IMG/VR virus record: IMGVR_UViG_3300021437_000017
Location: 1 to 63,911 of that record
DNA length: 63,911 nucleotides
From: a virus
Strand: one strand, 5' to 3'
Made by a program: the position numbers and the translations under genes. Positions within the stretch are counted from its first letter, which is position 1. Each line of letters opens with the position of its first letter. The notes beneath the pieces are model-generated. The model searched no databases. It had not been told where the DNA came from and saw only the letters and a list, made by a program, of their open reading frames with translations. Shown piece by piece: positions 1 through 63,911 of this stretch.

Positions 1-134
1 CTGTGCATGTTCATTGACCGCAAGGAAATCAGAACAGGACCGCTCACCAATCTCACTGATGAACAACTTATTGAACTCACTGCCGCCCTCGATGCGGGAC
101 TCCCCCCCGGCGCGATTGGCGTTTTTGGCCAAAC
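1..134. repeat. Left copy of terminal direct repeat (circular overlap)
   Basis: These 134 bases recur at the right end of the window with a single mismatch (t at 122, c at 63899). A reading frame runs continuously from the right end into this copy and gives a normal small terminase. This is the mark of a circular or circularly permuted genome written out with an overlap. A genuine short terminal repeat is possible but less likely, because it would cut through a gene. Confidence 0.9.
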
Positions 135-192
135 AGGAAATCGCACGCAGGATCAAGGAAAACCGGCTGAGGTATTACCGGCCATACACTAA
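1..192 (+). CDS. terS: Terminase small subunit, C-terminal part (continues from 63349)
   Basis: This is the 3' part of the gene that begins at 63349; the frame is open from base 1 and stops at 192. Joined over the 134-bp overlap the protein is about 250 residues. The last 35 or so residues look poorly conserved because the same DNA is already coding for the large terminase in another frame. Small terminases recognise packaging sites and bring DNA to the large subunit. Confidence 0.7.
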   Translation: MCMFIDRKEIRTGPLTNLTDEQLIELTAALDAGLPPGAIGVFGQTGNRTQDQGKPAEVLPAIH

Positions 193-2572
193 GCAGCGCG
201 AGTTTCACGCTGCCGGGAAGACGTTTCGAGAACGCCTCCTGATGGCGGGGAACCAAGGACACCCCCTTTGGTTCAAGGTGATTACTCCATCTGGTCCGCG
301 CCCAATACGTGATTTACGCCCCGGCGATGAAATTTTTGCTGGCGATGGCTCGATTACACAAATAACGAGCATCATACCTCTTGGTGAACGGCAGATATAT
401 AACGTGGCATTTGATGGCGGAAACATCGTCGTCCCATGTACCGATGATCATCTCTGGATGGTCCGTTCTGCGCAACGGAAGCGTTGGTCAATAGAAAATA
501 CGCTGCAGGTTGCGGCAAGAAAGATGAAACCGCGCACCCCGGCATGTGGTGCGTTGCGATTGCCTGAACGAGACTTGCCGCTAGATCCATACTTACTTGG
601 AGTGCTACTGGGAGACGGGTCATTTTGCAATACTTACGTACAGGTTTCTAGCTTGGACGTAGAACTGTTGCGGCATATTCAAACAGTACTGCCAGATGGT
701 TGCGAACTGAAAAAACGAAAAGGAGCGCGTTCGACAGATTGGAATATTAGCACTCTATCCAAAGGTAGGGGCCGTCGCAATCCGGTGATGGAACGGCTTG
801 AGTTATTGGGGTTGCGTGGATTGAAAAGCGCGCAAAAGTATGTTCCTTTTATATATTTGATGTCGAGCGCAACACAACGCCTTGGAATATTGCGCGGATT
901 AATGGATACGGATGGCTACGCTCAAAAGCGTGGCAACAGTGTTCGCAATGTTTTTACAACCACATCAGAACAATTGGCGTCCGATGTGGCATTTCTATGC
1001 AGGTCTCTTGGTGGGCAGTCTCGCATCAACAAAAGGTCTAGACTCACATATAAGAATCCGAAAACCGGGGAACGTGCCCCGTGTTTGGATTCTTATTATG
1101 TAGCCGTGCGTTTGAACACTGAGGTGTTTGAACTCGCCAGAAAACGTAAAAAGTTCGTTAGCAATCGTAAGACAGATACGCTTGATCATATATGGGAAGA
1201 TGTTGAGCTTTGTGGCACCCACGACGCTGCGTGCATTTCTGTTGCTCATCCATCTCGACTTTATATTTGCGATGGATTCATAGTTACGCATAATTGTGGG
1301 AAAACTCTTGCTGGCGGCAACGAGCATTCGATGCACGCCACGGGAGAGTATCCGGATTGGTGGGATGGCCGGGTATTCAGCCGTCCGATCATGAGCTGGG
1401 CCGCGGGCGTCACTTCAGAGTTGACGCGCGATGGCGTGCAGCGTTTTCTCATGGGACGCTTCAATGAACTCGGAACTGGCACGATTCCGAAATGGAGAAT
1501 CCGCGACCACACCATGAAGCGCGGCGTGGCTGGAGCGGTGGATACCCTTTACGTCAGGTGGGGTGGTGGTGGTGATGTTTCGGTTGGGGATTCGACTATC
1601 CAGTTCAAAAGTTATGACCAGGGACGCGAGAAGTTCCAACAGGAATCCCTCGACGTTTTATGGTTCGACGAAGAGCCGGAATACGAGATCTACTCAGAGG
1701 GCCTGACGCGCACTAACGCCACGGGCGGTATGGTGTTCATGACTTTCACCCCGTTGCAGGGCATGACGCAGACTGTCATGCGGTTCACGAACGAGAAACG
1801 CGCAGGAACCCATGTCACACATATGACGATTGACGATGCCGACCACTTCAGCGCCGAACAGAAGCAGGTCATCATCTCAAGTTATCCGGCACACGAACAG
1901 GACGCGCGTATCAAGGGTGTGCCGATGCTTGGAAGCGGCCGCGTCTTTCCGGTCATTGAGGACTCGATTCGCATCGACCCGATTCCGTTACCGCCGCACT
2001 GGCCAAAACTTGCGGCGATGGACTTTGGATACGATCACCCGACAGCAATCGTATGGATCGCATGGGACCGCGACACGGATACGGTCTACGTTTACGACTG
2101 TTATCGCATGAGAGAGGCGCTGGTGCCGATTCACGCTGCTGTGTTGATTGGCAAAGGGCAGTGGATACCGGTGGCGTGGCCGCACGATGGCAACAACGAC
2201 ACGGCGATTGGCCCGCAATTGGCGAAGCAGTATCGCGATGCGGGCGTTAACATGCTCGATCAGCACGCGCAGTATGATGAGACAGGCGGCGGCACCGCAG
2301 AGAATACCAAGACCTCGCGGATTTCCGTAGAGGCCGGAGTTGCCGATATGCTGACAAGGATGCGCGCTTCCCGCTTCAAGGTCTTTTCCCATCTCAACGA
2401 TTGGTTCGAGGAGTTTCGCATGTATCACCGCAAAGACGGCAAGATCGTGAAGCTCGCAGATGATTTACTTTCGGCCACCCGCTATAGTGTAATGTCGCTG
2501 CGGTTCGCCGAGACTGAGGGGTCCGAAATCCATCTTTCGTCAACCCGTGAAGTGAACTGGCGCACGGTATGA
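59..2572 (+). CDS. terL: Terminase large subunit, interrupted by an intein
   Basis: This is the DNA packaging ATPase and nuclease. The N-extein ends MAGNQ and the C-extein begins CGKT, so splicing rebuilds a Walker A motif, AGNQCGKT. Walker B is LWFDEEP. A nuclease-domain aspartate lies in AAMDFGYDHPTA. Without the 346-residue intein the protein is about 490 residues, normal for the family. The start is uncertain: ATG 59 overlaps terS by 134 bp, ATG 92 by 101 bp, and neither has a clear ribosome site; an upstream TTG at 14 is less likely. The stop overlaps the portal start as ATGA. Confidence 0.92.
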   Translation: MNNLLNSLPPSMRDSPPARLAFLAKQEIARRIKENRLRYYRPYTKQREFHAAGKTFRERLLMAGNQGHPLWFKVITPSGPRPIRDLRPGDEIFAGDGSITQITSIIPLGERQIYNVAFDGGNIVVPCTDDHLWMVRSAQRKRWSIENTLQVAARKMKPRTPACGALRLPERDLPLDPYLLGVLLGDGSFCNTYVQVSSLDVELLRHIQTVLPDGCELKKRKGARSTDWNISTLSKGRGRRNPVMERLELLGLRGLKSAQKYVPFIYLMSSATQRLGILRGLMDTDGYAQKRGNSVRNVFTTTSEQLASDVAFLCRSLGGQSRINKRSRLTYKNPKTGERAPCLDSYYVAVRLNTEVFELARKRKKFVSNRKTDTLDHIWEDVELCGTHDAACISVAHPSRLYICDGFIVTHNCGKTLAGGNEHSMHATGEYPDWWDGRVFSRPIMSWAAGVTSELTRDGVQRFLMGRFNELGTGTIPKWRIRDHTMKRGVAGAVDTLYVRWGGGGDVSVGDSTIQFKSYDQGREKFQQESLDVLWFDEEPEYEIYSEGLTRTNATGGMVFMTFTPLQGMTQTVMRFTNEKRAGTHVTHMTIDDADHFSAEQKQVIISSYPAHEQDARIKGVPMLGSGRVFPVIEDSIRIDPIPLPPHWPKLAAMDFGYDHPTAIVWIAWDRDTDTVYVYDCYRMREALVPIHAAVLIGKGQWIPVAWPHDGNNDTAIGPQLAKQYRDAGVNMLDQHAQYDETGGGTAENTKTSRISVEAGVADMLTRMRASRFKVFSHLNDWFEEFRMYHRKDGKIVKLADDLLSATRYSVMSLRFAETEGSEIHLSSTREVNWRTV
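257..1294 (+). mobile_element. Class 3 intein with LAGLIDADG homing endonuclease, in the TerL Walker A
   Basis: This in-frame insert of 346 residues begins with Gly, not the Cys, Ser or Ala used by class 1 and 2 inteins, and ends VTHN before Cys+1. It has the tripartite signature of class 3 inteins: Trp67 in block B (DDHLW), Cys326 in block F (ACISV) and Thr344 in block G (VTHN). In that class the internal Cys makes the first nucleophilic attack. Two LAGLIDADG motifs lie between, LLGVLLGDGS and LRGLMDTDG, so the homing endonuclease looks intact. The insertion point is the ATP-binding loop, the most conserved part of the host protein and a typical homing site. Confidence 0.9.
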
Positions 2573-4722
2573 GCATCGCGCAGTATTCTGACGACCGGAT
2601 TCCGCAAGAACAACAGCAACTACAAAATCCACTTACGAATGGCGCGGTAAATTCGTCTACAAATGGATCTCCCAATGCTGGTCTTGCTATAGATAAGTTG
2701 GATAAATTTCTATACGAAATAAGGCTTCAGCCAATGTGGCGGCGTGAAGCTGATATAGACGCGGAATATTACGATTCGAATCAATTAAGCCACGATGTTC
2801 TCGACGACATGCAACGCCTCGGCATGGCGCCGCTCATCCGCAACCTGATTCGCCCGACAATTGATGTCGCGCTTGGGATGGAAGCCAAGACGCGAACCGA
2901 TTGGAAGGTGCAGGGCAATCGGGATGAAGATCAGGACATGGCCGATGCGATGTCGGGAAAGCTGAAGGAAGCGGAAACCGAATCGCGCGCTGACCGTGCC
3001 TGTTCGGATGCCTATGCGGGCCAGATGAAAACGGGGATTGCTTGGGTTGAAGTATCGCGAGAACTCGATCCATTCAAGTATCCCTACCATGTCGGATATG
3101 TTTCACGCCGCGAAATATTTTGGGACTGGAGAGCCAAACAGCCGGACCTGTCGGACGCTCGTTATTTGGTGCGCCGCCGTTGGCAGGACGTTGACGTTCT
3201 GGAACTGATGTTTCCTGATGACATTGATTTGATTCAGGGGCTCGGTTGGTCGAAGGCGAACTGGGATACTCCGCTCACAGACTTTCCGGCCGTCATGGGC
3301 CGGACGTGGCTCTATGAGCGCGACGTGACGATCCCCGAATCCGACTGGCGGGACTCTACCCGCAAGCGGCTTTGTCTATACGAAGTCTGGTATCGCGTGT
3401 GGCAGCGCGGTTTCGTGATTCGCACGCCAGATGGTCGCACGGTTGAGGTTGATCTTGAGAATCCTCGACATGCGCAAGCGGTTGCCTCCGGCGTGGTGGA
3501 ACCGGTGCCCGCGTTGTTTCCGAAGATGCGCCTGTCGTGGTGGATAGGCCCGCACCGCATTGCTGATATGCCGACGCCTTACAAGCATTCCGATTTCCCC
3601 TACATTCCGTTCTGGGGCTATCGGGAAGACCTGACGCAGATCCCCTACGGCCTGATTCGCTCGATGCGCTCGCCGCAGGATGAGATCAACGCGCGGCTCT
3701 CGAAGATGATGTGGTTGATGTCGGCCAAGCGCACGATCATGGACGCAACCCAGGTCACCGACATTGACGAGTACCGCCGCGAGATAGCGCGGCCAGATGC
3801 GACCATCATCCTGAACAAGAATCGCCGGTCTGAAAGTGCTGGTGGAATCTTCAAGGTTGATGACCAGATGGAGTTGTCGCAGCAACAGTTCATGGTCATG
3901 AAAGATGCAACCGAGGCTATCCAGAAAACGGCCGGAGTCTACCAGTCCATGTTGGGCGACAAGCAACCGGGAGGCGCGAATTCCGGTATCGCGATCAACA
4001 GCTTGGTCGAGCAGGGCACGACAACGCTTGCCGAGATCAACGACAACTATCGATACGCGCGTAGACTGGTCGGGCAGCATTTGATCGAACTCATCGTCGA
4101 GGACATGGGTTCGGAACCGCAGGTCGTCAATGTCAACGAGAAGTTTGGTGCCAGAAAAAAGGCTGTTGCCATCAATTCTCCGGCGACGAAAAACGGCGTG
4201 CAGATTCTCGACAACGATGTGCAAAGGGCGTTGCTCAAGGTCGCGTTGGAAGACGTGCCCAGCACTCCGACTTATCGCGCACAGCAATTCATGTTCCTGT
4301 CAGAGTTGACGAAATCCTTACCGCCGCAGATTCAGGCGTTCGTTGTTCCATTCATTCTGGAAGCGAGCGAAATGCCGCATCGTCGCGAAGTGGCCGATCA
4401 GGTCAGGAAGTCTCTCGGTATCGACAGTGGCGCGCAGGATCAGACGTTTACCAAGGATCAGGTCGCGCAGATCGTGCAGCAGAAGATCGAGGAATTCAAG
4501 CAGCAATCCGTCATCGGGCTGAAGTCGAAAGAGGTCGATATCAAGGCGGCCGGATTGAAGATTGCCGAGAAGGACGCCGAGACGCGGCGCTTAATCGCGG
4601 ACGCAACGGTCAAGGAAAAGGTGGCGAACACTGATCTCGCCGTGCTTGATACGCTACTCACGCATGACGCTGCGTTGGATCAGAATCGCGGCAAGCAAAT
4701 TGCCAATGAATTAGCGGCATGA
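2569..4722 (+). CDS. Portal protein, P22 type
   Basis: This 717-residue protein would form the dodecameric head vertex through which DNA passes. Its length matches P22-type portals (about 725), not the shorter T7 or HK97 types. The region around residues 60-190, with LIRPTIDVALGMEAKTRTDW and a downstream GIAWVEV, follows that family. The C-terminal 130 residues are rich in Lys, Glu and Gln and are likely a helical barrel. It follows terL with a 4-nt ATGA overlap and is followed by another ATGA overlap, so it is translationally coupled on both sides. Confidence 0.87.
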   Translation: MSIAQYSDDRIPQEQQQLQNPLTNGAVNSSTNGSPNAGLAIDKLDKFLYEIRLQPMWRREADIDAEYYDSNQLSHDVLDDMQRLGMAPLIRNLIRPTIDVALGMEAKTRTDWKVQGNRDEDQDMADAMSGKLKEAETESRADRACSDAYAGQMKTGIAWVEVSRELDPFKYPYHVGYVSRREIFWDWRAKQPDLSDARYLVRRRWQDVDVLELMFPDDIDLIQGLGWSKANWDTPLTDFPAVMGRTWLYERDVTIPESDWRDSTRKRLCLYEVWYRVWQRGFVIRTPDGRTVEVDLENPRHAQAVASGVVEPVPALFPKMRLSWWIGPHRIADMPTPYKHSDFPYIPFWGYREDLTQIPYGLIRSMRSPQDEINARLSKMMWLMSAKRTIMDATQVTDIDEYRREIARPDATIILNKNRRSESAGGIFKVDDQMELSQQQFMVMKDATEAIQKTAGVYQSMLGDKQPGGANSGIAINSLVEQGTTTLAEINDNYRYARRLVGQHLIELIVEDMGSEPQVVNVNEKFGARKKAVAINSPATKNGVQILDNDVQRALLKVALEDVPSTPTYRAQQFMFLSELTKSLPPQIQAFVVPFILEASEMPHRREVADQVRKSLGIDSGAQDQTFTKDQVAQIVQQKIEEFKQQSVIGLKSKEVDIKAAGLKIAEKDAETRRLIADATVKEKVANTDLAVLDTLLTHDAALDQNRGKQIANELAA

Positions 4723-5408
4723 ATGCCGTTGTTCACCGTGAAGACGGGGTGATACTGGTCGCGGCACAGGGTTACTACGATCTCAGTTTCAGCGGCAGGA
4801 TGTATTGCGGCTATTACGTCGATGAAGATTTCAAAAAATTGTTGCCGGTAGACATGACGATAACCAGTCTGAGCGCCGAGCGTTTTTGGATGCTTTACCT
4901 GTGGGCAAAACAATGCTTGGCTCTTGACGGATGTTTCATCGAGTGCGGCGTTGCAAAAGGAGGCAGCGCGAAGTTTCTGGCTGGCGCTATGCAGGGCTCC
5001 GGGAAACTGCTGCACCTGTTCGATACGTTTTGCGGAATGCCGAAAACCGACCCGGATTGGGACGTTCACCGGGCCGGAGAGTTTTCCGATACGAGCGTCA
5101 ACGAGGTCCGCGAATATGTCGGTCATTCCGACTACGTGCGGATTCACGAGGGTTTTATCCCGGACACGCTCACCGACATAGAAACTCCAATTGCATTTGC
5201 GCATGTTGACGTTGATATCAAGCAGTCAATGAAAGACTGTTGCGAGTTCATCTACCCAAGATTAACGCAAGGCGGGGTGATGGTCATAGACGATTATGGA
5301 CAGGCGACATGCCCCGGCGCTAGAAAAGCCGTTGACGATTATTTTGTTGGAAAGCGATCTGTCCCGATTTCACTTTTAACCAATCAAGCCATTGTTGTGA
5401 AGATATGA
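4719..5408 (+). CDS. TylF/MycF-family sugar O-methyltransferase
   Basis: This 229-residue SAM-dependent methyltransferase resembles the macrocin O-methyltransferase (TylF/MycF) family, which methylates sugar hydroxyls. Visible family features are FIECGVAKGGSA (SAM-binding loop), LFDTFCGMP, FAHVDVDIKQS (metal and acidic residues) and GGVMVIDDYG. It is not a virion gene, yet it sits inside the late operon between portal and capsid genes, coupled by ATGA overlaps to both neighbours. With the next gene it forms a glycan-modifying cargo pair. The exact acceptor cannot be read from sequence. Confidence 0.8.
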   Translation: MNAVVHREDGVILVAAQGYYDLSFSGRMYCGYYVDEDFKKLLPVDMTITSLSAERFWMLYLWAKQCLALDGCFIECGVAKGGSAKFLAGAMQGSGKLLHLFDTFCGMPKTDPDWDVHRAGEFSDTSVNEVREYVGHSDYVRIHEGFIPDTLTDIETPIAFAHVDVDIKQSMKDCCEFIYPRLTQGGVMVIDDYGQATCPGARKAVDDYFVGKRSVPISLLTNQAIVVKI

Positions 5409-6889
5409 CCGATTTTGCGCGCGCAGTGAAATGGGATTGCCTTCCCTACATGGTTGGCGAGGGGCTGGACATCGGGTGCGGCGACTCAAGATTCTTCGAT
5501 TGGGCGGTCGGCGTAGATATCAAGCCAGGCTCCAGCACCAAAGGCCCGAATCAACTTCGGGACGCGCGAAAACTCGAAGGCTATTTTGCCAGCGAGTCGC
5601 AGGGCTTCATTTTTTCAAGCTACCTGCTGAACGAGCTTGATGACTGGTCAGGCGTTTTGTCGTCGTGGTGGAAATTGCTCAGGCCGGACGGCTACTTGAT
5701 TTTGTTTCTTCCGGTGGTCGAAGCAAAGGAAGGCCAGAAAGAATGCGGCCCGAAACTCGTCGTCGATGCGATGCAAGGCTGCAAGCCATGGCAGTTCGTC
5801 GAGGCGCGCATCAATGGGGACGCTTTCTTTCACGTCTATCGCAAATGCGATAAACCGACTGATCTGACCGTCGTCGATCCAGACAAGATTTGCGCGGTAG
5901 TGAAGCTCGGGGCGCATGGCGACGCTTTGTGGGCGTCCAGTATTTTCCCGCACCTGAAGGAACAGGGTTATTACACGCTGCTCTATTGTCAGGAGACGAC
6001 GGAAGAAGTGTTGAGGCATGACCCGCACATCGACAGAATTATCCGGTTCGAGTCGCGCCTGCCGATGGGGGAACTCGGAGAAATGTTTGCGTGGATGGAG
6101 CGCAAGTACAAGAATTCCCGTATTCTGATCGAGTGCGTTGAAGGAACACTGCTGCCATCCCCGGCGAAGATTCAGTATCACTTCCCGAAAGAGATGCGGC
6201 ACAAGTTGATGAACTTCAACTACGTCGAGATGCACCACATGCAGGCCCAGGTCCCCATGGAGCCGCGTGTCAAATTCTACCCCAACGACGAGGAAATGGC
6301 GTGGGCGAACGAGATGAGGAATAGGTTGCAGCCATACGTGGTTGTCATCGTTCCCAATGGGTCAAGCGTGAGCAAGATGTGGCCGTATGCAGGCGACTTC
6401 GCGCGGCGTCTATTGGCGAAGCGCGAGGACGTGTCTGTCGTGATGTTGGGCGATGAGCGTGGCTGCAATTTCGACGAGCATGAACGATTCCTGAAAATCG
6501 GTCTTGCTTGGGATGTCAGAAAGGCCATGACGTTTTGCCAGTTAGCGAATGTCGTGATCGGGCAGGAAACGGGACTCCTTAACTGCGTGTCTCACGAGCC
6601 CGAAGTCCGCAAGGTCGCGTTGATGAGCCATTCTTCCCAAGAAAACTTGACTAGAGATTGGCCTAATACAGTGACACTACGAGAGTTTCCGGAGTGTGCC
6701 GGGGCGTCCGGCTGTCATCGACTTCACTACGATTGGCAGTACTGCTTCAAGGATTCTGTGACTGGCGCCGCGAAGTGTCAGGCGATGATCAGCGTGACGA
6801 AAGTCATGCGGGCAATTGAACCGGTATTTGGAGAAGTGGCGAATCTAATTCTGGACAAGGAAGACGTGCAGAAACTGCACGTCGCGTAA
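5405..6889 (+). CDS. Fusion of SAM methyltransferase and GT9 heptosyltransferase-like domain
   Basis: The protein has 494 residues in two parts. Residues 1-150 are a class I methyltransferase with LDIGCGDSRFFDWAVGVDI as SAM-binding motif. Residues 160-480 resemble glycosyltransferase family 9, the ADP-heptose:LPS heptosyltransferases: AVVKLGAHGDALWASSIFPHL at the N-terminus and IVPNGSSVSKMWPY with a later IGQETGLLN in the donor-binding half. This would transfer, and perhaps also methylate, a heptose-type sugar. The phage also encodes heptose activation enzymes on the other strand near 39000, so donor and transferase can be matched. The C-terminus has several Cys residues of unknown role. Confidence 0.75.
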   Translation: MTDFARAVKWDCLPYMVGEGLDIGCGDSRFFDWAVGVDIKPGSSTKGPNQLRDARKLEGYFASESQGFIFSSYLLNELDDWSGVLSSWWKLLRPDGYLILFLPVVEAKEGQKECGPKLVVDAMQGCKPWQFVEARINGDAFFHVYRKCDKPTDLTVVDPDKICAVVKLGAHGDALWASSIFPHLKEQGYYTLLYCQETTEEVLRHDPHIDRIIRFESRLPMGELGEMFAWMERKYKNSRILIECVEGTLLPSPAKIQYHFPKEMRHKLMNFNYVEMHHMQAQVPMEPRVKFYPNDEEMAWANEMRNRLQPYVVVIVPNGSSVSKMWPYAGDFARRLLAKREDVSVVMLGDERGCNFDEHERFLKIGLAWDVRKAMTFCQLANVVIGQETGLLNCVSHEPEVRKVALMSHSSQENLTRDWPNTVTLREFPECAGASGCHRLHYDWQYCFKDSVTGAAKCQAMISVTKVMRAIEPVFGEVANLILDKEDVQKLHVA

Positions 6890-6894
6890 TTTAG

Positions 6895-6969
6895 CGCGGA
6901 GTGGCGCAGCAGCAGCGCGGGTGGCTCATAACCATCAGGTCACGAGTGCAATTCTCGTCTCCGCAACCA
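6895..6969 (+). tRNA. Initiator-like tRNA-fMet (CAU), divergent, CCA encoded
   Basis: This folds as a full cloverleaf with anticodon CAT in loop CTCATAA, as in tRNA-fMet. Acceptor pairs 2-7 are intact, and pair 1-72 is C x A, the mismatch that defines bacterial initiators. The anticodon stem ends with two of the usual three G-C pairs (30-40 and 31-39; 29-41 is T-A). Odd points are a 7-nt D loop without G18-G19, T loop TGCAATT instead of TTCAAAT, and C11-G24 as in elongators. CCA is encoded. It lies six bases after the preceding stop codon. Confidence 0.85.
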
Positions 6970-7005
6970 GTTTTTCGCAAGCCGCGCGATACAGGCTAAC
7001 AGGTG

Positions 7006-7029
7006 GCCGCTCATTGGGCGGCTTTTTTT
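7006..7029 (+). terminator. Intrinsic terminator after the tRNA
   Basis: The stem GCCGC/GCGGC with a 7-nt loop is followed by seven T residues. It closes the cargo block 4719-7029 inside the late operon. Downstream capsid genes would need read-through, consistent with an antiterminated late transcript, or their own promoter. None is obvious. Confidence 0.7.
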
Positions 7030-7053
7030 ATGGGCTAACTTAGGAGAATAATT

Positions 7054-7416
7054 ATGAGCTTTGGCCCAGACAAAGTTGTATTCCCGTTCGACTTGTATAG
7101 CGGGACCGGCACCTCGATTACTTCGACGGGAGCCGGAGCCGCGGTCATGCTTCCTCCGGGAAAGAAAGTCATACAGGTGGCGATGCCCGGCACTTCCACG
7201 ATGACCGTCAAGATTCAGAACAGCCTTGACGGCACAACGTGGTTCGATGTCACCTCGTCAACTGTAGCGACTCAAAACGTCGCGCAAGGCGCGGTATTGG
7301 CCGAGATCGACTCCTACATCCCGAAGTGGCGCGTGAATGTCACATCATTCACGGCGCTTGGGGTCGGCACCAACTGCGCACAAATTGCGGCGTTGTTGCA
7401 AACTCCACAAGCGTAA
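7054..7416 (+). CDS. Small structural protein, beta-rich, unknown
   Basis: This 120-residue protein precedes the scaffold and capsid genes and has a good ribosome site (taggagaa). It contains VKIQNSLDGTTWFDV, a beta-sandwich signature also hinted at in the 112-residue product at 40797 (VQVSNDNVAWLAYG), so the two may be distant relatives. It is likely a head decoration or accessory virion protein, judging by position; I do not recognise the family. Confidence 0.65.
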   Translation: MSFGPDKVVFPFDLYSGTGTSITSTGAGAAVMLPPGKKVIQVAMPGTSTMTVKIQNSLDGTTWFDVTSSTVATQNVAQGAVLAEIDSYIPKWRVNVTSFTALGVGTNCAQIAALLQTPQA

Positions 7417-7427
7417 AGGGGCCTATC

Positions 7428-7799
7428 ATGGGACTCCTGAGAGCTTGCGTCATTACGGAGCAAACGGCAGGACAACTGAATGCCGTGCAGGTCGATACGG
7501 CTGTCTACGGGACGTCAGCAGGCGCCCTAACAATCCGTTCCGGAAGAGAAGCCAAGACGTACATCATCGCCGGCACTCAAACATCTTCGTTGACAACGGT
7601 CGTGCTTGACCTGTTCAACGCGGCTGCTGGCGATACGATGACTGTCAAGAAGTACACCACTGCCGTCATAGGCACTGGCGCCGCGCAACTCAATGTAGTC
7701 AGCGGCTCCGCCGCTGGGGCGATTGTCGGCGCGATCCAAGTAGGGACTGCTGCACCGAATCAGGTTGATGCCTTTTTCGATGGAGTGCAGTGGCGGTAA
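7428..7799 (+). CDS. Small structural protein, unknown
   Basis: This 123-residue protein is rich in Ala, Gly, Thr and Val and starts at MGLLRACVITEQ. An upstream in-frame extension would overlap the preceding gene by over 150 bases and is less likely. The composition suits a beta-structured head or decoration protein. It lies between another small structural gene and the scaffold gene. The 70-nt gap downstream holds only a weak hairpin (GCCC/GGGC at about 7809-7823) before a T run. Confidence 0.6.
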   Translation: MGLLRACVITEQTAGQLNAVQVDTAVYGTSAGALTIRSGREAKTYIIAGTQTSSLTTVVLDLFNAAAGDTMTVKKYTTAVIGTGAAQLNVVSGSAAGAIVGAIQVGTAAPNQVDAFFDGVQWR

Positions 7800-7871
7800 T
7801 TCGATTCGCCCGCGATAAGGGCTGAGAGTTTTTAAACCTTCGCATCCAATGCGACAAATGGAGAAACCAGC

Positions 7872-8924
7872 ATGAGCGCAGCAGCAAAAGACCTGAAATA
7901 CTACCTCGAACACACCGACGAAATGCCAACCGATCCCAAAGAAATCGAGCGGCTTGCAAATGCACACATGGAGGCCAGTCTCGAATCAGGGACTGAGACC
8001 ATGAACGTGGATGCGATCGTTGGCAAGCAGGAGGGCGATACGAAAGGCGAGCCGCCCGTCGCCGCCGAGGCAGCGAAGGAAGCAGAAGCAAAGGCTGACC
8101 CGAAGACTGAAACGCCTCCTGTGGCACAAACGCCGCCAGAGTCGCCTAAATCTGAAGAAAAGCCGGAAGGCATACTCGCAAAAGACGGAAAAAATGTCAT
8201 TCCGTATTCTCAACTTGAATCCGCTAGATCCAGAGCATCGGCGGCGGAGGCTCTCGCAAGGGAGCAGGCCGCAGAAATCGAGCGGCTCAAGGCTGAGAAA
8301 GCGGCACCGCAAGAGGATGTCGCGATACTGACGAATGAGGAACTGGACGCACTCGAAGCCGATTCGCCGACGTTAGCGAAGACGTTGCGTGCGCAACAGC
8401 AATCCATTCAACGGTTGAACGAAAGACTCGAAGCGGTAGCGCAGACGCAATTAGGCCAGATCGCCACCGAAGAGACGGCGGTAAGGTCGGAAGTTCAAAC
8501 CGCAATCGATGAGAATCCTACGCTTGCCGCATGGCAAACGGCGGAAGATCAGAGCTTGTGGAATGAGGCGTCACGGTTCGACAAACTTCTGCGGGAGAGT
8601 CCAGCTTACGCCAATGTTTCATTCGCGGACAGATTCGCAAAGGTCGTGGAGTTGACGCAATCAGCCTTGGGGCTGGAGGCGGAAACGCCGCCTGCTGTGG
8701 TTGAAGAAAAGCCTACGCTCACGCCGGAGCAGGTCAAGAGTGCGGCGCAAGCCAAGTTGACGGCGAAGGCCAAACTGCCTGTGTCGTCCTCGCAATTTCC
8801 GGGGGGCGTGCCGCCTGCTGTTGACGAGAAAGACCGCGTTGAACAGATGTCTTCGGTCGAACTCGGCAACAAGTTTCTCGGGATGAGCCGAGAGCAGTTG
8901 GACACGTACCTGTCCACGTTGTAA
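7872..8924 (+). CDS. Probable scaffolding protein
   Basis: This 350-residue protein lies immediately upstream of the major capsid gene, the usual scaffold position. It is acidic, rich in Ala, Glu and Lys, with a disordered middle (residues 50-110) and a predicted coiled coil around residues 115-215 (repeated AEALAREQAAEIERLKAEK-like heptads). Scaffolds guide capsid assembly and then leave. The call rests on position and composition. Confidence 0.75.
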   Translation: MSAAAKDLKYYLEHTDEMPTDPKEIERLANAHMEASLESGTETMNVDAIVGKQEGDTKGEPPVAAEAAKEAEAKADPKTETPPVAQTPPESPKSEEKPEGILAKDGKNVIPYSQLESARSRASAAEALAREQAAEIERLKAEKAAPQEDVAILTNEELDALEADSPTLAKTLRAQQQSIQRLNERLEAVAQTQLGQIATEETAVRSEVQTAIDENPTLAAWQTAEDQSLWNEASRFDKLLRESPAYANVSFADRFAKVVELTQSALGLEAETPPAVVEEKPTLTPEQVKSAAQAKLTAKAKLPVSSSQFPGGVPPAVDEKDRVEQMSSVELGNKFLGMSREQLDTYLSTL

Positions 8925-8942
8925 TCAACAAAAGGAGCCACT

Positions 8943-10220
8943 ATGGCTACCAATGTCCCATATGGGTCAGCACTGGCCCGCAAAATATATGGTGCGGCCT
9001 TGTTTGCCGCGGTGCAGATTGAGCCTGGTTTCATGAACCTGCTCACCGGTCCCGCGCCCAAGCAGGCAGAAGCGGAGTCGAAGCTGAAAGGCCAGACTTC
9101 CGCCGAGTACCCGATCGTGCGCGTTACAGACCTTTCCAAAGGTGCTGGCGCAAGCGTATCGGTGGACTTGTTCAATAACCTTACGGGCAAACCGGTGATG
9201 GGCGACAAGCGCATCGTCGGACGCCTCATGTCCCTGACCTATTCGTCAATGGACGTGCAGATCAACCAGTATCGCGGTGGTGCTGACGCGGGTGGCAAGA
9301 TGACCCAACAGCGCACGGTCTGGAATTTGCGCGGCATAGCGATGGCCGGGCTTACCAACTGGTCAGGACGCCTTGAGGATCAATTGTGCCTCGTGCATCT
9401 GGCCGGAGCGCGTGGTACGCAAAGCACGTCGGACTGGGTTATCCCGTTGGCGTCGGACCCGGACTTCACTACCATCATGGTGAACACGGTCAACGCGCCG
9501 ACGAAAAATCGCCAGTTCTACGCGAACGATGCAACGCTGCCGTCAAACCTCGATACCTCCGACATCCTGACGCTGACCGACTTCGACCGGGTTGCCTCTG
9601 TCCTCAAAGACAGCCAGATCCCGCTGCAGTCAATCAAGATCAAGGGCGACGTGTATGCGTGGAATGACCCGTTGTGGTGCGCGTTTGTCACCAACCGGCA
9701 ATGGCTCTACCTGCAAACCCGCACTGGCGAGAAGTCGTGGCGCTCGTTCCTGCAAAACGCCTATGAGCGGCGTAGCGCTGGCATGAGACACCCGCTTTTC
9801 TACGGTGACGTGGGGATGTGGGCAGGCATTTTGATCCGTCCGATGAACCGTCTTGCGATTCGTTTCGCTGCTGGCGATACGGTGCATTACGACACGGGTG
9901 GCTCGAACGGCAAAACCTTCACCGATTCTACGGCGAGCGCTGCGGTTGCAATGGACCGCTGCATCATCGTGGGCGCGCAGGCGTTGCTCAAGTGCTACGG
10001 CCAGCATCAAGCCTCGGAGTATTACTATTCGTGGCATGAGGAATTGGTCGATCACCAGAACGCGGTGGAGACGAGCGTTGCCATGATGGGTGGAGTTGCC
10101 AAGACGCGCTTCCAAGTCTACGACGGCGTTGCAAACGTCGATGTTGACTATGGTGTTGCTGTTTTGGACTCCTATGCACCGGACCCGACGACTGCGGCTG
10201 GCAAAGCGCTGCTCGTCTAA
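8943..10220 (+). CDS. Major capsid protein, N4 gp56 family
   Basis: This 425-residue protein is of the N4 gp56 / DUF4043 type. Features are the N-terminal region MATNVPYGSALARKIYG, the KLKGQTSAEYPIVRVTDL segment, and QYRGGADAGGKMTQQRT around residue 110. It forms the icosahedral shell. The ribosome site aaaggag lies just upstream. The conserved order scaffold, capsid, small decoration protein supports the call. Confidence 0.88.
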   Translation: MATNVPYGSALARKIYGAALFAAVQIEPGFMNLLTGPAPKQAEAESKLKGQTSAEYPIVRVTDLSKGAGASVSVDLFNNLTGKPVMGDKRIVGRLMSLTYSSMDVQINQYRGGADAGGKMTQQRTVWNLRGIAMAGLTNWSGRLEDQLCLVHLAGARGTQSTSDWVIPLASDPDFTTIMVNTVNAPTKNRQFYANDATLPSNLDTSDILTLTDFDRVASVLKDSQIPLQSIKIKGDVYAWNDPLWCAFVTNRQWLYLQTRTGEKSWRSFLQNAYERRSAGMRHPLFYGDVGMWAGILIRPMNRLAIRFAAGDTVHYDTGGSNGKTFTDSTASAAVAMDRCIIVGAQALLKCYGQHQASEYYYSWHEELVDHQNAVETSVAMMGGVAKTRFQVYDGVANVDVDYGVAVLDSYAPDPTTAAGKALLV

Positions 10221-10235
10221 CCAAGGAGAATCCAA

Positions 10236-10703
10236 ATGGCCAACTACTCAAGCGACAACTTCAGTCAGCCCGTTTTCAACGGGGCTTACGGCAACAAGAG
10301 CTTCGCTCACGCATCGTTCGCGGACATCGGTCTTATCAATGCCTCCGCTGGCTTTGCACTTGCCGACACTTTCGATATCGTCAAAATTCCTGCCGGGGCG
10401 AGAGTCCTGTCGGGGTTTGTCTATACCGGAACGGTAACACTAGCCACCAGCACGATTTCGGTCGGCGTGAAATACGCTGACGGTACTTCGACCGGTGGGA
10501 CAACCGGGACAGCCGCATTAAGCGGTGGGACTGCAATTCCGGTCACGACTGCCAAAACGCAGGTGGTGCTGAACTTTACCCCGTTCACGAACGATGTGGA
10601 CACCATCATCTACGGGGTCTGGTCCTCGCCCGGCGCGCTGGCTGGGACCAACGGAGCCCAACTCGATTTCGTGATCGACTACTCGGCATCCGGCAGTAAG
10701 TAA
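10236..10703 (+). CDS. Probable capsid decoration or head protein
   Basis: This 155-residue, Thr/Ser/Gly-rich protein follows the major capsid gene with a strong ribosome site (aaggaga). The pattern of alternating hydrophobic and small residues (LADTFDIVKIPAGARVLSGF) suggests a beta-barrel. Genes in this position often encode capsid-stabilising proteins. An intrinsic terminator follows. Confidence 0.65.
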   Translation: MANYSSDNFSQPVFNGAYGNKSFAHASFADIGLINASAGFALADTFDIVKIPAGARVLSGFVYTGTVTLATSTISVGVKYADGTSTGGTTGTAALSGGTAIPVTTAKTQVVLNFTPFTNDVDTIIYGVWSSPGALAGTNGAQLDFVIDYSASGSK

Positions 10704-10722
10704 AAAGCAATTCGCTGCACAT

Positions 10723-10753
10723 TGCCGGGGGCTTAACCGCCTCCGGCATTTTT
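10723..10753 (+). terminator. Intrinsic terminator after capsid genes
   Basis: A 10-bp stem, TGCCGGGGGC with GCCTCCGGCA, closes a 6-nt loop and is followed by five T residues. It would lower expression of downstream connector and tail genes relative to capsid genes. Confidence 0.75.
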
Positions 10754-10769
10754 ACCAAGGAGCATAGCA

Positions 10770-11261
10770 ATGCGCATTGTGTATATTGGGAATAAAGACG
10801 CTAAATCAGACAATATCGCCGCGACGGGGCTGGTATGGAAGCGCGGCCAGATTCACGAAGTCGAAGATGAAGCGAAATACTCCAAGCTTCTCGAACATCC
10901 TCTCATTTGGAAAAACGCGGATGAGCAATACGAACTCATCCCAGAACTCAAGGCAGTCGCCGCGATGCCCGTCGCCAAGTTCGTCGCTACTGACGACCCC
11001 TTCATCGACTCCTTCATCCAGCAGGTCCCCGACGAAATCCTCAAGGCATTGCACGCCCGGACGCTTGTGCCAGTGTTCATGTCGGCGGAAGACGTTGCGG
11101 AATATGGCGAATGGAAGCTCGAAAAAGATACGCGCCCAGACCCTGCCCCGCGAGAAACGGGACCGGCCCCGCAAGAGAAGGAGACGCGACCCGGCCTTGA
11201 AGGCATCGATCGCCGCACCCGTGAATACAAGCAACTGGTGGCTGCAGGCAAGGCGGCATAA
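10770..11261 (+). CDS. Hypothetical protein, acidic, possible head accessory
   Basis: This 163-residue protein has a folded N-terminal region (MRIVYIGNKDAKSDNIAATG) and a charged, Pro-rich C-terminal third (residues 120-155) that looks disordered. The ribosome site accaaggagc is clear. Its place between capsid and head-tail adaptor genes suggests a head-completion role. I do not recognise the family. Confidence 0.6.
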   Translation: MRIVYIGNKDAKSDNIAATGLVWKRGQIHEVEDEAKYSKLLEHPLIWKNADEQYELIPELKAVAAMPVAKFVATDDPFIDSFIQQVPDEILKALHARTLVPVFMSAEDVAEYGEWKLEKDTRPDPAPRETGPAPQEKETRPGLEGIDRRTREYKQLVAAGKAA

Positions 11262-11264
11262 GCC

Positions 11265-11597
11265 ATGAGCGTGACAATCCAAAGCGTGCTGGACCTCGCG
11301 CGCTTTGATCTGAACGACATTGACAAGTCGCGCAACTCTGACTCCGACATGCTGAAGTTCGCCAATGACGGGATCGCCAAGGCTTACGTCATGAGGCCAG
11401 ATTTACGGTTCGGTAATTATGCGACCGCTTATTCTGATTTGGCTGCGACCGATGTATTCCCGCTTGCCCTCGAATACCGACCCGGCATCGCCAACTATAT
11501 CGTTCTTCGATGCGAGACAGCGGACGATGCCTTTGCCAATGAGCAACGAGCCATTCAGGGCCTCAAATTGTTCATGGCCGACTTTGGAATGGGGTAG
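11265..11597 (+). CDS. Probable head-tail adaptor
   Basis: This 110-residue, mostly helical protein begins VTIQSVLDLARFDLNDID and has an EYRPGIANYIVLRC segment, as in small phage adaptor proteins that dock below the portal. Size and position before the tail genes agree with that role. The match is by pattern, not by a certain motif. Confidence 0.6.
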   Translation: MSVTIQSVLDLARFDLNDIDKSRNSDSDMLKFANDGIAKAYVMRPDLRFGNYATAYSDLAATDVFPLALEYRPGIANYIVLRCETADDAFANEQRAIQGLKLFMADFGMG

Positions 11598-11603
11598 ACG
11601 ATT

Positions 11604-12389
11604 ATGATGAAATGGCAAGATGTGGTTATTGACTCGCTATCCCGGCCCGTCTCCAATGTAACCATCTTGGTGAGGCCGACCGGTATAACGACGGCGACCT
11701 CCGTGCTTTATGCGGCCTCCACCGGCACGACGACGGCCTCTAATCCGATCACGGCGGACGCGAATGGGCGCTTCTCGTTCTACGCCGCCAATGGACGTTA
11801 CGATCTAGTCATTACTGGCGCTGGCATCAATACGACGACGCAGTCTGACGTGATGCTCGAAGACGTGCCGCTTTCCAATCTGTCAGAACTTTCCACTGCG
11901 GGCGATGCTCGCACCAATTTAGGACTCGGAAGCGCGGCCGTAGTATCAACTTCAACATTCCTTCAGACGGCAAATAATCTTTCTGAGTTGACCGCGTCTG
12001 CCGCCACTGTGCGCTCTAACATCGCCGTTGTGGGATCAACGGGGAGCCAGTCTATTCACGGCGGCAAGAGATTCGATGTCGTTCCGCTTGCCAGCACCGG
12101 CCAGATAGTCCCCGACTTCTCATTGTCAAACAACTGGTCATTAGCGATGACCGTCAATACGACGTTGGCAGCTGGAACGAACGCTGTGGTCGGTCAACAG
12201 GGGCAGGTTGTTATCTGGCAGAATTCGACCGCCAAGACCCTCTCCTATGACAGCGGATTCTACAAGTTCGCCGCGGGGGCCACGGCAACGCTCTCAACGG
12301 CCACTGTGACCGGCACGCGGGATGTGCTGCGTTACTACATCATGGATTCCACTTCCGCAGAGTGCGAGATGAGGAACCTCGTGTCATGA
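11604..12389 (+). CDS. Tail fibre-like protein
   Basis: This 261-residue protein starts with a short domain (VVIDSLSRPVSNVTILVRPTG) and continues with the NLSEL-type repeats common in phage fibres (NLSELSTAGDARTNLGLGSA, then NLSELTASAATVRSNIAV). The C-terminal half is Thr-rich and beta-structured. It probably trimerises and contributes to adsorption. The next gene starts within its stop (ATGA). Confidence 0.7.
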   Translation: MMKWQDVVIDSLSRPVSNVTILVRPTGITTATSVLYAASTGTTTASNPITADANGRFSFYAANGRYDLVITGAGINTTTQSDVMLEDVPLSNLSELSTAGDARTNLGLGSAAVVSTSTFLQTANNLSELTASAATVRSNIAVVGSTGSQSIHGGKRFDVVPLASTGQIVPDFSLSNNWSLAMTVNTTLAAGTNAVVGQQGQVVIWQNSTAKTLSYDSGFYKFAAGATATLSTATVTGTRDVLRYYIMDSTSAECEMRNLVS

Positions 12390-13300
12390 CCATCATCGTC
12401 CAGGTTTCCTCAACCGCGACATTTGCCAATTTCAGCCCGGACATTCTGAATTGGGTATGCCCGGACGTGCCGATGGCCCCGCTGCCGTTGGTCAACAACG
12501 CGATACGGGATTCTGTAATCGATCTCTGCGAACGCGCCCTTATCTGGCGGCAGGAGTTGCAGCAGATATTGGTTCTCGGTCCGACCTCCACAACGACCAG
12601 CACATCCGCTTCGCAGTTTGCATCCTCTATTTCCGTTGCCGATACCACGAACTTCAATAATGGCGATACGCTCAAGGTCCTGCTGACCGATGGGACGTGG
12701 TGGCGCGGGCATGTCAACGGGACGCCGACCGGAGGCGTGATTACTCTCGATGGGCAACTCAATCAGGCTGTTGACTTGGGCGCTACCGTCACCAAGTTTG
12801 TTGATCTCTACCCGATTACGGTGCCGAACGGGACCGCAATCGCGAAAGGGCTGAACGCTTGGTTGAATGACAATCCGATCGATCCGATCAGTCAAGATGA
12901 CCTCGATAACGAGTTCAACAACACGTCATTCGGCTGGGTCGGCGTGAATTGGCGTACCGACGTAAATCTGCCCTCTCGCTGGTACATGCCGGATGACAAC
13001 ACGGTGGGGCTTGTCCTCGCGCCGTCGGCTGGTGGAGCATTGCGAATTCAGGCGGCATTGAAACCAACGCGCGCCTCGACGACATTCCCTGAGTGGATTT
13101 ACGAGCGCTACATCGAAACGATCGCACATGGTGCAAAAGCGCGTATTCAGATGATCCCGAAAAAACCATACTCCGATCTGAAAACCGGAGCGTGGCATCT
13201 CGATCAATTCAATGGCTTCATCGGTGAAGCGATGATAAGAACAGCCCGCGCGAATACTCGTGCGCCACTACGCAGTCACACGGTCTACGGCCTGCGATAA
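12386..13300 (+). CDS. Tail-associated structural protein, unknown
   Basis: This 304-residue protein starts at MTIIVQVSS, coupled by ATGA to the fibre gene; an upstream in-frame start exists but overlaps more. A helical segment (NNAIRDSVIDLCERALIWRQ) is followed by beta-rich sequence and a basic C-terminus. Similar proteins sit between adaptor and nozzle genes in related podoviruses. I infer a tail assembly or adaptor role. Confidence 0.6.
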   Translation: MTIIVQVSSTATFANFSPDILNWVCPDVPMAPLPLVNNAIRDSVIDLCERALIWRQELQQILVLGPTSTTTSTSASQFASSISVADTTNFNNGDTLKVLLTDGTWWRGHVNGTPTGGVITLDGQLNQAVDLGATVTKFVDLYPITVPNGTAIAKGLNAWLNDNPIDPISQDDLDNEFNNTSFGWVGVNWRTDVNLPSRWYMPDDNTVGLVLAPSAGGALRIQAALKPTRASTTFPEWIYERYIETIAHGAKARIQMIPKKPYSDLKTGAWHLDQFNGFIGEAMIRTARANTRAPLRSHTVYGLR

Positions 13301-13312
13301 CGAAAGACATCT

Positions 13313-15112
13313 ATGGCAAACCCACTTCCAATTGTTTTCGTCGATAACTGTTACGGCACTATCGCCTCTGGCATTTCCGCATCGGCCACGAGCATCGCTC
13401 TGACTACCGGGCACGGCGTCAGGTTTCCAGCGATTGCAAGCGGCCAGGTTCTCTACGCGACGCTTCTCAATTCCAGCAATGTGCTTGAGCAGATTCATAT
13501 CACGGCACACACGGCGAGTTCCGACACCTTAACCGTAGTGCGTGGCGTCAACGGGACAACCGCAAAGGCGTGGTCGGCAGGCGACAGGATCGAATGCCGG
13601 CTGACGAGCGAGCATATGACAACGGTTTCCATCTCCGACCTTCGCTGGTTCGGGGTGACGATGAATACGTCTGACAATGCCACGCAGACCGCCAATACCA
13701 CGGCAATAAATGTCGCGCTGACAACCACCGGAAGACTGATCCGCATCCCCACTGGTACGGTCTATTACAACGGGAATCTTGGCGGTGTATCGAATATTCC
13801 AACCTGTTCCGGCCTTGTGGGAGAAGGCGAGTTGGTAAGTATTCTTCAGCCGAGCACGGCCGTTACAAGAGCGCTCGACTTTTACAATGGGACCTTCAGC
13901 CTGCGTGATTTCAAAATTCAAGGGAATGGAACAACCACGGAGGGTCTTTACCTAGGTTCTGCGGTAGGCTCTCCTTTTACGACCGTCGATATGTCGTGCG
14001 TACAGATCAGCGATTTCACTCTCAACACAACCCCAGGCACAACTGGCATAGGACTTCGCATTGACCAAGTGCTGAAGAGCACATTCAGAAAACTCACCGT
14101 CAACGATTGTGGAACATGCCTGAAAATTGACCACAGGTCTGACGGCACAAACTTCCCTACGACTTGCGTCTTTATAGGCGGTTCATTTATCAACGCCCTT
14201 TACATCAACGCGCTGATCAAGTCCGGCTATGGAGTCCAGTTTTACGGGACGGTGTTTGAGTCTGCGAAAAGCGAGGGTGTTGCAATGGTTCCTGATTCCG
14301 CCGGTACCGGTACACCAGCGGCAGCAGGCGATCAAGAGTGTCTTAACTACACCTTCTACCGGTGCGACTTCGAGGATAACTACACGCCGGGCAACGCCAG
14401 TAATTTCCAATTCGTCGCTAATGGCGGGGCGTCTACGGCGCTTATTCGAGATGTGGTGCTGGATGCGTGCATCTTTAATCCAAATAACAGTTCCGGGATT
14501 ATCACGAAGGCAATAGAATTCACCGGAACTGGAGGGACCAACTGCGATAGCTGGCTCGTCAACAATCCATACGTCAATAATGTGGCGAACATCATTGCGG
14601 TTACGGCCGGGACCGGTAAGGGGTCAATCACCAATCTCTACCCGACCTATCTGACCGGGGGTGTGCCTACTGAGTTGGTGCAGAATCTGTCCTCCTTCCT
14701 GATCACCGGATATGACGATCGGTGGCGCTCTTATGCGGTTACTGCGGACCCCAACGGAATCGTGGATGATACGCATAACCAAGCGGCGACCTTCGCCGTT
14801 GGGCCAACTGTCTCGGTTTATCGGTATCAAATAAATGGCAAGCGGGTCGTGGTCGAGTTGCAATGGTCCGGGACACTGCAAGCTATTACGCCGCCCTACA
14901 TCAAGGTTCGGTTGCCTAATTTAGTCACGCAGGGAAATTTGGCTTACACACCGGCTTTGGTGACTGACAACAATGTCTTGGGAGCCGGGATGGCCTATGG
15001 AGATGGGGTGGCTGGCGCGTCTTATATCGTGTTCAAGAAAGTCCCGAACGCAAACTTTACTTCTGGCTCTGTCGTTGGCGGAGCAGTAACTATCACCCTT
15101 GAGTTGGCGTAA
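13313..15112 (+). CDS. Tailspike-like protein with beta-helix
   Basis: This 599-residue protein has an N-terminal virion-attachment-like part (residues 1-100, with TLTVVRGVNGTTAKAW), then a long stretch of Asn, Thr, Gly and Ile with regular turns, as in right-handed parallel beta-helices of tailspikes. The C-terminal 120 residues (after about 480) look like a separate trimerisation or binding domain. It would bind or depolymerise surface polysaccharide. No catalytic residues can be assigned by eye. The next small gene starts within its stop codon (TAATG). Confidence 0.7.
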   Translation: MANPLPIVFVDNCYGTIASGISASATSIALTTGHGVRFPAIASGQVLYATLLNSSNVLEQIHITAHTASSDTLTVVRGVNGTTAKAWSAGDRIECRLTSEHMTTVSISDLRWFGVTMNTSDNATQTANTTAINVALTTTGRLIRIPTGTVYYNGNLGGVSNIPTCSGLVGEGELVSILQPSTAVTRALDFYNGTFSLRDFKIQGNGTTTEGLYLGSAVGSPFTTVDMSCVQISDFTLNTTPGTTGIGLRIDQVLKSTFRKLTVNDCGTCLKIDHRSDGTNFPTTCVFIGGSFINALYINALIKSGYGVQFYGTVFESAKSEGVAMVPDSAGTGTPAAAGDQECLNYTFYRCDFEDNYTPGNASNFQFVANGGASTALIRDVVLDACIFNPNNSSGIITKAIEFTGTGGTNCDSWLVNNPYVNNVANIIAVTAGTGKGSITNLYPTYLTGGVPTELVQNLSSFLITGYDDRWRSYAVTADPNGIVDDTHNQAATFAVGPTVSVYRYQINGKRVVVELQWSGTLQAITPPYIKVRLPNLVTQGNLAYTPALVTDNNVLGAGMAYGDGVAGASYIVFKKVPNANFTSGSVVGGAVTITLELA

Positions 15113-15288
15113 TGCTCTACGACAAAATAAAAAAAGAAGGCCAGAGATTTTACGACCAAGAGGTGTACCTGAAACCCATTCCGAATCCTATGAGTGCGGC
15201 AGTCAAACGAGCTTTTGGCCACCCGGTTCCACGACCAGTAATGATCGGATACCGCCGCGTCAAACTTGATTGGGTGAAACCGGCATGA
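15112..15288 (+). CDS. Small basic protein between spike and nozzle genes
   Basis: This 58-residue product (MLYDKIKKEGQRFYDQEVYL...) is rich in Lys, Arg and Pro. Its ATG overlaps the upstream stop (TAATG) and its stop overlaps the next ATG (ATGA), so both ends are coupled. That packing argues it is a real gene despite its size. Function is unknown. Confidence 0.6.
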   Translation: MLYDKIKKEGQRFYDQEVYLKPIPNPMSAAVKRAFGHPVPRPVMIGYRRVKLDWVKPA

Positions 15289-17438
15289 CGGGATTCAAAA
15301 TCGATCGGTTCGGTGGCGTAATTCCGCGGCTTGGCGGCCGCATCTTGCCCCCCAACGGAGCGCAGATAGCGCAGAACGTCAAATTGTTCTCGGGCGAATT
15401 GACCGCGTGGAAGCAGACTACGACGGTCAATGCGCCGTCAAAGGGCGGCAATCTTCAATCAATGTATCGGATGTACAGCACGGCGAGCGATACGTGGCTC
15501 GCGTGGCCGGGCGACGTGGATGTCGTCAAAGGGCCAATCGCCGGGGACACCAGTTTCAAGGTCTATTTCACGGGGGATACGACTACTGCGACTAATAGCG
15601 CAGCGGGACCTCGTAAAACAAATCTGGCGCTCGCCAAGACAGGTGGAACCGATTACCCGCATGACTGGCTTGAGATGGGGGTGCCGGCTCCGGGCAGCGC
15701 TCCTACCGTCATTGGGACGGGTGGCACTTCTACGAATAGCGTCACACGCACGTATCTCTACACCTATGTCACTGGGACGGATGCGCAAGGCGGCTTCTGG
15801 GGCGAAGAAGGACCGCCTAGTGCGCTCGGGACCGGCACCGGGAAAGAAGACGCGGGATGGGTGATTGCGCAACTATCAACCGGCACCACTGGCAAGTATG
15901 CTTGGGTCGGGGCGACAAAGCGAATCTACCGCGCCTTGACGGATAACGCCGGGAATACTAACTTCCAATTGGCGTTGACTGACGTGCCGATTGCGACCAC
16001 GAGCACGAGCGATACGACCGCCTCCGCTGCGCTGGGTGCGGTATGCCCGACCTTCATTAATGGCATAGTCAATTCAGAATGGGTGGGTCCGCCGTCCGAC
16101 CTGACAGGTCTGATTGCATTGCCCAATGGAATAATGGCCGGGTTCTCCGGCAACCAGATTTGCTTTTGCGAACCATTCTTTCCTCACGCATGGCCGATAC
16201 GTTATCGGCTCTCAACCAATTTCGGCATCGTGAGCTTGGGGCATTACGGACAAACTCTAATTGTCACTACCAAGGGCTTCCCCTACGCGGTAGTCGGTGC
16301 GCGACCGGACTCGATGTCAATGTCGATGATCGAGGAAAATCATCCGTGCGTATCGAAACGCGGCACGGTGAGTTTCCCGTGGGGCGTCATGTGGCCAACG
16401 CCGGACGGTCTGGCGCTCGCCGGAGTCGGTGGCGCGGTAAACGTGATCGAACCGTTTATGAAGCGGGACGAATGGCAAGCTCTTTGTTTTCCGTCAACGA
16501 TCATCGCGCGTCAATATCTGGACGTTTACTTTGCCTTTTTCAACGACGGCACATCGAATCTCAACTTCATTTTCGACAGGACAAATGAACAAGGGCCACT
16601 CGTCTTCGGAAATTTCGCGGCGACGGGCGCGTGGAATGATCCAGAGACGCTGAAACTCTATCTGCTCATCGGCGGCTCCATCCAGTTGTGGGATTCTGAC
16701 ACAATTAATCTTGCCGAGTTTGATTGGAAGAGCAAGGTGATTGTGACGCCAAAGCCGGTGAACTTCGGAGCGATTCAGGTCGAGGCGGATTACGGCGCCA
16801 TTCTTGACCCTGCACAATTTGCTACCCAAAGCGCGGCGGATACCGCAGCCAACGCCCTGATTCTTGGAACTGGAAACAGCGATACCGTAAATCTAACCGC
16901 TTGGGCGGCGACGAGTTCGTATGGAGTCGGGGCGTCTGTCAAGAGCGTGAACGGCGTCAGGATGGCAACCTGTATCGTTGGGGGCACTTCAGCGGCGGCG
17001 GAGCCTACTTGGCCGGATGTATTGGGTGGCACCGCAACGGACGCCACAGTCCAGTGGAAACAGGTATGGGAAATACAAGGGGTAACACGCGGTTGTCTTG
17101 ATGAGTTTGTGCTTGGCTATTACAACCAGATCAACACGGGAGATCCGTTTCAGATTGGCAGCAACCAAAACGGATGGGGCTTTCCGTTGGATGGCAGCCT
17201 GTTGATTGGCGGAGTTTACCCGACATTCAACAATCGCCATCTGTTTCTCCAGGTTTATGCAACGACGACTGGGACGGATACACAACTCGTCTATTCAAAA
17301 GGATTGACCAATCGCGCCGCCGTAAGACCTCCGCGTGGATTCAAAAGCGATACGTGGGAATTTCGTTTGGTCGGCGACATTCGCGTGAGATACTTCAAGG
17401 TGGCTGAGACGGGAACTGAACTCGGCCTGATTCAATGA
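15285..17438 (+). CDS. Tail nozzle / tail-tube-like protein
   Basis: This 717-residue protein starts at MTGFKIDRFGGVIPRLGG. The opening, with GAQIAQNVKLFSGELTAWKQ, resembles the start of podoviral nozzle proteins (T7 gp12 class), in which a GG-containing N-terminus and an AQN motif are followed by a long beta-propeller-like body. Size agrees. Its stop overlaps the next start (ATGA). Confidence 0.6.
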   Translation: MTGFKIDRFGGVIPRLGGRILPPNGAQIAQNVKLFSGELTAWKQTTTVNAPSKGGNLQSMYRMYSTASDTWLAWPGDVDVVKGPIAGDTSFKVYFTGDTTTATNSAAGPRKTNLALAKTGGTDYPHDWLEMGVPAPGSAPTVIGTGGTSTNSVTRTYLYTYVTGTDAQGGFWGEEGPPSALGTGTGKEDAGWVIAQLSTGTTGKYAWVGATKRIYRALTDNAGNTNFQLALTDVPIATTSTSDTTASAALGAVCPTFINGIVNSEWVGPPSDLTGLIALPNGIMAGFSGNQICFCEPFFPHAWPIRYRLSTNFGIVSLGHYGQTLIVTTKGFPYAVVGARPDSMSMSMIEENHPCVSKRGTVSFPWGVMWPTPDGLALAGVGGAVNVIEPFMKRDEWQALCFPSTIIARQYLDVYFAFFNDGTSNLNFIFDRTNEQGPLVFGNFAATGAWNDPETLKLYLLIGGSIQLWDSDTINLAEFDWKSKVIVTPKPVNFGAIQVEADYGAILDPAQFATQSAADTAANALILGTGNSDTVNLTAWAATSSYGVGASVKSVNGVRMATCIVGGTSAAAEPTWPDVLGGTATDATVQWKQVWEIQGVTRGCLDEFVLGYYNQINTGDPFQIGSNQNGWGFPLDGSLLIGGVYPTFNNRHLFLQVYATTTGTDTQLVYSKGLTNRAAVRPPRGFKSDTWEFRLVGDIRVRYFKVAETGTELGLIQ

Positions 17439-18361
17439 GCATCCAGCCGCAGATACCTGACCCCGCGGGCGTAAAGGACGAGCGGGCAGTCAGCATTTTG
17501 AGAACGATCAAATCGGTGATTGATGCGATCACAGGGCGCGCACCGAACAAGCCGCAGATAAAATCTCTTGCCGCCGACGCGAATACCTACGGCATCATCA
17601 ACAAGATCAACGAGATCATCAGTCAGTTGCAATTTGGTGACACGGTCCAGCCCTTGACTCCGGCATCAACCGCTGCATGGGCCGCCGCTTCCGCCGCCTC
17701 TCCTGTGGTGCATGGCCCAGTATCAGCAGTAGATGGGGATTACGCAGTCTTCGATGGCGGTCCGGCAAAGATTAGAGATGGCGGTCCGGTCAGGACGCAG
17801 GTCGTCGTTCAAATGGAGGACCGCGATGACGAACCGCAGATGGTAGGATTCCCGAAGGAGTCAAATCCTACGTTTGACACAATAACCGCCATAACATCTG
17901 TTACAACGCCGACCATTCAATTGCAGTCCGCTGGTTCCGCTCCCACCCAAAATGCACGAGCGGCACGCGGAACACTGGCAGCACCTTCGGCGCTCCAGAC
18001 CGGAGACCTTATTTGCACCGACAATTATTCAGGTTACGGATCTGCCGCTTACTCAACGCCCAGAGCACACGTGGATGTCAAGGCTGCGGAGAACTGGACG
18101 GACGCGGCGCAAGGGACAACTTGGTCTGTTAGCGTAACTCAGGTAGGAGGAACCGCAGCCAAATCAGAGGCGCTTAAAGTAAATGATAATGGAACCGTCA
18201 ACGCCCAATTCGGCGCGACAGCCGCTACGGTAAGGCCAACATCTCCGAATGGTTATTTTTCTTATGACACAAGTTCCGGGATAAACGCCAGCATTACATC
18301 TACCGGACTTGTTGGAAAGACCATCGTCGTCAAGGACGGAATTATTACGGCATTTTCGTAG
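17435..18361 (+). CDS. Tail protein, unknown
   Basis: This 308-residue protein has a helical N-terminus (residues 20-65), an Ala/Pro/Val-rich middle and a beta-rich C-terminal half with G-S-x-A-P-T turns (LQSAGSAPTQNARAARGTLA) often seen at the distal ends of phage fibres. The C-terminus, KTIVVKDGIITAFS, is typical of such fibre tips. It is likely part of the tail tip. Confidence 0.6.
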   Translation: MSIQPQIPDPAGVKDERAVSILRTIKSVIDAITGRAPNKPQIKSLAADANTYGIINKINEIISQLQFGDTVQPLTPASTAAWAAASAASPVVHGPVSAVDGDYAVFDGGPAKIRDGGPVRTQVVVQMEDRDDEPQMVGFPKESNPTFDTITAITSVTTPTIQLQSAGSAPTQNARAARGTLAAPSALQTGDLICTDNYSGYGSAAYSTPRAHVDVKAAENWTDAAQGTTWSVSVTQVGGTAAKSEALKVNDNGTVNAQFGATAATVRPTSPNGYFSYDTSSGINASITSTGLVGKTIVVKDGIITAFS

Positions 18362-18369
18362 GATAAATC

Positions 18370-18741
18370 ATGCAAAACAGACCATTCAATCTCGGGCCGG
18401 TAGCGCTTACCACAACGCTCACTACCAATATCATGAATTGCAATGTGACCTCGCTGGCGGGGCCGGTCGGCTTTACACTGACGCAACCCTACATCATCCT
18501 GCGCCATATCCGCATCGTGAACAAGACCGCGAGCGCAGCCACGTTCTCTCTTTGGAAAGGGGCGACGGGGGGCAATGCTGCCGGGACCGAGATTGTCGGT
18601 ATAGGAAAAAGCGTGAATGCGAACGATTGCTACGATTGGTACGGACTCATGCGATTCGATGCGGCTGACTTTATGGTCGGCGGATCAGGAACCGCGACCG
18701 CGCTCAGTTTGCAGGCCGAGGGCGAGATAGGAATTTCCTAA
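18370..18741 (+). CDS. Small virion-type protein, unknown
   Basis: This 123-residue protein has beta-sandwich-like composition (YIILRHIRIVNKTASAATFS, then LWKGATGGNAAGTE). It lies between the tail gene and the Gly/Ala-rich protein. A role in the virion is likely from position only. Confidence 0.55.
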   Translation: MQNRPFNLGPVALTTTLTTNIMNCNVTSLAGPVGFTLTQPYIILRHIRIVNKTASAATFSLWKGATGGNAAGTEIVGIGKSVNANDCYDWYGLMRFDAADFMVGGSGTATALSLQAEGEIGIS

Positions 18742-18751
18742 AGGAATCAAA

Positions 18752-21187
18752 ATGGCTATCCCCAATCAGACAGACCAATTCGGCAATCCGGTAGACCAGT
18801 ATGGAAATCCAATCGGGGACACATATGATGAATTCGGTCAAGCATTAGACAAAAATGGTAATCCTATTGGCACTATTGCATCGCAAAGCGCCCTTGCTGG
18901 GGATACGTGGTTTACCGATCCCTCTTTGTGGGGAAACTACGGAAAGAATTGGAGAGCACTTTCTCCTGACGTGCAGCAGATGATTCTCGGATCAGGCACG
19001 GCCTCGACCGGCAACGGGCCGATCACGGTAGGCGAGTTCGCGCCGGGTGGGTGGGGCGACAAATACCTTCAGGAAGGCATTCAGCAAGGGCTACAAGGGG
19101 CGCAACTCGCGCAATATATCCAAGGCAAGCTCGGCGGCGTGCAGGGGCTTATAGCGGCTTCCAACGCGGCCAATGACAACGTAAATATGCTCAATGGCGC
19201 TCCCGCCGCCTGGCTCGCTACGGCTGGGCTTATGGGCGGCTTGGCGAGCGGCCTAATTCCTACGCCCGGAGTGACTGGTGGTGCAACGACCGGAGGACTT
19301 GGTAGCACTGTTGATTTTACGGAGGGGCAATTGGCGCAACAAGCGCTTTATAACTCTCCTGTAACGGTAGGCACCACAACCTACGCAAATACCATAGAAG
19401 CGCTAAAAGCTGGCGTTGATCCAACTGCTCTTGGGCTTTCAACGAATGCGAGCGGAGCCGGTGCGATGGTCGGCGGAACCCCGGTATCAAACTTGGCCAC
19501 GACCGCTGGAACGAACGCAGTTGGAACTGCGGCAGGTAATGCTGCTACTGGCGCGAGTGGGGCAACCGGCGCAACGGGGGGCGCTAGTGGGGCGCTCGGG
19601 ACTGGTGCCGCCGCAGCAGGAACAGCAGCGGCAGGCGGCGCTGCGGCCGGTATCGGAGGAACAGGGCTTACAGCGGGAGACATAATCAAGGCAGGAACTG
19701 GGCTGGCGGGTATCGCGCTCGCGGCTGGCGGGGGTGGCACGACGAGCGGAGCAAATACAGCGGCAGACAACGCGGCTAATGCCGCCGCCGCCGCGCAGAC
19801 CACGCTTGCGAACATCTCGCAGGACCAGTGGAACTACTACAAGCAGAATTACCAGCCTCTTGAGTCGAATCTCATCAATCAGGCGATGACTGCCGGCAGT
19901 CCTGACGAGTTCGCCAGAGCGCGAGGCGCGGCGAGTGCCGACGTGACAGGCGCATTTGATACGGCGCGGAAGAGCACGTTGAACCGGATGCAGAGTTACG
20001 GCATCAATCCGGGTTCTCCTGCCTATCAGTCTATGGGCGCAAGCACGGACCTCGCCGAAGGTGCAACCAGGGCCGGAGCGCTGACCGCCGCCGACAATGC
20101 GACGCGCAATCTGGCCTACTCTAAGGCGCTGGATGTGGCGGGGATTGGTCGCAACATTCCAGCTCAGTCAGCAGCGAGTTCGGCCAATGCCGCCAATGCC
20201 GCCACGAACGCCGCGCAGGTGGCGAATACCCGTGGCCAGACAGCGTTTCTACAGAATCAGACGAACAACGCGAACATCGGGTATGGCTTAAACAGCATTG
20301 GGAACGCCGCTGCCAAGTGGTTCGGCACACCAACACCCGTTTACAATTCTTCCTCGTCGCTGACGCCCGGTTCTGTCAATACCGCAGGTGGCAACACTGA
20401 CTGGTTCGCTGGCGCCGAGGGTGGAAAGGTAACTCCGCGCGGTTTCCAACGAGCGGGGCTCGAAGTTGCGCCGTGGGGCATTGATCTACGCACCGGTAGG
20501 CCAGCAACAACCGCGCCGGAAGGATCGAATGTCGTCGAGACGCGGCCAGCAGTCGGGCCGTCACATCCTACGCACGGCAATGGCGGCAGTATTGGAACAC
20601 GCAACGAGGGCGTCTATCCCGAGAAGCGGTTTGCGGATGGTGGAACGGTCATCGACGCGCAGCAAACTGCGCCGGGGGAATACGACGCGACGGCACTTCA
20701 TTCTGTTCTGATGAAACGTGGGCTTAATCCTCGCATGGCGCACGCGGCAACTCGACATATAACGCCTCACATGCGCCACTTCGCTGGTGGTGGTGGCGTA
20801 GGCCGGCAAGGGATTGGGCTGGACGAAAGCGACATGGGAATGCCGAACTCGGTATCGACGACAGCGCAACCTGTGAATGGGGTTGGAACGGAAGAGCCGC
20901 AAGCGTCTAATGGTCGCGTTGAAGGACCGGGAAGCGGAACGTCAGACAGTGTGCCGGCCGTTATTGATGGACAGCAAGCTGCCAGATTGAGTGATGGCGA
21001 GTTCATTATGTCAGAGCCGGTTTCTCGGATGACTGGTGAGGAAATTTTGATGGCACTGAATGAGGCTGGATTAAAAAAGCGCGGGATCGAGCCCAAAACG
21101 TCAAATGAAGTTCCGGTTGATGCCGGAATGAGAGCCTATCGCAATGGCGGCAGAATTAGCCGTTTCGCTTGCGGGGGGTTATTCTGA
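18752..21187 (+). CDS. Large Ala/Gly-rich virion protein, possible ejection protein
   Basis: This 811-residue protein has three parts. Residues 1-40 carry short repeats of the form D-Q-[FY]-G-N-P. Residues 150-340 are almost pure Gly/Ala/Thr and could be membrane-active. Residues 345-480 are helical (NISQDQWNYYKQNYQPLESN). The C-terminal part has several [FY]-A-x-G-G motifs (FADGGTV, FAGGGGV, GGRISRF, FACGGLF). It precedes two other large proteins with similar Gly-Gly motifs, so I infer a DNA-ejection complex. Its last 9 bases overlap the end of a reverse-strand gene. Confidence 0.6.
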   Translation: MAIPNQTDQFGNPVDQYGNPIGDTYDEFGQALDKNGNPIGTIASQSALAGDTWFTDPSLWGNYGKNWRALSPDVQQMILGSGTASTGNGPITVGEFAPGGWGDKYLQEGIQQGLQGAQLAQYIQGKLGGVQGLIAASNAANDNVNMLNGAPAAWLATAGLMGGLASGLIPTPGVTGGATTGGLGSTVDFTEGQLAQQALYNSPVTVGTTTYANTIEALKAGVDPTALGLSTNASGAGAMVGGTPVSNLATTAGTNAVGTAAGNAATGASGATGATGGASGALGTGAAAAGTAAAGGAAAGIGGTGLTAGDIIKAGTGLAGIALAAGGGGTTSGANTAADNAANAAAAAQTTLANISQDQWNYYKQNYQPLESNLINQAMTAGSPDEFARARGAASADVTGAFDTARKSTLNRMQSYGINPGSPAYQSMGASTDLAEGATRAGALTAADNATRNLAYSKALDVAGIGRNIPAQSAASSANAANAATNAAQVANTRGQTAFLQNQTNNANIGYGLNSIGNAAAKWFGTPTPVYNSSSSLTPGSVNTAGGNTDWFAGAEGGKVTPRGFQRAGLEVAPWGIDLRTGRPATTAPEGSNVVETRPAVGPSHPTHGNGGSIGTRNEGVYPEKRFADGGTVIDAQQTAPGEYDATALHSVLMKRGLNPRMAHAATRHITPHMRHFAGGGGVGRQGIGLDESDMGMPNSVSTTAQPVNGVGTEEPQASNGRVEGPGSGTSDSVPAVIDGQQAARLSDGEFIMSEPVSRMTGEEILMALNEAGLKKRGIEPKTSNEVPVDAGMRAYRNGGRISRFACGGLF

Positions 21188-21352
21188 AATGCGGTTCAAT
21201 ATCTTGAACAACTTAACCGAACCCTCCGGGATTTTTTGCACACCGGACTCCCATCGAGCGAACGTACGGGATGACACCTCGACCTGTCGTGCCGCTTGCG
21301 ACAACGATAGGCCGAGGGACTTACGGAGTTTTTTTAATTCAAAACCGACCAT
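21179..21352 (-). CDS. Small XRE-family helix-turn-helix regulator
   Basis: This 57-residue protein is a minimal Cro/C1-type domain: FELKKLRKSLGLSLSQAARQ (helices 1-2), VEVSSRTFARWESGVQKIP (recognition helix with the classic RxFxRWExG pattern), then a short third segment. It is the last gene of a reverse-strand cassette inserted in the late operon and ends 9 bases inside the gene on the other strand. It may repress its own cassette promoter at 22369-22397, which carries a palindrome. Confidence 0.75.
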   Translation of the reverse strand: MVGFELKKLRKSLGLSLSQAARQVEVSSRTFARWESGVQKIPEGSVKLFKILNRISE

Positions 21353-21695
21353 GCCTTACCTTTGCACGCCACGGCAAGCCTCTGCCCACACTATCCTGCC
21401 AGACCGCGCCGCTGCGGACCTGATCTGGCCCCACCTCGCCATACATTACCCCGCCGAATCTTGCCACGCCCCTGCGCGCCCAACCCAGCCGTTCCGAGCC
21501 TTGCCGAAATTGGCTTTCCCCATCACAACGCCCTCCTGCGAGGGCGCTGGAATTGCGATTGCCTTGCCAAACAACTCCATTCCTCACCGAACCTCACCAT
21601 TGCCAGCCCCACAACACCGCTCCATACCCGGCCGCTGCAAACCTATGCCTTGGCAAACCGCGCCGAACCAACGCCCATTCAAACCACTCCACATT
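21353..21695. repeat. Non-coding pentanucleotide-phased G-rich array
   Basis: Read on the - strand, GG recurs every five bases. On the + strand, of 34 consecutive pentamers from 21351 to 21520, 22 end in CC and 30 end in C, in constant register. The phase slips after about 21520 but the pattern continues to about 21690. The three other bases vary freely, so this is not a simple tandem repeat. It separates two - strand genes and would be transcribed as a G-rich RNA. I know of no function. Confidence 0.85.
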
Positions 21696-22319
21696 TTATT
21701 GCGGAATAATCTCAAATTTAGTGATATTGAATCTGCCGTAAGTTGGTCTGAAATCACCGATACCAACCAAGCGTCCGGCCATGCTGATAACCTCGTTAAG
21801 AAACGAGGCGTCGATGTATTCCGGCGTCAAAACTTGCAACACGAATTCTGCGTTCCAGCCTGCCTTCATAGCGGGCCGAGTGCGGTTGATTCCATTGCGC
21901 TGGATCATGACGCGGCGGGTGTCGAGAAAATCCCACGTCGGTTTTCCGAGCGATCCGAGTTGCGTAATCGACACGACGCCGGCTTTGAACAGATCCATCG
22001 CGCTCTTGCGTGGGCTGCGCGGGTCTTGGCGAAATTTTGCCGCATGGATTATCGACTGCCGCAAATACTCTCCGGGGACGCAAAGCTCGCCGACATCATT
22101 GCGCCATACATAACTTTCGATGTCGTCGATTTTCTTCGCCTTGGAGTTCTTCGCAGCGGCGGATTTTGTCGCAACGCTTTCGCAGTTCCATCGGTGGAAA
22201 AGCATGTCGGAGGAACCTTCGAGGCATACTTCTACAGCATATGGAATGGACGCATCAATCGCGTTCTTACCCCCATTAGTTTTGTTGTCGTCAACAACCT
22301 TGAGTGCAGCTTTAGTCAT
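21696..22319 (-). CDS. Unknown protein of regulated reverse-strand cassette
   Basis: This 207-residue protein starts at MTKAALKVVDD with ribosome site aaggag. Longer in-frame starts would run through its own promoter. It has a beta-rich N-terminus (IPYAVEVCLEGSSDMLFHRW), a Lys/Ala linker, then VPGEYLRQSIIHAAKF and a basic stretch, ending GDFRPTYGRFNITKFEIIPQ. I cannot name a family. Transcribed from its own sigma-70-like promoter against the late operon, it has the layout of a moron, a cargo gene expressed independently of the lytic cycle. Confidence 0.75.
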   Translation of the reverse strand: MTKAALKVVDDNKTNGGKNAIDASIPYAVEVCLEGSSDMLFHRWNCESVATKSAAAKNSKAKKIDDIESYVWRNDVGELCVPGEYLRQSIIHAAKFRQDPRSPRKSAMDLFKAGVVSITQLGSLGKPTWDFLDTRRVMIQRNGINRTRPAMKAGWNAEFVLQVLTPEYIDASFLNEVISMAGRLVGIGDFRPTYGRFNITKFEIIPQ

Positions 22320-22337
22320 TTGAAGCTCCTTGCCAAA

Positions 22338-22397
22338 ATGCCACGGCGAATGCCACGGCTCATTACTAAGGCTATGCCAATTTGGCATACCTGTCAA
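22338..22397 (-). promoter_or_regulatory. Cassette promoter with operator between -35 and -10
   Basis: On the - strand: TTGACA (22397-22392), 17-nt spacer, TAGCCT (22374-22369). The spacer contains TGCCAAATTGGCA, the core of a 15-bp perfect palindrome (22374-22388). Downstream, ATGCCACGGC occurs twice, at 22338-22347 and 22350-22359, 12 bp apart, sharing the ATGCCA half-site. The arrangement TTGACA-N10-ATTGGCA-TAGNCT recurs at the two early promoters at 50282-50311 and 50476-50505. Confidence 0.75.
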
Positions 22398-22410
22398 TAG
22401 GGAAATAATC

Positions 22411-24039
22411 ATGGCCGGAAGCATATTCAGCAATTTCGGATTGATCTCACAGGGCTCTGACGCTGCCGACATGGAACGCGAACGTATCCGCAATGCCAAG
22501 CAATATAACGATCTCGATCCGCAACGCCGCGCGATTGTTGACCAGCAAATACAGTCTGGCGAGATGACGCTCGGTGAGGCGCGCAGGCAAAGAGACACAG
22601 CGGCAGCCGAACGCGCAGCGGTCTCGAAAGCTGGCAATCTTTCGGGGGCTTATGACGCGGCAATCAAAGCGAGACTTGCAGCAGGTAACTTGGAAGCGGC
22701 GACAAGCTCCTATGCCGCTGCTGACGAACTGAAGAGACGCACGGCATTACAGTTTGCCGCCGATGTTCATAACGGCATTGATCCAAACAAAGCGGCTGAA
22801 CGCCTACAAGGCGTAGGATTAGGAGCCGATCTGCCAGTAGGACAGTTGCAAGTCATCGCCGCCCCTGCCGAAGCTGATCCAAAATTCGCGGTGTTTAAGA
22901 GCAATCATCCGGAAGCAATGCCTGGGGATCGCTATGTTTCTTCCCCGGTGCCAGGGGGTAGGCAGTTATGGAATGTCTCGCGCGCAGTTAGAATGGCTGC
23001 TCCTAAAGCGGAAATTCATCCGGCCGGTGAATGGGGGACCTTTATTGATAAGGGTGGAGAAACCAAATTTGTCCCACCTCAGGCCCAGAAGACATTCGCC
23101 CCTCACACGTTGAGCAGCAAAGTAGAGAAAGTAACAGTAAAGGATGCCGAAGGAGGAGAACGCACCTATCTATGGAATCTTGAAACCCATGACTGGGAGG
23201 GCGACAAGCCTCCTGCTGGGACAGCAATTCCAACCGACCGCAATGCCGGAAAGGTGCTGCCAGAACTAAAAGAAGTTACGAACGAGCTTATGAAAATTCC
23301 GGGGATGGCTACTCGAAGCAATCCAGCGGACCCTCTCGACACGCAGTTGGTATACACGGAGAAAGGGGCAAAGATAGCTCCTGTCGTATCCGGGCTTATC
23401 ATGGCTGACAGGAAACTCACCGCGCATGAGGCTATTCTTGTCGCGATGAATGGCGTTCGCGGCGTTGACGCCGATGGCAATCTTGCAATCAAATATGGCG
23501 ACAAGATTTACAAGATGTCTGACTCCGCCGGAAAGAAAGTTGTAACCAAGGCAAGCGTTCCAACGGCAGAAGATAAGTCGTCAATTTTGAATAAAGAGTT
23601 GAAGGAAAACCAAGATAACTTAGTAAAAGCGCAGAAAGAAGGTGACTCGAACCGTGTAGAGCGGTTGATAACAAATATCGACCAATTGAATTCTGAATTG
23701 GCGAAAATAGCCAAGCCGATTAGACCGGCGCCAACGGCCACTACCGTAAAACCGGTAGCACCACTACCAGTAATTCCACCAGTTGCCCAGTCGTCAGCTC
23801 CTGCCGCGCCCGCTCAATCCGCACCTGTTCGCAGTCAAGCCGAAATTGATGTGATGATCAAAAACGCCAAAGTTGGTTATCAACCAGCGGTCAAATATCT
23901 GAAAGAATTGCTGGCATCAGGTGAACTTCAGGTAGGGCAAAGGATGAGAGTCCAACAGGCTCTCAAGGAGTCCGGCGCGAAAGGTTATTCCAAAGGCGGC
24001 AAGGTGTCTCGTTACCAAAGGCGTGGCTTGGGGGCGTAG
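22411..24039 (+). CDS. Probable internal virion / ejection protein
   Basis: This 542-residue protein starts at MAGSIFSNFGLIS. It is helical and Ala/Glu/Arg-rich at residues 20-150, mixed in the middle, then has a Pro/Ala linker (residues 450-490) and a basic C-terminus ending KGGKVSRYQRRGLGA. It sits between two other large proteins of the presumed ejection set and abuts the giant gene (stop 24039, start 24040). The role is inferred from position and composition. Confidence 0.6.
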   Translation: MAGSIFSNFGLISQGSDAADMERERIRNAKQYNDLDPQRRAIVDQQIQSGEMTLGEARRQRDTAAAERAAVSKAGNLSGAYDAAIKARLAAGNLEAATSSYAAADELKRRTALQFAADVHNGIDPNKAAERLQGVGLGADLPVGQLQVIAAPAEADPKFAVFKSNHPEAMPGDRYVSSPVPGGRQLWNVSRAVRMAAPKAEIHPAGEWGTFIDKGGETKFVPPQAQKTFAPHTLSSKVEKVTVKDAEGGERTYLWNLETHDWEGDKPPAGTAIPTDRNAGKVLPELKEVTNELMKIPGMATRSNPADPLDTQLVYTEKGAKIAPVVSGLIMADRKLTAHEAILVAMNGVRGVDADGNLAIKYGDKIYKMSDSAGKKVVTKASVPTAEDKSSILNKELKENQDNLVKAQKEGDSNRVERLITNIDQLNSELAKIAKPIRPAPTATTVKPVAPLPVIPPVAQSSAPAAPAQSAPVRSQAEIDVMIKNAKVGYQPAVKYLKELLASGELQVGQRMRVQQALKESGAKGYSKGGKVSRYQRRGLGA

Positions 24040-27000
24040 ATGGCTGACTTTACTCCAGTGAACTGGGAGGACGTATCTCCCGGCATAGGAATTACTTCAG
24101 AACAAAAAGGCGCGATGGCGGATAAGATCCTTGCCGAACAAAATCGCGGGTCACAAATTGCCGGAGAATTGAAATCAGCAAGACCCGAGTTTACCCCGAT
24201 GGATTGGGGAAGCAGAATGCCTGGGCTTGGCCAGAAGATTGAACCATTGGTTGCTCCGAAGGAAAATAGAATCAAGGACACCGTTTCAGAACTCGGTCGC
24301 TCCATCTGGGAAGGATTGACCGTTCATACTCCCGCATCGGTTGCGGCAGCGTATCAGGGAATGGATGTTTCAGACGAAGGCATATCTGGGTTCCTGATCG
24401 ACCGTTCAAAGGCACTACAGCAGCAACGCGCTGCCGAGCCGGGTGGCGATCGTCCTTCGGCTATTCCAGGTATCAAAATGCAGGATGTGCGGGATCTCGG
24501 GCAAAACCTTGGGTTCTCGCTTACCGCGATGGGGGCCGGTCTTGCCGCCGGTATCCCGGCAAGCGTGGTTGGTTCTCTCGCTACGCCTGCGGCAGGAGCA
24601 GTTGCTGGCTACGGTGCTGGCATGGCAGCGGCCGGCAAGGTCGGTTACAACATGGATGTGAACCAAGTCACCCGCCAGTTGAAGGATGCCGCGGACGAGG
24701 AAAGCCAACGGGTAAACGGCAGGCCGCAGACCCCGGAAGAATGGCAGTCAAAACTCTCTGAAATGAAGGGGGAGATTCAGAAGCACGGTCTTTATGAGGC
24801 CATTCCTGAAGCTCTTGGGAGCGGCGCAGGGTTTGCAATCCTGACTACCGCGGCCAAGGTATTCGGAAAAGGCGTGGTTGCTCGGTTTGCTTCCAAACTT
24901 GGCGCTCTCTATGGCGAGGAAATGCTGACAGAGACCGTCACCCAAATGGGCCAGCAGAACGCCGAAACGCGCATGGGACTACACCGCGGCGAGAAAGAGC
25001 GATCATTTACCAGTCCAGAAGACTGGCTGAAATCAGCCAAAGAAGTGGCACCGCAGATATTTCTGCTGACGACATTGACGGCTGGCGCTGGCAAGGCTAT
25101 TCAAATGGCACACCAAGCTGGCCAGCCAAGCGCTCCAAACGCTCCAGAAACGCCACCACTGCCAACAGGACAACCTACTCCACCGGCAGCCGCTGCGCCT
25201 GCCGTAGCCCCACCTATGCAGCCTACTCCGGTCATATCACCTGATATGCCCGGACAGTTGGGTTCCGTTGGGCCGATACCAGAAGGCCAAGCCATTGCCG
25301 AAGGCTACTCAATTCCGAACCCGCCTGGCTACCAAATCCCGAGCATAGACTTCGCCCTGACTGGCATCGACTTAGCAAGATCTGACGCTCAAAAGCTGAA
25401 GGCCGGTCAAGACCTTCCTGCCGGCGATCCAATCCGTCTGCGTAACGCCACGCTGGTATCCGTCTATGGTGAAAATGCTGCGGTGCGGCACGTAATCGAG
25501 CAGCCAGATCGGTTCGCCGCGATTGGCGATGCGATGTTCATGGTTGCGCCGACCGTCGAGCGCGTACGCGGTGCCATTGGTGCCAAGGCCGAGGGCTTGG
25601 ACATCACGCCGGACATTCTCGGCGCGATCGACGAATTTGCCAAGATGAAGGAAAACGGTCATACCTTGGGTCAGGCGATGGCGCATTCAGTTGCCCATGA
25701 CATCAGCTACGAGGGTCAGCAACTGATGGCCTTCCTTGACGAGCACCAGAACGACCCGCAGAAAATAGCCCAGTTCATCGAAAATTATCTGCACGAGGTC
25801 GAGATGGCGTCAGGGGTGCCATCTCAAGTCCGTGGCCGCGCCTTCGACATCATCCAAGAGCGCAATGCCGCCAAGCAGAAAGAACTTGAGAAGCTCCGTG
25901 CCGAGGCCGAGGCGAAAGCTGCCCGCCAGAAAGAAAGCGAAGTCGGCCGCATGGGCAATCAAGCAGCGACCGAGGTCAAGGTCAAGCAATCAAACGAGCG
26001 CGAAAAGGCAACCTTGCAAGGTGCCGAAACCGCGCTCGCGGCAGCCTTCAAGAACGCGAAATCTCTAAAACGGAAAGGGAAGCCCAATGCAAAGCCGAGT
26101 CCCGAAGGTAATGGCGGATTACCGCCAGCAACGCCAAGCAATCCTCAAGGAGGGGCTGGACAAGGTGAACCAGTTGCGGGGCGACGCTCGGGGCCAGTAC
26201 CCCAGCCTAATCAGGCTGCTGCTCAAGTCAACGCACAACCAGTTCGTGAGACACGCAATCGGCAAGGCGCTGGCGAAAAGCCGGTAAATCGCGCAGCGGC
26301 AATTCTTGCGGAACTCAAACCATTAGACCAAGCAGCCCACGAGGCCGCGACGAGTCCTCTCAACAATGTTGCGGCTCCTACGCCAAGTCAGATTGAGGCT
26401 GGCAACTATAAGAAAGGTGCGGTTCGCGTCGGCGGTCTCGAAATCTCGATCGAGAATCCTGCCGGCTCGAAAAGACGCCCAGAGTGGCCGGCACTCAAAT
26501 CGCATTATGGTTACGTCAAAGGAGTCTTGGCCCGATCCCCAGACAAGGAACATACCGACGTTTTCGTGAAGCCCGGAACCTCGGAAGATTATAACGGTCC
26601 GGTATTCGTCGTTGATCAGAACCGCGCCAACGGGCGTTTCGACGAATCGAAGACAATGATTGGCTGGTCAACTGCCGCCGAGGCCCGCGCAGCGTATCTT
26701 GAAAACTATACCAAAGGATTCGAGTCCCGTATCCGCAGCATTACCGAATTGTCGATGGATGAATACAAAGCAAAATTGCGGGACGCGAGCGCATTTCTGA
26801 AACCACAAGCGGCCCCAAAGCGTCCCAACCGTGGTAGAGCAATGGCAGAGGAGCGCAAGAAAGCCGCGCAGGCCAAGCCAGAAAGCCACTTGTTTGCCGC
26901 CATCAAGGAGATGGGCGGAATCGCATCAAGTCTCATGCGCGATCTGACCGGAGAATCGAACGCGGTCGGCAAGAAGGGCGTTCGCAGCGATATCTTCAGG

Positions 27001-30000
27001 AGGCGCGGGGCGTTGACTAAATACGCGACTGAGGATTTGAGCGATATCGCAAGGTTGCTGAAAGACCGTGGCTACACGATAGATACGGATACCGTGGATG
27101 GCGGCGCGCAGCAAGTTCGCGACATGATTGCCGACGAGATGGCCAATCCCGGAACTCACCGTTCCGCCTTTGATGAACAGGCGGTATTCGACCAATTGAG
27201 CCGTGAACGCAAGGCCGCTGAGAAGGCAGAGGCGGAGGCTGCGACGGCCTTGGCTGGACCAGCCCCTTCTGGTTGGAATACAATGACTGAGGAGCAACAA
27301 AATGCGGAACTCGATTCCCTCTTTGGCGAACCTGCCAAAGCACCTGAAACCGCTCGCGCGCCAGTTGATCAAGGCGAAGTGGGACAAGGAAAGCCAGCCC
27401 TCGAACTCACCGGCCAGACCGCCGACGAAGCCCGCGCCGAAGCAGAGCGCGTAGCCGCAATAGACAAACGGGAAGCGGCTGACAAAGCCGCTCTTGCCGC
27501 AGAAGAAACGCGGAAGGCCAATCAGGCCGAAACTGATCGGCGCAAAGCCGAAGTCCTTGCCGAGCGCGAAGCCGCGAAGAAAGCGGAAATCGAGAAAGCT
27601 CGCGTTGAATTTGCGCTAGGTCAGGAAGCTCCGAAGCCGGTAGTTAAGAAAGTGACGACGGACGAGGCGGCCGGGCAGGGAGATTTGCTAGCGTCAGTCA
27701 AGATTGCCAGCGGAACAAACCTAGCTCCCGATCTGTCCGCTTCAGTCGAATCCGCGCTAACCGACGCCGATAAGGCCGAAGCCGCCCGCGAACTTGGTGA
27801 AAAAGAATGGTCACCGTCCGCGTCCAAGAAGTTCCTGCAAGGCTATGCCGAATGGTTGCAACAAGGCGCAAAGAATGTCGCCACCACTCTCGGCAAGCTG
27901 TTCCAGAAGGTCTACGAGGCTACGCGCAACGGGTTGCTGTCGATTGCTGTCGCCATGAATTTCAACGTGGCGCAGCCGATCATGCCGGTGATGGTCAAGC
28001 CGACTCAGCAAACGCTCACTGAAATCAGAGAGAAGCCGCGCGCTGATTTCAAGGGCGTTTCAGCTTCCGCTGACGCGCACATTACCGCTGACTGGATGGT
28101 GCGGAATGGCTTGACCAAGGGCGGTCCGTTCTTGCTGGCCGACAAGCTTAATGGTGTAATGTATGCCTTTGACGGCGACGGGGCGCTGATCGCAAAATCC
28201 CCGGCGCTGTTCGGTGCCTCGAAGGGCGATATCCTAACCGCAGAACAGGCCGCGAAGCCAATCGAACAGACGACCCAAGCCGACAAGATTACGCCGGCCG
28301 GAATATACCCGGCACAAATCAAATCCGGCGAGTACGGAAACAGCCTTTATTTCGCTGACTATGGTGCAACACAGCTTGCCGTGCATCGCGTCTACCTCGG
28401 GACCCCATCTGAGCAGCGGATGCAACGCCTGCAATCGGAAAACCCGAACGACAACCGTATATCCTACGGCTGTATCAATGCGCTGCCGGAATTTATCGAC
28501 AACGTAATCATTCCTAACTTTGCCGGCAAATCGCAGGTCGTCATCCTGCCGGATTCGACCAGCGCGGAATCATACTTCGGCATTAACGACAACGCATTCG
28601 AGACAACTACCACCACGATCACGAGCGACACGCACAGCGCAACGGCGGTATCGTGGGGTGGCGACAAGTATGCTATCCGTGACGAACGTCAAGCCGAACC
28701 TAGCAGAGCCACTACGCGCAGGCGCAAAGGCGAAATCGACAAGGGCGTGGCTAGGGAGGCAGCGGTTGGCCAAGGTGATTTGCTGGCACAACCGAAACAA
28801 GCATACAATCCAGACCAACTGGAACTCATCTATGACCACACGCCCACCAGACCCGGCACGACAGATGTTCAGCGACGGCTCGGCATTGCTGCATTACGCG
28901 GACTCTTCGGTGGTGATCGTCGAGCGGGCGCCACGTTACTTGGTTCCGCTTTATGGCGCGATTTCCAAGAACGTGCCGGCGCCGAACTCATCGGGCAACA
29001 AGCCGGAAGCGCCTCAGAGCTTGCCTTAGCTGCGCAGATCCTGCGCGACCCGCGCTTCGAGACGATGCGGGTATTCTTTGTCAAGGCGGGGCAAATCGTT
29101 GGGCATACCGGATGGACTTCGCGCCTGCCGGGTTCCGTAGCGTTTTCCATTGAAACCTCCGCGGTATCGAAACGCGTCAAGGCTGGCGAGACCGGCGTGG
29201 GAGCCAACCTTCGCAGGGCGCTCCTGAAGCACGAAATGGCACAATTAGAAGCAGACGGTTATTACGTCCTGCACAATCATCCGTCCGGACGCGCTATTCC
29301 GAGCCGTGCCGATGAGGAAATGACGATCAGACTGGCGAAAGAAATGCCGGGATTCTTGGGGCATGTGGTCATCGACCACAACGAAGCCGCGGTAATTGAC
29401 AAAAATGGAAAGAGCAACGTCGGGCGCTTCTCAGATTTAGGGTTCCCGCCTCAGACTAAAAGGATGCCAGAGGTTGCGCACGACGTTCTTGGTATGCCAA
29501 TAGTAGGCCCGTCGGGGATCGTGGCCGTTGGCAATATGCTGGAGACCAAGAAGGGCTACGCAACGCTCATAGCCACGAATGCTCAAGGTCAAGTTCAGGC
29601 ATTGGCCGAAGTCCCTGAAACCATGCTGCTCGAAGGCAAAGACCCGATGCAGCGCGGTCGCGCGCTAGTCCGCATTCGAAAGTTCATGAACGGGACCGGC
29701 AGCGCAGGCGGCGCTTTCATAGTTGCTGAGAATCCTGCGCGTTTCGATTGGCTCATCAAGAAAGGTGCCTTGACTGATGCCGTTGACACGAAGCCAGACA
29801 ATGACGGGCATCATGCTACACGCAGCCAATGGGGGGTTCTGCAGCCGCGTCATGTGACTGAATATGGACACGGATCGCGGATGGTGCTGGCAGCGAGGCA
29901 GATGGTATGGAATGAACCCGAAAGAGCCGAGCAACCCAAGCCGGGATACAATATCAACGAAGCGCGTTCCGCCGTAGCCGGAAACTCTCCAATGAATTCA

Positions 30001-32751
30001 GCGCGGCTTTTATTCGATGATCTGACGCGCTCTGACCGCGTGTTGAACAGGGTCATCAGCAAGGTCAACACGCCATTTCATATCGCAGAAACTCATCCAT
30101 CATTTGCTCCGGTCTATCAAGAGGCACAGGACTTCAACCACGACATATCGAGGGTGGCGAATGAAGCCGCTGACCTTGCCCCTGATCTGCTGCCGCGCAT
30201 CGAGAAGTTTTCTGACTTCGCAAAGAAAGCGCCATCGCAAGTGGATATTGATGCGGTTCAATCCGCGCTGAACGAAGGAACTCTGTGGGGTGGCGGCAAT
30301 CCCATGGATGGCAAGGTGTGGACGGATGATGAGTTGCGCACGGGGTCGGCGGTTACGACTTCGACGAACGGTCAATCGGTCAGGATGGCCAACGTCTTTA
30401 CGCCGCTGAACGACAGACAGATCAAGGTCTACCGGCAGGCGCTCGCTTCCGCTGCGCACACGATGGATGAGCACGCCAAGTCGCTAATCTCCCGCATAGC
30501 CAGAACGCACAAGATTACGATCGACAACGGCATGGGCCTTGCTGACGTAGCGCAAGTGGCGAGAGATAAGGCTGATGCGAAGATCGCTGGCCTTACACTC
30601 AGAATGCAGTCGATGAACGACATGGGCGAGCGCGATGAATCTCAGAAGAAAATCGACGAACTCAATGCGTTCAAGGCGTCTGTTTCAGACATCGAGAATA
30701 AGACCAATCGTCTTAATGCCCACGGTTATTTCCCTCTGATGCGTTTCGGGAAATATGCGGTCAACGTCCACCAGATGCGTCCTGACGGAACGCGGGAAGA
30801 ACTGTTCTTCGGGCGATACGAAACGCAGGAAGCTGCAAACATCGCAAGGCGAGAACTCGGAAACGAATATCCACAAGGCATCGTTACCAGCGGCATAATG
30901 AATGACGAAGCCTACAAGATTTTTCAAGGGTTAAATGTCGATGCCTTGCAGCACTTTGCCGAACACATGAAGGATGAACAAGGCAATCCGATGTCCGCCG
31001 ATCCTGTCATGCAGGCATATTTCAGGATGGCGGCAACCGAGCGCAGCGTCATGAAACGCCAGATTCATCGCAAGGGCGTGGCTGGATATTCCAAGGATTT
31101 GTCGCGCGTGTTGGCGCAGTTCACTGTTTCTACCGCTAGAAGCACGTCGAGCAATTATCACGGGGCAGAGATGCTTTCCCGCGTGCAGGATGTTAAGGGC
31201 GGTGACTTGCAAGCCTACGCAACGAGATATGTCCGTTACGTTTCCGACCCGCAGGAAGAATCCCAGATGATGCGGGGATTCCTCGCGAATTATTATATTC
31301 TCGGATCGCTTGCTTTCGGTGCAATCAACATGACGCAGCCGGTTCTCGTGACCGCACCATACCTGTCCAAGTTCACGAACTACGGAAACGGCGTCAGGCA
31401 ACTGGCCAAAGCAGCATACGATTATGCGACAGGGCGCAAGAGGCTTACCAAGGCCGAGGCGATTGCCTACGAGAAAGGCGTCAAGGAAGGCATCATCGCG
31501 CCGCAGGAAATCCATCAGATTAGGGCGGAAGGAGCCGCGTCGATGTTGGGCGACAGCCCGACGTGGAACAAACTGACGAGCGTCATGGAAAGCATGGGGA
31601 TCAAGATTCCGAGCCGCCTCGCCTTCCGCAAGGCAATGTTCCTGTGGGGTTCTATCTACAGTCTTACGGAGCAGTTCAACCGCGGGACGACATTCCTTGC
31701 CGCATACCGAATAGCCGTAGAAAAAAAGATGGATCACCCATACGAATTCGCTCGCGAGGCAGTCGAGGCAACTCAGTTCACCTACAATAAGGCAAACCGG
31801 GTTGAATTGAGCCGCGGCAACATCGGAAGTGTAATTATGACGTTTAAGCAGTTCAATATCAGCTACATTGAACTGGCGAAGCGTCTTTACGACACAGACA
31901 AGAAAGCCTTCGCGGTCATGATGCTCACGCTCATGGTTTTTGCTGGAATGCAGGGCCTCCCATTTGCCGAGGACGCGGAGGATATCATCGACACAATCGG
32001 CCAGTGGCTTGGCTACGGCACGAACAGCAAGAAGGCATTGCGGAAACTGGCAACGGAATATCTTGGCAAGGACATGGCGGAAGTGTTGCTGAATGGCACA
32101 AGCGCGATACCAGGGATGCCGCTCGACGTATCGGCCCGGATGGGGATGCACAACCTGATTCCTGGCTCGGCCATGCTCAAGGCATCCGAGCCTGATAAAA
32201 CACGGGACATCATGGAAATACTAGGGCCGGCCGCGACGCTATTCAAGAACGTCGGGACGGCCACGGAAGGACTCGCCACGGGGCGCCCGAGTGAAACCAA
32301 GGCATTGCTGCCAAGCGCGTTACAGAACCTCGCCAAAGGCGTGGATATGGTCGAGACGGGTGTCTACAGGGATTCCAAAGGCAGGAAGGTGATGGATGCC
32401 AGCGCGGCCGATGCCTTTGTGAAAATGGTCGGATTCCAGCCGGCAGAAGTGGCGCGCGAAACTCGCATCGTGGGCCAGAATCAGCAGGACATCGCCATGC
32501 AGCGTGTCATGGAAGACGCCATTGCGTCGCAGATGGCGCGAGGGTTGATGGAGCGTGACAAGGAAGCTATCGAGGAAGCCAAGCGCAAGATGATTCAATG
32601 GAACACTGACAATCCTGGCCTTAGAGTGGCAATTAATGCCGGGCAGATTGCGAGAAGGATCAGGGAAATCGGTATGTCACGCGAGCAGAGGTTTATAAAG
32701 TCCGCGCCGCGTGAGATTCGGCAAAGTGTCGGTCAGGACATCAGGCAGTGA
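24040..32751 (+). CDS. Giant polyvalent virion protein (2,903 residues)
   Basis: This looks like a co-injected polyvalent protein. Visible modules: a Gly/Ala membrane-like stretch (about 160-205); Pro-rich linker (about 365-405); inorganic pyrophosphatase-like polyvalent domain (about 787-915, with SHYGYVKG and EHTDVFV); long Ala/Glu/Lys coiled-coil region (about 1020-1250); L,D-transpeptidase-like domain (about 1420-1500, SYGCIN with upstream AVHRVY); RadC/JAB-like metalloprotease domain (about 1630-1810, HNHPSG and a downstream SRAD); and a C-terminal helical region (about 2350-2760) with a hydrophobic segment. Such proteins enter the host with the DNA and may cut peptidoglycan and host proteins. 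Confidence 0.8.
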   Translation: MADFTPVNWEDVSPGIGITSEQKGAMADKILAEQNRGSQIAGELKSARPEFTPMDWGSRMPGLGQKIEPLVAPKENRIKDTVSELGRSIWEGLTVHTPASVAAAYQGMDVSDEGISGFLIDRSKALQQQRAAEPGGDRPSAIPGIKMQDVRDLGQNLGFSLTAMGAGLAAGIPASVVGSLATPAAGAVAGYGAGMAAAGKVGYNMDVNQVTRQLKDAADEESQRVNGRPQTPEEWQSKLSEMKGEIQKHGLYEAIPEALGSGAGFAILTTAAKVFGKGVVARFASKLGALYGEEMLTETVTQMGQQNAETRMGLHRGEKERSFTSPEDWLKSAKEVAPQIFLLTTLTAGAGKAIQMAHQAGQPSAPNAPETPPLPTGQPTPPAAAAPAVAPPMQPTPVISPDMPGQLGSVGPIPEGQAIAEGYSIPNPPGYQIPSIDFALTGIDLARSDAQKLKAGQDLPAGDPIRLRNATLVSVYGENAAVRHVIEQPDRFAAIGDAMFMVAPTVERVRGAIGAKAEGLDITPDILGAIDEFAKMKENGHTLGQAMAHSVAHDISYEGQQLMAFLDEHQNDPQKIAQFIENYLHEVEMASGVPSQVRGRAFDIIQERNAAKQKELEKLRAEAEAKAARQKESEVGRMGNQAATEVKVKQSNEREKATLQGAETALAAAFKNAKSLKRKGKPNAKPSPEGNGGLPPATPSNPQGGAGQGEPVAGRRSGPVPQPNQAAAQVNAQPVRETRNRQGAGEKPVNRAAAILAELKPLDQAAHEAATSPLNNVAAPTPSQIEAGNYKKGAVRVGGLEISIENPAGSKRRPEWPALKSHYGYVKGVLARSPDKEHTDVFVKPGTSEDYNGPVFVVDQNRANGRFDESKTMIGWSTAAEARAAYLENYTKGFESRIRSITELSMDEYKAKLRDASAFLKPQAAPKRPNRGRAMAEERKKAAQAKPESHLFAAIKEMGGIASSLMRDLTGESNAVGKKGVRSDIFRRRGALTKYATEDLSDIARLLKDRGYTIDTDTVDGGAQQVRDMIADEMANPGTHRSAFDEQAVFDQLSRERKAAEKAEAEAATALAGPAPSGWNTMTEEQQNAELDSLFGEPAKAPETARAPVDQGEVGQGKPALELTGQTADEARAEAERVAAIDKREAADKAALAAEETRKANQAETDRRKAEVLAEREAAKKAEIEKARVEFALGQEAPKPVVKKVTTDEAAGQGDLLASVKIASGTNLAPDLSASVESALTDADKAEAARELGEKEWSPSASKKFLQGYAEWLQQGAKNVATTLGKLFQKVYEATRNGLLSIAVAMNFNVAQPIMPVMVKPTQQTLTEIREKPRADFKGVSASADAHITADWMVRNGLTKGGPFLLADKLNGVMYAFDGDGALIAKSPALFGASKGDILTAEQAAKPIEQTTQADKITPAGIYPAQIKSGEYGNSLYFADYGATQLAVHRVYLGTPSEQRMQRLQSENPNDNRISYGCINALPEFIDNVIIPNFAGKSQVVILPDSTSAESYFGINDNAFETTTTTITSDTHSATAVSWGGDKYAIRDERQAEPSRATTRRRKGEIDKGVAREAAVGQGDLLAQPKQAYNPDQLELIYDHTPTRPGTTDVQRRLGIAALRGLFGGDRRAGATLLGSALWRDFQERAGAELIGQQAGSASELALAAQILRDPRFETMRVFFVKAGQIVGHTGWTSRLPGSVAFSIETSAVSKRVKAGETGVGANLRRALLKHEMAQLEADGYYVLHNHPSGRAIPSRADEEMTIRLAKEMPGFLGHVVIDHNEAAVIDKNGKSNVGRFSDLGFPPQTKRMPEVAHDVLGMPIVGPSGIVAVGNMLETKKGYATLIATNAQGQVQALAEVPETMLLEGKDPMQRGRALVRIRKFMNGTGSAGGAFIVAENPARFDWLIKKGALTDAVDTKPDNDGHHATRSQWGVLQPRHVTEYGHGSRMVLAARQMVWNEPERAEQPKPGYNINEARSAVAGNSPMNSARLLFDDLTRSDRVLNRVISKVNTPFHIAETHPSFAPVYQEAQDFNHDISRVANEAADLAPDLLPRIEKFSDFAKKAPSQVDIDAVQSALNEGTLWGGGNPMDGKVWTDDELRTGSAVTTSTNGQSVRMANVFTPLNDRQIKVYRQALASAAHTMDEHAKSLISRIARTHKITIDNGMGLADVAQVARDKADAKIAGLTLRMQSMNDMGERDESQKKIDELNAFKASVSDIENKTNRLNAHGYFPLMRFGKYAVNVHQMRPDGTREELFFGRYETQEAANIARRELGNEYPQGIVTSGIMNDEAYKIFQGLNVDALQHFAEHMKDEQGNPMSADPVMQAYFRMAATERSVMKRQIHRKGVAGYSKDLSRVLAQFTVSTARSTSSNYHGAEMLSRVQDVKGGDLQAYATRYVRYVSDPQEESQMMRGFLANYYILGSLAFGAINMTQPVLVTAPYLSKFTNYGNGVRQLAKAAYDYATGRKRLTKAEAIAYEKGVKEGIIAPQEIHQIRAEGAASMLGDSPTWNKLTSVMESMGIKIPSRLAFRKAMFLWGSIYSLTEQFNRGTTFLAAYRIAVEKKMDHPYEFAREAVEATQFTYNKANRVELSRGNIGSVIMTFKQFNISYIELAKRLYDTDKKAFAVMMLTLMVFAGMQGLPFAEDAEDIIDTIGQWLGYGTNSKKALRKLATEYLGKDMAEVLLNGTSAIPGMPLDVSARMGMHNLIPGSAMLKASEPDKTRDIMEILGPAATLFKNVGTATEGLATGRPSETKALLPSALQNLAKGVDMVETGVYRDSKGRKVMDASAADAFVKMVGFQPAEVARETRIVGQNQQDIAMQRVMEDAIASQMARGLMERDKEAIEEAKRKMIQWNTDNPGLRVAINAGQIARRIREIGMSREQRFIKSAPREIRQSVGQDIRQ

Positions 32752-32870
32752 TCGTATTCTGGATTCTCGCCTATCTTATATTCTTTGCAGCAGTGTGCTA
32801 CGTCTCAGACAAGTTCTCCCCGCTTGTTGGCCTTGGCGGATTACTGCTGGCGATATGGCTGATGTACTGA
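32748..32870 (+). CDS. Tiny two-helix membrane protein
   Basis: This 40-residue product starts at GTG within GTGA, overlapping the stop of the giant gene, so translation would be coupled. It is almost entirely two hydrophobic segments (FWILAYLIFFAAVCYV and GLGGLLLAIWLMY) separated by SDKFSP. Holin-like or ejection-accessory roles are possible; none is shown. The opposing gene ends at the next base. Confidence 0.5.
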   Translation: MIVFWILAYLIFFAAVCYVSDKFSPLVGLGGLLLAIWLMY

Positions 32871-33080
32871 CTAACCATTCATCGGCGTAATCTGCCGCGC
32901 TTCTTCCTGCGTGGTCAGTCGAATGTGTATTCCATCCTCACTCTGAAATGCTATCACGGCAGGACGCTTGTCCCCGTCTTCGATGGCCTGAATTGAATCC
33001 ATGTCCGCTTGCGTTATGAGCATCTCAACAATGCCGAGCTTGCGAAAAACCATCACCAATGCCTTATGCCATTCGTCCAT
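32871..33080 (-). CDS. Hypothetical protein, end of carbohydrate operon
   Basis: This 69-residue protein starts at MDEWHKALVMVFRKLG, its ATG overlapping the glycosyltransferase stop (TGATG). It looks like a small mixed alpha/beta fold without Cys or membrane segments. It is the last gene of the - strand operon and ends face to face with the + strand late operon, with no intergenic bases and no hairpin visible. Confidence 0.6.
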   Translation of the reverse strand: MDEWHKALVMVFRKLGIVEMLITQADMDSIQAIEDGDKRPAVIAFQSEDGIHIRLTTQEEARQITPMNG

Positions 33081-33979
33081 CAAAGTACTCCCGGTGTTAG
33101 TCCGTGTTCATGCAATACTTCCCGCGCTCTCAACCAAGCCCCGGTCTGTCCAAGCACCATCTGGATGACCGCACTCCAATCATCGGCGGGTACCCCATCA
33201 GGATGGAACTCCTGCGCAAGCGTTGCGCAGCGATCATACAGGTTGCAGAGTTGGAAGTGGTTTAACTCGGCAACCCTCAAGGCATCCTCGCCAGTTGCGG
33301 CTCTCAACTTGCCTTGAAATCCCATGTTCGTAAGGCTGGCTACCTCGCAATGAACGTGCTGCGGATTCGACACGACGTAGAATCCCTTGTCTAATGCTGC
33401 CAGCCAGCCCCAGAGAACGTCCGGCGTATGCTTGCCAGCCAGCGCAGCATACTTAGCCAAGAACTCCCTGCTGTATCCGCCAATCGTCGAGCCGTAGGCG
33501 AGCCGCATCAGGCCCTCTCCAGCCTTGATATAGCCACTCTCACGCGGATAACCAGACACGGACTGGCGGTTAGTCTCCCCCGGCTTTTCAAAAAACATCG
33601 TGCAGGCAACCGCAGAGCATGGATTGGCATCAACGGCTTCCATGCAGATCTTAACGCGATCAGGAAGGCTGTAGTCATCCGCTGACGCTTGGAATATCCA
33701 GTCGCACTCTGGCGAAGTCTGCTGCCATAGCCAGTCCATGTGCCTATTGGCCGCTTCCATGCTGAACGGAAGATCGATAGGACATTGTACGATCTTGACG
33801 GTGTGATGCGTCGGACCGAAAGAGTCAACCGTGTCGCGCATAATTTGCAAAGTCTGGTCCGTTGAACATTGATCGCTTAACACGACCTCGCATGGATATG
33901 TTTGCTCAAGAGCGCCACGGACGGAACGGGCGACATAATCCTGCTTCTGGCGGGCGTTGATTACGAAGGCGGCGCGCAT
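33080..33979 (-). CDS. Family 2-like glycosyltransferase
   Basis: This 299-residue protein opens with a GT-A fold: residues 1-45 (YVARSVRGALEQTYPCEVVL, SDQCSTDQT) bind the nucleotide part of the sugar donor, and FQASADDYSLPDR around residue 95 carries the DxD-type acidic motif. It would add the sugar made by this operon to a lipid or polysaccharide acceptor. Start and stop overlap its neighbours (TTAG/ATG and TGATG), so it is coupled. Confidence 0.75.
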   Translation of the reverse strand: MRAAFVINARQKQDYVARSVRGALEQTYPCEVVLSDQCSTDQTLQIMRDTVDSFGPTHHTVKIVQCPIDLPFSMEAANRHMDWLWQQTSPECDWIFQASADDYSLPDRVKICMEAVDANPCSAVACTMFFEKPGETNRQSVSGYPRESGYIKAGEGLMRLAYGSTIGGYSREFLAKYAALAGKHTPDVLWGWLAALDKGFYVVSNPQHVHCEVASLTNMGFQGKLRAATGEDALRVAELNHFQLCNLYDRCATLAQEFHPDGVPADDWSAVIQMVLGQTGAWLRAREVLHEHGLTPGVL

Positions 33980-35109
33980 TAGATGAACTCCACTTGCGGT
34001 GGCGTGGGAGTTGTAGGGAATGTTGCGTCACCGTTTTTGAGATCGAAAAGAAATTTGTTTGCCAAGTGTTGCAAACAATTTGGAGGGCATCTTGTTTGTG
34101 GATTGAACTGATCAGACCCGATATACCGCATGACCTCCCAATACCGCTCGCTCTTGAAGATGTCTCTGAATCTCGTGCGCATGATGTTGCCAATGTGGAA
34201 CGCCTTGTACTTCTCGTTGAAAAACGGACCACACGTAGCAATCAGGCCGTTTCCGCTCATCTGCAATATGAATGGTGGTCCATAGCAGCGAGTATATTGA
34301 CGCACAGCAGCTTTCCCGATGCGGTTCCACTTGGCTACTATGCGCGTCCTGTCATCGGTTAGTGCCTCGCACTCCTTGAAGGTATCCTCCAGCGCATCGT
34401 AGTCGGCATAGTTCACCTTGATCATGCCGTCATCGTCGGTCGCGCAGTGCTTGATTACCGCATAGTGAACGCCAAGCTCCTTCGCAAGGTGGGCGAACGG
34501 CAGCAACTGATCAGAGTCCTTCGGCTCTAATACCAAATTCATATTCACGTTGCATTCAAGCCCGCTGGAGTTGACGATATCCATCGCATCACGGATATTC
34601 TGACTCACCTTGTCGTAAATTGCTGGCTTCACTCCCATGATTTCAGAGTAGCGTTTGCGAGTCCCGGCGGAGAAATTGAAGCGCAGGTATGACACGCTAG
34701 GCAGGATGCGCTCAAGCAACGGACGTTCGAGCGCGATGCCGTTTGAGCCAAGCCCGATCTTGATGCCTAGCCTCCCTGCGTACTCGATGGAGTCTGCGTA
34801 GTAGTCAACCAGCGTAGACTCGCCGTCGCTGATAAGGCTGATCCCCTTGACGCCTATTTCGGCGGCGTCATCGAGGAACTCCCATGCCTTCTCGCGCGGA
34901 ATGTCCAGAGCGGGGGATGCCGATGCCTGGGTCTTGGCGGCGCAAAACGAGCAGGCTGCGTTGCAACGGCGCGACCACGCAATATCCATGGTGATTGGAG
35001 CCACCCTCTCGCCCCTCATCCAAGCCTCGACTCGCTCCTTGTGCCAGCCTATTTTAGTACCGTCGATAATCAGCCTTGCCGTCATCTCGTTCGCGACTTC
35101 GCTGCTCAT
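33979..35109 (-). CDS. Radical SAM enzyme
   Basis: This 376-residue protein has the cluster-binding motif CNAACSFC (CxxxCxxC, residues about 49-56), then ISDGESTLVD and GLGSNGIALE typical of the radical SAM barrel, and a C-terminal Cys-rich part (RCYGPP, ATCGPF, RCPPNC) like a SPASM or twitch domain that binds further iron-sulfur clusters. The substrate is unknown. In a sugar-modifying operon it could carry out epimerisation, dehydration or C-methyl chemistry on a nucleotide sugar; that is inference. Confidence 0.8.
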   Translation of the reverse strand: MSSEVANEMTARLIIDGTKIGWHKERVEAWMRGERVAPITMDIAWSRRCNAACSFCAAKTQASASPALDIPREKAWEFLDDAAEIGVKGISLISDGESTLVDYYADSIEYAGRLGIKIGLGSNGIALERPLLERILPSVSYLRFNFSAGTRKRYSEIMGVKPAIYDKVSQNIRDAMDIVNSSGLECNVNMNLVLEPKDSDQLLPFAHLAKELGVHYAVIKHCATDDDGMIKVNYADYDALEDTFKECEALTDDRTRIVAKWNRIGKAAVRQYTRCYGPPFILQMSGNGLIATCGPFFNEKYKAFHIGNIMRTRFRDIFKSERYWEVMRYIGSDQFNPQTRCPPNCLQHLANKFLFDLKNGDATFPTTPTPPQVEFI

Positions 35110-35276
35110 AGCGATTCCTCTTTTATCATCTTCTTCGCCGCATCCAAGTATATTCCGGCCGGAAACTGCTCTTCCAATGGTCTGTCCAAGTCCACGATGA
35201 CTGGCTCTAGCGGAACCGGAAGATCAAGCAATGCAAAGTTACCGCTGCCATTCGGATTCACGACCCCGAGTTTCAT
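35106..35276 (-). CDS. Small hypothetical protein of the carbohydrate operon
   Basis: This 56-residue product (MKLGVVNPNGSGNFALLDLP...) is packed between neighbours by 4-nt ATGA overlaps on both sides, which supports it being a real gene. It contains LPVPLEPVIVDLDRPLEE and an amphipathic C-terminus. It shows no recognised family and may be an accessory peptide of the radical SAM enzyme next to it. Confidence 0.6.
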   Translation of the reverse strand: MKLGVVNPNGSGNFALLDLPVPLEPVIVDLDRPLEEQFPAGIYLDAAKKMIKEESL

Positions 35277-35461
35277 TTTGCGCGCCTTGCATCCATGATA
35301 ACCCGAAGTTGCGAATCGTCTTTCATCCTATGCTTATACACGCGGCAATCAAGCCCCGATATCTTCCTCAAATTTACCTCGAAGTCGAATAACGCTTTGG
35401 CTTGGCAGTCATCAGGCACTCCGTCGCCGAAACTGACAATTACTTTGATAGGATCGCTCAT
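35273..35461 (-). CDS. Small hypothetical protein of the carbohydrate operon
   Basis: This 62-residue product (MSDPIKVIVSFGDGVPDDCQ...) shows alternating strand and helix and one Cys. Both ends overlap neighbouring genes by ATGA. I do not recognise it. With the 56-residue product downstream it forms a pair of tiny proteins between the thiamine-diphosphate enzyme and the radical SAM gene. Confidence 0.6.
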   Translation of the reverse strand: MSDPIKVIVSFGDGVPDDCQAKALFDFEVNLRKISGLDCRVYKHRMKDDSQLRVIMDARRAK

Positions 35462-36123
35462 TTAGACACGCTCATATTCTCCTCATACTCGGCGCGATCC
35501 AAAAACGGATACATGTCACTGATGTCGCCAGAGCTTACAGAACCGTCAGAATTCTTGCGCGACTGCACGCGGGGGATTAGTGGCTGGTCTGGCGGCATGG
35601 CAATCTCGCAAATTGCGGGGCCAGTATAGTCTAGGATGCGGTCTAAAAACAGGCGGACATCTTGGGCATCGTCCAGACATGAATAATGAATGTCGTACGC
35701 ATTTGACAAAGGAATTAAGTCAGGAAACGATATACCACTTCCATCGTCACTGCCAACCCTGCGTCCGAAATGGTTATCCTGCATGTGTTTGATCGTAAGA
35801 TACCCGCCGTTATTCAAGACGAAGATGATGATAGGAAGCTTGTGATGGGCTATTGTGGCAAGTTCCTGGATGTTGAATTGGAAGTCTCCGTCGCCAACAA
35901 TACACACGACCTTCTTGCCCGTAGCAAATACGGCCCCTATCGACGCGGGTAATGCGTAACCCATCGCCGAGTAGCCCGGAGCCGAAAGCCAGCGCTGGCC
36001 GATCTTCATTTTGGCCGCTTGATATGTGCAAGTGAACGATGTTCCGGTTCCGACAACCACTGTGGCGTCCGCTGGGAGCGCATCAGAAAGTAGTTTGATA
36101 AAATAATAACTGTTGATACTCAT
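35458..36123 (-). CDS. Thiamine-diphosphate enzyme, C-terminal half (split gene)
   Basis: These 221 residues form the pyrophosphate-binding domain of an acetolactate-synthase-like enzyme. The ThDP/Mg motif is VGDGDFQFN followed about 20 residues later by FVLNNGG, and YSAMGYALPASIGA precedes it. The catalytic glutamate lies on the other polypeptide, so the two products must assemble. The ATG overlaps the stop of the HNH gene (ATGA), so it is probably translated by reinitiation. The two halves together have about 587 residues, the normal family length. Confidence 0.85.
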   Translation of the reverse strand: MSINSYYFIKLLSDALPADATVVVGTGTSFTCTYQAAKMKIGQRWLSAPGYSAMGYALPASIGAVFATGKKVVCIVGDGDFQFNIQELATIAHHKLPIIIFVLNNGGYLTIKHMQDNHFGRRVGSDDGSGISFPDLIPLSNAYDIHYSCLDDAQDVRLFLDRILDYTGPAICEIAMPPDQPLIPRVQSRKNSDGSVSSGDISDMYPFLDRAEYEENMSVSK

Positions 36124-36830
36124 AGAAGAAACCCGCGCTGCTGCATGAAGGTAATTGGGTCTTTATCGCGTTTTGACGAATTGCATGACAAACAGACAAG
36201 TTGAATATTGGTAATCCAATCAGAGCCTCCGCGAGACAGCGGTTTAATATGGTCTTTGCAATATGGTTTAGGAAGATCATGACTACAAATAGCGCATTTT
36301 CCTTTTTGGAGATCAAATAATGTTCTAACTTCAGATGCGTTGTGGTGTCCATCAGCGCCGTGATTAAGTGCGCGCCTTTTTGCTGCGTGAGCCATTCCAT
36401 TGTCTGGGTTGCGGCGCTTCCATTCGGCGCCAGCTTTATTAACGCGTAATTTGTTTGCAATTCTCCACGCACGATCAACGGCCAGATAGTGATCTGGTTT
36501 AGCGGCTCGGCATCGCATCTTAATAGCGCGGTATTTTTCAGGGTTGGCTGCTCTGCGCTTCTGTTCTGCTGCACGCCGTTTCCCTGGATTTGCCTCGCGC
36601 CATGCTTTATTAATTTCCGTTAGCCTTTCCTTTTGTTCCTGATAACGAGCGGAATGATAATGTTTTTCACAAAGTTCCTTAGCTTTAGATGGCAATCCGC
36701 ATACAGAACAAGGAGGTTTTGGTTTCCTCTTACTGATATACGACGTAACATGCCTCTTGGCGTCATAATGACGTTGGCAAAGACCTTTTGCCATTTGAGG
36801 GTTTTCGCACGATGGGGCAGAGCAAATCAT
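36120..36830 (-). CDS. HNH homing endonuclease splitting the thiamine-diphosphate gene
   Basis: This 236-residue protein starts MICSAPSCENPQMAKGLC. Two N-terminal zinc-finger-like modules (C-x4-C-x8-C-x2-H and C-x2-C-x8-C-x2-H) are followed by a basic helical linker with NPEKYRA-type repeats and an HNH nuclease domain: CAICSHDL, then DHIKPLSRGGSD and NIQLVCLSCNSSK. Its start overlaps the stop of the upstream half-gene and its stop overlaps the start of the downstream half, both as ATGA. No extra intron sequence surrounds it. This is an invaded gene in pieces, not an intron or intein. Confidence 0.9.
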   Translation of the reverse strand: MICSAPSCENPQMAKGLCQRHYDAKRHVTSYISKRKPKPPCSVCGLPSKAKELCEKHYHSARYQEQKERLTEINKAWREANPGKRRAAEQKRRAANPEKYRAIKMRCRAAKPDHYLAVDRAWRIANKLRVNKAGAEWKRRNPDNGMAHAAKRRALNHGADGHHNASEVRTLFDLQKGKCAICSHDLPKPYCKDHIKPLSRGGSDWITNIQLVCLSCNSSKRDKDPITFMQQRGFLL

Positions 36831-37927
36831 TTCTGCTCGGCATACTCTGGCAGCACGACGGGATATTTGTCGCGCCATATCTCGCATTGCCAACGCCATT
36901 CTTCTCTGTCACCCAATCCATCCGCTTGCGTTTCTAAGAGGGTTCTGGCGAATTTCTTCGCGTCGCACTCAATCTTCAGATCAACACGCAGCGATGGCTT
37001 ATTCATCTCCGCGCTGTCAATATCGACCATGATGATTTTTGCAGTAGGCGCAAACTTAGGGAAGCTGTAGCCGATCATCGGGACTGACATGCGGCACCCC
37101 ATGATGAGCAGCAAGTCGGCGTTCTGGGCAGCGTAGTTTGATGCGCGGTCTCCGAATAGTCCCATGTGGCCGATGTGGCAAGGACCATCGGCAATCATGT
37201 CCGCTGCCGACCATGATGAGATTACCGGGATTCCGAGCGCACCGATCAGTTCGCGTATTTCATGTTGCGCGCCCGCTAACCTCACGCCGTTGCCAATGAT
37301 CAGTACCGGGCGTTTGGACTGTCGCAACATGGATAGGCAATGCAGTGCGGTCGTCCGCCAGTCTTTTTCAACACGATCTGGCTGGATATAGCCGCGTAGC
37401 AGATCAGGGTCAATCTGCTTGCTCTGGATGTCGAGCGGTATGTCGATCCAGACCGGTCCCGGCCTTCCGGAGTTGGCGATGTAAGCCGCCTTCTCCAACT
37501 CGTAGCGAATATCCTTCTCGTCCTTGATCGTCACCGCATGCTTGGTGATTGACTTGACGAGCGTAACGATGTCAGTTTCCTGCACACCGAATTGACGCAG
37601 CCCGGTATCTGCAATCAGTTGGTCGCGCGTTACCTGTCCAGAAATAGCAATAAGAGGGGTAGAGTCAACCCAAGCGCAAGCAATTCCCGTGATTGCATTC
37701 GTACCGCCAGGCCCACTGGTAACAAGAACACAGCCAATACCGCATATCCTAGCATAAGACTCAGCAGCCATCGCGGCAGCCTGTTCATGATTACACGCAA
37801 CATATTTAAACCTCTCATGATGTCCGAATGAATCATTCAAGTACATTGCGCCGCCGCCGACGACACCAAAAACGTGCGTGATGCCGAGATCAGCAATGAA
37901 GTCTGCGACGTAATCTGAAAGCCTCAT
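36827..37927 (-). CDS. Thiamine-diphosphate enzyme, N-terminal half (split gene)
   Basis: These 366 residues carry the pyrimidine-binding domain and the central domain of an acetolactate-synthase-like enzyme. HVFGVVGGGAMYLND, the catalytic glutamate in NHEQAAAMAAESYAR, TSGPGGTNAITG and PGPVWIDIPLDIQ are family landmarks. Such enzymes decarboxylate a 2-keto acid and pass the carbanion to an acceptor; in surface-sugar clusters relatives (YerE type) add a two-carbon branch to a keto sugar. The product ends LPEYAEQK just where the HNH gene starts. Removing the HNH gene between its ATGA overlaps would not restore one frame. Confidence 0.85.
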   Translation of the reverse strand: MRLSDYVADFIADLGITHVFGVVGGGAMYLNDSFGHHERFKYVACNHEQAAAMAAESYARICGIGCVLVTSGPGGTNAITGIACAWVDSTPLIAISGQVTRDQLIADTGLRQFGVQETDIVTLVKSITKHAVTIKDEKDIRYELEKAAYIANSGRPGPVWIDIPLDIQSKQIDPDLLRGYIQPDRVEKDWRTTALHCLSMLRQSKRPVLIIGNGVRLAGAQHEIRELIGALGIPVISSWSAADMIADGPCHIGHMGLFGDRASNYAAQNADLLLIMGCRMSVPMIGYSFPKFAPTAKIIMVDIDSAEMNKPSLRVDLKIECDAKKFARTLLETQADGLGDREEWRWQCEIWRDKYPVVLPEYAEQK

Positions 37928-37931
37928 GGTA

Positions 37932-38588
37932 TTAATATTGCGTTCTACCTGCGCTCAAGTCAAACGTCGCCCCAGTAGTCCCCGAACATTCCTCACTCGC
38001 CAGCCAACAAACAAGCGATGCGACTTCCTCAACGGTAACGAATCTTTCCATCGGGCATTTGTGCAGCATGATCTGAAGTTGCTCCTCGGGCACGCCGTCG
38101 AATAAAGACGTTCTGACCGCTGATGGCGTAACGCAATTCACCGTGACGCCTGTTTTGGCAGTCTCTTTCCCCAAGCATTTCGTGAGCGCAATCACGCCAG
38201 CCTTCGATACGGAGTATGCCGGCGCCATCGGGTTCACGTCCTTGCCGACCGCGGAACTCATGTTGACAACGCGACCATAGCCCCGACGCACCATGCCGGG
38301 GATGACGTGCTTCGCCACAAGGAACTGGCCGGTGAGATTGACTGCCATCACGTTATCCCACTCGTAGCGTATGTAGCCAAGAGCGGAACCGATTGGGCCG
38401 AATACCCCGGCATTGTTCACAAGAACATCAATGGTCCCGATCTTATCCACTGCGTCGATGACTTGCGCTTCGTCGCGAACATCGGTGCCGTGTGTCCATG
38501 CGTGGACGACGTGGCCAGATGCTCGCAGTCTGTTTGCCACAGCCAAGCCGATGCCACGATTGCCGCCCGTTACCAAAGCCACTCTCAT
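37932..38588 (-). CDS. Short-chain dehydrogenase/reductase
   Basis: This 218-residue SDR has cofactor motif TGGNRGIGLAV (TGxxxGIG), structural NNAG in LVNNAGVFGP, catalytic Ser in VVNMSSAVG and YxxxK in AYSVSKAGVIAL. It would oxidise or reduce a hydroxyl or keto group of a sugar intermediate, alongside the thiamine-diphosphate enzyme downstream. Cofactor preference cannot be told with confidence. It overlaps the SIS gene by 4 bases. Confidence 0.87.
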   Translation of the reverse strand: MRVALVTGGNRGIGLAVANRLRASGHVVHAWTHGTDVRDEAQVIDAVDKIGTIDVLVNNAGVFGPIGSALGYIRYEWDNVMAVNLTGQFLVAKHVIPGMVRRGYGRVVNMSSAVGKDVNPMAPAYSVSKAGVIALTKCLGKETAKTGVTVNCVTPSAVRTSLFDGVPEEQLQIMLHKCPMERFVTVEEVASLVCWLASEECSGTTGATFDLSAGRTQY

Positions 38589-39040
38589 TGACGCTCCTTT
38601 TTCAGTTGCAGCATCGCTGCGTGCCCGGCAACGATCTGATATGCTTCTGCATCCTGCATCGTGTCTCCTTCCATCTCGCCGCCGTCTGCGTAGGTAAAGG
38701 CATGAGGATCTGCGAAGGAACCCGTAATTGCGAAGGTCGCCATCCCGATTCTATTGGCGGTGATAATCGCCTTCAAGATGTTGATGGAATTGCCGCTGCC
38801 CGACAGCGCAATAAGCAGATCGCTAGGCTCTCCGAATACCAGCAATTGCATGGAGAATACTTCTTCGTATCCGTGGTCGTTCGCGATGGCGGTGAGCGTT
38901 GAAACGTCAGCGGTGAGCGCGTAAGCACGGATGCCGACAGAGATAAGATCGTTCGCGATGTGGATTGCGTTGGCGGCACTCCCGCCATTGCCGCAAAGAT
39001 AAACGCGCTTGGCCTGTTTTATGGCATCAACAAGTTTCAT
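38585..39040 (-). CDS. SIS-domain sugar isomerase, GmhA-like
   Basis: This 151-residue SIS domain has YLCGNGGSAANAIHIANDL (phosphosugar loop), LTAIANDHGYEEVFSMQL and ALSGSGNSINILKAI, as in phosphoheptose isomerase, which converts sedoheptulose 7-phosphate into D-glycero-D-manno-heptose 7-phosphate. It is shorter than GmhA (about 190), lacking the N-terminal helices. It is coupled to the kinase gene by a 4-nt overlap. With the next two genes it forms most of the heptose activation pathway. Confidence 0.8.
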   Translation of the reverse strand: MKLVDAIKQAKRVYLCGNGGSAANAIHIANDLISVGIRAYALTADVSTLTAIANDHGYEEVFSMQLLVFGEPSDLLIALSGSGNSINILKAIITANRIGMATFAITGSFADPHAFTYADGGEMEGDTMQDAEAYQIVAGHAAMLQLKKERQ

Positions 39041-39852
39041 CCGAACACTTCCTCCGCTGTCGCAACTGCTGTTCCGAATCTGCCCACTACGATACCGGCC
39101 GCTTTATTTGCGTAACGCGCTGCCTCAACGAGCGTGTGGCCGCGCGTAAGAGCGACCGCTAGCGCCGCAATCGCTGTATCGCCAGCGCCCGACACATCGA
39201 ATACATCCTTCGCAACGCATGGTATTTGAATGACCTCCGCTTCAGTAAAGAGAGTCATGCCGGCGCTTGCTCTGGTAAGCAGAATTGCCCCAATTGCCGA
39301 TTCTCGTCGCAAGCGTTCGGCTTTCTGCGCCATTTGTTCCTCGCTGCCCCAACCGCCAACCATTTCACGCAACTCATTGAGGTTGGGCTTGATGACATCG
39401 GCCCCGCGGTAGCGCTCGTAATCGTGGCCCTTTGGATCAACCAGAACCGCCTTATCGGACTCTTTGGAAATCGCGATAAGGGACGCAACGAATGAAAGAG
39501 ACCCTTTGCCGTAATCCGAGAATACAACCACGTTAGCATCTCCCAACAAGCGTTGAAACTCCTTCAGAATAACGGGTTCTTGTGGCTCGTCGAAGTCTAC
39601 CCTGACAACCTGCTGCTGCTTGGCGATAACTCTAATCTTCGTGACCGCCTTGGCGCTCGGGCTATACAGCGTGTCGCAGGTTGCACCCATCGCAATGCAA
39701 TTAAGGGCGACATTGGCTGCCGCGCCCGCTCGTTCTTCCATTCTGCCCATCTTGACTACAGGCACTGGTGCTTCTGGGGAAATGCGCTCGACGTTACCGA
39801 ACCAGTAAACATCTAGCATCCGATCTCCGACGACCAGAATCCTATTCGACAC
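39037..39852 (-). CDS. PfkB-family heptose kinase (HldE N-domain-like)
   Basis: This 271-residue ribokinase-fold protein opens with ILVVGDRMLDVYWFGNVERI followed by SPEAPVPVV, as in the kinase domain of HldE/RfaE. ERAGAAANVALN is the substrate region and DVSGAGDTAIAALA holds the catalytic Asp and anion hole. It would phosphorylate heptose 7-phosphate at C1. In most bacteria the kinase and nucleotidyltransferase are fused or adjacent; here they are separate genes overlapping by 11 bases. Confidence 0.85.
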   Translation of the reverse strand: MSNRILVVGDRMLDVYWFGNVERISPEAPVPVVKMGRMEERAGAAANVALNCIAMGATCDTLYSPSAKAVTKIRVIAKQQQVVRVDFDEPQEPVILKEFQRLLGDANVVVFSDYGKGSLSFVASLIAISKESDKAVLVDPKGHDYERYRGADVIKPNLNELREMVGGWGSEEQMAQKAERLRRESAIGAILLTRASAGMTLFTEAEVIQIPCVAKDVFDVSGAGDTAIAALAVALTRGHTLVEAARYANKAAGIVVGRFGTAVATAEEVFG

Positions 39853-40300
39853 CGCGCCCCCTGCCGGCTTGATCGATTCTCTTTCGCAGCAGTTCTCCGC
39901 TGATAATTTCGGTTGATGAATAAACGATATCGTTTGTCACGATGATCAACCTCCCACCACACGCTTCAACCGCCGCACGCTCCTTCGCCAGATTTCCGGT
40001 TTTGTCGCCGTTGAGATAGTCAGGCCCCTTCGCGAAGAACGCGGGCCGCACGATGTTGATGACCGCAACGGCGTTCTCGTGGTCGGACAGGATTACGTTG
40101 TCCACAAACTTGAGCGCGGCAATCATCTCCATGCGTTGCTCTTCATTGAATATCGGCCTACCATCACCTTTGCACACCCATCGATCAGAAGTCACGCTGA
40201 CAACAAGACGATCGCCGTATTCCTTGGCTTTCTGCAAATGTTTCTTGTGGCCAATGTGCAGAAGGTCGTAAGTGCCGTGAGCTAAGACTGTCTTAGTCAT
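39842..40300 (-). CDS. Heptose-phosphate nucleotidyltransferase (HldE C-domain-like)
   Basis: This 152-residue cytidylyltransferase-fold enzyme has GTYDLLHIGHKKHLQKAKEYG (HxGH motif in HIGH), SDRWVCKGDGRPIF, the E-E-Q-R motif in NEEQRMEMI, and a C-terminal STEIISGELL in place of the usual S/T-T-T-I. It would activate heptose 1-phosphate, normally with ATP to ADP-heptose. No GmhB phosphatase gene is visible, so the intermediate dephosphorylation would rely on the host. Confidence 0.85.
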   Translation of the reverse strand: MTKTVLAHGTYDLLHIGHKKHLQKAKEYGDRLVVSVTSDRWVCKGDGRPIFNEEQRMEMIAALKFVDNVILSDHENAVAVINIVRPAFFAKGPDYLNGDKTGNLAKERAAVEACGGRLIIVTNDIVYSSTEIISGELLRKRIDQAGRGRGVE

Positions 40301-40470
40301 CAGTCACCGTAAAAGCACATAATTGCAGAGAATAGTCCTATTGCCATTATTACCCCAATTGGAAATGCTGACGCAATTCCGGCACCATCTATTAGCGGGC
40401 CAAGTGCACCCGATATTGGCGCTATCACCAATAGAATAACAGCGCAAACTCCAAACACGATACGCTTCAT
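40300..40470 (-). CDS. Small two-helix membrane protein
   Basis: This 56-residue product (MKRIVFGVCAVILLVIAPIS...) has two hydrophobic segments, residues 4-24 and 32-52. Its stop overlaps the next start by one base (TGATG) and its start lies one base after the LexA-like gene. It is the first non-regulatory gene of the carbohydrate operon. Function is unknown. Confidence 0.6.
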   Translation of the reverse strand: MKRIVFGVCAVILLVIAPISGALGPLIDGAGIASAFPIGVIMAIGLFSAIMCFYGD

Positions 40471-40471
40471 A

Positions 40472-40711
40472 TCATCCGCGCATCACCACCACTATCCCCC
40501 GCGCAATCTTAGGCATGATTTTGATGTAGCCCTTCCTGGCGATGAGATTCATGTGCTTCTGGGCGGCGCTCGCGTTCGCCCATTCAAAGTACTTCGATAT
40601 TTCACCACGTGTCGGCGGATATCCATTCTCATCGTGGAATCTGCAGATGAATTCCAGAACCCTTAATTGAAGCGGTGTGAGCGGCTTCCAAGTTGGTATA
40701 AGCCCTTGCAT
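40472..40711 (-). CDS. LexA-type winged-helix regulator without protease domain
   Basis: This 79-residue protein equals the LexA DNA-binding domain: LTPLQLRVLEFICRFHDENG (helix 1), YPPTRGEISKYF and ASAAQKHMNLIARKGYI (recognition helix and wing). There is no C-terminal Ser/Lys autoprotease, so RecA-triggered self-cleavage is not expected. It is the first gene of the carbohydrate operon. The ATG is only 7 nt from the -10 box, so its mRNA is probably leaderless, as with lambda cI from PRM. Confidence 0.8.
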   Translation of the reverse strand: MQGLIPTWKPLTPLQLRVLEFICRFHDENGYPPTRGEISKYFEWANASAAQKHMNLIARKGYIKIMPKIARGIVVVMRG

Positions 40712-40718
40712 ACGTGAC

Positions 40719-40747
40719 TATATATCCTAATGACTAAATTATGTCAA
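40719..40747 (-). promoter_or_regulatory. Promoter of the carbohydrate operon
   Basis: On the - strand: consensus TTGACA (40747-40742), 17-nt spacer, TATATA (40724-40719), then 7 nt to the ATG of the LexA-like gene. TGACTA occurs twice on the + strand, at 40715 and 40731, 16 bp apart, and could be an operator. This is the only strong promoter seen ahead of the operon. Confidence 0.75.
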
Positions 40748-40759
40748 CAGGCGTATAAC
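40730..40759 (+). promoter_or_regulatory. Divergent promoter for fibre and lysis genes
   Basis: ATGACT (40730-40735, 4 of 6 to consensus), an 18-nt spacer and TATAAC (40754-40759, 5 of 6) face the + strand genes. It overlaps the -35 of the divergent operon promoter, so one bound regulator could affect both. The gene at 40797 has ribosome site ctggaga. Confidence 0.5.
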
Positions 40760-40796
40760 TCTGCTAACGCGCCCAGAAGGGCGACTGGAGACACAA

Positions 40797-41135
40797 ATGG
40801 CTGACCTTGGCGTCGTCAAGACGATTGAACTCTTCACGTCACAGAGCGTTGCAGCGACCAGCAATCCCTATCCAATGCCGCGGGGGCCGACATCGTTTCA
40901 GGCTACCGTCGTAACCACATCAACCGGGGCGAGCGCTGTAATAACCGGCGCGGTTACCGTCCAAGTTTCAAATGACAACGTGGCCTGGCTTGCCTACGGC
41001 ACCTGTTCGGCGGTGGGTACTGGGACCGGAGCGGACGGCTTTGCCGCGGTGGCGCCCTGGGCTTATTGCCGCATGGTCATATCTAGCCTGACGACCGGCG
41101 TATCGGCCTTATTGACGGGGCGTATCGGCTCGTGA
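40797..41135 (+). CDS. Small beta-rich protein, unknown
   Basis: This 112-residue protein, rich in Thr, Ala, Val and Gly, carries VQVSNDNVAWLAYGT, similar in pattern to the small structural protein at 7054. It is followed by a GTGA overlap with the lectin-like gene, so it is likely part of the same virion accessory. Exact function is unknown. Confidence 0.6.
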   Translation: MADLGVVKTIELFTSQSVAATSNPYPMPRGPTSFQATVVTTSTGASAVITGAVTVQVSNDNVAWLAYGTCSAVGTGTGADGFAAVAPWAYCRMVISSLTTGVSALLTGRIGS

Positions 41136-42178
41136 GTTCTGGTAATTCAACATTAGGTGGACGCGCCATTACCGGCATGTCCAAAGTTACCGGAAACATC
41201 GGAAGCGGATCTGGCTCAAGGACTGGAATTAATATTCTCGGCGCAACTGTCCCCGGCGCCCCAACGATCGGCACTGCTGTTGCAGGCAATGCCACTGCAC
41301 AGGTTCCCTACACCGCGCCTGCGAGTAACGGCGGCTCGGCCATCACGAGCTACACGGCGACCTCGACGCCGGGGAACATCACGGGCACGCTCAGTCAGGC
41401 AGGCTCTGGCACGATCACTGTCAATGGTCTGGCTAACGACACGTCCTATACGTTCACTGTCCATGCGACGAACGCGGCGGGCAACTCGGCAGAGAGCGCT
41501 GCAAGCAATTCTATAAGCGCTGGATTTAACCTTGTTGTGCTTCTAATGCACATGGATGGTTCGAATGGTTCGACAACCTTTACAGACCAGATTGGGCACA
41601 CCTTTACAGTTGGCGGTGGAGCGCAGATAAGCACCGCGCAATACAAATTTGGAGGAGCTTCAGGGTTATATAACGGAACTAACGCTTATATTACAACGCC
41701 ACGAACCGCCGAGTGGGCTTGGCCGTCGCAGGATTATACGGTTGAAATGTGGTGTAGGACGAACACAGATAAAACAAATGGGGCTTACGGCCCTGTCCAG
41801 ATTGGGGAGATGGCCCCTACGACATTGAGTCAAGACTGGTCTTTCGGAACCAATGCTACCGGGAAAATCCAGTGGTATTACTGGAACGGATCGGCCGCAA
41901 CTTTTGTTACCGGAACGACAACCGTAACCACTGGCACGTGGCATCATTTGGCAATGACATTAAGTGGCACAACGATCAGATTATTTATTGATGGAGTGCA
42001 GGATGCGACCGGAACAATATCGGGAACGCCGGATGTTTCAACCTCAGCCTATTTAGTTATCGGAGCCTGCAACAGCGTTTTTTACGACGGCTATATAGAT
42101 GACGTGAGAATTACAAAGGGCCTTGCCCGATATACGAGTAATTTCACGCCTCCGACAGCAGCATTCCCGAACTCATAA
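41132..42178 (+). CDS. Fibronectin-III plus LamG-like lectin protein
   Basis: This 348-residue protein starts at GTG in GTGA. Residues 10-30 are Gly/Ser-rich, residues 35-135 form a fibronectin type III-like domain (APTIGTAVAGNATAQVPY, SAITSYTATS, NDTSYTFTVHATNAAG), and residues 140-345 a concanavalin A/LamG jellyroll (YTVEMWCRTN, TWHHLAMTLSGTTIRLFIDG, FYDGYIDDVRI). Such proteins decorate virions or fibres and bind carbohydrate. It lies next to lysis genes. Confidence 0.8.
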   Translation: MSSGNSTLGGRAITGMSKVTGNIGSGSGSRTGINILGATVPGAPTIGTAVAGNATAQVPYTAPASNGGSAITSYTATSTPGNITGTLSQAGSGTITVNGLANDTSYTFTVHATNAAGNSAESAASNSISAGFNLVVLLMHMDGSNGSTTFTDQIGHTFTVGGGAQISTAQYKFGGASGLYNGTNAYITTPRTAEWAWPSQDYTVEMWCRTNTDKTNGAYGPVQIGEMAPTTLSQDWSFGTNATGKIQWYYWNGSAATFVTGTTTVTTGTWHHLAMTLSGTTIRLFIDGVQDATGTISGTPDVSTSAYLVIGACNSVFYDGYIDDVRITKGLARYTSNFTPPTAAFPNS

Positions 42179-42270
42179 TGCCACGCGCCAACTCCCTGCG
42201 CGTTTCGACGCCCCCCGGCAGCGGGCGGAAAGCCGGGATGAATTGAGGTAACCAACAAGGAAGAAAAATC

Positions 42271-42567
42271 ATGGGTGATCCAGCCTTGAGCCGAGACGAG
42301 TTTTACCAGTGGCTATCGAATAGCTTTCGGCAGCATGTGGAAGCCAATACGCAGACACGAGAGCGGGTGGAGAAACTGAGCCTCGCTGTGTTCGGTGACG
42401 GCAATGGGGTGCCTGGCATACAGGCCGACGTGAAGCACCTGGTCTGCGTGAGCCGCCGCATAAATGCGTGGTTGGACGGAGTATCAAGACTGGGCAGGTT
42501 CGGCGGGGCGCTGCTGATCGTGGCGGCGGCGGGCGCGACATTCGGCAAGACGATGGGTTGGCTATGA
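42271..42567 (+). CDS. Membrane-anchored lysis-region protein, possible holin
   Basis: This 98-residue protein has a soluble helical part (residues 1-70) and one C-terminal membrane segment (FGGALLIVAAAGATFGKTMG). It directly precedes the endolysin-like peptidase gene with an ATGA overlap and has ribosome site aaggaag. Single-segment holins or pinholins fit this layout, but an N-terminal soluble domain of 70 residues is unusual. Confidence 0.6.
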   Translation: MGDPALSRDEFYQWLSNSFRQHVEANTQTRERVEKLSLAVFGDGNGVPGIQADVKHLVCVSRRINAWLDGVSRLGRFGGALLIVAAAGATFGKTMGWL

Positions 42568-42974
42568 TCTCCATCCTTGACCTGTTCGGCAACTTCTTCG
42601 ATTGCGACGATGCGACCGACGAAGTGAAGGCCAACGCGCAAGACTTCCTCGACAATGTTCTCAATCCGTTGCTCATAGAGGCCGAGGCGCATGGCATCGA
42701 CCTGAAAATCAACCCGCGCACCAAGACATACGTATCCGGCGAGCAATATGGCGGCTTCCGCCCTCAATCATGTCCGATCGGCGCACCGCACAGCGCACAC
42801 AAGCTCGGGCTGGCCTGCGACGTTTACGATCCTGACGGGGCGCTGGACGCCTACCTGACGGACGCCATCCTTGCGGCGCACGGGGCATATCGCGAAGCAC
42901 CAAGCGCGACGCCGGGCTGGGCGCATATCACCTCGCGCGCGCCGGCCTCGGGGCATCGCACGTTTATGCCATGA
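42564..42974 (+). CDS. Peptidase M15-like endolysin
   Basis: This 136-residue protein has the zinc and catalytic pattern of M15/VanY-type D-Ala-D-Ala or L-Ala-D-Glu peptidases: HSAHKLGLACDVYD (HxxGxAxD) and GWAHIT near the C-terminus. It lacks a signal peptide and so depends on a holin. Coupled by ATGA to the putative holin genes on both sides, it is the only cell-wall enzyme of the lysis cluster. Confidence 0.8.
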   Translation: MISILDLFGNFFDCDDATDEVKANAQDFLDNVLNPLLIEAEAHGIDLKINPRTKTYVSGEQYGGFRPQSCPIGAPHSAHKLGLACDVYDPDGALDAYLTDAILAAHGAYREAPSATPGWAHITSRAPASGHRTFMP

Positions 42975-43297
42975 GCCTGTTTCACACCGAAGAACGCCGC
43001 GCCAAGCCGTTTGACTTCGACGGCGCGAAGTTTTCCACGCAGAAGGCTGTCACCTACATCCTTGTCGGCCTATTCTGTTACGTGTCCGTGTTGATCCTGA
43101 GCGTGCCGGGCACGGATCAGTCAGAACGGAGTATGATCCTGCAAACCGTTATCAATTTGGCGCTGCTGGCTACCGGCTATTGGCTCGGATCGAGCAAGCA
43201 AGCGGCAGATCGGCCGGTAGCGTCAACCGAACCACCCGTAGGCGAACTCGAGTACTTCAAATCACAACCAAAAGGAGAATCAGATGGCAAATCTTAG
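42971..43297 (+). CDS. Two-helix membrane protein, holin-like
   Basis: This 108-residue protein has membrane segments at about 27-46 (TYILVGLFCYVSVLILSV) and 58-75 (MILQTVINLALLATGYWLG), then a charged C-terminal tail. This is the plan of class II holins. It overlaps the endolysin stop (ATGA). Two holin candidates flank the endolysin; one may be an antiholin. Confidence 0.65.
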   Translation: MSLFHTEERRAKPFDFDGAKFSTQKAVTYILVGLFCYVSVLILSVPGTDQSERSMILQTVINLALLATGYWLGSSKQAADRPVASTEPPVGELEYFKSQPKGESDGKS

Positions 43298-43571
43298 AGC
43301 ACAGCAAGATGCACCAAGACCGCAAACACTTCTCGAATCCAAAATCGGAGAAATCGAATCACGCCTGAAGTCTTTAGTTGAAGCAGAAAGAAGAATCGGC
43401 GCGGCAATTAACAGGCTTATTAATCCGCGCCCTGCTGACGTAGCAACGGGAGCCGAGAGTATGCCACCCCCCGCCACAATTGAGGGGCAGTTACAAAATA
43501 TCGTTCGTCAACTCGATATCTTGGTCGGGGAATTAAGCGGGCATGCTGAAACTCTTGATTCAGCGATTTAA
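43284..43571 (+). CDS. Coiled-coil lysis-region protein, unknown
   Basis: This 95-residue protein has two helical stretches with heptads (LLESKIGEIESRLKSLVEAE and IEGQLQNIVRQLDILVGELS) joined by a Pro-rich linker. It has ribosome site aaaggaga and overlaps the holin-like gene by 14 bases. It has no membrane segment. The role may be structural; it is not a clear spanin. Confidence 0.55.
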   Translation: MANLRAQQDAPRPQTLLESKIGEIESRLKSLVEAERRIGAAINRLINPRPADVATGAESMPPPATIEGQLQNIVRQLDILVGELSGHAETLDSAI

Positions 43572-43588
43572 CCACCAAAGGAGAAATA

Positions 43589-44176
43589 ATGGACCCAAAT
43601 AGCAAGTCGATCTTTACCTCAGTCACGTTCTGGGGCATCGCGCTCGGGCTTTTGTCCCAAGTGGCATCCCGTCTCGGCTGGTACTTCCCTGGGGACATTA
43701 CCGGGCTTGCAAATGACATTTCCGGCGTTGCAGGGGCGCTGATCGGCATCTGGGGCAGGATTTCGGCAACTCAGGCCGTTCACCTAATCAGTCCGGGAAA
43801 CCAGTCAGGACGGGCCGATATTCGCTTCCTGGTGGCCGTGGCAGCGATCAGCATTGCCGCGTGCGCCGTTACCCCTCAAACGCCAGCGCAGGACGTGTAC
43901 GCCATTCAGGGCGATTATGCAGCGGCGCTATCTGTAGCGGTGGCCTACAAGCAGCTCCCGGCCTGTGGGCAGCCTACCTCGCCGGTGCTTTGCTCGGATA
44001 AAGCGGTAGTTGCCAAGTTACAGGCGGCCGATGATGCCGCCTACGCAGCCCTGACCGCAGCGCAGAACATCGTCAGGACGCCCGGCGCGGGCCTGAACGC
44101 GCAGACTGCTATCACCGCGGCTAACCAAGCGGTGCAGGCGCTTATTACCATTACGTCAACCTTGGGAGTGAAATAA
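43589..44176 (+). CDS. Holin-like domain fused to lipoprotein-like domain
   Basis: The protein has 195 residues. Residues 1-65 (SVTFWGIALGLLSQVASRLG, then GVAGALIGIWGRISATQ) match small phage holin-family proteins that usually stand alone. Residues 70-95 form a second hydrophobic segment ending in a lipobox-like IAAC, followed by a helical periplasmic-type domain (QTPAQDVYAIQGDYAAALSV). The second half resembles separate small lipoproteins of other phages. The open frame is continuous, so this is either a fusion or a case of an internal start. Confidence 0.6.
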   Translation: MDPNSKSIFTSVTFWGIALGLLSQVASRLGWYFPGDITGLANDISGVAGALIGIWGRISATQAVHLISPGNQSGRADIRFLVAVAAISIAACAVTPQTPAQDVYAIQGDYAAALSVAVAYKQLPACGQPTSPVLCSDKAVVAKLQAADDAAYAALTAAQNIVRTPGAGLNAQTAITAANQAVQALITITSTLGVK

Positions 44177-44394
44177 TGGACCCACTAACGCTTGCCGCAT
44201 TCGCAATCAAGGCGCTCGAAATCGTTCCGCAGCTTATTACGGCTGGATTGGACGTTCAGGCGCATATTCGTCAATCAACCACCGCATTGCAGGGAATGCA
44301 GACCGAGAAGCGCGATCCAAACGACGCCGAGTGGGCGGCGCTTAACGCCACGATTGCGGAAATGAGGAAGGAACTGCACGCGCCCGGAACTTAG
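44176..44394 (+). CDS. Small helical protein at the end of the lysis cluster
   Basis: This 72-residue protein (MDPLTLAAFAIKALEIVPQL...) has an amphipathic N-terminal half and a charged C-terminal helix. Its ATG overlaps the preceding stop by one base. It is the last gene before two terminators. Function is unknown. Confidence 0.6.
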   Translation: MDPLTLAAFAIKALEIVPQLITAGLDVQAHIRQSTTALQGMQTEKRDPNDAEWAALNATIAEMRKELHAPGT

Positions 44395-44452
44395 CCGGCA
44401 CCCTCCTCGCCGGTCCTGCCCGTCGCCTGCCAACAAACGCTCCCCGAAACAA

Positions 44453-44479
44453 AGCGCCCGACCTTTTGAGCCGGGCGCT
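44453..44479 (+). terminator. Hairpin after the lysis genes
   Basis: An 8-bp stem AGCGCCCG/CGGGCGCT with an 11-nt loop lies 58 bases after the last stop. The T-run is weak and displaced, so this may act mainly as a 3' end stabiliser. The next 180 bases (to 44660) hold no gene. Confidence 0.5.
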
Positions 44480-44661
44480 GACCTACCGAAAATTTTAATC
44501 AAATTTGAATAACACTCAAGATAAGTGACGGTATTTCAACCGTTGCTGCATTGAGTCTTGCGGCGAGACAGTTAGCGCATGATGGACTCCGCTAGAAATT
44601 AAAGATTGATGGAATGCGCCAAAAATTATGCGCTTGGTAAATGCTTTAGTCAATAGGCAAC

Positions 44662-44697
44662 AACCCGTCAGGCTTCGCTCAACCTGACGGGTTTTTT
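44662..44697 (+). terminator. Strong intrinsic terminator of the lysis operon
   Basis: An 11-bp perfect stem AACCCGTCAGG/CCTGACGGGTT closes a 10-nt loop and runs into six T residues on the + strand. It overlaps the 3' end of the opposing gene at 44679. On the - strand the T-run is lacking, so it is mainly a + strand terminator. Confidence 0.85.
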
Positions 44698-44864
44698 ATC
44701 CATTCTGGCGACAATTTCGCGTGAATTCTGCATAGCTTTTTACCGGATTCAGTCACGAATGAAGCGCGGAACGGGCATGTACCGCCATTAGGTCTATACC
44801 ATTTTGGCGTAGTTGCGGCCTCGCAAATCGGATAGGATATCCGCTTTCTGATCAGTTTATTCAC
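44679..44864 (-). CDS. Small Cys-containing protein, last gene of the leftward operon
   Basis: This 61-residue product starts at GTG with a strong ribosome site (aaggaggt). It has three Cys and two His (PICEAA, GTCPFRA, KLCRIHAK), a possible zinc knuckle. Its last codons overlap the stem of the opposing terminator. Function is unknown. Confidence 0.6.
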   Translation of the reverse strand: MNKLIRKRISYPICEAATTPKWYRPNGGTCPFRASFVTESGKKLCRIHAKLSPEWIKNPSG

Positions 44865-44888
44865 GTCAGCAACCTCCTTGTTGGTTTT

Positions 44889-45113
44889 TTACTTCTTGAA
44901 CCAATAGGTGCGCAACCCGCGCGCCCACGAATAGGCGTAGACGAAACACAAAGCCAAGATGCCCCATTGTTCGGCTTTCCATGTGGCCCAGAACCAAAAT
45001 GGTTGCCGCGCAAGCCCAAAAATACATGCCCATTTCCGCCAAGACTCACGCGAATCTTGGCTTAGAAATACTGCGGTTACTCCACAAATAGCAATCCCGA
45101 GTTGGTCGATCAT
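44889..45113 (-). CDS. Small membrane protein
   Basis: This 74-residue product starts at MIDQLGIAICGVTAV. It has three hydrophobic segments (residues about 3-16, 29-44 and 49-62) and a basic end. An upstream in-frame start at 45125 is possible. Function is unknown. Confidence 0.5.
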   Translation of the reverse strand: MIDQLGIAICGVTAVFLSQDSRESWRKWACIFGLARQPFWFWATWKAEQWGILALCFVYAYSWARGLRTYWFKK

Positions 45114-45146
45114 GCCAGCAACCAATGCAGCGCGTAGCCAAGCACC

Positions 45147-45401
45147 TCAGTAGTAATTCCATTCCTTAGGAGCATCTCCGTAAAGCATTTCAGATATGAA
45201 CCAATTTGGAGGATTGATGTTTAATTTTGAGATATTCCCAATTACTATGTGCGCGCCAGAATAGTGATTCAATAACCCAATCTTCAACTCGCCGTGGCTT
45301 CGAGAATCTGCGATGCTGGCGTATGTGTGATTGTTGCAGTGTACTGCGATAGGAAGATCGGGGAAAGACAAAAGCAATCTTGCAAGATCGTGAGAATTCA
45401 T
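45147..45401 (-). CDS. Hypothetical early protein
   Basis: This 84-residue protein starts at MNSHDLARLLLSFPDLPIAV, coupled by ATGA to the upstream gene. The N-terminal helix followed by FPDLPIAVHCNNHTY resembles a family of small phage proteins of unknown role. No membrane segment or metal site is visible. Confidence 0.6.
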   Translation of the reverse strand: MNSHDLARLLLSFPDLPIAVHCNNHTYASIADSRSHGELKIGLLNHYSGAHIVIGNISKLNINPPNWFISEMLYGDAPKEWNYY

Positions 45402-45535
45402 ATCGTAATCCAATGGAGTAAGTAGCCTAGCGCCCCGCAGATTATCATCACTGCAACGCACAGCCATGCGTATGCAGCGCAGCGCTCATCTTCGGATTGA
45501 TGCTCGGGGCTGCGGCCCTGAAGGTTGGTGGTCAT
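45398..45535 (-). CDS. Small single-helix membrane protein
   Basis: This 45-residue product starts MTTNLQGRSPEHQSEDE: an acidic N-terminus and one membrane segment (YAWLCVAVMIICGALGYLLH). ATGA overlaps link it to both neighbours. Confidence 0.5.
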   Translation of the reverse strand: MTTNLQGRSPEHQSEDERCAAYAWLCVAVMIICGALGYLLHWITI

Positions 45536-45603
45536 CTTATGTTCCACGCCACAAATAGAAAGATGGCTATCAGAACTGCATAGCCGATGATGTCGGCTGT
45601 CAT
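45532..45603 (-). CDS. Tiny membrane peptide (23 residues)
   Basis: The product, MTADIIGYAVLIAIFLFVAW plus three residues, is a single hydrophobic helix. It has an excellent ribosome site (aaggag, 5 nt spacing) that lies inside the end of the upstream gene, and its stop overlaps the next ATG (ATGA). Both facts support translation despite the small size. Confidence 0.5.
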   Translation of the reverse strand: MTADIIGYAVLIAIFLFVAWNIR

Positions 45604-45605
45604 GG

Positions 45606-45740
45606 CTACTCCTTCCCCGCATCAGCGGGCTTGTTGGCGAGGGCATCAATTGTGGCATCGGCAACTGCGCCAATTAATTGCGCTACCACGTCGGAAGGGC
45701 TGCGCGTGGCTATGAAGGGGCCGTTTAAGTTGTCTGCCAT
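45606..45740 (-). CDS. Small hypothetical early protein
   Basis: This 44-residue product starts at MADNLNGPFIATRSPSDVV and has an Ala-rich helical end. The start has only a weak ribosome site and overlaps the upstream gene by 16 bases. Its end carries the ribosome site of the 23-residue membrane peptide. Confidence 0.4.
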   Translation of the reverse strand: MADNLNGPFIATRSPSDVVAQLIGAVADATIDALANKPADAGKE

Positions 45741-45952
45741 CCGAATCTTCTGATTATTGGTATTTTTGGTAATTCCAGCTCTACCTGCTCGTATCTCACG
45801 CACGTAGCGTTCATGGCGAGGTTCTGCTCTCTAAGGATGGCATTCTCCGCTTGGCAGGCTGCCAGCTCACGTTCGAGCTTTCGACACATTGAAAGCAATC
45901 GTTCCGCAGTTGCGCCAATCACGATTTCATCAGTCCTCGGCGTGTCACTCAT
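45725..45952 (-). CDS. Small coiled-coil protein of the MSDTPRTDE type
   Basis: This 75-residue product begins MSDTPRTDEIVIGATAERLL and continues as a coiled coil (CRKLERELAACQAENAILRE). Short phage proteins with this start are common in early operons; their function is not known to me. It is coupled by ATGA. Confidence 0.65.
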   Translation of the reverse strand: MSDTPRTDEIVIGATAERLLSMCRKLERELAACQAENAILREQNLAMNATCVRYEQVELELPKIPIIRRFGWQTT

Positions 45953-46314
45953 TTTTCATCCTCCAGTGCGCGGATTCGTTTAGCAGAAGTTTGATCCCAC
46001 CCATCACAGATTTTCGCGCACCGCTCCCGTTCCTCCCTGCGAGCGGTTGCGAGTTCGGCCTCAAGCCTGTTCATCTCAGCCATTGTGTCTTTCATGTATT
46101 CATAAAAATCGCGCTCAAGCTCAATCGCGTGCAGGGCTTGGTTACAAAGAGAATGCAAATATCCGCGCGTTAATCTGATTCTCCAATCCTCAATCTGTTC
46201 CGCACTCAGCGGCAGCTTGCTCGGGGCCGCAGCAGGCACAGGCTCGGCTTGATTTCGCGTCGTGCTGCCGATAGACGACGACACCTGCGGCGCTGCGGTT
46301 TTCTTTTCGCTCAT
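45949..46314 (-). CDS. Hypothetical early protein with helical C-terminal half
   Basis: This 121-residue product starts MSEKKTAAPQVSSS. The N-terminal 40 residues look disordered; the rest is helical with EAELATARREERERCAKIC near the end. It is linked by ATGA overlaps to both neighbours. Confidence 0.55.
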   Translation of the reverse strand: MSEKKTAAPQVSSSIGSTTRNQAEPVPAAAPSKLPLSAEQIEDWRIRLTRGYLHSLCNQALHAIELERDFYEYMKDTMAEMNRLEAELATARREERERCAKICDGWDQTSAKRIRALEDEK

Positions 46315-46517
46315 TTCGTATCCTCCAAGCATTGATTGATCCTACGCGCGAGCATCTTGGCGAATTGGCGGGTGAGTGCGAATGTAAAACCTAATTTGCC
46401 CTTTCCCGGCCATATACCAATCCTCACGCTTTTGGTGTCATGCGTTGCGATTGACGCGTACGGATAGACGCCCACCTTGTGCGTGCAATAGACTACGGTT
46501 GGCTTATGCTTGGCCAT
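46311..46517 (-). CDS. Hypothetical small basic protein
   Basis: This 68-residue product starts MAKHKPTVVYCTHKVGVYPY: a small beta-rich part then a basic C-terminal helix. Its ATG overlaps the upstream stop by one base (TGATG). A longer in-frame start would cover the upstream gene. Confidence 0.55.
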   Translation of the reverse strand: MAKHKPTVVYCTHKVGVYPYASIATHDTKSVRIGIWPGKGKLGFTFALTRQFAKMLARRINQCLEDTK

Positions 46518-46714
46518 CACCCACCACCTTGGCTCGCCAGAAACTTGTTCAGTCGCTTGATGCGCGTCTGATTGTAGCTGATGATGCTCGCGGCAAACTC
46601 CTGCCCAGTGTGCGCTTCGAGCAACTTGCGCTCGGCTTCGTCCAGTTCGCGCGCCGCGAGTTCTTTCGGCGTCGGCGCGGGCCAGATGTTGTAGAGCCAA
46701 GTGCGGAGGTTCAT
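46517..46714 (-). CDS. Hypothetical small protein next to the recombinase gene
   Basis: This 65-residue product starts MNLRTWLYNIWPAPTPKELA and is then helical (ARELDEAERKLLEAHTGQEF). It is coupled by ATGA to the recombinase gene. Similar small proteins accompany Sak4-like genes in other phages, possibly as partners; this is inference. Confidence 0.55.
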   Translation of the reverse strand: MNLRTWLYNIWPAPTPKELAARELDEAERKLLEAHTGQEFAASIISYNQTRIKRLNKFLASQGGG

Positions 46715-47733
46715 GCTGCCGCCTTGCGCTTCGTTAAAACGGTGTCGATCCACGTATGACAGCGCGGCAGATCGGCTTCAAGGATTAGCGATAAGCGTTC
46801 TACCTTCGCGGCTTTCTTGAGCGCGTCGATGTTTATTCCGTTGTCGGTGCAACGGGCTTCGAGTGCGAGCGCTTCTTCTGGCGCGATGTAGGGGGCCGCA
46901 GACGATCCCGGTTGGCTAGCACTACCTTTCGGCCCTAAGTCAGATACGTTCTCTGAAGTGGCCGGGATCGTCGCGGCTTTCGGTGATCCGCCAGCAGCCC
47001 ATGCAGCGAGGCGCTTCCCGGATTCCTCGGTGATTGGCTTGTCCAACGGGAAAAGTGATCTGTGTTGCTCTTGCAGTTTGATCGGATGCGGAATACCAGG
47101 ATGCGATGCCATGAGCAGGAAACTTGCGGTTAACTCGTAAGGCATGTTCTTCTCGCATACCGGCATCCATCCATCAAGCCCGATTGCGGACTTCTTCGGA
47201 ACGATCTCCATTTTACCTTGCGCGTTCTTGACCATCTCGATCTTTTCTTCTGCCCGGAAGCACAGAATCAAGTGTGCGCGCACTTGTAGCAATTTCTGGA
47301 TCATCGCCTTATGTGCCATCTTGGGCTTGATCCAGCTTGCCATCTTCACGCGCTCGCGCTTGCCGTAATCGTCGCCAGCCATGCGGGTAAGTTCGTCGTC
47401 AGCCCAATCGAGGATTCCGCCGTCTCCGGCCCATTCGTGAGAACAGGAATCCACCACGATCACCGGATATCCGGCCTTGTCAGCAGCCATGATCGCCTCA
47501 GCGTAAGCATCAGGTCGGAAAGGCGGCTTGAGGTCGCCATGGTCAAAGTTGAACTGGTCGGCGTAGTGCTTCGCGCGTCCTGCCTCGGTGTCGATAACCG
47601 CAAATGGCTTATCACCGCAGATTCCGCTGGCGAGCCGCATCGCCGTATAGGTCTTGCCGCTGCCGCTGGCTCCTATCAGCCCAATAATCAGCCCGACGTT
47701 CTCTCTGGTCGCCTTGCGGAAAGTGAAGCTCAT
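46711..47733 (-). CDS. Sak4-like RecA-fold ATPase (recombinase)
   Basis: This 340-residue protein has Walker A in GLIGASGSGKTYTA and Walker B in VIVVDSCSHEW, with FAVIDTEAGRAKHYAD between. Sak4-type ATPases are phage single-strand annealing or strand-exchange proteins. The C-terminal 90 residues after the core look flexible, as is typical. It is paired with a RecE-like nuclease gene through a 4-nt overlap, forming a phage recombination module. Confidence 0.8.
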   Translation of the reverse strand: MSFTFRKATRENVGLIIGLIGASGSGKTYTAMRLASGICGDKPFAVIDTEAGRAKHYADQFNFDHGDLKPPFRPDAYAEAIMAADKAGYPVIVVDSCSHEWAGDGGILDWADDELTRMAGDDYGKRERVKMASWIKPKMAHKAMIQKLLQVRAHLILCFRAEEKIEMVKNAQGKMEIVPKKSAIGLDGWMPVCEKNMPYELTASFLLMASHPGIPHPIKLQEQHRSLFPLDKPITEESGKRLAAWAAGGSPKAATIPATSENVSDLGPKGSASQPGSSAAPYIAPEEALALEARCTDNGINIDALKKAAKVERLSLILEADLPRCHTWIDTVLTKRKAAA

Positions 47734-48623
47734 AGCGGCACGCCTCCTTTTAATTCTTCCTCGCTGAACTTGCTATTCGCTTCCTGTTCCGCGAATCGCT
47801 GTTCTTCCCACGGCATCGGCTCGGCGTGGCAGATTCGATCCGGGTAGGCTGGCCAATAGCCGTTTGCAAGGCACTCTTTCCATATCCCGACCGCGCGCCA
47901 CATCTTGCGAGTTGCCAGATCGTCCCATGCTGGCGAGAGACAGATCAACGAACAGGCGTAAGGATAGCTCTGTTCCTGCACCAGATGCACGCAGCGGGGC
48001 GGCATGTCATCAGGTGACAGGGTAGCTACCCCTTTTTCGTAGAACACTGTGGCGGCGTCATAGGACGGCAATTGAGTGCGAATCCAGGACTCCGGGTTAG
48101 CGGTTCCGGCGGTCGTTTTATAACTCAGAATCAGCCCGTAATCGGCGGTCAGCCAGTCAGGACGAATCTTGCAACGCACTCCGTCAAGATCAAAAATCAC
48201 CGTCTCCTCTGGTAGGCCAGTATCGAATACGTTAGAGATTTCGCTGTTGGCGATGTATTCCTTGGCGGTTTTGACCATCGCTTCGACTTCTGGCAATTTG
48301 TGCGCGAGGATTGGCAGCTTGCCAGCCGCCCGCGCTTCGTCGCGCTGTTCCTTCGCGGCTTTGGCGCGCCAGTCGTCGGCTTCGATCATGACTAGTCCGA
48401 CGTGGCCGCCTTCGAGCAGGAGCGCATGGGCATAAGTCCCGAGGTCCATCTTGCTCGAATCCTCGCGCTCGCGGTTTGGGTTAAGCCAACTGTCAGTCCA
48501 CGCGTGCAGCGGACTGGCCGACAGGATCGTATGGCACATGCCAGAAGAAAAGGCGGAAATGGCCAGATATTGAGCCATGCTCATGTCGGCGTAGAGTCCT
48601 GGCACAACTTCGTTCGCGCTCAT
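47730..48623 (-). CDS. RecE/Cas4-like PD-(D/E)XK exonuclease
   Basis: This 297-residue protein starts MSANEVVPGLYADMSM. The order SPLHAWTDSWLNP, DLGTYAHALLLEG, then VIFDLDGVRCKIRPDWLT (catalytic Asp in RPDW) and LILSYKTT (with Lys of the E/D-x-K position) matches the RecE C-terminal nuclease family. It would resect DNA ends to feed the neighbouring recombinase. In the last motif the usual D-x-K is S-Y-K, which may reflect divergence. Confidence 0.8.
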   Translation of the reverse strand: MSANEVVPGLYADMSMAQYLAISAFSSGMCHTILSASPLHAWTDSWLNPNREREDSSKMDLGTYAHALLLEGGHVGLVMIEADDWRAKAAKEQRDEARAAGKLPILAHKLPEVEAMVKTAKEYIANSEISNVFDTGLPEETVIFDLDGVRCKIRPDWLTADYGLILSYKTTAGTANPESWIRTQLPSYDAATVFYEKGVATLSPDDMPPRCVHLVQEQSYPYACSLICLSPAWDDLATRKMWRAVGIWKECLANGYWPAYPDRICHAEPMPWEEQRFAEQEANSKFSEEELKGGVPL

Positions 48624-48844
48624 ACTCTGCTCCGCTCGCCGCGCTCCATGTTGCACATGCTGACGTAATCGCTGAAATCTGGGCCGTTATGCCGGAGGGC
48701 CACGCAGGTTTCAACTGAAACATTCCAGCACTCGCGCCCGTTTAGCCAGTCATCCCCGCGCTTCCTGACCGCTTCGGCAGGATGGTATTGCACGACAGCG
48801 GCAGGATGCTTCTTGACGATCTTTTTGTAATCGTGTGCGCTCAT
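48620..48844 (-). CDS. Hypothetical early protein
   Basis: This 74-residue product (MSAHDYKKIVKKHPAAVVQY...) is coupled by ATGA to the nuclease gene downstream and overlaps the upstream gene by 4. Two Cys are present but no clear metal site. Function is unknown. Confidence 0.6.
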   Translation of the reverse strand: MSAHDYKKIVKKHPAAVVQYHPAEAVRKRGDDWLNGRECWNVSVETCVALRHNGPDFSDYVSMCNMERGERSRV

Positions 48845-49020
48845 GCCGCCCCCTCCTTGGCCTTGCGCTTCGTGTAGACACGAGGTTTCTGGTTAATCGC
48901 CGCGATGATCTTCGGCAGGTCAAGTAGCTCGATAGTCTGCTCATAACATTTCACGACCAACCCTTGATCTCCAGCATCTTTTGAATCGAAAATTTCTTCA
49001 ACTGTAACTCTGAATGCCAT
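48841..49020 (-). CDS. Hypothetical early protein
   Basis: This 59-residue product starts at MAFRVTVEEIFDSKDAGDQG with ribosome site aaggag; the longer in-frame version has none. A beta-rich start is followed by a basic tail (KPRVYTKRKAKEGAA). Function is unknown. Confidence 0.6.
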   Translation of the reverse strand: MAFRVTVEEIFDSKDAGDQGLVVKCYEQTIELLDLPKIIAAINQKPRVYTKRKAKEGAA

Positions 49021-49098
49021 TTCATCTCCTTGTAAAAAGTCGGCGCGGGTTCGGGAACCCTCCCTCTCGGCCACGTGAGCCGGCAGTCCCGCGCCAGG

Positions 49099-49308
49099 TC
49101 ATTTCGGTGGTTTTGGCAATGGCATCCAATGCGTAGGACTGATAATGTGATATCGTCCTTGCCATCTGCCTTTTCCGGTTTGCGTGTAACCGTAATAGGC
49201 AATCTGCACAAAATCAGAAAATACTAGATAGTGCGGCCCATTCTCATACCATTTTTTTGGATCAAAGATCGGAATAGGACAAGTCTCAATTGATTGCCAT
49301 TCACTCAT
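49099..49308 (-). CDS. DUF551-type small phage protein
   Basis: This 69-residue product starts MSEWQSIETCPIP and ends PTHWMPLPKPPK, the signature of DUF551 proteins (W at both ends, HWMPLPKPP at the end). These are common in phage early regions; their function is not known. It overlaps the upstream gene by 8 bases. Confidence 0.8.
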   Translation of the reverse strand: MSEWQSIETCPIPIFDPKKWYENGPHYLVFSDFVQIAYYGYTQTGKGRWQGRYHIISPTHWMPLPKPPK

Positions 49309-50062
49309 CGCGCTCAATCCTCACTCTCATCTCGCCCTCGCGGTCACGATAAATATGTTCTTCCTCATCCGCCTGCCGCTTTGCCGCGCGGTAGCACTGC
49401 GAGCAAAGGTCGAGATACTGCGCTGGCCCGACTCCGCATTCACGGCATAGGGGTGCCGCAGCGTTCGTAGGCTGGCCAGCCGTTCCGGTAGTCTCCGCAA
49501 TGGGATTCCCCGGTGACGGGTTCTGTTCCTGCGACGCTGCGGCATTCGACGCAGCTGCGAGCATGGCTTTGAACACCCTGCCGCATACATATTGATAGCT
49601 TCTACCGTGTGATAGCATTTGCAACGCTTCACGCAGTTCGTCGGCGCCACGATTTAGCATCTCGCCATCCGGCACGACCGCAACCGGCTCGGCGTGTTGT
49701 TTACCTATCGGTCGCCAATACTCGCAATCAATCTTTCCTTTTCCCTCGGCCAAAAGTTTGTGCGCATAGACACAAATCTCTGGCATGTTGTCGTCTATCA
49801 CGCAACCGTCAGGCTCGAATCCGTCAGGCATGTTCTCAATGTCGCAATGACAGCCATACTTTACCGCAACCGTCTCGGTGGGGAGGGTGGCGAGCGCATC
49901 GCGTGCAATCTTACGCATATAGTCGCGCTCGCCATTGCTGCCATACTCGACACCATAGGTTGACGGCAGTCCCTCGCGAGATTTGACTGGTGGAAATTCT
50001 CCAAACCATCGCTCAATTCTTTGAAGCGCCTCGACCAGCCGCGCGTTGATGTCGTTGCTCAT
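49301..50062 (-). CDS. Hypothetical early protein with C-terminal zinc ribbon
   Basis: This 253-residue protein has a helical N-terminal half of unknown type, a low-complexity linker (residues 168-200) and a zinc-ribbon-like module, LCRECGVG followed by LCSQCYRAA (CxxC...CxxC), then a charged tail. It may bind nucleic acid. It is coupled to the upstream small gene by ATGA. Confidence 0.6.
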   Translation of the reverse strand: MSNDINARLVEALQRIERWFGEFPPVKSREGLPSTYGVEYGSNGERDYMRKIARDALATLPTETVAVKYGCHCDIENMPDGFEPDGCVIDDNMPEICVYAHKLLAEGKGKIDCEYWRPIGKQHAEPVAVVPDGEMLNRGADELREALQMLSHGRSYQYVCGRVFKAMLAAASNAAASQEQNPSPGNPIAETTGTAGQPTNAAAPLCRECGVGPAQYLDLCSQCYRAAKRQADEEEHIYRDREGEMRVRIERDE

Positions 50063-50226
50063 TCAACCGACTCCCTATCTTTTTGCCAGTTAATACCGCG
50101 CGACCACCTGATGTGATGGTAGATCGCCATGATCAGCAGCCCGGCGCTGAATGCTGAGAACATCAGCGCGGCATAAGTCATGTCGGGCCATGCGATGAGC
50201 GTTAATGCAAGCTGGCTACAGGTCAC
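50059..50226 (-). CDS. Small membrane protein, first gene of the leftward operon
   Basis: This 55-residue product starts at GTG with ribosome site aaagga. A membrane segment (YAALMFSAFSAGLLIMAIYH) is followed by a basic soluble end (HIRWSRGINWQKDRE). A longer in-frame version lacks a ribosome site and runs into the promoter region. It is the first gene downstream of the leftward promoter at 50282-50311. Confidence 0.6.
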   Translation of the reverse strand: MTCSQLALTLIAWPDMTYAALMFSAFSAGLLIMAIYHHIRWSRGINWQKDRESVE

Positions 50227-50281
50227 GATGTTCCTTTCTGCGGCACTTTCGACTGGCCGCTGGTTGCGAGGTGATATGCCT

Positions 50282-50311
50282 AGACTACTGCCAATCGGCA
50301 ATATGTGTCAA
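50282..50311 (-). promoter_or_regulatory. Leftward early promoter (PL-like) with operator
   Basis: On the - strand: TTGACA (50311-50306), 18-nt spacer, TAGTCT (50287-50282). The spacer holds TGCCGATTGGCA, an imperfect palindrome with TGCC/GGCA arms. Design and operator match the rightward promoter at 50476-50505. It would drive 50226 down to 44679, including the recombination genes. Confidence 0.75.
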
Positions 50312-50314
50312 GAA

Positions 50315-50473
50315 CTATTTTTGCAAGGGGATAATGCGGGGCGGGGAAGGGATTGCCCACTGTTTGCCGATTTTGATTGCGCCATGGATGCGGTCTTTGG
50401 CGCAAAGCAACTTGATACGGGCGCGGGATAGATTGAGCCGATGCGCGGCTTCGGTAGCGGAAAGATATTTCAT
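50315..50473 (-). CDS. 52-residue helix-turn-helix protein in repressor position
   Basis: This product begins MKYLSATEAAHRLNLSRARI and reads as a compact MerR/excisionase-type HTH: Y-L-S-A-T-E-A-A (helix 1), L-S-R-A-R-I (helix 2) and IKIGKQWAIP (wing). It lies between PL-like and PR-like promoters and is transcribed leftward from its own overlapping promoter, the place of cI in lambda. Its ATG is 7 nt after the -10 box, with no ribosome site. It may be the repressor, or an excisionase-like regulator. Confidence 0.75.
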   Translation of the reverse strand: MKYLSATEAAHRLNLSRARIKLLCAKDRIHGAIKIGKQWAIPSPPRIIPLQK

Positions 50474-50475
50474 AG

Positions 50476-50505
50476 TTGACATGATAAGCCGATTGGCAAT
50501 AGACT
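50476..50505 (+). promoter_or_regulatory. Rightward early promoter (PR-like) with operator
   Basis: TTGACA (50476-50481), an 18-nt spacer and TAGACT (50500-50505). The spacer carries GCCGATTGGCA at the same offset as in PL. It faces and overlaps the promoter of the 52-residue HTH gene, so one operator can control both. The transcript has a leader of about 125 nt before the first clear gene at 50639. Confidence 0.75.
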
Positions 50506-50510
50506 GTCAA
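50481..50510 (-). promoter_or_regulatory. Maintenance-type promoter (PRM-like) of the HTH gene
   Basis: On the - strand: TTGACA (50510-50505), 18-nt spacer, TATCAT (50486-50481), then 7 nt to ATG 50473. The spacer contains GCCAATCGGC, the reverse view of the PR operator. TTGACA and its inverse at the two ends (50476 and 50505) make the whole 35-bp element nearly symmetric. Confidence 0.75.
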
Positions 50511-50638
50511 TTGGTGGTGCGGCATGGAAGGACATGCACGGTAGCGAGGCATGAGTGAAGTCGAATACATCTCATGCACTGTTCGACATCAGGTATCAAG
50601 CCCTGACGCCACCCCACGAAATTTTAGACGGAGGTAAC

Positions 50639-50980
50639 ATGGCACAATTGGAAAGCGTCACCTTTACCGGAGCCGATGCAGGCAAAGTTACGCCGGACAA
50701 AGTAACCTATGAGAACGTAACGCCTGGTCTAATCACCGCATTGCATCTTGGCATCAAGATCAGCGAAATCAAGAGCGCCTGTCCCGAACTCGAAGCGGCA
50801 TGTAATCGCAAGATCGACGCGGCGGAAAACTTCGCCAACCTGTGCAAGTTGGTCGCGCTGAAATCCGGGATTGATGCGAGCGTGCTATCGACCTATATCA
50901 CGGCAGTCTGCAACGAAACGCTGGCGAAGAAAGAAAAACAGGCCGAACAGTTGTCACTGCTATTCGAGGAAATGGCATAA
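50639..50980 (+). CDS. Early rightward protein, unknown
   Basis: This 113-residue product starts at MAQLESVTFTGADAG with ribosome site ggaggt. The central helices (SACPELEAACNRKIDAAENF) are followed by a charged end (KKEKQAEQLSLLFEEMA). An in-frame upstream extension from GTG 50555 lacks a good ribosome site. It is the first gene of the rightward early operon, where antitermination or Cro-like functions often lie, but I see no HTH. Confidence 0.65.
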   Translation: MAQLESVTFTGADAGKVTPDKVTYENVTPGLITALHLGIKISEIKSACPELEAACNRKIDAAENFANLCKLVALKSGIDASVLSTYITAVCNETLAKKEKQAEQLSLLFEEMA

Positions 50981-51004
50981 CGCCAAGTCGCCACGGAGCG
51001 GGAA

Positions 51005-51205
51005 ATGAGAGAACCACGATCCGCATTGACTGACCCCCAAATTGGCGACCGCGTGCGCGCTAGGGGACGGACCAGGATTGTCATGAGACGGGATGGCAAT
51101 GATATTTGGTATCGAGTTGAGGAACAAGGCAACGCACATTCCAAAAATTGCTGGATCACGACTTGGCAGGATTGGTGCAGAAAGAACGATGCGGTGGCGC
51201 TATGA
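51005..51205 (+). CDS. Small early protein, unknown
   Basis: This 66-residue product starts MREPRSALTDPQIGDRVRAR, with a small beta-barrel-like pattern (VRARGRTRIVMRRDGNDIWY) and a Trp-rich end. The ribosome site is ggagcggg. Its stop overlaps the next ATG (ATGA). Confidence 0.6.
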   Translation: MREPRSALTDPQIGDRVRARGRTRIVMRRDGNDIWYRVEEQGNAHSKNCWITTWQDWCRKNDAVAL

Positions 51206-51390
51206 AATCGCGCGCCTTCCTCAAAATTCCCTCGCAGATAGTTATCGGAAAATATCGTCTCATCGAATTGGACGATCCGAATAAAATCTGGATTGGCAGC
51301 ATGAAGAAAGGCCGAGAAGGCGAGGGCGGCGCGTTTAACATGCACGATTTAGCCAAAGTCATTGAAGCATTCTATCGAGAAAATTTTTGA
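51202..51390 (+). CDS. Small early protein, unknown
   Basis: This 62-residue product (MKSRAFLKIPSQIVIGKYRL...) begins with beta strands and ends in a helix (MHDLAKVIEAFYREN). It is coupled to both neighbours by overlaps of 4 and 1 bases. Confidence 0.6.
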   Translation: MKSRAFLKIPSQIVIGKYRLIELDDPNKIWIGSMKKGREGEGGAFNMHDLAKVIEAFYRENF

Positions 51391-51674
51391 TGAACGATCT
51401 CGGCCCCGGCCTGCTCTCATTGATTAAACTGACCCAAGGACACCCGCGAGCGATTGCGGCGCTGCGTGAGTTGCGGAAATTCCAGAACGGTATCGACAAT
51501 ATTCTGGCCGCTCTGAAAGCCGCGCCGTCGCTACCTATCGAAACCTGCTCAATCGAAGATCAGGCGAAGTGGACGGACATCCTCACGAGTATCCTGATGG
51601 CGCTCGGGACGTATGAGGCGACAGGCAAGCCGCGCACGATGGCCGAAGAATTGGGATTGGTGAAAGAACCGTGA
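51390..51674 (+). CDS. Small early helical protein, unknown
   Basis: This 94-residue product starts MNDLGPGLLSLIKLTQGHPR and is nearly all helical (AIAALRELRKFQNGIDNILA). The ATG overlaps the upstream stop (TGATG). There is no recognised domain. Confidence 0.6.
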   Translation: MNDLGPGLLSLIKLTQGHPRAIAALRELRKFQNGIDNILAALKAAPSLPIETCSIEDQAKWTDILTSILMALGTYEATGKPRTMAEELGLVKEP

Positions 51675-51865
51675 AGAAAAAGCCGGTTAATCCTCGCAAC
51701 TATCATCGCCAATTTTGGTTGATTACGGACGGTAACGAAGTGAGAATTCTGCACCAGACAGAAGACGCCGCACGGGTAACCGCTAAAGAATACGGCTGGG
51801 ATATTCTCAAATGCGAGCAAGAGGAATTGCGGCGGCTCGTGAAAATGGGGGCAACCGTGCTATGA
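51671..51865 (+). CDS. Small early protein, unknown
   Basis: This 64-residue product starts at GTG in a GTGA overlap: MKKKPVNPRNYHRQFWLITD, then a mixed alpha/beta segment ending in a charged helix. It overlaps the next gene by 4. Confidence 0.55.
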   Translation: MKKKPVNPRNYHRQFWLITDGNEVRILHQTEDAARVTAKEYGWDILKCEQEELRRLVKMGATVL

Positions 51866-52056
51866 AATCGAGGGGAAAACCGGTTAAGCGCGGCACGCTC
51901 GCATGGGCGGTGTTAAACAAGTCTGACGATTGCATACTTCGTGGCTTGCCGACAACGCAGAAATCAATTTTCTCCGATCGGTCAGAGGCTAAGAGAGATT
52001 GCCCGTCCTATGGACGCGTCGCTCGCGTCCGCATAACCGAGGTCACGCCAAAATGA
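51862..52056 (+). CDS. Small basic early protein, unknown
   Basis: This 64-residue product starts MKSRGKPVKRGTLAWAVLNK and is rich in Lys and Arg with two Cys. It is coupled by ATGA on both sides. The MKSR start is shared with the gene at 51202, which may reflect an old duplication or chance. Confidence 0.55.
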   Translation: MKSRGKPVKRGTLAWAVLNKSDDCILRGLPTTQKSIFSDRSEAKRDCPSYGRVARVRITEVTPK

Positions 52057-52733
52057 CCGGCATGGGAAATTTCAGAGGGCTATCCCTGCGCGACTTCGAG
52101 GTGCGCCAGGCAGAGATTAAAGCCAAGGTGCACAAAGTGCAGGTGATGCCTCCAGATTATGAGGATGAGCATAAAGGCGGCAGGCCGAAGTCGCCAGTTC
52201 CCGCCGAGGTGCGAAAGCGGATTCAATACGACAAGGCAATCGCCAAGCGGGCGGCGGCGAAAATTGGCAGGCCGGTTACGGTTGGCCAGGTCACGCCGAG
52301 CGTTAAACAGGTCGGAAATGGCCTGAATTTGACCCTTCCGTGGCCACCAAGCATCAACCATTATTGGCTGCTCAATAAGAACGGCTCACGGCGGATCAGC
52401 GCGGCCGGAGAGACCTTCCGCACCGTAGTCAAGGCTCTGCCGCTGCTTCAAACGATACGCGGCGAATGCTCGATCCGAATCGTGGCCAATGCGCCAGACA
52501 AACGGCGGCGCGATCTGGATAACCTGCTCAAGTCGTTGCTTGACGCGCTGCAACATGCAAATATCATCGTTGACGATTGTAACGTGGTCGATTTGCACAT
52601 CCTGCGAGGCGTCTATCGCATGGGCGGAAGCGTGGAGATCGAAGTCAGACCGGCAAATTCCGTTGTGCATGCCCCGATTTCAAGCCAAGATCGCCAAGGC
52701 GACGCGCGTCTGACGGACAGGATATACGGGTAG
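52053..52733 (+). CDS. rusA: RusA-like Holliday junction resolvase with N-terminal extension
   Basis: This 226-residue protein has a C-terminal RusA domain (residues about 92-205): LPWPPSINHYW, then RRRDLDNLLKSLLDALQ with the catalytic Asp pair, and NIIVDDCNVVDLH with further acidic residues. RusA resolves recombination and replication junctions, here before packaging. The first 90 residues are an extension not found in E. coli RusA (120 residues), basic and helical, perhaps for DNA or partner binding. Confidence 0.85.
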   Translation: MTGMGNFRGLSLRDFEVRQAEIKAKVHKVQVMPPDYEDEHKGGRPKSPVPAEVRKRIQYDKAIAKRAAAKIGRPVTVGQVTPSVKQVGNGLNLTLPWPPSINHYWLLNKNGSRRISAAGETFRTVVKALPLLQTIRGECSIRIVANAPDKRRRDLDNLLKSLLDALQHANIIVDDCNVVDLHILRGVYRMGGSVEIEVRPANSVVHAPISSQDRQGDARLTDRIYG

Positions 52734-52775
52734 CCCAAGGGCGATTTTGAGCGTTCTAGCTCGAGTAGGCCAGTT

Positions 52776-52985
52776 TCAGGAATGTAGCCGGTTGAACAGC
52801 CGACGTAGCGCGTAGCTCCTGACCAGCGAAACCGCCGTAAACGCGCAGGTTATCGCCACGTTTTGATCCAGTCTGACCGCAATACCAAGCGCGGGGAATA
52901 CCACTAGTTGAGCGGCAAATGCGACGCCCATGCCGATAGCGATATTGGCGAAGGATTCAATCAGCGATTGCGTCTTGGTCTGCAT
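52776..52985 (-). CDS. Small two-helix membrane protein (DUF7220-like)
   Basis: This 69-residue product starts MQTKTQSLIESFANIAIGMG: two membrane segments separated by a short turn, and the basic end RSYALRRLFNRLHS. This plan matches small phage proteins grouped as DUF7220. It overlaps the methyltransferase gene by 29 bases in another frame. The 42 bases to the opposing rusA gene contain only a short hairpin. Confidence 0.65.
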   Translation of the reverse strand: MQTKTQSLIESFANIAIGMGVAFAAQLVVFPALGIAVRLDQNVAITCAFTAVSLVRSYALRRLFNRLHS

Positions 52986-53952
52986 CTTCGCCAAAATCCA
53001 GCAGATCATTTTCTTCGTCGCGCTTGCCTTCTGCCGCCAGTTGCACATTCTTGACGGCCTGCCGATAGTAGCTTGGCTTTAGTTCGATCCCTATCCCGCG
53101 TCGGCCAGCACAGACAGCCCCGTAGACTTCGCTACCTACGCCCATGAACGGCGTCAGGACCGTTTCGCCGGGATTCGACCAGAGCGCAAGTCCTCGGTCA
53201 ATCACATCGAGTTGCAACGGGTGGACATGTTTGTCATCCTCAAATTCCTTTGCTTCACGGTGTGGAAGCACGCGATCAATGCGAATGTCATCCCAAAACG
53301 CGGAAGCGTATTGCCTCCAAATCCAATGCGAAAATTTGTTTTCGAGCTGTGATCCTTTCCAATTCCTGTAGTCGCGTGCATCGGCAGGCATCGGGCGCGA
53401 CCCTGCGTATTCCGTCAATCCTTCGGGATGAGTAACCGGAATTGTATTTGCCCCGCTACGGCGGAATATGACAAGCTGGTCGGCGTTTGCAATGCTGTGC
53501 CGCGTAGAATCAAGCGTGATGCTCTTGTGCGACAAGCTTTTCGTCATCGTGCGGTTGCGCACCAGGAGCGGCTCTTTCCATACGTGGTAACGCGCGATGA
53601 AATGGAATCCGCATTTTTCGTGCAGCCGGATAATCTCGCCTGGCAAGTCGGTCAGATGGTCAAGCCCAGAGTTTCCGGTAGGAATATCGGTGCAATGCAC
53701 GGCACTGATGCGGCCCGGTTTCGTCAAGCGGTGTATCTCGCGCACGATGAATTCGTAGTGCGTAAAAAATTCATCGCGGTCTATGCAGTTCGATAGATCG
53801 CGCTCGCTGCTGGAATACTGATATAGGCCAGCAAACGGAGGCGAGTAAATCGACATGTCAACGCATCCTTCCGGAAATGTCGGTAAGACCTCCATGCAAT
53901 CGCCGAGATACAAGGCGTAGCGGTCATTGATTAATTGCTCTGCGATAGCCAT
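52957..53952 (-). CDS. DNA methyltransferase, beta-class (SPPF motif)
   Basis: This 331-residue protein has catalytic motif IV as SPPFAG near residue 37, then a specificity region, and motif I as TPFMGVGSEVYGA near residue 275. The order IV...I marks the beta class; S-P-P-F is typical of N4-cytosine enzymes, though N6-adenine is not excluded. It follows the SNF2-like helicase gene with a 22-base overlap. Likely role: marking phage DNA against host restriction. Confidence 0.82.
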   Translation of the reverse strand: MAIAEQLINDRYALYLGDCMEVLPTFPEGCVDMSIYSPPFAGLYQYSSSERDLSNCIDRDEFFTHYEFIVREIHRLTKPGRISAVHCTDIPTGNSGLDHLTDLPGEIIRLHEKCGFHFIARYHVWKEPLLVRNRTMTKSLSHKSITLDSTRHSIANADQLVIFRRSGANTIPVTHPEGLTEYAGSRPMPADARDYRNWKGSQLENKFSHWIWRQYASAFWDDIRIDRVLPHREAKEFEDDKHVHPLQLDVIDRGLALWSNPGETVLTPFMGVGSEVYGAVCAGRRGIGIELKPSYYRQAVKNVQLAAEGKRDEENDLLDFGEDADQDAIAD

Positions 53953-55361
53953 TGCGGAATCTCCGGTTGTTTGCTGTAGGTGGCCCGCGCGATATGCACG
54001 GCATCGTTCATGTTGGCGACCAAATGCTCAAACATCTGGTCAGCCGCTTGGCTTTTTCGGATCATGCTTTCACGGACATGGACTTCGCCCTCGGTCGAAA
54101 TGATATCCACCGTCACGGGTTGCTTTTGCCCAAAGCGCCAGCAACGCCGGATTGACTGATAGTATTGCTCATAGCTGTGCGAGGCAAAGGTGACGACGTG
54201 TGCGCAATGCTGCCAGTTCATGCCCCAAGCGCCGATCTTCGGCTTGATTATGAGAACGCGAATCTTGCCGGCACTGAAAGCGGTATATGCTTCCTCTTTT
54301 TCCTCATCAGTGTTTGATCCCGCAACCTGCACAGAATCCTTGATTGTCTTTTCGAGCATATCACCCTCAACATTCAGGTGACACCACACAATAGCGGGCT
54401 TCCCGTGGTTCACTAGATTGGCCACAAGCTCCGCGCGCTCGTCCAGCGTGCGCCTGCGTTCGTCGCGTTCCTCTTTCAATCCAAATGCCGGCACGGTGAA
54501 CAGCATCCCATCTGCCGGCCGCTTTGGCGTGATGATGTGATCTCGCGTATTGAGCGGCGGCAGGATAAACGCGCCGTCATCAAAGCCAAGGTCCGAGGGT
54601 TTGCGACACGCCATTGCCCAAGAGCACACCCATTGCCAGAACGGCAACTCTGCATGACCTTTCAGACGCCATTGCCCGATCTGTTGCGAAACCCGGTAGG
54701 CGAGTTTTTGAAAGTGGTTGCCAGTGTGCGCGCCTCGCGCCAGTTTAACTTCGTTCATGCGGCTTTTCTTTTTGTCATCCTGCATGAAAAAACGCGCGAG
54801 CATATCGCTGTAGCCCAATGCCCCCAACGCTTCGCTAGACGTTCCAAGTTCATAGTAATCGTTCGGCGCGGCCGTCGCAGTGCAAAGCAGGCGATACGGC
54901 ACTTTTGCCATGAATCGCGTTACGCCCTTTTGAGTTACGCCGGTAAAGTGCTTGAGGATAGAGCTTTCATCGCATACCACGCCTCCGAAGTCATCAGGAT
55001 TGAAATAATGCAAACGTTCGTAATTCGTGATGTTGATGCCGGCATGCACTTCGCCTTCGCGTGAGCGGTGCGCTTCGATGTCGAACTTCGCAGCCTCTCC
55101 AAGGCTCTGAGGCGACACGGCAAGCGGCGTTAAGATCAATACCGGCTTATTGGTTTTCCTCACCACGTTTTCAGCCCAAACAAGCTGCATCGGAGTTTTA
55201 CCGAGCCCGCAATCAGCGAATACAGCGCCCTTACCTTTCCGCAGCGACCATTCGACAAGCGCCCGTTGAAAATCGAAAAGGAAGTCCGGCATCCATAGCG
55301 GCTCGAATCCGTCCATTGCGCCGGACTGAGACTTCCGCTCTATAAACTCGGCGTAGTTCAT
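53931..55361 (-). CDS. SNF2-like superfamily 2 helicase
   Basis: This 476-residue protein starts MNYAEFIERKSQSG. Motif I is FADCGLGKTPMQL, motif II is VVCDESSILK (DExx as D-E-S-S), motif III is LCTATAAP, and motif VI is YYQSIRRCWRFGQKQPV. This is the phage SNF2-like family, which translocates on double-stranded DNA. Next to a DNA methyltransferase it may remodel DNA during replication or modification. Start and stop overlap neighbouring genes. Confidence 0.85.
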   Translation of the reverse strand: MNYAEFIERKSQSGAMDGFEPLWMPDFLFDFQRALVEWSLRKGKGAVFADCGLGKTPMQLVWAENVVRKTNKPVLILTPLAVSPQSLGEAAKFDIEAHRSREGEVHAGINITNYERLHYFNPDDFGGVVCDESSILKHFTGVTQKGVTRFMAKVPYRLLCTATAAPNDYYELGTSSEALGALGYSDMLARFFMQDDKKKSRMNEVKLARGAHTGNHFQKLAYRVSQQIGQWRLKGHAELPFWQWVCSWAMACRKPSDLGFDDGAFILPPLNTRDHIITPKRPADGMLFTVPAFGLKEERDERRRTLDERAELVANLVNHGKPAIVWCHLNVEGDMLEKTIKDSVQVAGSNTDEEKEEAYTAFSAGKIRVLIIKPKIGAWGMNWQHCAHVVTFASHSYEQYYQSIRRCWRFGQKQPVTVDIISTEGEVHVRESMIRKSQAADQMFEHLVANMNDAVHIARATYSKQPEIPQWLSQSN

Positions 55362-55474
55362 GCCGCCGCCGCGATCCCGAGAAGCACCAGCGCGACGATT
55401 GCCAGCCCGTTGCACAGCTCGCGCCATGGGAACGGCTCGCGGTAACAGCGTTTGTCGTGGTAGTCGCGGATCAT
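55358..55474 (-). CDS. Small protein with C-terminal membrane helix
   Basis: This 38-residue product (MIRDYHDKRCYREPFPWREL...) ends in a hydrophobic helix (LAIVALVLLGIAAAA). It has ribosome site gaggag, and ATGA overlaps join it to both neighbours. That packing supports expression despite its size. Confidence 0.55.
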   Translation of the reverse strand: MIRDYHDKRCYREPFPWRELCNGLAIVALVLLGIAAAA

Positions 55475-55650
55475 ACTATCCTCCTCAGTTCCCGCGCGTG
55501 ATGCTTGGACCATGTGCCATCTGGCCATTTCACCGCGACTTGATTACCAGGACGCTGCGATTGCACGATGCCCTTGGGGTAATGCTGGCCAAGGTGCGCG
55601 ACGATTGCGCCGATGTCGTGCTTGATGATGGTGCGCTTGGAAGTGGTCAA
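55471..55650 (-). CDS. Small hypothetical protein, probable TTG start
   Basis: This 59-residue product starts at TTG within TTGA, overlapping the upstream stop in the same 4-nt style as its neighbours; a GTG further upstream (55689) is an alternative. The middle (IGAIVAHLGQHYPKGIVQSQ, then VAVKWPDGTW) looks like a small beta-barrel. Confidence 0.5.
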   Translation of the reverse strand: MTTSKRTIIKHDIGAIVAHLGQHYPKGIVQSQRPGNQVAVKWPDGTWSKHHARELRRIV

Positions 55651-55850
55651 GATTGCGCCTTGGCGTCTTTGGCTATAGAAAATGACCACTGGCCTATCGG
55701 ATCAAGTCCGCGCGTTCTGATTGCTCGCTCAATCGCTGGAAAGGTAACTACCGGATGATACACGCCCCAATCAGGTCGCACTTCCATGCACTCTCCTTCT
55801 GGTAATGCGATGACTGCACGATTGCCATTGATGTAAATGTTGATATCCAT
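55647..55850 (-). CDS. Small hypothetical protein
   Basis: This 67-residue product starts MDINIYINGNRAVIALPEGE with ribosome site aaaggga. A beta-rich start is followed by a mixed end. It shows no family I recognise. Confidence 0.6.
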   Translation of the reverse strand: MDINIYINGNRAVIALPEGECMEVRPDWGVYHPVVTFPAIERAIRTRGLDPIGQWSFSIAKDAKAQS

Positions 55851-55911
55851 GATTTCCCTTTCGTGGTTAATGCCGCCGCGTCAGCCGCTCACACCGGCTG
55901 AGGCTGCGGGA

Positions 55912-56127
55912 TTAGTCTTGCGAGATTCCGCACAGATGTTCAATATCACCACCGCGCGGAATTCTGCGGTTGATTTCGATGATCGATAACTCGGCATCAA
56001 GATCGAGGCCGGATATATTCGTCATGGCGGCGACCACCTGCGCTAAATCTGCACGATGCTTCCCATACCACGCAACATGCTCCGCCTGAATTTTCAGCGC
56101 TTCGCGCGGCGTCATTTTGATGTTCAT
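55912..56127 (-). CDS. Small helical protein
   Basis: This 71-residue product starts MNIKMTPREALKIQAEHVAW and is helical throughout, with ribosome site aaaggaaa. The gap downstream (55851-55911) has an inverted repeat CAGCCG/CGGCTG without a T-run. Confidence 0.6.
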   Translation of the reverse strand: MNIKMTPREALKIQAEHVAWYGKHRADLAQVVAAMTNISGLDLDAELSIIEINRRIPRGGDIEHLCGISQD

Positions 56128-56213
56128 GGTTGCTTTCCTTTCTTTCCGGGTTTAATCTATCTGCTCGGGGTAATCGGGGGCACCCACGCCTAGCGCGAAA
56201 GTCCCCCATTCCC

Positions 56214-57092
56214 TCATGCAGCTTGCGCTTCATCAGCAACCGCCTCCGCTTTCCAGCCAGTCACAAAATCAGCAGCTTTCTGCGCGTGACTCGCAGCGGT
56301 CAAGACTGCGCGCTTGTCATTTTTCAGGACTTGCAGCCAGCTTGCAATATATTCCGCATGTTGCAACTTGCCCGCAATGCCGCAATGCCCGCACAGATAA
56401 GCAGCGCCCATTTCGGCAACCAGTTCCTCCCTTGCGTATTGCTCATCGCCGTAGCGCTTGCCGTATTCGCGTGCTAACCTGGATTGATGACCAGTCCAAT
56501 GAGTTAGTTCATGCAAGCCGGTAGCGTAATAACTTCCAGCATCGGTGAAACTTTCTGGCGTTGGCAGTTGAATGAAATCATGCGATGGCGTAAAGAATGC
56601 GCGGTCACCACCATGCTTGACCACGGCTTTTGAAAGCAGCGCCTCCGCTTGTGTTTGACGCTCAATCTGCGTGCGCTCGTCAAGTTTCGGCAGATACTTT
56701 TCTGGCAAACCTTCTACTTGCGCCACATTGAAAACGGTGAAGCTGCGCAGAATGGGAATGGTTTTCTCAACGGCGTCTTTGTCGCCGGCCGCAATCGCTT
56801 TCACGTCGCGGATTTTCCACGGCTTGAAAAATACGATCATTGATCCATGCTCGCCAGCTTTGACATGCGCGCCAACTTCTTGCGCTTGCTTGTAGGTAAG
56901 CCAGCCGGTGAACGTATACTCATTGCAATAGAGCAGCGGGATATTGATCCCGCGATAACTCTTGCCTGATATCACGTTGTAAGGCATTCCGCCATTAGGA
57001 GCAGCGCAATTCCATGGCTTGATCCACGGCGTTACACCTGCCTCAAGTTTCGCAATGATCTTGTCAGTTACTTCTTGATACAGATCGCGCAT
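56214..57092 (-). CDS. ardC: ArdC-type antirestriction protein
   Basis: This 292-residue protein has the N-terminal single-strand DNA-binding domain of ArdC (VTDKIIAKLEAGVTPWIKPW, GMPYNVISGKSYRGIN, FTGWLTYKQAQEVGA) and a C-terminal metallopeptidase part with HELTHWTGH (HExxH) and EELVAEMGAAY (third ligand). In conjugative plasmids ArdC protects incoming DNA from restriction. In a phage early operon it would do the same, together with the methyltransferase. The ribosome site is gaggg. Confidence 0.88.
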   Translation of the reverse strand: MRDLYQEVTDKIIAKLEAGVTPWIKPWNCAAPNGGMPYNVISGKSYRGINIPLLYCNEYTFTGWLTYKQAQEVGAHVKAGEHGSMIVFFKPWKIRDVKAIAAGDKDAVEKTIPILRSFTVFNVAQVEGLPEKYLPKLDERTQIERQTQAEALLSKAVVKHGGDRAFFTPSHDFIQLPTPESFTDAGSYYATGLHELTHWTGHQSRLAREYGKRYGDEQYAREELVAEMGAAYLCGHCGIAGKLQHAEYIASWLQVLKNDKRAVLTAASHAQKAADFVTGWKAEAVADEAQAA

Positions 57093-57132
57093 GATACCCT
57101 CCTATTTGTTGCCGGACCCGCCGGCGCGGTAA

Positions 57133-57297
57133 CTAATTGGCCGCGTGCACCAAAGCGCGCAGCAGACATGGCCTGAGATGCTTGGCGTCAATCTCGCGTA
57201 GCGTAGCCCGCGCACAATCGCGGGCGCAGAGCTGGAGATTGGCCCGGCGGCATTCAGCTATCACGCGCAGGTTTGCGATTGCGTTTTTATTATTCAT
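57133..57297 (-). CDS. Small Cys/Arg-rich protein
   Basis: This 54-residue product starts MNNKNAIANLRVIAECRRAN and has four Cys and many Arg. It overlaps the upstream gene by 8 bases and has only a moderate ribosome site. It may be a small nucleic-acid binder. Confidence 0.45.
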   Translation of the reverse strand: MNNKNAIANLRVIAECRRANLQLCARDCARATLREIDAKHLRPCLLRALVHAAN

Positions 57298-57457
57298 CGC
57301 GCGCCTCGTCTTGCGCGGCGATCATGGCCAAAATGGTAAATTCGGATGCGTCGTTTTCTTCGTCCGAAATTTTATCCATGATGCGGTCGTAAGTTTCCTC
57401 GGGATATTCGGCGCGTAAAGTTGCAAATCGCTCGTAACGTTGTTCGGTGCGGTCCAT
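57290..57457 (-). CDS. Small acidic helical protein
   Basis: This 55-residue product starts MDRTEQRYERFATLRAEYPE with ribosome site aggaga. It is acidic and helical, possibly a DNA-mimic type; no family is recognised. Confidence 0.55.
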   Translation of the reverse strand: MDRTEQRYERFATLRAEYPEETYDRIMDKISDEENDASEFTILAMIAAQDEARDE

Positions 57458-57497
57458 TTTTAATCTCCTATCAGTTGACCAACTAACGATTGAATGG

Positions 57498-57866
57498 CTA
57501 AGATTTGACGCGCCTGCAATGTGCGATTTGCGTATTGTCACCGTAGGTTACTGCGTGCCAAGTTTCATTCTCGAACATAAACCACGCGTCATAACGCTTG
57601 CCAGCCATGTTATGACGGCCTATGCGAACGCGCCCAACTGGGAAGCGTAACGAGTTTGGCCAATTGGTAATTGCATACGCTTGCGCGTTGATTTCGGGAG
57701 CCTTGACCAGATACAGGCACGCTCTGCCAGTCTCACGCATATTGCGCTTGTCACGCTCTGCACAGCACGCGTAACAATGCTTTTTCCCGTCTTTGTCGAT
57801 ACCGTAGCCGTGAGTAATGCTGCTGTGCGCGCTTTCGCTATGGCCACAATCTAAAAGCTTATCCAT
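57498..57866 (-). CDS. Hypothetical protein with CxxC zinc site
   Basis: This 122-residue product starts MDKLLDCGHSESAHSSITHG, and KHCYACCAERDKRNM supplies the other Cys of a likely zinc site. A beta-rich C-terminal part contains ITNWPNSLRFPVGRVRIGRH. Proteins with this layout are widespread in phage early regions; their function is unknown to me. Confidence 0.65.
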   Translation of the reverse strand: MDKLLDCGHSESAHSSITHGYGIDKDGKKHCYACCAERDKRNMRETGRACLYLVKAPEINAQAYAITNWPNSLRFPVGRVRIGRHNMAGKRYDAWFMFENETWHAVTYGDNTQIAHCRRVKS

Positions 57867-57962
57867 GATGTTTACCTTTTTGCTATCACTGCTAAAATCC
57901 GCTAGCAGGTTGCGGTTTAACCCAACCATCGCAGCGCGCTCCGACGCGCTGGGTTTGTTAGG

Positions 57963-58199
57963 CTAAAACCTTTTCGCTTTCGCCAGTCTGTCGCGCCCTT
58001 CCATACTGATTGGCGTGATAAACGCGCCGCATTTACACCCCAATCCGCAGTCGTCCGCTTCGACCTTGGCAACGAAAGTTTTACCTTTTGGCGTCAAGCT
58101 GAAAATTCCTTCGCCATGACGGTAAAGACGATAGCGTTCACGAGCTACACCGCGCAACACGTTCGGCGTAAACAAAGACGGCTTCGATAATTCGTTCAT
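57963..58199 (-). CDS. Small early protein, possible regulator
   Basis: This 78-residue product starts MNELSKPSLFTPNVLRGVAR with ribosome site acaggag. The middle (YRLYRHGEGIFSLTPKGKTF) could be a winged-helix beta-hairpin, and two Cys-x2-Cys-like residues follow (CGLGCKC). It is transcribed from the promoter at 58231-58259. Confidence 0.55.
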   Translation of the reverse strand: MNELSKPSLFTPNVLRGVARERYRLYRHGEGIFSLTPKGKTFVAKVEADDCGLGCKCGAFITPISMEGRDRLAKAKRF

Positions 58200-58230
58200 T
58201 TCGCTCTCCTGTTGTTGATACGATGGAATG

Positions 58231-58259
58231 ATTATGCGCTTGGCCGCTAAGCATTGCAA
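58231..58259 (-). promoter_or_regulatory. Promoter for the 57963 gene and genes beyond
   Basis: On the - strand: TTGCAA (58259-58254), 17-nt spacer, CATAAT (58236-58231). It lies 32 bases before the start at 58199. It probably also drives the leftward genes down to ardC. Confidence 0.6.
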
Positions 58260-58302
58260 GAGATATTTCAACTATTTGCAAAAACAGTGATTCAGGTCAA
58301 GT

Positions 58303-58321
58303 TTTAGCTAGGACAGCTAAA
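58303..58321. promoter_or_regulatory. Palindromic operator candidate
   Basis: TTTAGCT and AGCTAAA, 7-bp arms with a 5-nt spacer (19 bp total), lie between the promoter at 58231-58259 and the stop of the gene at 58333. The symmetry suits a dimeric repressor. No T-run follows, so it is not a terminator. Confidence 0.5.
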
Positions 58322-58332
58322 TCAGCAATTGC

Positions 58333-58518
58333 TCAAACTTTGGGCAGCTTGGGCTTGCTAGGACGTGCAGCAATATGATCCTTCCACCTCGCTGCAATCG
58401 CTTTCCGACTGATCGCCATACGCTCATCAGGATCAAGCGCCGCAGCTCGCGCACGGCCGCCCTTAGCACCAATCAGCGCCAGGTAATCACGCAGCGACTT
58501 GTTGCTCATATCATCCAT
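58333..58518 (-). CDS. Small KGG-motif basic protein, probable regulator
   Basis: This 61-residue product starts MDDMSNKSLRDYLALIGAKG, followed by GRARAAALDPDERMAISRKA and ARW, a motif often seen in small plasmid and phage DNA-associated proteins. The start 58518 lies 8 nt after a -10 box with no ribosome site; an internal ATG at 58509 is possible. Regulation of the adjacent operons is plausible but unproven. Confidence 0.6.
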   Translation of the reverse strand: MDDMSNKSLRDYLALIGAKGGRARAAALDPDERMAISRKAIAARWKDHIAARPSKPKLPKV

Positions 58519-58526
58519 GGTCGGCA

Positions 58527-58556
58527 AGGATACGCGCAACGCTCGCCAATTGTCAA
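58527..58556 (-). promoter_or_regulatory. Promoter giving a near-leaderless mRNA
   Basis: On the - strand: TTGACA (58556-58551), 18-nt spacer, TATCCT (58532-58527), then 8 nt to ATG 58518. Transcription would start at or beside the start codon. Confidence 0.65.
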
Positions 58557-58608
58557 TACGGCGTTAGCGATGGGCTGACCACCAGCGCCCATGCACCCAA
58601 GACGCCGA

Positions 58609-58638
58609 TTTCACATTGTGAAATTTCTCGATACGAAA
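58609..58638. promoter_or_regulatory. Two abutting 15-bp operators (TTTC-N7-GAAA)
   Basis: TTTCACATTGTGAAA (58609-58623) is a perfect palindrome; directly next to it TTTCTCGATACGAAA (58624-58638) has the same TTTC-N7-GAAA outline. A further TTTCTCGA half-site starts at 58645. They lie upstream of the promoter at 58527-58556. Tandem sites like these suit cooperative binding of a dimeric repressor. Confidence 0.6.
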
Positions 58639-58639
58639 T

Positions 58640-58984
58640 GACGATTTCTCGACAGTTGTTCAAATTGGTGAAAGGTGAGATTTGACCACTGGTTAGAAAG
58701 TGAGCAGTTACGCGAGCGATAATCGCTCTCATATTGCACTATAAGCATTGTTTATGCCAGGAGTTGGCACTGTTCATGCTTTAGAGGTATGCTGCTTTGT
58801 CATTTGGGGGTAGATTTTGGGGTATTTTGCCAATACCTAAAACGTAGACTGGCGTATCCATTGGCTTGCAGGGTATCTTTTGGTTCCTGCTATGGGCACC
58901 TAATCGCAAAATCAATGGATATGATCGCATTGCAACACCATCTCACAGCCGCACCTAGACCCGCTGGATTGATCCAAGCTGCCG
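58640..58984. other. Gene-free stretch with palindrome and G-tract repeats
   Basis: I find no convincing gene here. It holds a perfect 15-bp palindrome GAGCGATAATCGCTC (58714-58728), a TATAAG hexamer at 58740, and near 58806-58830 two close TTTGGGG(G)TA motifs. The latter look like sequence often seen beside integrase genes, but no integrase is present. Confidence 0.4.
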
Positions 58985-59128
58985 TCAATGCCTGATGCCC
59001 AAAACGCGCCAGGATTCGATTACAGCCACGCAAAACGCTCCTGGGTTGGTAGGTAGCCTGAAGCCGCGCTGCACGTCGCTACGGCGTTCCTGATGGCCTT
59101 CCTGACGATTCTGTATGGTGTTTGACAT
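58985..59128 (-). CDS. Possible small protein
   Basis: This 47-residue frame (MSNTIQNRQEGHQERRSDVQ...) ends AFCVAVIESWRVLGIRH, which looks protein-like. There is no ribosome site before the ATG and no coupled neighbour. It may be a real small gene or chance. Confidence 0.3.
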   Translation of the reverse strand: MSNTIQNRQEGHQERRSDVQRGFRLPTNPGAFCVAVIESWRVLGIRH

Positions 59129-59260
59129 GCCGATCCGGCAGGTTAGGTGCAGATAAGTCCGCGCTTTGTCGTGGATTGATGCCAATCGGTGCCGGTTCCG
59201 GCCGCCTGCCATTGGGCCGCTGTCGGATTGGCTACCCTCGAATCGCTGGCCAAGAAGTCC

Positions 59261-59280
59261 GGGGGGGGTGGGGCGGGGGG
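59261..59280 (+). other. G-quadruplex-prone G tract
   Basis: G8-T-G4-C-G6 runs on the + strand, four or more G runs with one-base loops. It lies in a gene-poor stretch between 59128 and 59399, about 120 bases past the end of the AT-hook-like gene. Such a tract can fold into a quadruplex in single-stranded DNA and stall polymerases. Confidence 0.7.
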
Positions 59281-59398
59281 TGACCCTCAGATTGATGAGG
59301 CCAGAGGACGTTCTATAGCCCCTCCCTATTCGCGCCTGTTCGAGATTTTCCTTCAGAACTCGCCAAAAATTTTACGGCGGTCTGGTTGGGGATTTTTC

Positions 59399-59590
59399 TC
59401 AGTCTACCTTGGCCGACTTGCGGGCTTTTGCTGCGCCTTTGGTTCTGGCTTTGGATGCGCCTGAGAAAGGATCGGAGGGTGGTCTGCCTCTGCCTGGTTT
59501 GCGGGGGCCGGCTGTTTTGGCGCGGTCGAGTTCATGCTGAGCGAGGATGTCGCGGACGAGTTGTTGGCGGTAGGTGAGGGGGGTGAGCAT
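59399..59590 (-). CDS. Small basic protein with AT-hook-like motif
   Basis: This 63-residue product starts MLTPLTYRQQLVRDILAQHE with ribosome site aagga, then a highly basic tail: PRKPGRGRPPSDPFSGASKA followed by Lys/Arg/Ala repeats. G-R-G-R-P is the core of an AT-hook. It lies next to the AT-rich candidate origin, so a role in origin architecture is possible. Confidence 0.55.
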   Translation of the reverse strand: MLTPLTYRQQLVRDILAQHELDRAKTAGPRKPGRGRPPSDPFSGASKARTKGAAKARKSAKVD

Positions 59591-59699
59591 GGCGGTGTCC
59601 TTGGGTTGGTTTTGAGGCGCGGATGTAGTTCGCGGTGCGCGCGGGCAAGCGTCAGCGCCGCCCGTCGTCGTCATCCGCGAAACGGGGGATAACACGTAT

Positions 59700-59990
59700 G
59701 CTGTGTGTCCCATTCCACATCTGTTTTATACTATAGTGGAAAATTGAGATGTGGAACGTAGGATTTGGGGGATTTGGACATAGAGGGATTTGGGGGATTT
59801 GGAATAGATGTGGCGAAGATGTGGGAGGGATGTGGAATACAATTTGGATATATCTGATTTACAAAGGAATTATTGATTAAAAGACTGTGATTTTTCGCGT
59901 TTTTACGTCTTTTCCAAAATTCTTCATAGTGCAGACAATTTGGATGTGTATGAATTTAACCGTTTTTTACAAAACGCATATTTTCAGTGA
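59700..59990. other. Candidate replication origin with iterons and AT-rich region
   Basis: ATGTGG occurs at 59749, 59808, 59819 and 59830 (and inverted at 59715-59720); the last three are spaced exactly 11 bp, one helical turn. GGATTTGG-GGGATTTGGA is repeated at 59761 and 59786, 25 bp apart, and CAATTTGGAT at 59840 and 59936. From about 59840 to 59990 the sequence is strongly AT-rich. It abuts the 3' end of the replicative helicase gene. This is the usual composition of an iteron origin. Confidence 0.6.
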
Positions 59991-59992
59991 TT

Positions 59993-61333
59993 TTAAGTGT
60001 TTTTGAGGCCATGAATCCTGCGTCCCTTGCCATCTTTTCCGACATCGCCCATTTCGATGTTTTTGCTCATCACAAGTTCTCGCATTGCGTCCGCCAATTC
60101 GGTCTTTGTGCAGCCTTCTCCGAGTTTGTTTTCAAGGATCAGGTGAGGCAGGTAATATCGGCCTGAAGTGTTGTTGCCGTAGAGCTTGACTTCTGCCAGT
60201 CTTGAAATGGCAGAAAGGATGGTGGCGCGGGCCTTGCGTTTCCTGAGGGTGGCCATTAGACCCGGTTCTCCTTGTTCCTGAAGTTCCGGGACCAACACTC
60301 CTTCGTTAAACCTGAATTGGACGTAATCCATGCGGGTGTAATTGGTTTTGCGTTTGGCCAACACTCGATAGTCTGGGTCCGGGGTGGCTTCCGGGTCGGC
60401 ATGGGCGTCCGGCAATTTGTCGTCGAGATACCAGCGCATCCTGACTGCGTTCTCCCAAGCGGTCGACCCGCTGTATTCGCTGTTGGGTGCCTTGGACGGG
60501 TGGCCGAGCAATATCGGGCAGAACGGGCGGTCTGTGACCAAGCCAGCGATTCCGTTCAGGAACAGGGTAACATCGTGGCGCACGTTTTCATTGGCGCCGA
60601 AGGTATGCCCCAAATTATCCAAGATCAGGATATCGGCGCGCCAGTCTCCGACCTGCTCGCGCAGCAATTCAAGCTGAGGGGTCCACATTGGCCTACCGAA
60701 CTCGGTGGTCAGAAGCGTGTTTTCCATGCCATATCTGGCGTCGACGTGAAAATCCTTGAGCGCAGATAGCCCAATTCCAATTTGTTTGCAGATTGCCGCT
60801 TCCCGCCGCCAAAGCTGGTCATGGTCGTCCTCGCACGCGAAATAAAGCACCGATACCGGGTCGACGGCCGCGCACCAAGTCGGCAACCCACATGCCAGCG
60901 CGGTTCCGAGTTGCTGCACCAACAGGCTTTTGCCGATGCCGCCGCGCCCCGCCAAGAGCGTCGGGTGCCAAGAAAGCCAGTGATCGAGCAGCCAGTTGAA
61001 CGGCGGCGGTTCCAATCCATCGAGTGCCGCCCATTGGAGGTAGTTGTGTCGCGGTTTGTGGTCATCGACCCGATCGTCAGGCGGCACGACGTGCGGTTCT
61101 GTCACGCCGGGGATGCTTTCTGCAGCCTCAATTACCGGATCAGGCGGAGCCTCGCCGTTGCCCCGATTCTTGAGTCTGCCGGCAGCGCCGTCAACCCAAT
61201 TGGTCAAATCACGGTAACGTTCAACGTAATGCGACCGATCAGCACGAGGCAGAGCGGCTTTATCTGCATCCGGCATTGCCTGCCACGCATTACGGAACTC
61301 GAAATCATCAAGTTCCGATAGGTTGCCGGTCAT
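59993..61333 (-). CDS. RepA-like replicative helicase (RecA-fold ATPase)
   Basis: This 446-residue protein starts MTGNLSELDDFEFRNAWQAM, coupled by ATGA to the upstream gene. The ATPase core (about 110-320) has Walker A LLAGRGGIGKSLL, Walker B ILILDNLGHTF and CPILLGHPSKA (sensor-type His). This is the hexameric RepA/AAA_25 helicase type. The C-terminal 80 residues look like a winged-helix (TKTELADAMRELVMSKNIEM). No separate primase was found. Confidence 0.82.
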   Translation of the reverse strand: MTGNLSELDDFEFRNAWQAMPDADKAALPRADRSHYVERYRDLTNWVDGAAGRLKNRGNGEAPPDPVIEAAESIPGVTEPHVVPPDDRVDDHKPRHNYLQWAALDGLEPPPFNWLLDHWLSWHPTLLAGRGGIGKSLLVQQLGTALACGLPTWCAAVDPVSVLYFACEDDHDQLWRREAAICKQIGIGLSALKDFHVDARYGMENTLLTTEFGRPMWTPQLELLREQVGDWRADILILDNLGHTFGANENVRHDVTLFLNGIAGLVTDRPFCPILLGHPSKAPNSEYSGSTAWENAVRMRWYLDDKLPDAHADPEATPDPDYRVLAKRKTNYTRMDYVQFRFNEGVLVPELQEQGEPGLMATLRKRKARATILSAISRLAEVKLYGNNTSGRYYLPHLILENKLGEGCTKTELADAMRELVMSKNIEMGDVGKDGKGRRIHGLKNT

Positions 61334-61524
61334 ATTCCGCACTGTTTAGCAATGACATTGGACGCGGCGAGGTCTTCTTCGAGCGTTGCATCCTGGTGCG
61401 CCACAACCCAAGCGTACTTCAGATCATCGAAACGATGGTATGCCTCATACATCGGGCGTTCAATAAATGGAAAATAGGCCCTAGTTGGGTATCTTGAGTT
61501 CTTCAAAACCCGGCGCTGGGTCAT
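61330..61524 (-). CDS. Small protein, paralogue of the next gene
   Basis: This 64-residue product starts MTQRRVLKNSRYPTRAYFPF and ends ASNVIAKQCGI. Its C-terminal half aligns with the upstream 57-residue protein: AWVVAHQDATLEEDL with VWAQNHPRATAEEYR, and AKQCGI with AARCGI. Both stop as GGA-ATA-TGA, overlapping the following ATG. The pair is a tandem duplication placed just ahead of the helicase gene. Confidence 0.65.
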   Translation of the reverse strand: MTQRRVLKNSRYPTRAYFPFIERPMYEAYHRFDDLKYAWVVAHQDATLEEDLAASNVIAKQCGI

Positions 61525-61694
61525 ATTCCACACCTCGCCGCTATAACCTGCATCGCTTCCCGGTATTCCTCGGCGGTCGCGCGAGGGTGATTCTGCGCCC
61601 ACACCGTTTTCTCAAACTCGTAGCGTTTGAAATCCGGGAAATATGTGCTGTTCTTCGGCTTGGGGATGTAACGGCGCTTGTAGCCTCTCTTCAT
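61521..61694 (-). CDS. Small basic protein, first of a tandem paralogue pair
   Basis: This 57-residue product starts MKRGYKRRYIPKPKNSTYFP and ends AMQVIAARCGI. It has ribosome site aaaggg and is coupled by ATGA to its paralogue. The basic N-terminus suggests nucleic acid binding; its place ahead of the helicase suggests a replication accessory. Confidence 0.6.
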   Translation of the reverse strand: MKRGYKRRYIPKPKNSTYFPDFKRYEFEKTVWAQNHPRATAEEYREAMQVIAARCGI

Positions 61695-61904
61695 ATTTGA
61701 ACCCTTTCAGGGCCGCCCCGAAGAACGCAAGGTGAGAATTGCCAGGAGCAGAGCGCGCGGGAACGCGCCGTGGACGGCTCTTGCGGTGGGGCGGCTTTGG
61801 AAAGACTCAATCAATCGCTCCTTCGGCTTCTCACAGCCGGAACCGCTAATCTGCGCCTGCTTTATGCCGTTGTCAAGCGCTGTCGCAGGGATTATCATTG
61901 CACT
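61695..61904. promoter_or_regulatory. Divergent control region between helicase operon and Q-like gene
   Basis: Rightward: TTGTCA (61870-61875), 17-nt spacer, TATCAT (61893-61898), 6 nt to ATG 61905. Leftward: TTGACA (61876-61871), 17-nt spacer, then CAGATT as a poor -10. The two -35 elements overlap, so the promoters compete. A - strand open frame (61707-61898, ending RALLLAILTLRSSGRP) crosses the region; I do not count it as a gene because it would start inside the promoters. Confidence 0.55.
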
Positions 61905-62246
61905 ATGGACGACGGCTTCGAGTGGGTCGAGCGCTGGCTCGATATCTGGGCAAACGATATGAGGGACCCCGACCTGCGGCTTGGTGCCCCGAGCAAATCC
62001 GCGGGTTTCGCCGGGGGTGGCTGGGGAGAGAACCGCAATCTCGCGGAAGACTGGGAAGCCGAAGGCAACGCCCGCGCGATTGGCGTTGTGGACGCCGCGC
62101 TACGCGACGCCGCTCCCGCCGAGACGGCGGCAGTGTTCCACGTGAAACTGAAATCCGTCTTCGCCTTTCGTGTTCCCGTCGAGATTGCGTACCGAAATGC
62201 GCGAATGAAATGCGGCGTCCGGCTGCGCGCGAATGCCTTCTGTTGA
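61905..62246 (+). CDS. Q-like late antiterminator or activator
   Basis: This 113-residue product starts MDDGFEWVERWLDIWANDMR, the same kind of opening as small Q-like antitermination proteins, which are also often encoded just before the late promoter. The C-terminal half (AVFHVKLKSVFAFRVPVEIA) resembles the sigma-region-4-like part only weakly. Location is the stronger argument: its stop codon overlaps the -35 of a promoter with a terminator 30 bases downstream. The start codon lies 6 nt after a -10 box. Confidence 0.6.
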   Translation: MDDGFEWVERWLDIWANDMRDPDLRLGAPSKSAGFAGGGWGENRNLAEDWEAEGNARAIGVVDAALRDAAPAETAAVFHVKLKSVFAFRVPVEIAYRNARMKCGVRLRANAFC

Positions 62247-62271
62247 CATTACCGTAAACCAAGCGTATTTT
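62243..62271 (+). promoter_or_regulatory. Late promoter, pR'-like
   Basis: Consensus TTGACA (62243-62248) overlaps the stop of the Q-like gene. A 17-nt spacer leads to TATTTT (62266-62271). It is the only good + strand promoter before the terminase and structural genes. With the terminator at 62301 it forms the pattern of lambda pR'-tR', in which Q modifies RNA polymerase at the promoter. Confidence 0.75.
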
Positions 62272-62300
62272 TACCCGCGCGGGCGAAGTTTTGCCCAAAA

Positions 62301-62325
62301 AGCCGAGAGAGTCGGCTAATTTTTT
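62301..62325 (+). terminator. tR'-like intrinsic terminator right after the late promoter
   Basis: Stem AGCCGA/TCGGCT with a 5-nt loop is followed by AATTTTTT. It begins about 22 bases after the expected transcription start, so the unmodified transcript would be a short RNA. Just before it lies a second small hairpin, GGGC/GCCC. The 117 bases to the next gene hold nothing else that I can name. Confidence 0.75.
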
Positions 62326-62442
62326 GCGCTGGCGGTGCCGTAATACTCCTTCCCGCCACGCAATCCGGGCGCACCGAACTTCCTGTCTTTGCCGGCATAG
62401 CAACGGTGCCGCCCGCCCCATCAACCACCGGAGAATCCTCTC

Positions 62443-62862
62443 ATGGCAGACCGCCCATTCACCCAGTATGATCAGTTCATCGAACCCACGCAGCAAGGCC
62501 CCGCTGGCGATGATAATCGCCCGTCCTTCGACAATATCACCATCGGCAACAACAAGGCGAACAACAGCGGAACGGATATGCCGATGTCGCCCACGGAAGA
62601 TCCGCGCGACACCGGAGACCAGAGAGAAATACAGGACAACGGCACTCAAAACGCGCATTTTTCCTGCGGCGGACTGCCTTATACGCCAACCTATTCCGGC
62701 GAGAATCCGGCTCCAGATCGCGATAGCAACCAAGCCGAAGTCGCGGATTACGGCCTGAACGAAGGCGTCGAAGTCGGCTGCGATTGCTCGATTGCGAATT
62801 ACGGCTTGGTTGGCGAGAGCCCCGCGGCCGGTGGGGGTATCGCCAGAAATAAGATGGACTGA
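62443..62862 (+). CDS. First late gene, hypothetical acidic protein
   Basis: This 139-residue product starts MADRPFTQYDQFIEPTQQGP with a ribosome site (cggagaatc). It is acidic, rich in Asn, Gly, Asp and Pro and looks mostly disordered; the last third has Cys pairs (VGCDCSIANY). It is not a recognised family. Its place as first gene of the late transcript suggests a virion or packaging accessory. Confidence 0.6.
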   Translation: MADRPFTQYDQFIEPTQQGPAGDDNRPSFDNITIGNNKANNSGTDMPMSPTEDPRDTGDQREIQDNGTQNAHFSCGGLPYTPTYSGENPAPDRDSNQAEVADYGLNEGVEVGCDCSIANYGLVGESPAAGGGIARNKMD

Positions 62863-62864
62863 TC

Positions 62865-63347
62865 ATGCCCTGGACAGCCAAGGACGCCGCCAAGCATGAC
62901 AAGAAGGCGAACTCTGCTATTGCCCAGCGTCAGTGGAGTCATGTGGCCAATAGCGTCCTCGCCAAAACTGGTGACGACGGCAGGGCGATCCGGGAGGCGA
63001 ATGCAGTGATCGCGCGCCGCTCGCACGGCCTCGACAGCGTGAAGAAATTCGCTGATGGCGGGAAGGTTCACGCATTAGGCGGAGACAACGACGAATTGCG
63101 GACTTACATCCAGCCGCCGATACCGAAGCGTATTAAGCGAGCAATAATCACTGGCGGCGTGGGGCAAGATAAAGCGGATGTCCCGTCTCAGCAGGCGATT
63201 GATGAATATCGCGATTCCAGGACCCGCAAGAAAGAAGAGGCAGCAGGCGCGCCCACCGGGTATGCGCACGGCGGCCCCGTCAACATTCATGGGGTTGCAA
63301 TGCCTAAGCGCATGTCAATGCACCAACAGAAAATGATGAGGGGTTAA
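62865..63347 (+). CDS. Late protein with AKDAAKHD motif, unknown
   Basis: This 160-residue product begins MPWTAKDAAKHDKKANSAIA and continues QRQWSHVANSVLAKTGDDGR, a motif seen in many phage proteins of unknown role. Gly-Gly motifs (FADGGKVHALGG, YAHGGPV) resemble those in the large ejection-type proteins at 18752 and 22411. It precedes the small terminase gene by one base. Confidence 0.65.
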   Translation: MPWTAKDAAKHDKKANSAIAQRQWSHVANSVLAKTGDDGRAIREANAVIARRSHGLDSVKKFADGGKVHALGGDNDELRTYIQPPIPKRIKRAIITGGVGQDKADVPSQQAIDEYRDSRTRKKEEAAGAPTGYAHGGPVNIHGVAMPKRMSMHQQKMMRG

Positions 63348-63348
63348 G

Positions 63349-63911
63349 ATGGAATATTTCGGGCCGAATGGCACCCCGATGGGGAAGATACGGGAACATT
63401 TCCGTGGCGCGAGCGGCGGCAAGCGTACCGACCGCGGCCTGACCCCGCGTCAGGAGCAATACGCCTGCAACCGCGCAAACGGGATGAGCCAGTCAGAAGC
63501 TTTTCTGGCACTCCCAAACGTCCCTCCCGATAAGAAAAAAACTACCGCAAAAGCGGCCGGGCAATCCATGGAATATAAGCCGCATGTCGCCGCCCGCATC
63601 AAGGAAATTATCGAGCAGAAGGCTACCATGATCAATAAGGCGGCGGTCAAAGCCATCGCGCGGGCCGCCGTGGATAAGGAATGGGTGCTGCGCGAACTCG
63701 TGAAGAACGTCAGGCGTGCGAAGGTCGAAAAAGATTTCAACGCCGTGAACCGCTCGTTGGAACTCGTCGGCAAGGAACTGTGCATGTTCATTGACCGCAA
63801 GGAAATCAGAACAGGACCGCTCACCAATCTCACTGATGAACAACTTATTGAACTCACTGCCGCCCTCGATGCGGGACTCCCCCCCGGCGCGATTGGCGCT
63901 TTTGGCCAAAC
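63349..63911 (+). CDS. terS: Terminase small subunit, N-terminal part (continues at 1)
   Basis: This frame starts MEYFGPNGTPMGKIREHFRG, has an HTH-like region (LTPRQEQYACNRANGMSQSE) and a helical middle (IKEIIEQKATMINKAAVKAI), and runs off the window end; through the circular overlap it continues to base 192. The DNA-binding N-terminus and helical core fit small terminases. It is directly followed by terL. Confidence is limited because it was not compared with a database. Confidence 0.75.
   Translation, partial: MEYFGPNGTPMGKIREHFRGASGGKRTDRGLTPRQEQYACNRANGMSQSEAFLALPNVPPDKKKTTAKAAGQSMEYKPHVAARIKEIIEQKATMINKAAVKAIARAAVDKEWVLRELVKNVRRAKVEKDFNAVNRSLELVGKELCMFIDRKEIRTGPLTNLTDEQLIELTAALDAGLPPGAIGAFGQ
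63778..63911. repeat. Right copy of terminal direct repeat (circular overlap)
   Basis: This copy of positions 1-134 differs by one base. It lies inside terS. Removing one copy gives a closed circle of 63,777 bp. Confidence 0.9.

Follow-up and report, generated by a model that had tools for sequence, protein, structure and literature searches.

The window, by which we mean the whole stretch of DNA analysed, is an entire virus record of 63,911 bases. An open frame of 856 codons (frame 2) extends from base 2 to a stop codon at 2570-2572 and also continues at the other end of the window; the candidate start codons are TTG at 14 and ATG at 59 and 92. This frame encodes the precursor of a large terminase subunit (TerL) interrupted by an intein, and the features of the locus are the following (intein residues are numbered from Gly1, and +1 is the first residue after the intein):

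2..2572, + strand: terL precursor frame (N-extein, intein, C-extein, stop); open frame, with Terminase_6N and Terminase_6C above cut-off
245..256, + strand: end of the N-extein, AGNQ, first half of the Walker A loop
257..1294, + strand: class 3 intein, 346 residues, Gly1 to Asn346
449..457, + strand: block B, His65-Leu66-Trp67 (among 64 class 3 inteins His65 is invariant and Trp67 at least 90% conserved)
593..619, + strand: first LAGLIDADG motif, LLGVLLGDG, residues 113-121, with Asp120
890..916, + strand: second LAGLIDADG motif, LRGLMDTDG, residues 212-220, with Asp219
1232..1234, + strand: Cys326, block F position 4 (F:4), presumed first nucleophile
1286..1294, + strand: block G, Thr344-His345-Asn346
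1295..1297, + strand: +1 residue Cys, codon TGT (Val, GTT, in the intein-free locus L001)
1295..1306, + strand: start of the C-extein, CGKT, second half of the Walker A loop

When the exteins (..LMAGNQ and CGKTLAGG..) are joined, they form the Walker A loop AGNQCGKT. Downstream of the insert, Pfam profiles identify Terminase_6N (PF03237, 2.5e-22) and Terminase_6C (PF17289, 1.4e-16), and the host protein thereby combines an ATPase domain, whose Walker A loop is complete after joining, with the RNase H-like nuclease domain of a Terminase_6-type TerL. The match to the PHROG terminase family phrog_19299 (1.2e-28, residues 91-432) spans the insert itself.

The two ends of the record, 1-134 and 63778-63911, repeat each other with 133 of 134 bases identical, indicating a terminally redundant or circular record in which terL and the preceding gene run across the join. 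A frame resembling a terminase small subunit (phrog_11494, 1.8e-10) occupies 63349-63911 and continues through 1-192, crossing the join and overlapping the start of terL. Elsewhere, the record encodes two methyltransferases, one of them TylF-type, adjoining the portal gene (4719-6889), a tRNA-Met (cat; 6895-6969), a radical SAM protein (33979-35109) and a PfkB-type kinase (39037-39852). A 2903-residue protein (24040-32751) has PHROG matches to DarB-like antirestriction proteins, to endolysin and to large families of unknown function, and the product of 56214-57092 matches phrog_7245, which is named an anti-restriction protein (8.7e-86).

The insert had been proposed in a preliminary description to be a class 3 intein carrying an endonuclease, and our analysis bears out its position, its residue numbers and its junctions: it comprises 346 codons, and residues 1, 67, 326 and 344 are Gly, Trp, Cys and Thr. 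Gly1 lies 12 residues ahead of the block A Gly, and the junctions are fixed because the alignment shows the same spacing in two inteins of related loci, L009 and L301. Assignment to class 3 is supported by the signature residues. Position 1 carries Gly rather than Cys, Ser or Thr, and the WCT triplet (Trp B:12, Cys F:4, Thr G:5) is present as Trp67, Cys326 and Thr344, accompanied by His B:10, His G:6 and Asn G:7 (His65, His345 and Asn346), in keeping with the signature defined in PMC7891396, PMC7664689 and PMC5222942. Across the 64 aligned class 3 inteins, His65, Cys326, Thr344, His345 and Asn346 are invariant, although for block F and the THN end this invariance is partly built in, because the pattern used to pick most of the compared sequences already fixes F:4 and THN. 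A search for the block F-G signature with Cys directly after it gave a single occurrence in the window and none in 100 shuffles.

The proposed endonuclease was likewise confirmed at the level of its motifs, both of which retain their acidic residue, and LAGLIDADG_3 (PF14528) is recognized inside the insert at 5.9e-11; the Hint_2 match in the same search is marginal (0.0081, below its cut-off). An AlphaFold prediction for the excised intein alone reached a pLDDT of 95.3 and a pTM of 0.93. The whole predicted intein resembles the homing endonuclease PI-SceI (Z 27.5, 334 aligned residues, rmsd 3.4). Its predicted splicing domain has the class 3 DnaB inteins of M. smegmatis (6bs8; Z 19.8, 123 aligned, rmsd 1.6) and MchDnaB-1 (6rix; Z 19.5, 127 aligned, rmsd 2.0) as its top mini-intein matches among those listed. 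Counting Z values within 1 as ties, 6bs8, 6rix and 6riy cannot be ranked against each other, and the gp41-1 and Prp8 inteins trail by no more than 2.

We then consider the insertion site in related phages. A whole-protein scan returned 576 related stretches, of which 80 were kept. The residue matching +1 in these 80 TerL loci is Leu in 55, Ile in 11, Val in 10, Gln in one and Asn in one, the two unread loci being L056, which has another intein there, and L062, which is truncated; one of the Leu loci, L009, has an intein of its own three residues downstream. The site is thus uninterrupted in nearly all 80 loci, and the insert is therefore a true insert. L001, the closest TerL among those kept, reads AGNQVGKT without interruption and is 83.6% identical over the compared C-extein (336/402), providing the kind of intein-free allele in a relative that the preliminary description had suggested looking for. 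Its GTT codon differs from the TGT of the window by two changes, and the +1 Cys may have arrived with the intein or preceded it. Another TerL of this family, at L056:3001-5349, has a class 1-looking intein (Cys1, HHN, Ser+1) at the identical site, AANQ/SGKT (the slash marks the splice junction here and below).

A separate pattern scan for GNQCGKT returned 38 stretches. Eight of them are more distant, intein-free TerL homologues (41-53% identity) with Cys at the +1 residue (L247, L248, L249, L264, L265, L268, L275 and L280); six others match the extein weakly (22-27%), and the remainder are other proteins or short frames. The existence of these intein-free TerLs makes spliced AGNQCGKT a plausible working P-loop.

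The unusual feature of the intein is its Cys+1, which the preliminary description did not mention. The second nucleophile of class 3 inteins is usually a Ser or Thr at +1. PMC5222942 gives Ser or Thr for this position and presents the Bvi IcmO intein as the only Cys+1 case then known, while PMC7891396 lists Cys, Ser or Thr. Cys+1 does not bar class 3 membership, because Ser and Thr are the usual residues, Bvi IcmO is an exception and Cys is on the published list. Printed cases beyond Bvi IcmO may exist.

To place this residue in context, we examined the +1 position in signature scans. A DNA signature with Cys+1 matched six stretches of the viral collection, which encode four different proteins, that of L085, L086 and L089 being the same; in genome_contigs the sole match, L244, lies in a 25-codon frame and was taken as chance. 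Scanning without regard to +1 gave at least 120 matches, and among the 80 listed, 78 were readable (57 Thr, 21 Ser and no Cys), each being a signature match and not necessarily a whole intein; the other two were L210, at a contig end, and L217, with a broken frame. The scan with Thr+1 also gave at least 120 matches, and as both scans reach this bound we give no total frequency of +1 residues. The signature requires Val at F:7, Pro, Tyr and a fixed spacing, and more divergent members escape it, among them L301, L306 and L333. Within the class 3 inteins that carry the signature, Cys+1 is rare, yet it is not unique to this phage, an idea that the other lineages found by the scans rule out.

Those lineages have hosts whose names are read from sequence. 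In L084 and L088 the Cys+1 lies in a terminase-like protein and not before GKT, and the protein shared by L085, L086 and L089 is a terminase-like ATPase with the junction KRG/CAKS. The class 3-type intein at L087:7416-8450 (- strand; Trp B:12, Cys F:4, THN) combines Ser1 with Cys+1 and so has three possible nucleophiles; its host is DarB-like or helicase-like. In L306 and L312, a DnaB-like helicase is interrupted just ahead of its CGKT by a class 3-type intein with Cys+1 (THNCGKT at 3927-3946, + strand, in L306).

We also assembled inteins with defined ends, dropping 27 of 161 whose N-terminus was unbounded and leaving out the window. The 134 that remained comprise 98 with Thr+1, 29 with Ser+1, six with Cys+1 and one without a +1 residue, and they provide no frequency estimate because they mix Thr-selected and Cys-selected scans. 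Class 3 inteins at GK/T or GK/S account for 112 of the 134 and use the conserved Thr or Ser of Walker A as +1. The window insertion site is three residues upstream of GK/T, where the top 80 TerLs, when intein-free, mostly have Leu, Ile or Val. The host residue there is normally not a nucleophile, and hence the +1 residue has either to be brought by the intein or to occur by chance. In this mixed sample the corresponding x/CxK position is occupied in one lineage only, that of L085, L086 and L089. The hidden Markov model used for intein scans was built from a set that included the window intein, and its score for the window therefore proves nothing alone.

The pattern THN/CGKT was found in 46 stretches, whose long open frames are mostly class 1-looking inteins at the same P-loop position of helicase-like or RecA-like hosts (names read from sequence). 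L301 and L321, which encode identical proteins, have a class 3 intein with Cys+1 at the same site of the same TerL family. Scanning with an alignment of the window and L301 brought in L333, whose sequence is SNQ/GHPLD..VTHN/SGKS, with Ser+1. All of them retain Gly1, Trp, Cys F:4, THN and both LAGLIDADG motifs. Intein identity is 53.2% between the window and L333, 51.0% between the window and L334 (the L301 contig) and 63.4% between L333 and L334, and the careful intein tree unites the three in one clade (100/100). An intein-only search of viral_contigs found one relative only, L083.

Taken together, it is very probable that a full-length class 3 intein, with splicing and endonuclease domains, is inserted between AGNQ and CGKT in the Walker A loop of a TerL of Terminase_6 type, splices by way of Cys326, Cys+1 and Asn346, and is capable of homing. 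With help from His65 and Thr344, and with Trp67 holding it in position, Cys326 would attack the Gln(-1)-Gly1 bond to form a thioester branch at block F. The acyl group would then pass to Cys+1, forming the block G branch, again a thioester. Cyclisation of Asn346 would release the intein, and an S-to-N shift would yield AGNQCGKT. The LAGLIDADG domain would cut intein-free terL near the site and so spread the intein, while packaging would depend on splicing. Class 3 inteins examined in the laboratory do splice, including one in a TerL P-loop, Baka TerL1-b (PMC5050341), and in Bvi IcmO, which has Cys+1, Cys F:4 is needed first (PMC5222942).

A direct attack of Cys+1 on the N-terminal junction, with Cys326 in an auxiliary role, would resemble class 2 inteins, which lack an N-terminal nucleophile and rely on Cys+1 (PMC4031507), and the window intein does have this residue. 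In class 2 inteins, however, F:4 is Asp, G:6 is Ser, residue 1 is Ala and +1 is Cys (PMC4031507), whereas the window has Cys F:4, His G:6 and Gly1, so that only Cys+1 agrees. In Bvi IcmO, moreover, Cys+1 could not substitute for Cys F:4 (PMC5222942), and the orthologous allele L333 keeps Cys F:4 although its +1 residue is Ser. The retention of Cys F:4 across a set whose +1 residues are Cys, Cys and Ser favours F:4 as initiator and disfavours the direct route, which we regard as highly improbable. There is similarly very little likelihood that the intein has decayed and no longer splices, TerL being supplied otherwise or the phage genome being defective. Splicing of this intein is read from sequence and structure prediction, TerL inteins tested in the laboratory include none this close to it, and its GC content is low, although the latter shows only foreign origin. 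Against decay, the frame is open throughout with all catalytic residues retained, and differences between the window and its orthologues are concentrated at codon position 3 in all three domains (near saturation). We also sought a second, intein-free terL in the 63,911-base record and saw none.

Regarding the origin of the intein, composition and trees point to a horizontal gain in the window lineage as the simpler account. The intein has 47.5% GC against 56.6% in the C-extein, and the GC3 values are 42.8 and 67.5, respectively. In the extein tree the window pairs with the intein-free L001 (100, starred), while L333 and L334 lie elsewhere among intein-free TerLs. It is unlikely, though conceivable, that the intein is instead an old resident of the TerL lineage that was lost in L001. 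The inteins of L333 and L334 do share the GC of their exteins (about 67%), as a long-standing resident would, but GC3 of the window intein is some 25 points away from that of its C-extein, a clean loss would have left Cys in L001 where Val is found, and the extein tree would demand further losses. The extein tree and the first, 64-row intein tree come from quick searches and have long branches. That first intein tree grouped the window with the GK/T TerL inteins (SH-aLRT 84, no star), and descent from them by a three-residue shift was dropped because the careful tree with L333 and L334 separated the groups.

Since both of its acyl-carrying positions bear thiols, the window intein could be redox- or metal-gated. 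The packaging motor would then be switched by its thiols, oxidation or metal turning splicing and assembly of the ATP site off and reduction turning them on, with Cys/Ser exchange at +1 as a tuning knob. We consider such a switch improbable and propose it as speculation; the DnaBi1 intein of M. smegmatis has been described as splicing in a stress-responsive manner (PMC6195587). Class 3 inteins with Cys+1 allow one to ask whether two branch points compete, a question apparently asked so far only for the mini-intein of Bvi IcmO. The alleles described here are full-length, endonuclease-bearing inteins at one site with a natural Cys/Ser difference at +1, and the intein-free alleles, in which the +1 residue is Val, Leu, Ile or Cys, are ready substrates.

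Class 3 inteins numbered 1701 in a 2020 survey (PMC7891396), and TerL is reported as the commonest intein host in mycobacteriophages, with TerL1-a and TerL1-b in the P-loop (PMC5050341). In one phage each, the Pharsalus TerL (NGK/ALDVE..PTHN/TELL), whose intein we take from its site to be TerL1-a, and the Baka TerL (NGKG/DLGHN..PTHN/SILE) have the block B Trp and Cys F:4, and are class 3 by signature. Baka TerL1-b spliced, and phage lysate cut DNA (PMC5050341). These inteins resemble that of the window in class, P-loop position and endonuclease, but their hosts are Terminase_1-type TerLs and their sites, NGK/T and NGKG/S, are not before CGKT and provide Thr+1 and Ser+1. Class 3-like inteins are also present in the annotated TerLs of Methanosarcina virus MetMV (SGK/T), Klebsiella phage YC1 and a Pseudomonas phage. 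Since class 3 inteins in TerL P-loops are already known from mycobacteriophages, the location is not notable in kind, contrary to the emphasis of the preliminary description, and the window intein is a fresh example of an established kind.

Further likenesses differ in other respects. The L009 intein shares TerL family, P-loop, class 3 signature and endonuclease, but is inserted three residues downstream at GK/T, with Glu1 and Thr+1, and belongs to another intein clade. The M. smegmatis and M. chimaera DnaB inteins (6bs8, 6rix) have the same triad, but their solved chains are without an endonuclease domain and they have Ser+1. Bvi IcmO, likened here by its description, is a class 3 intein with Cys+1 and no N-terminal nucleophile, but it is a mini-intein in a different host protein, IcmO (PMC5222942). 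The environmental viral contigs L301, L321 and L333 agree with the window in TerL family, site, GHP start, triad and endonuclease at 51-53% identity, while their exteins are only 49-54% identical to those of the window, and L333 differs by its Ser+1 (SGKS). The rare sub-feature of the window intein is Cys+1 at the x/CGKT site.

Follow-up and report, generated by a model that had tools for sequence, protein, structure and literature searches.

The divergent early junction and its two operators

The window, i.e., the whole stretch of viral DNA that was analysed (63,911 nucleotides, an IMG/VR virus record), contains a compact region in which two divergent promoters flank the gene of a 52-residue protein with a helix-turn-helix (HTH) motif. 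The elements of this region and the genes on both sides are listed below; the promoters and the first small gene were read from the sequence, and the two larger genes of the leftward operon were assigned by family matches.

50311-50282, minus strand: PL-like promoter, TTGACA N18 TAGTCT, with an operator in its spacer, reading into the leftward recombination operon
50476-50505, plus strand: PR-like promoter, TTGACA N18 TAGACT
50510-50481, minus strand: PRM-like promoter of the 52-residue gene, TTGACA N18 TATCAT
50289..50300: operator OL, TGCC-GATT-GGCA on the minus strand, a palindrome with a centre of four nucleotides (N4); exact GCCRATYGGC, evaluated by Monte Carlo
50488..50498: operator OR, GCCGATTGGCA, in the spacer of both PR and PRM
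50473-50315, minus strand: 52-residue HTH_17 protein of predicted excisionase/BldC fold (Pfam, PHROG, AlphaFold, Foldseek)
50059..50223, minus strand: first small gene downstream of PL, GTG start, RBS AAGGA
47730..48623, minus strand: RecE/exonuclease VIII-like protein (phrog_412), leftward operon
46711..47733, minus strand: AAA_24 ATPase (phrog_1366), leftward operon
50639..50980, plus strand: first gene downstream of PR, 113 residues, strong RBS, with relatives in L017, L074 and L098

All three promoters proposed in the initial annotation were found in the sequence. PL and PR indeed follow one design, TTGACA-N6-GCCGATTGGCA-G-TAGTCT on the minus strand and TTGACA-N6-GCCGATTGGCA-A-TAGACT on the plus strand, and share a palindrome: exact matches to GCCRATYGGC in the 63.9 kb occur at PL and PR only (the sites at 50289-50300 and 50488), one in each control region (PL; PR/PRM). 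One-mismatch matches number 19 in the whole window. The two regions had been described as inverted copies identical at 20 of 27 positions and about 190 bp apart. An inverted similarity of 22/30 (50282-50311 against 50476-50505) was found, which fits that description; when the intergenic region was dinucleotide-shuffled 200 times, the best inverted 30-mer scored at most 21. The distance between the dyad centres of OL and OR was refined to 198 bp. GCC-N4/5-GGC is present in the spacer of four of the seven TTGACA..TANNNT promoters of the window (500 shuffles: mean 0.008, maximum 1), and all three TTGACA..TAGNCT promoters carry the palindrome (0 in 500 shuffles). The TTGACA at 59122, which adjoins TGCCGATCCGGCA, was considered as a further promoter and rejected, as neither a convincing −10 nor a downstream gene accompanies it.

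The third promoter overlaps PR head to head, as had been claimed: a single stretch of 35 bp serves PR in one orientation and PRM in the other, with the −35 of each adjoining the −10 of the other and OR lying in both spacers. From this position of the operator, autorepression is predicted and not activation of PRM. With 50481 as the last position of the PRM −10, TATCAT, and the A of the start codon at 50473, the gap is 8 nt; transcription would thus start at or next to the ATG, and the mRNA of the 52-residue regulator is, judging by this spacing, probably leaderless. No Shine-Dalgarno sequence is visible for this gene. The cI mRNA of phage lambda is likewise leaderless. The same geometry recurs elsewhere in the phage, at 58333-58556 (minus strand), where a small gene (MDDMSNKSLRDYLALIGAKGG...) has a TTGACA..TATCCT promoter a few nucleotides ahead of its ATG. 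In E. coli, RNA polymerase is known to bind one segment in two orientations at bidirectional promoters (Warman et al., PMC12825309). In most of those, a −10 is common to both directions and the starts are separated by about 10, 18 or 23 bp, whereas at PR/PRM the −35 and −10 swap roles and the predicted starts are ~38 bp apart, so that both promoters occupy the same DNA.

The HTH_17 gene stands alone between PL and PR, and a second, antagonistic repressor gene was not found at the junction. The first rightward gene (50639..50980) is without an HTH match, and family scans gave no significant match for the first gene 3' of PL (50059..50223). The S24 peptidase domain (PF00717) has no match in the record, nor has the tyrosine integrase domain in a search with PF00589 only of a record that is possibly incomplete. 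The likeness to lambda noted in the initial annotation is therefore one of geometry and not of logic. As in the CI/Cro region, divergent early promoters flank a regulator gene, one operator is common to PR and PRM, and the regulator mRNA has leaderless geometry; unlike in lambda, there is one operator per promoter, the geometry predicts autorepression, and matches to a Cro partner, S24 peptidase or integrase are lacking. The 10 kb around the switch gave no match in the phage database. An ArdC-type anti-restriction protein is encoded further along, at 56214-57092 (minus strand).

The small HTH gene between the promoters is real. Its product scores against Pfam HTH_17 with an E value of 3.3e-6 and 27.7 bits, barely over the curated cut-off of 27, in a match that covers profile positions 1-39 of 51, and its PHROG match is HTH/excisionase. 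No sequence relative was found in the PDB, and tblastn yielded distant HTH_17 relatives only. AlphaFold, run on an alignment of two sequences, gave a best model with a pLDDT of 86 and four others of ~57-63, so that confidence in the fold is moderate; the structure models of this analysis are monomers. The closest structures to the best model in Foldseek were those of lambda Xis (2og0/1rh6; TM 0.76-0.78, E 0.04-0.06), followed by Pukovnik Xis (4j2n), and BldC (6ama) matched as well; the model thus points to a winged HTH of the Xis/BldC type. BldC of Streptomyces (68 residues) resembles the 52-residue protein in being a single-domain MerR-like regulator and differs from it in its genetic context and its operators, which are direct repeats (PMC5859096). 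Small excisionase-fold proteins at a pR-pL region are also known in Apl of phage 186 and Cox of P2. These act on multiple direct repeats, as was described for the binding of Apl (PMC7498355), while OL and OR are single palindromes that lack the direct-repeat sites about one helical turn apart typical of HTH_17/excisionase proteins, and here no integrase match accompanies them.

A third promoter of the same design in a VIPR-type operon

The initial annotation missed a further promoter with the operator, P3, which was read from the window in the same way as the others and precedes a two-gene operon inside the structural gene region:

22397-22369, minus strand: promoter P3, TTGACA-GG-TATGCCAAATTGGCATA-GCCT, spacer of 17, −10 TAGCCT
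22373..22389: operator O3, TATGCCAAATTGGCATA, a perfect 17-bp palindrome of the N5 type, kept in three relatives that carry the XRE gene
22319-21696, minus strand: 207-residue protein of predicted RAMP fold, Vipr-like (AlphaFold, Foldseek)
21418..21671, minus strand: degenerate NNGGY pentamer tracts, vrRNA-like, the longest of 11 units with imperfect units included
21352-21179, minus strand: 57-residue XRE/Aca2-like HTH protein, last gene of the operon and candidate ligand of the palindromes

O3 sits between the −35 and −10 of P3, i.e., as an inverted repeat within the core promoter, and PL, PR and P3 have the right half-site and −10 in common, ATTGGCA-(N)-TAGNCT. The 57-residue XRE gene, which follows that of the 207-residue protein and lies 28 kb from the PL/PR switch, was absent from the initial gene list and was found by family search. 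Its product matches HTH_31 (7e-8), HTH_3 (2e-6) and Aca2_YdiL (24.8 bits against 23.8) in Pfam, all above the cut-offs, and is without the C-terminal dimerization domain of Aca2. A tRNA-Met (CAT) gene is also found between structural genes of the window, at 6895-6969 (plus strand).

Aca proteins bind an inverted repeat that is always located within the core promoter (PMC9410906; PMC8434428). They average 60-65 residues (PMC9410906), which makes the earlier remark that a 52-residue repressor would be one of the smallest known less striking. Like the operons of Aca2 and Aca10, the P3 operon has a small HTH gene at its end, an inverted repeat in its core promoter and an Aca2_YdiL match. It differs from them in that the upstream gene encodes a predicted RAMP fold and not a known Acr, that the same class of operator is also present on the main early promoters, and that the XRE protein, at 57 residues, lacks the dimerization domain.

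The 207-residue protein was modelled with a pLDDT of 85.5, and Foldseek related the model to Csm3/Cas7 subunits (E about 1e-6). It ends in a conserved G(V/I)GDFRPTYGRF, and in the model it has the appearance of a VIPR effector, i.e., a single RAMP-fold protein of ~20 kD with a G-loop. VIPR systems were first described in 2026 (PMC13142463). In that preprint, which worked on phage SUSP1, they are presented as phage-encoded, RNA-guided systems that are used against competing phages and combine vrRNAs, in which GGY and NN alternate, with one small RAMP protein and an accessory gene. SUSP1 was among the weak tblastn matches of the 207-residue protein.

The flanks of the 207-residue gene consist of degenerate NNGG(C/T) pentamers: in the window, 30 of the 38 distances between successive GGY can be divided by five. 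In 52 of 78 relatives, more than 60 % of the upstream GGY spacings are multiples of five, versus 16 % inside the gene. Of about 80 related viral loci (L131-L210), 70 contain runs of at least six NNGGY units, on the sense strand only; such runs start at 871 positions of this strand within 94 kb of flank, at 0 on the antisense strand and at 16 in 630 kb of distant sequence. The NN positions are random, and the longest run comprises 34 consecutive units (upstream in L172); taken together, the flanks of these homologues are a rich collection of VIPR guide arrays. In the window itself the tracts are short, with 5-11 units of which some are imperfect. Self-targets of these tracts under the 1-nt skip rule of RNA-guided DNA targeting by VIPR were not found above chance, and the idea that the vrRNA-like tracts are aimed at the phage's own switch was rejected with self matches at chance level.

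Both the fold and the arrays match the VIPR systems of PMC13142463, and the P3 operon is accordingly classed as a VIPR-type locus. Common to both are the RAMP fold, the flanking NNGGY arrays, an accessory DNA-binding gene and the location in a phage; the arrays of the window differ in being short and imperfect. As the accessory genes of some VIPR types encode predicted DNA-binding proteins, according to the same preprint, the XRE protein may by analogy be both the VIPR accessory protein and the autorepressor of its operon. The parts of the preprint that were consulted contain no statement on this XRE protein or on operators at early promoters.

Operators and regulators in related phages

A scan with the 207-residue protein gave 138 relatives, of which 80 were kept, and 79 upstream regions were ranked by their mismatches to TATGCCAANTTGGCATA. 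An XRE downstream of the 207-residue homologue is found in three relatives, L135 (77 % identical), L203 (67 %) and L181 (65 %), with the promoter sequences TATGCCAATTTGACATA, TATGCCAAAATGGCATA and TTAGCCAATATGGCATA, respectively. These three are the best of the 79, with 1, 1 and 3 mismatches of 16, against at least four, and mostly 6-8, in the 76 relatives without XRE. The chance of the three carriers ranking on top is 1/C(79,3) = 1/79,079, about 1.3e-5, and the XRE is thereby tied to the TGCC..GGCA palindrome. An independent case is L128, in which an XRE-type gene lies beside a promoter of the same design, TTGACA..TGCCGGGTGGCAG-TAGCCT.

Two copies of TTGCC-N4-GGCAA, 56 bp from each other, lie in the record of L135 (L216, 1-700), at a divergent early junction with the gene of a 67-residue HTH protein that has near-leaderless geometry and no HTH_17 match. 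Pairs of TGCCN4GGCA within 300 bp numbered one in 40 control records. The XRE is the protein common to this record and the window, and since the N4 sites of the L135 phage stand beside an unrelated small HTH, the shared factor would be the XRE. The base of this comparison is three relatives with XRE, one of which gives an early junction. The centre of the palindrome is N4 at all four early-junction sites (two at PL/PR and two in the L135 phage) and N5 at the XRE-operon sites of all four phages.

Among relatives of the recombination cassette, L076 is covered best. It shares the recE-ATPase genes, and the corresponding junction encodes an HTH_17 protein, the promoter region of which contains an 11-bp inverted repeat. 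This junction has no TGCC sites and L076 has no XRE. The first rightward gene led to L017, L074, L098 and L099 (L074 and L099 belonging to one record), at the junctions of which neither a similar operator nor such an HTH_17 protein was found. Instead, L017 has a P22-Cro/YdaS-like protein with palindromes of its own at the junction, and a sigma4-like small HTH is located there in L049 and L074. The presence of such different tiny HTH proteins at one junction suggests that its regulator is readily swapped. In L017 (5712-5800), the palindromes TTTGCATAAGCAAA and TTTGCGGACGTAAA lie upstream of and inside the promoter of the leaderless P22-Cro/YdaS-like gene. A relative with both this HTH_17 protein and this operator was not found, and pattern scans of viral and genome collections for the exact switch gave 14 (about chance), 7 and 0 matches, none with the same layout.

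Candidate ligands of the palindromes and a model of early control

The 57-residue XRE protein is the preferred ligand of the palindromes, with about half of our confidence; just under a third falls to the HTH_17 protein and what is left to other possibilities, shares that reflect the difference between the N4 and N5 centres. As the same kind of palindrome lies on the promoter of the VIPR operon that encodes it, the 57-residue repressor is a likelier master regulator than the 52-residue protein, which the initial annotation had proposed as the repressor; the Xis/BldC-like fold of the latter, of a class binding direct repeats, speaks against that role. Several observations weigh against the XRE. 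A rigid dimer may not accept both an N4 centre at PL/PR and an N5 centre at the XRE operons, the N4 sites of the second phage come from one record, OR lies inside the 52-residue gene's own promoter, which is the usual sign of autoregulation, and the protein lacks the Aca2 dimerization domain.

The strongest alternative, possible and less favoured than the XRE, is that the HTH_17 protein binds both TGCC-N4-GGCA sites and represses PL, PR and its own PRM, with the XRE confined to the N5 operator; the two centre lengths would then reflect two different proteins. Its gene lies between both operators and its promoter contains one of them, regulators usually autoregulate, and in phage 186 both pR and pL are repressed by Apl (PMC7498355). 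The junction of L076 cuts both ways, as the HTH_17 protein and the 11-bp inverted repeat are found there next to the same recombination genes but in the absence of TGCC sites. Against this alternative, Xis and BldC, the nearest solved folds, represent binders of direct repeats, the protein ends after 52 residues and reaches profile positions 1-39 of 51 only, the L135 phage has N4 sites beside an unrelated HTH, and this HTH_17 protein and this operator do not occur together in any relative found.

It is unlikely that the ligand is a repressor of the host or of a resident prophage, or the phage's LexA-domain protein (40472-40711). Resident repressors can hijack phage early promoters, and a protein that consists of the LexA DNA-binding domain only is encoded in the window. 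The link between XRE and palindrome is specific, however, and the LexA-domain protein was rejected as ligand since its own promoter (40747-40717, minus strand) has a TAGTCA direct repeat and no TGCC..GGCA palindrome. The LexA-domain gene (79 residues; 40472-40747 with its promoter, minus strand) is another with leaderless geometry, its TTGACA N19 TATAGT promoter ending ~6 nt before the ATG.

Activation in the manner of MerR is very improbable. Here the 52-residue winged HTH would bind the palindrome in the 18-bp spacers, distort the DNA, activate PL and PR and block PRM. The MerR-superfamily fold, the palindrome in the spacer and the divergent autoregulated gene would suit such a mechanism, and the binding sites of MerR activators lie between hexamers with incorrect spacing (PMC12825309), but spacers of 18 bp (17 at P3) are too short to need untwisting, the −35 is already consensus, and the protein has no coiled-coil dimerization helix. 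That the repeats and promoters arose by chance is hardly credible. Short motifs do recur in 64 kb, as the 19 one-mismatch matches illustrate, but the shuffle tests and the conservation of the operator class across phages statistically refute chance for the association of palindrome and promoter.

In the preferred explanation, with the XRE protein as ligand, the locus serves a tailed phage as its switch for early transcription. Here PL would direct transcription leftward into the recombination genes and PR rightward into the early genes, and the PRM-like promoter, on the same DNA as PR, would yield a leaderless mRNA for the 52-residue Xis/BldC-fold protein. One TGCC..GGCA palindrome covers each core promoter between −35 and −10, so that a dimer sitting there would keep RNA polymerase from PL, PR and PRM alike; this dimer would most likely be formed by the XRE/Aca-like protein from the last gene of the VIPR-type operon, the promoter of which has the same design. 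On entry, the consensus −35 sequences would allow strong transcription of the early genes and of VIPR. Upon accumulation of XRE, its binding at P3 and at PL, PR and PRM would shut off the VIPR operon and the early genes together, and regulation would amount to a shared negative-feedback timer, not a bistable CI/Cro switch. The 52-residue protein would be made from PRM until OR is filled and could work on the same region in the way of Apl and Cox, as a second, autorepressed early regulator or an architectural protein.

A further step, tentative and somewhat short of probable, is that one 57-residue Aca-like repressor governs both the VIPR weapon and the whole early programme. With the last gene of the VIPR operon as master early repressor, VIPR accumulation would automatically close the early promoters of the phage itself; alternatively, a resident copy would immunize against related phages with the same operators. 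As one class of operator joins the VIPR operon and the early promoters, the timing of VIPR relative to early genes can be tested with two small proteins and three short promoters. The locus also calls for caution in assigning a repressor by gene proximity alone.

Two observations concern the metabolic genes of the window. An HNH endonuclease ORF (36120-36899), read in another frame, separates the N+M and C parts of an acetolactate-synthase-like TPP enzyme (35458-37927, minus strand); this is a candidate intron or homing-endonuclease insertion, for which Rfam gave no match to an intron signal. The split gene is part of a sugar-nucleotide cluster (33080-40300, minus strand) encoding SIS_2 (GmhA-like), PfkB kinase and CTP-transferase-like (HldE-like halves), SDR, TPP enzyme, radical SAM/SPASM and GT2 proteins, i.e., an ADP-heptose-like pathway in a phage.
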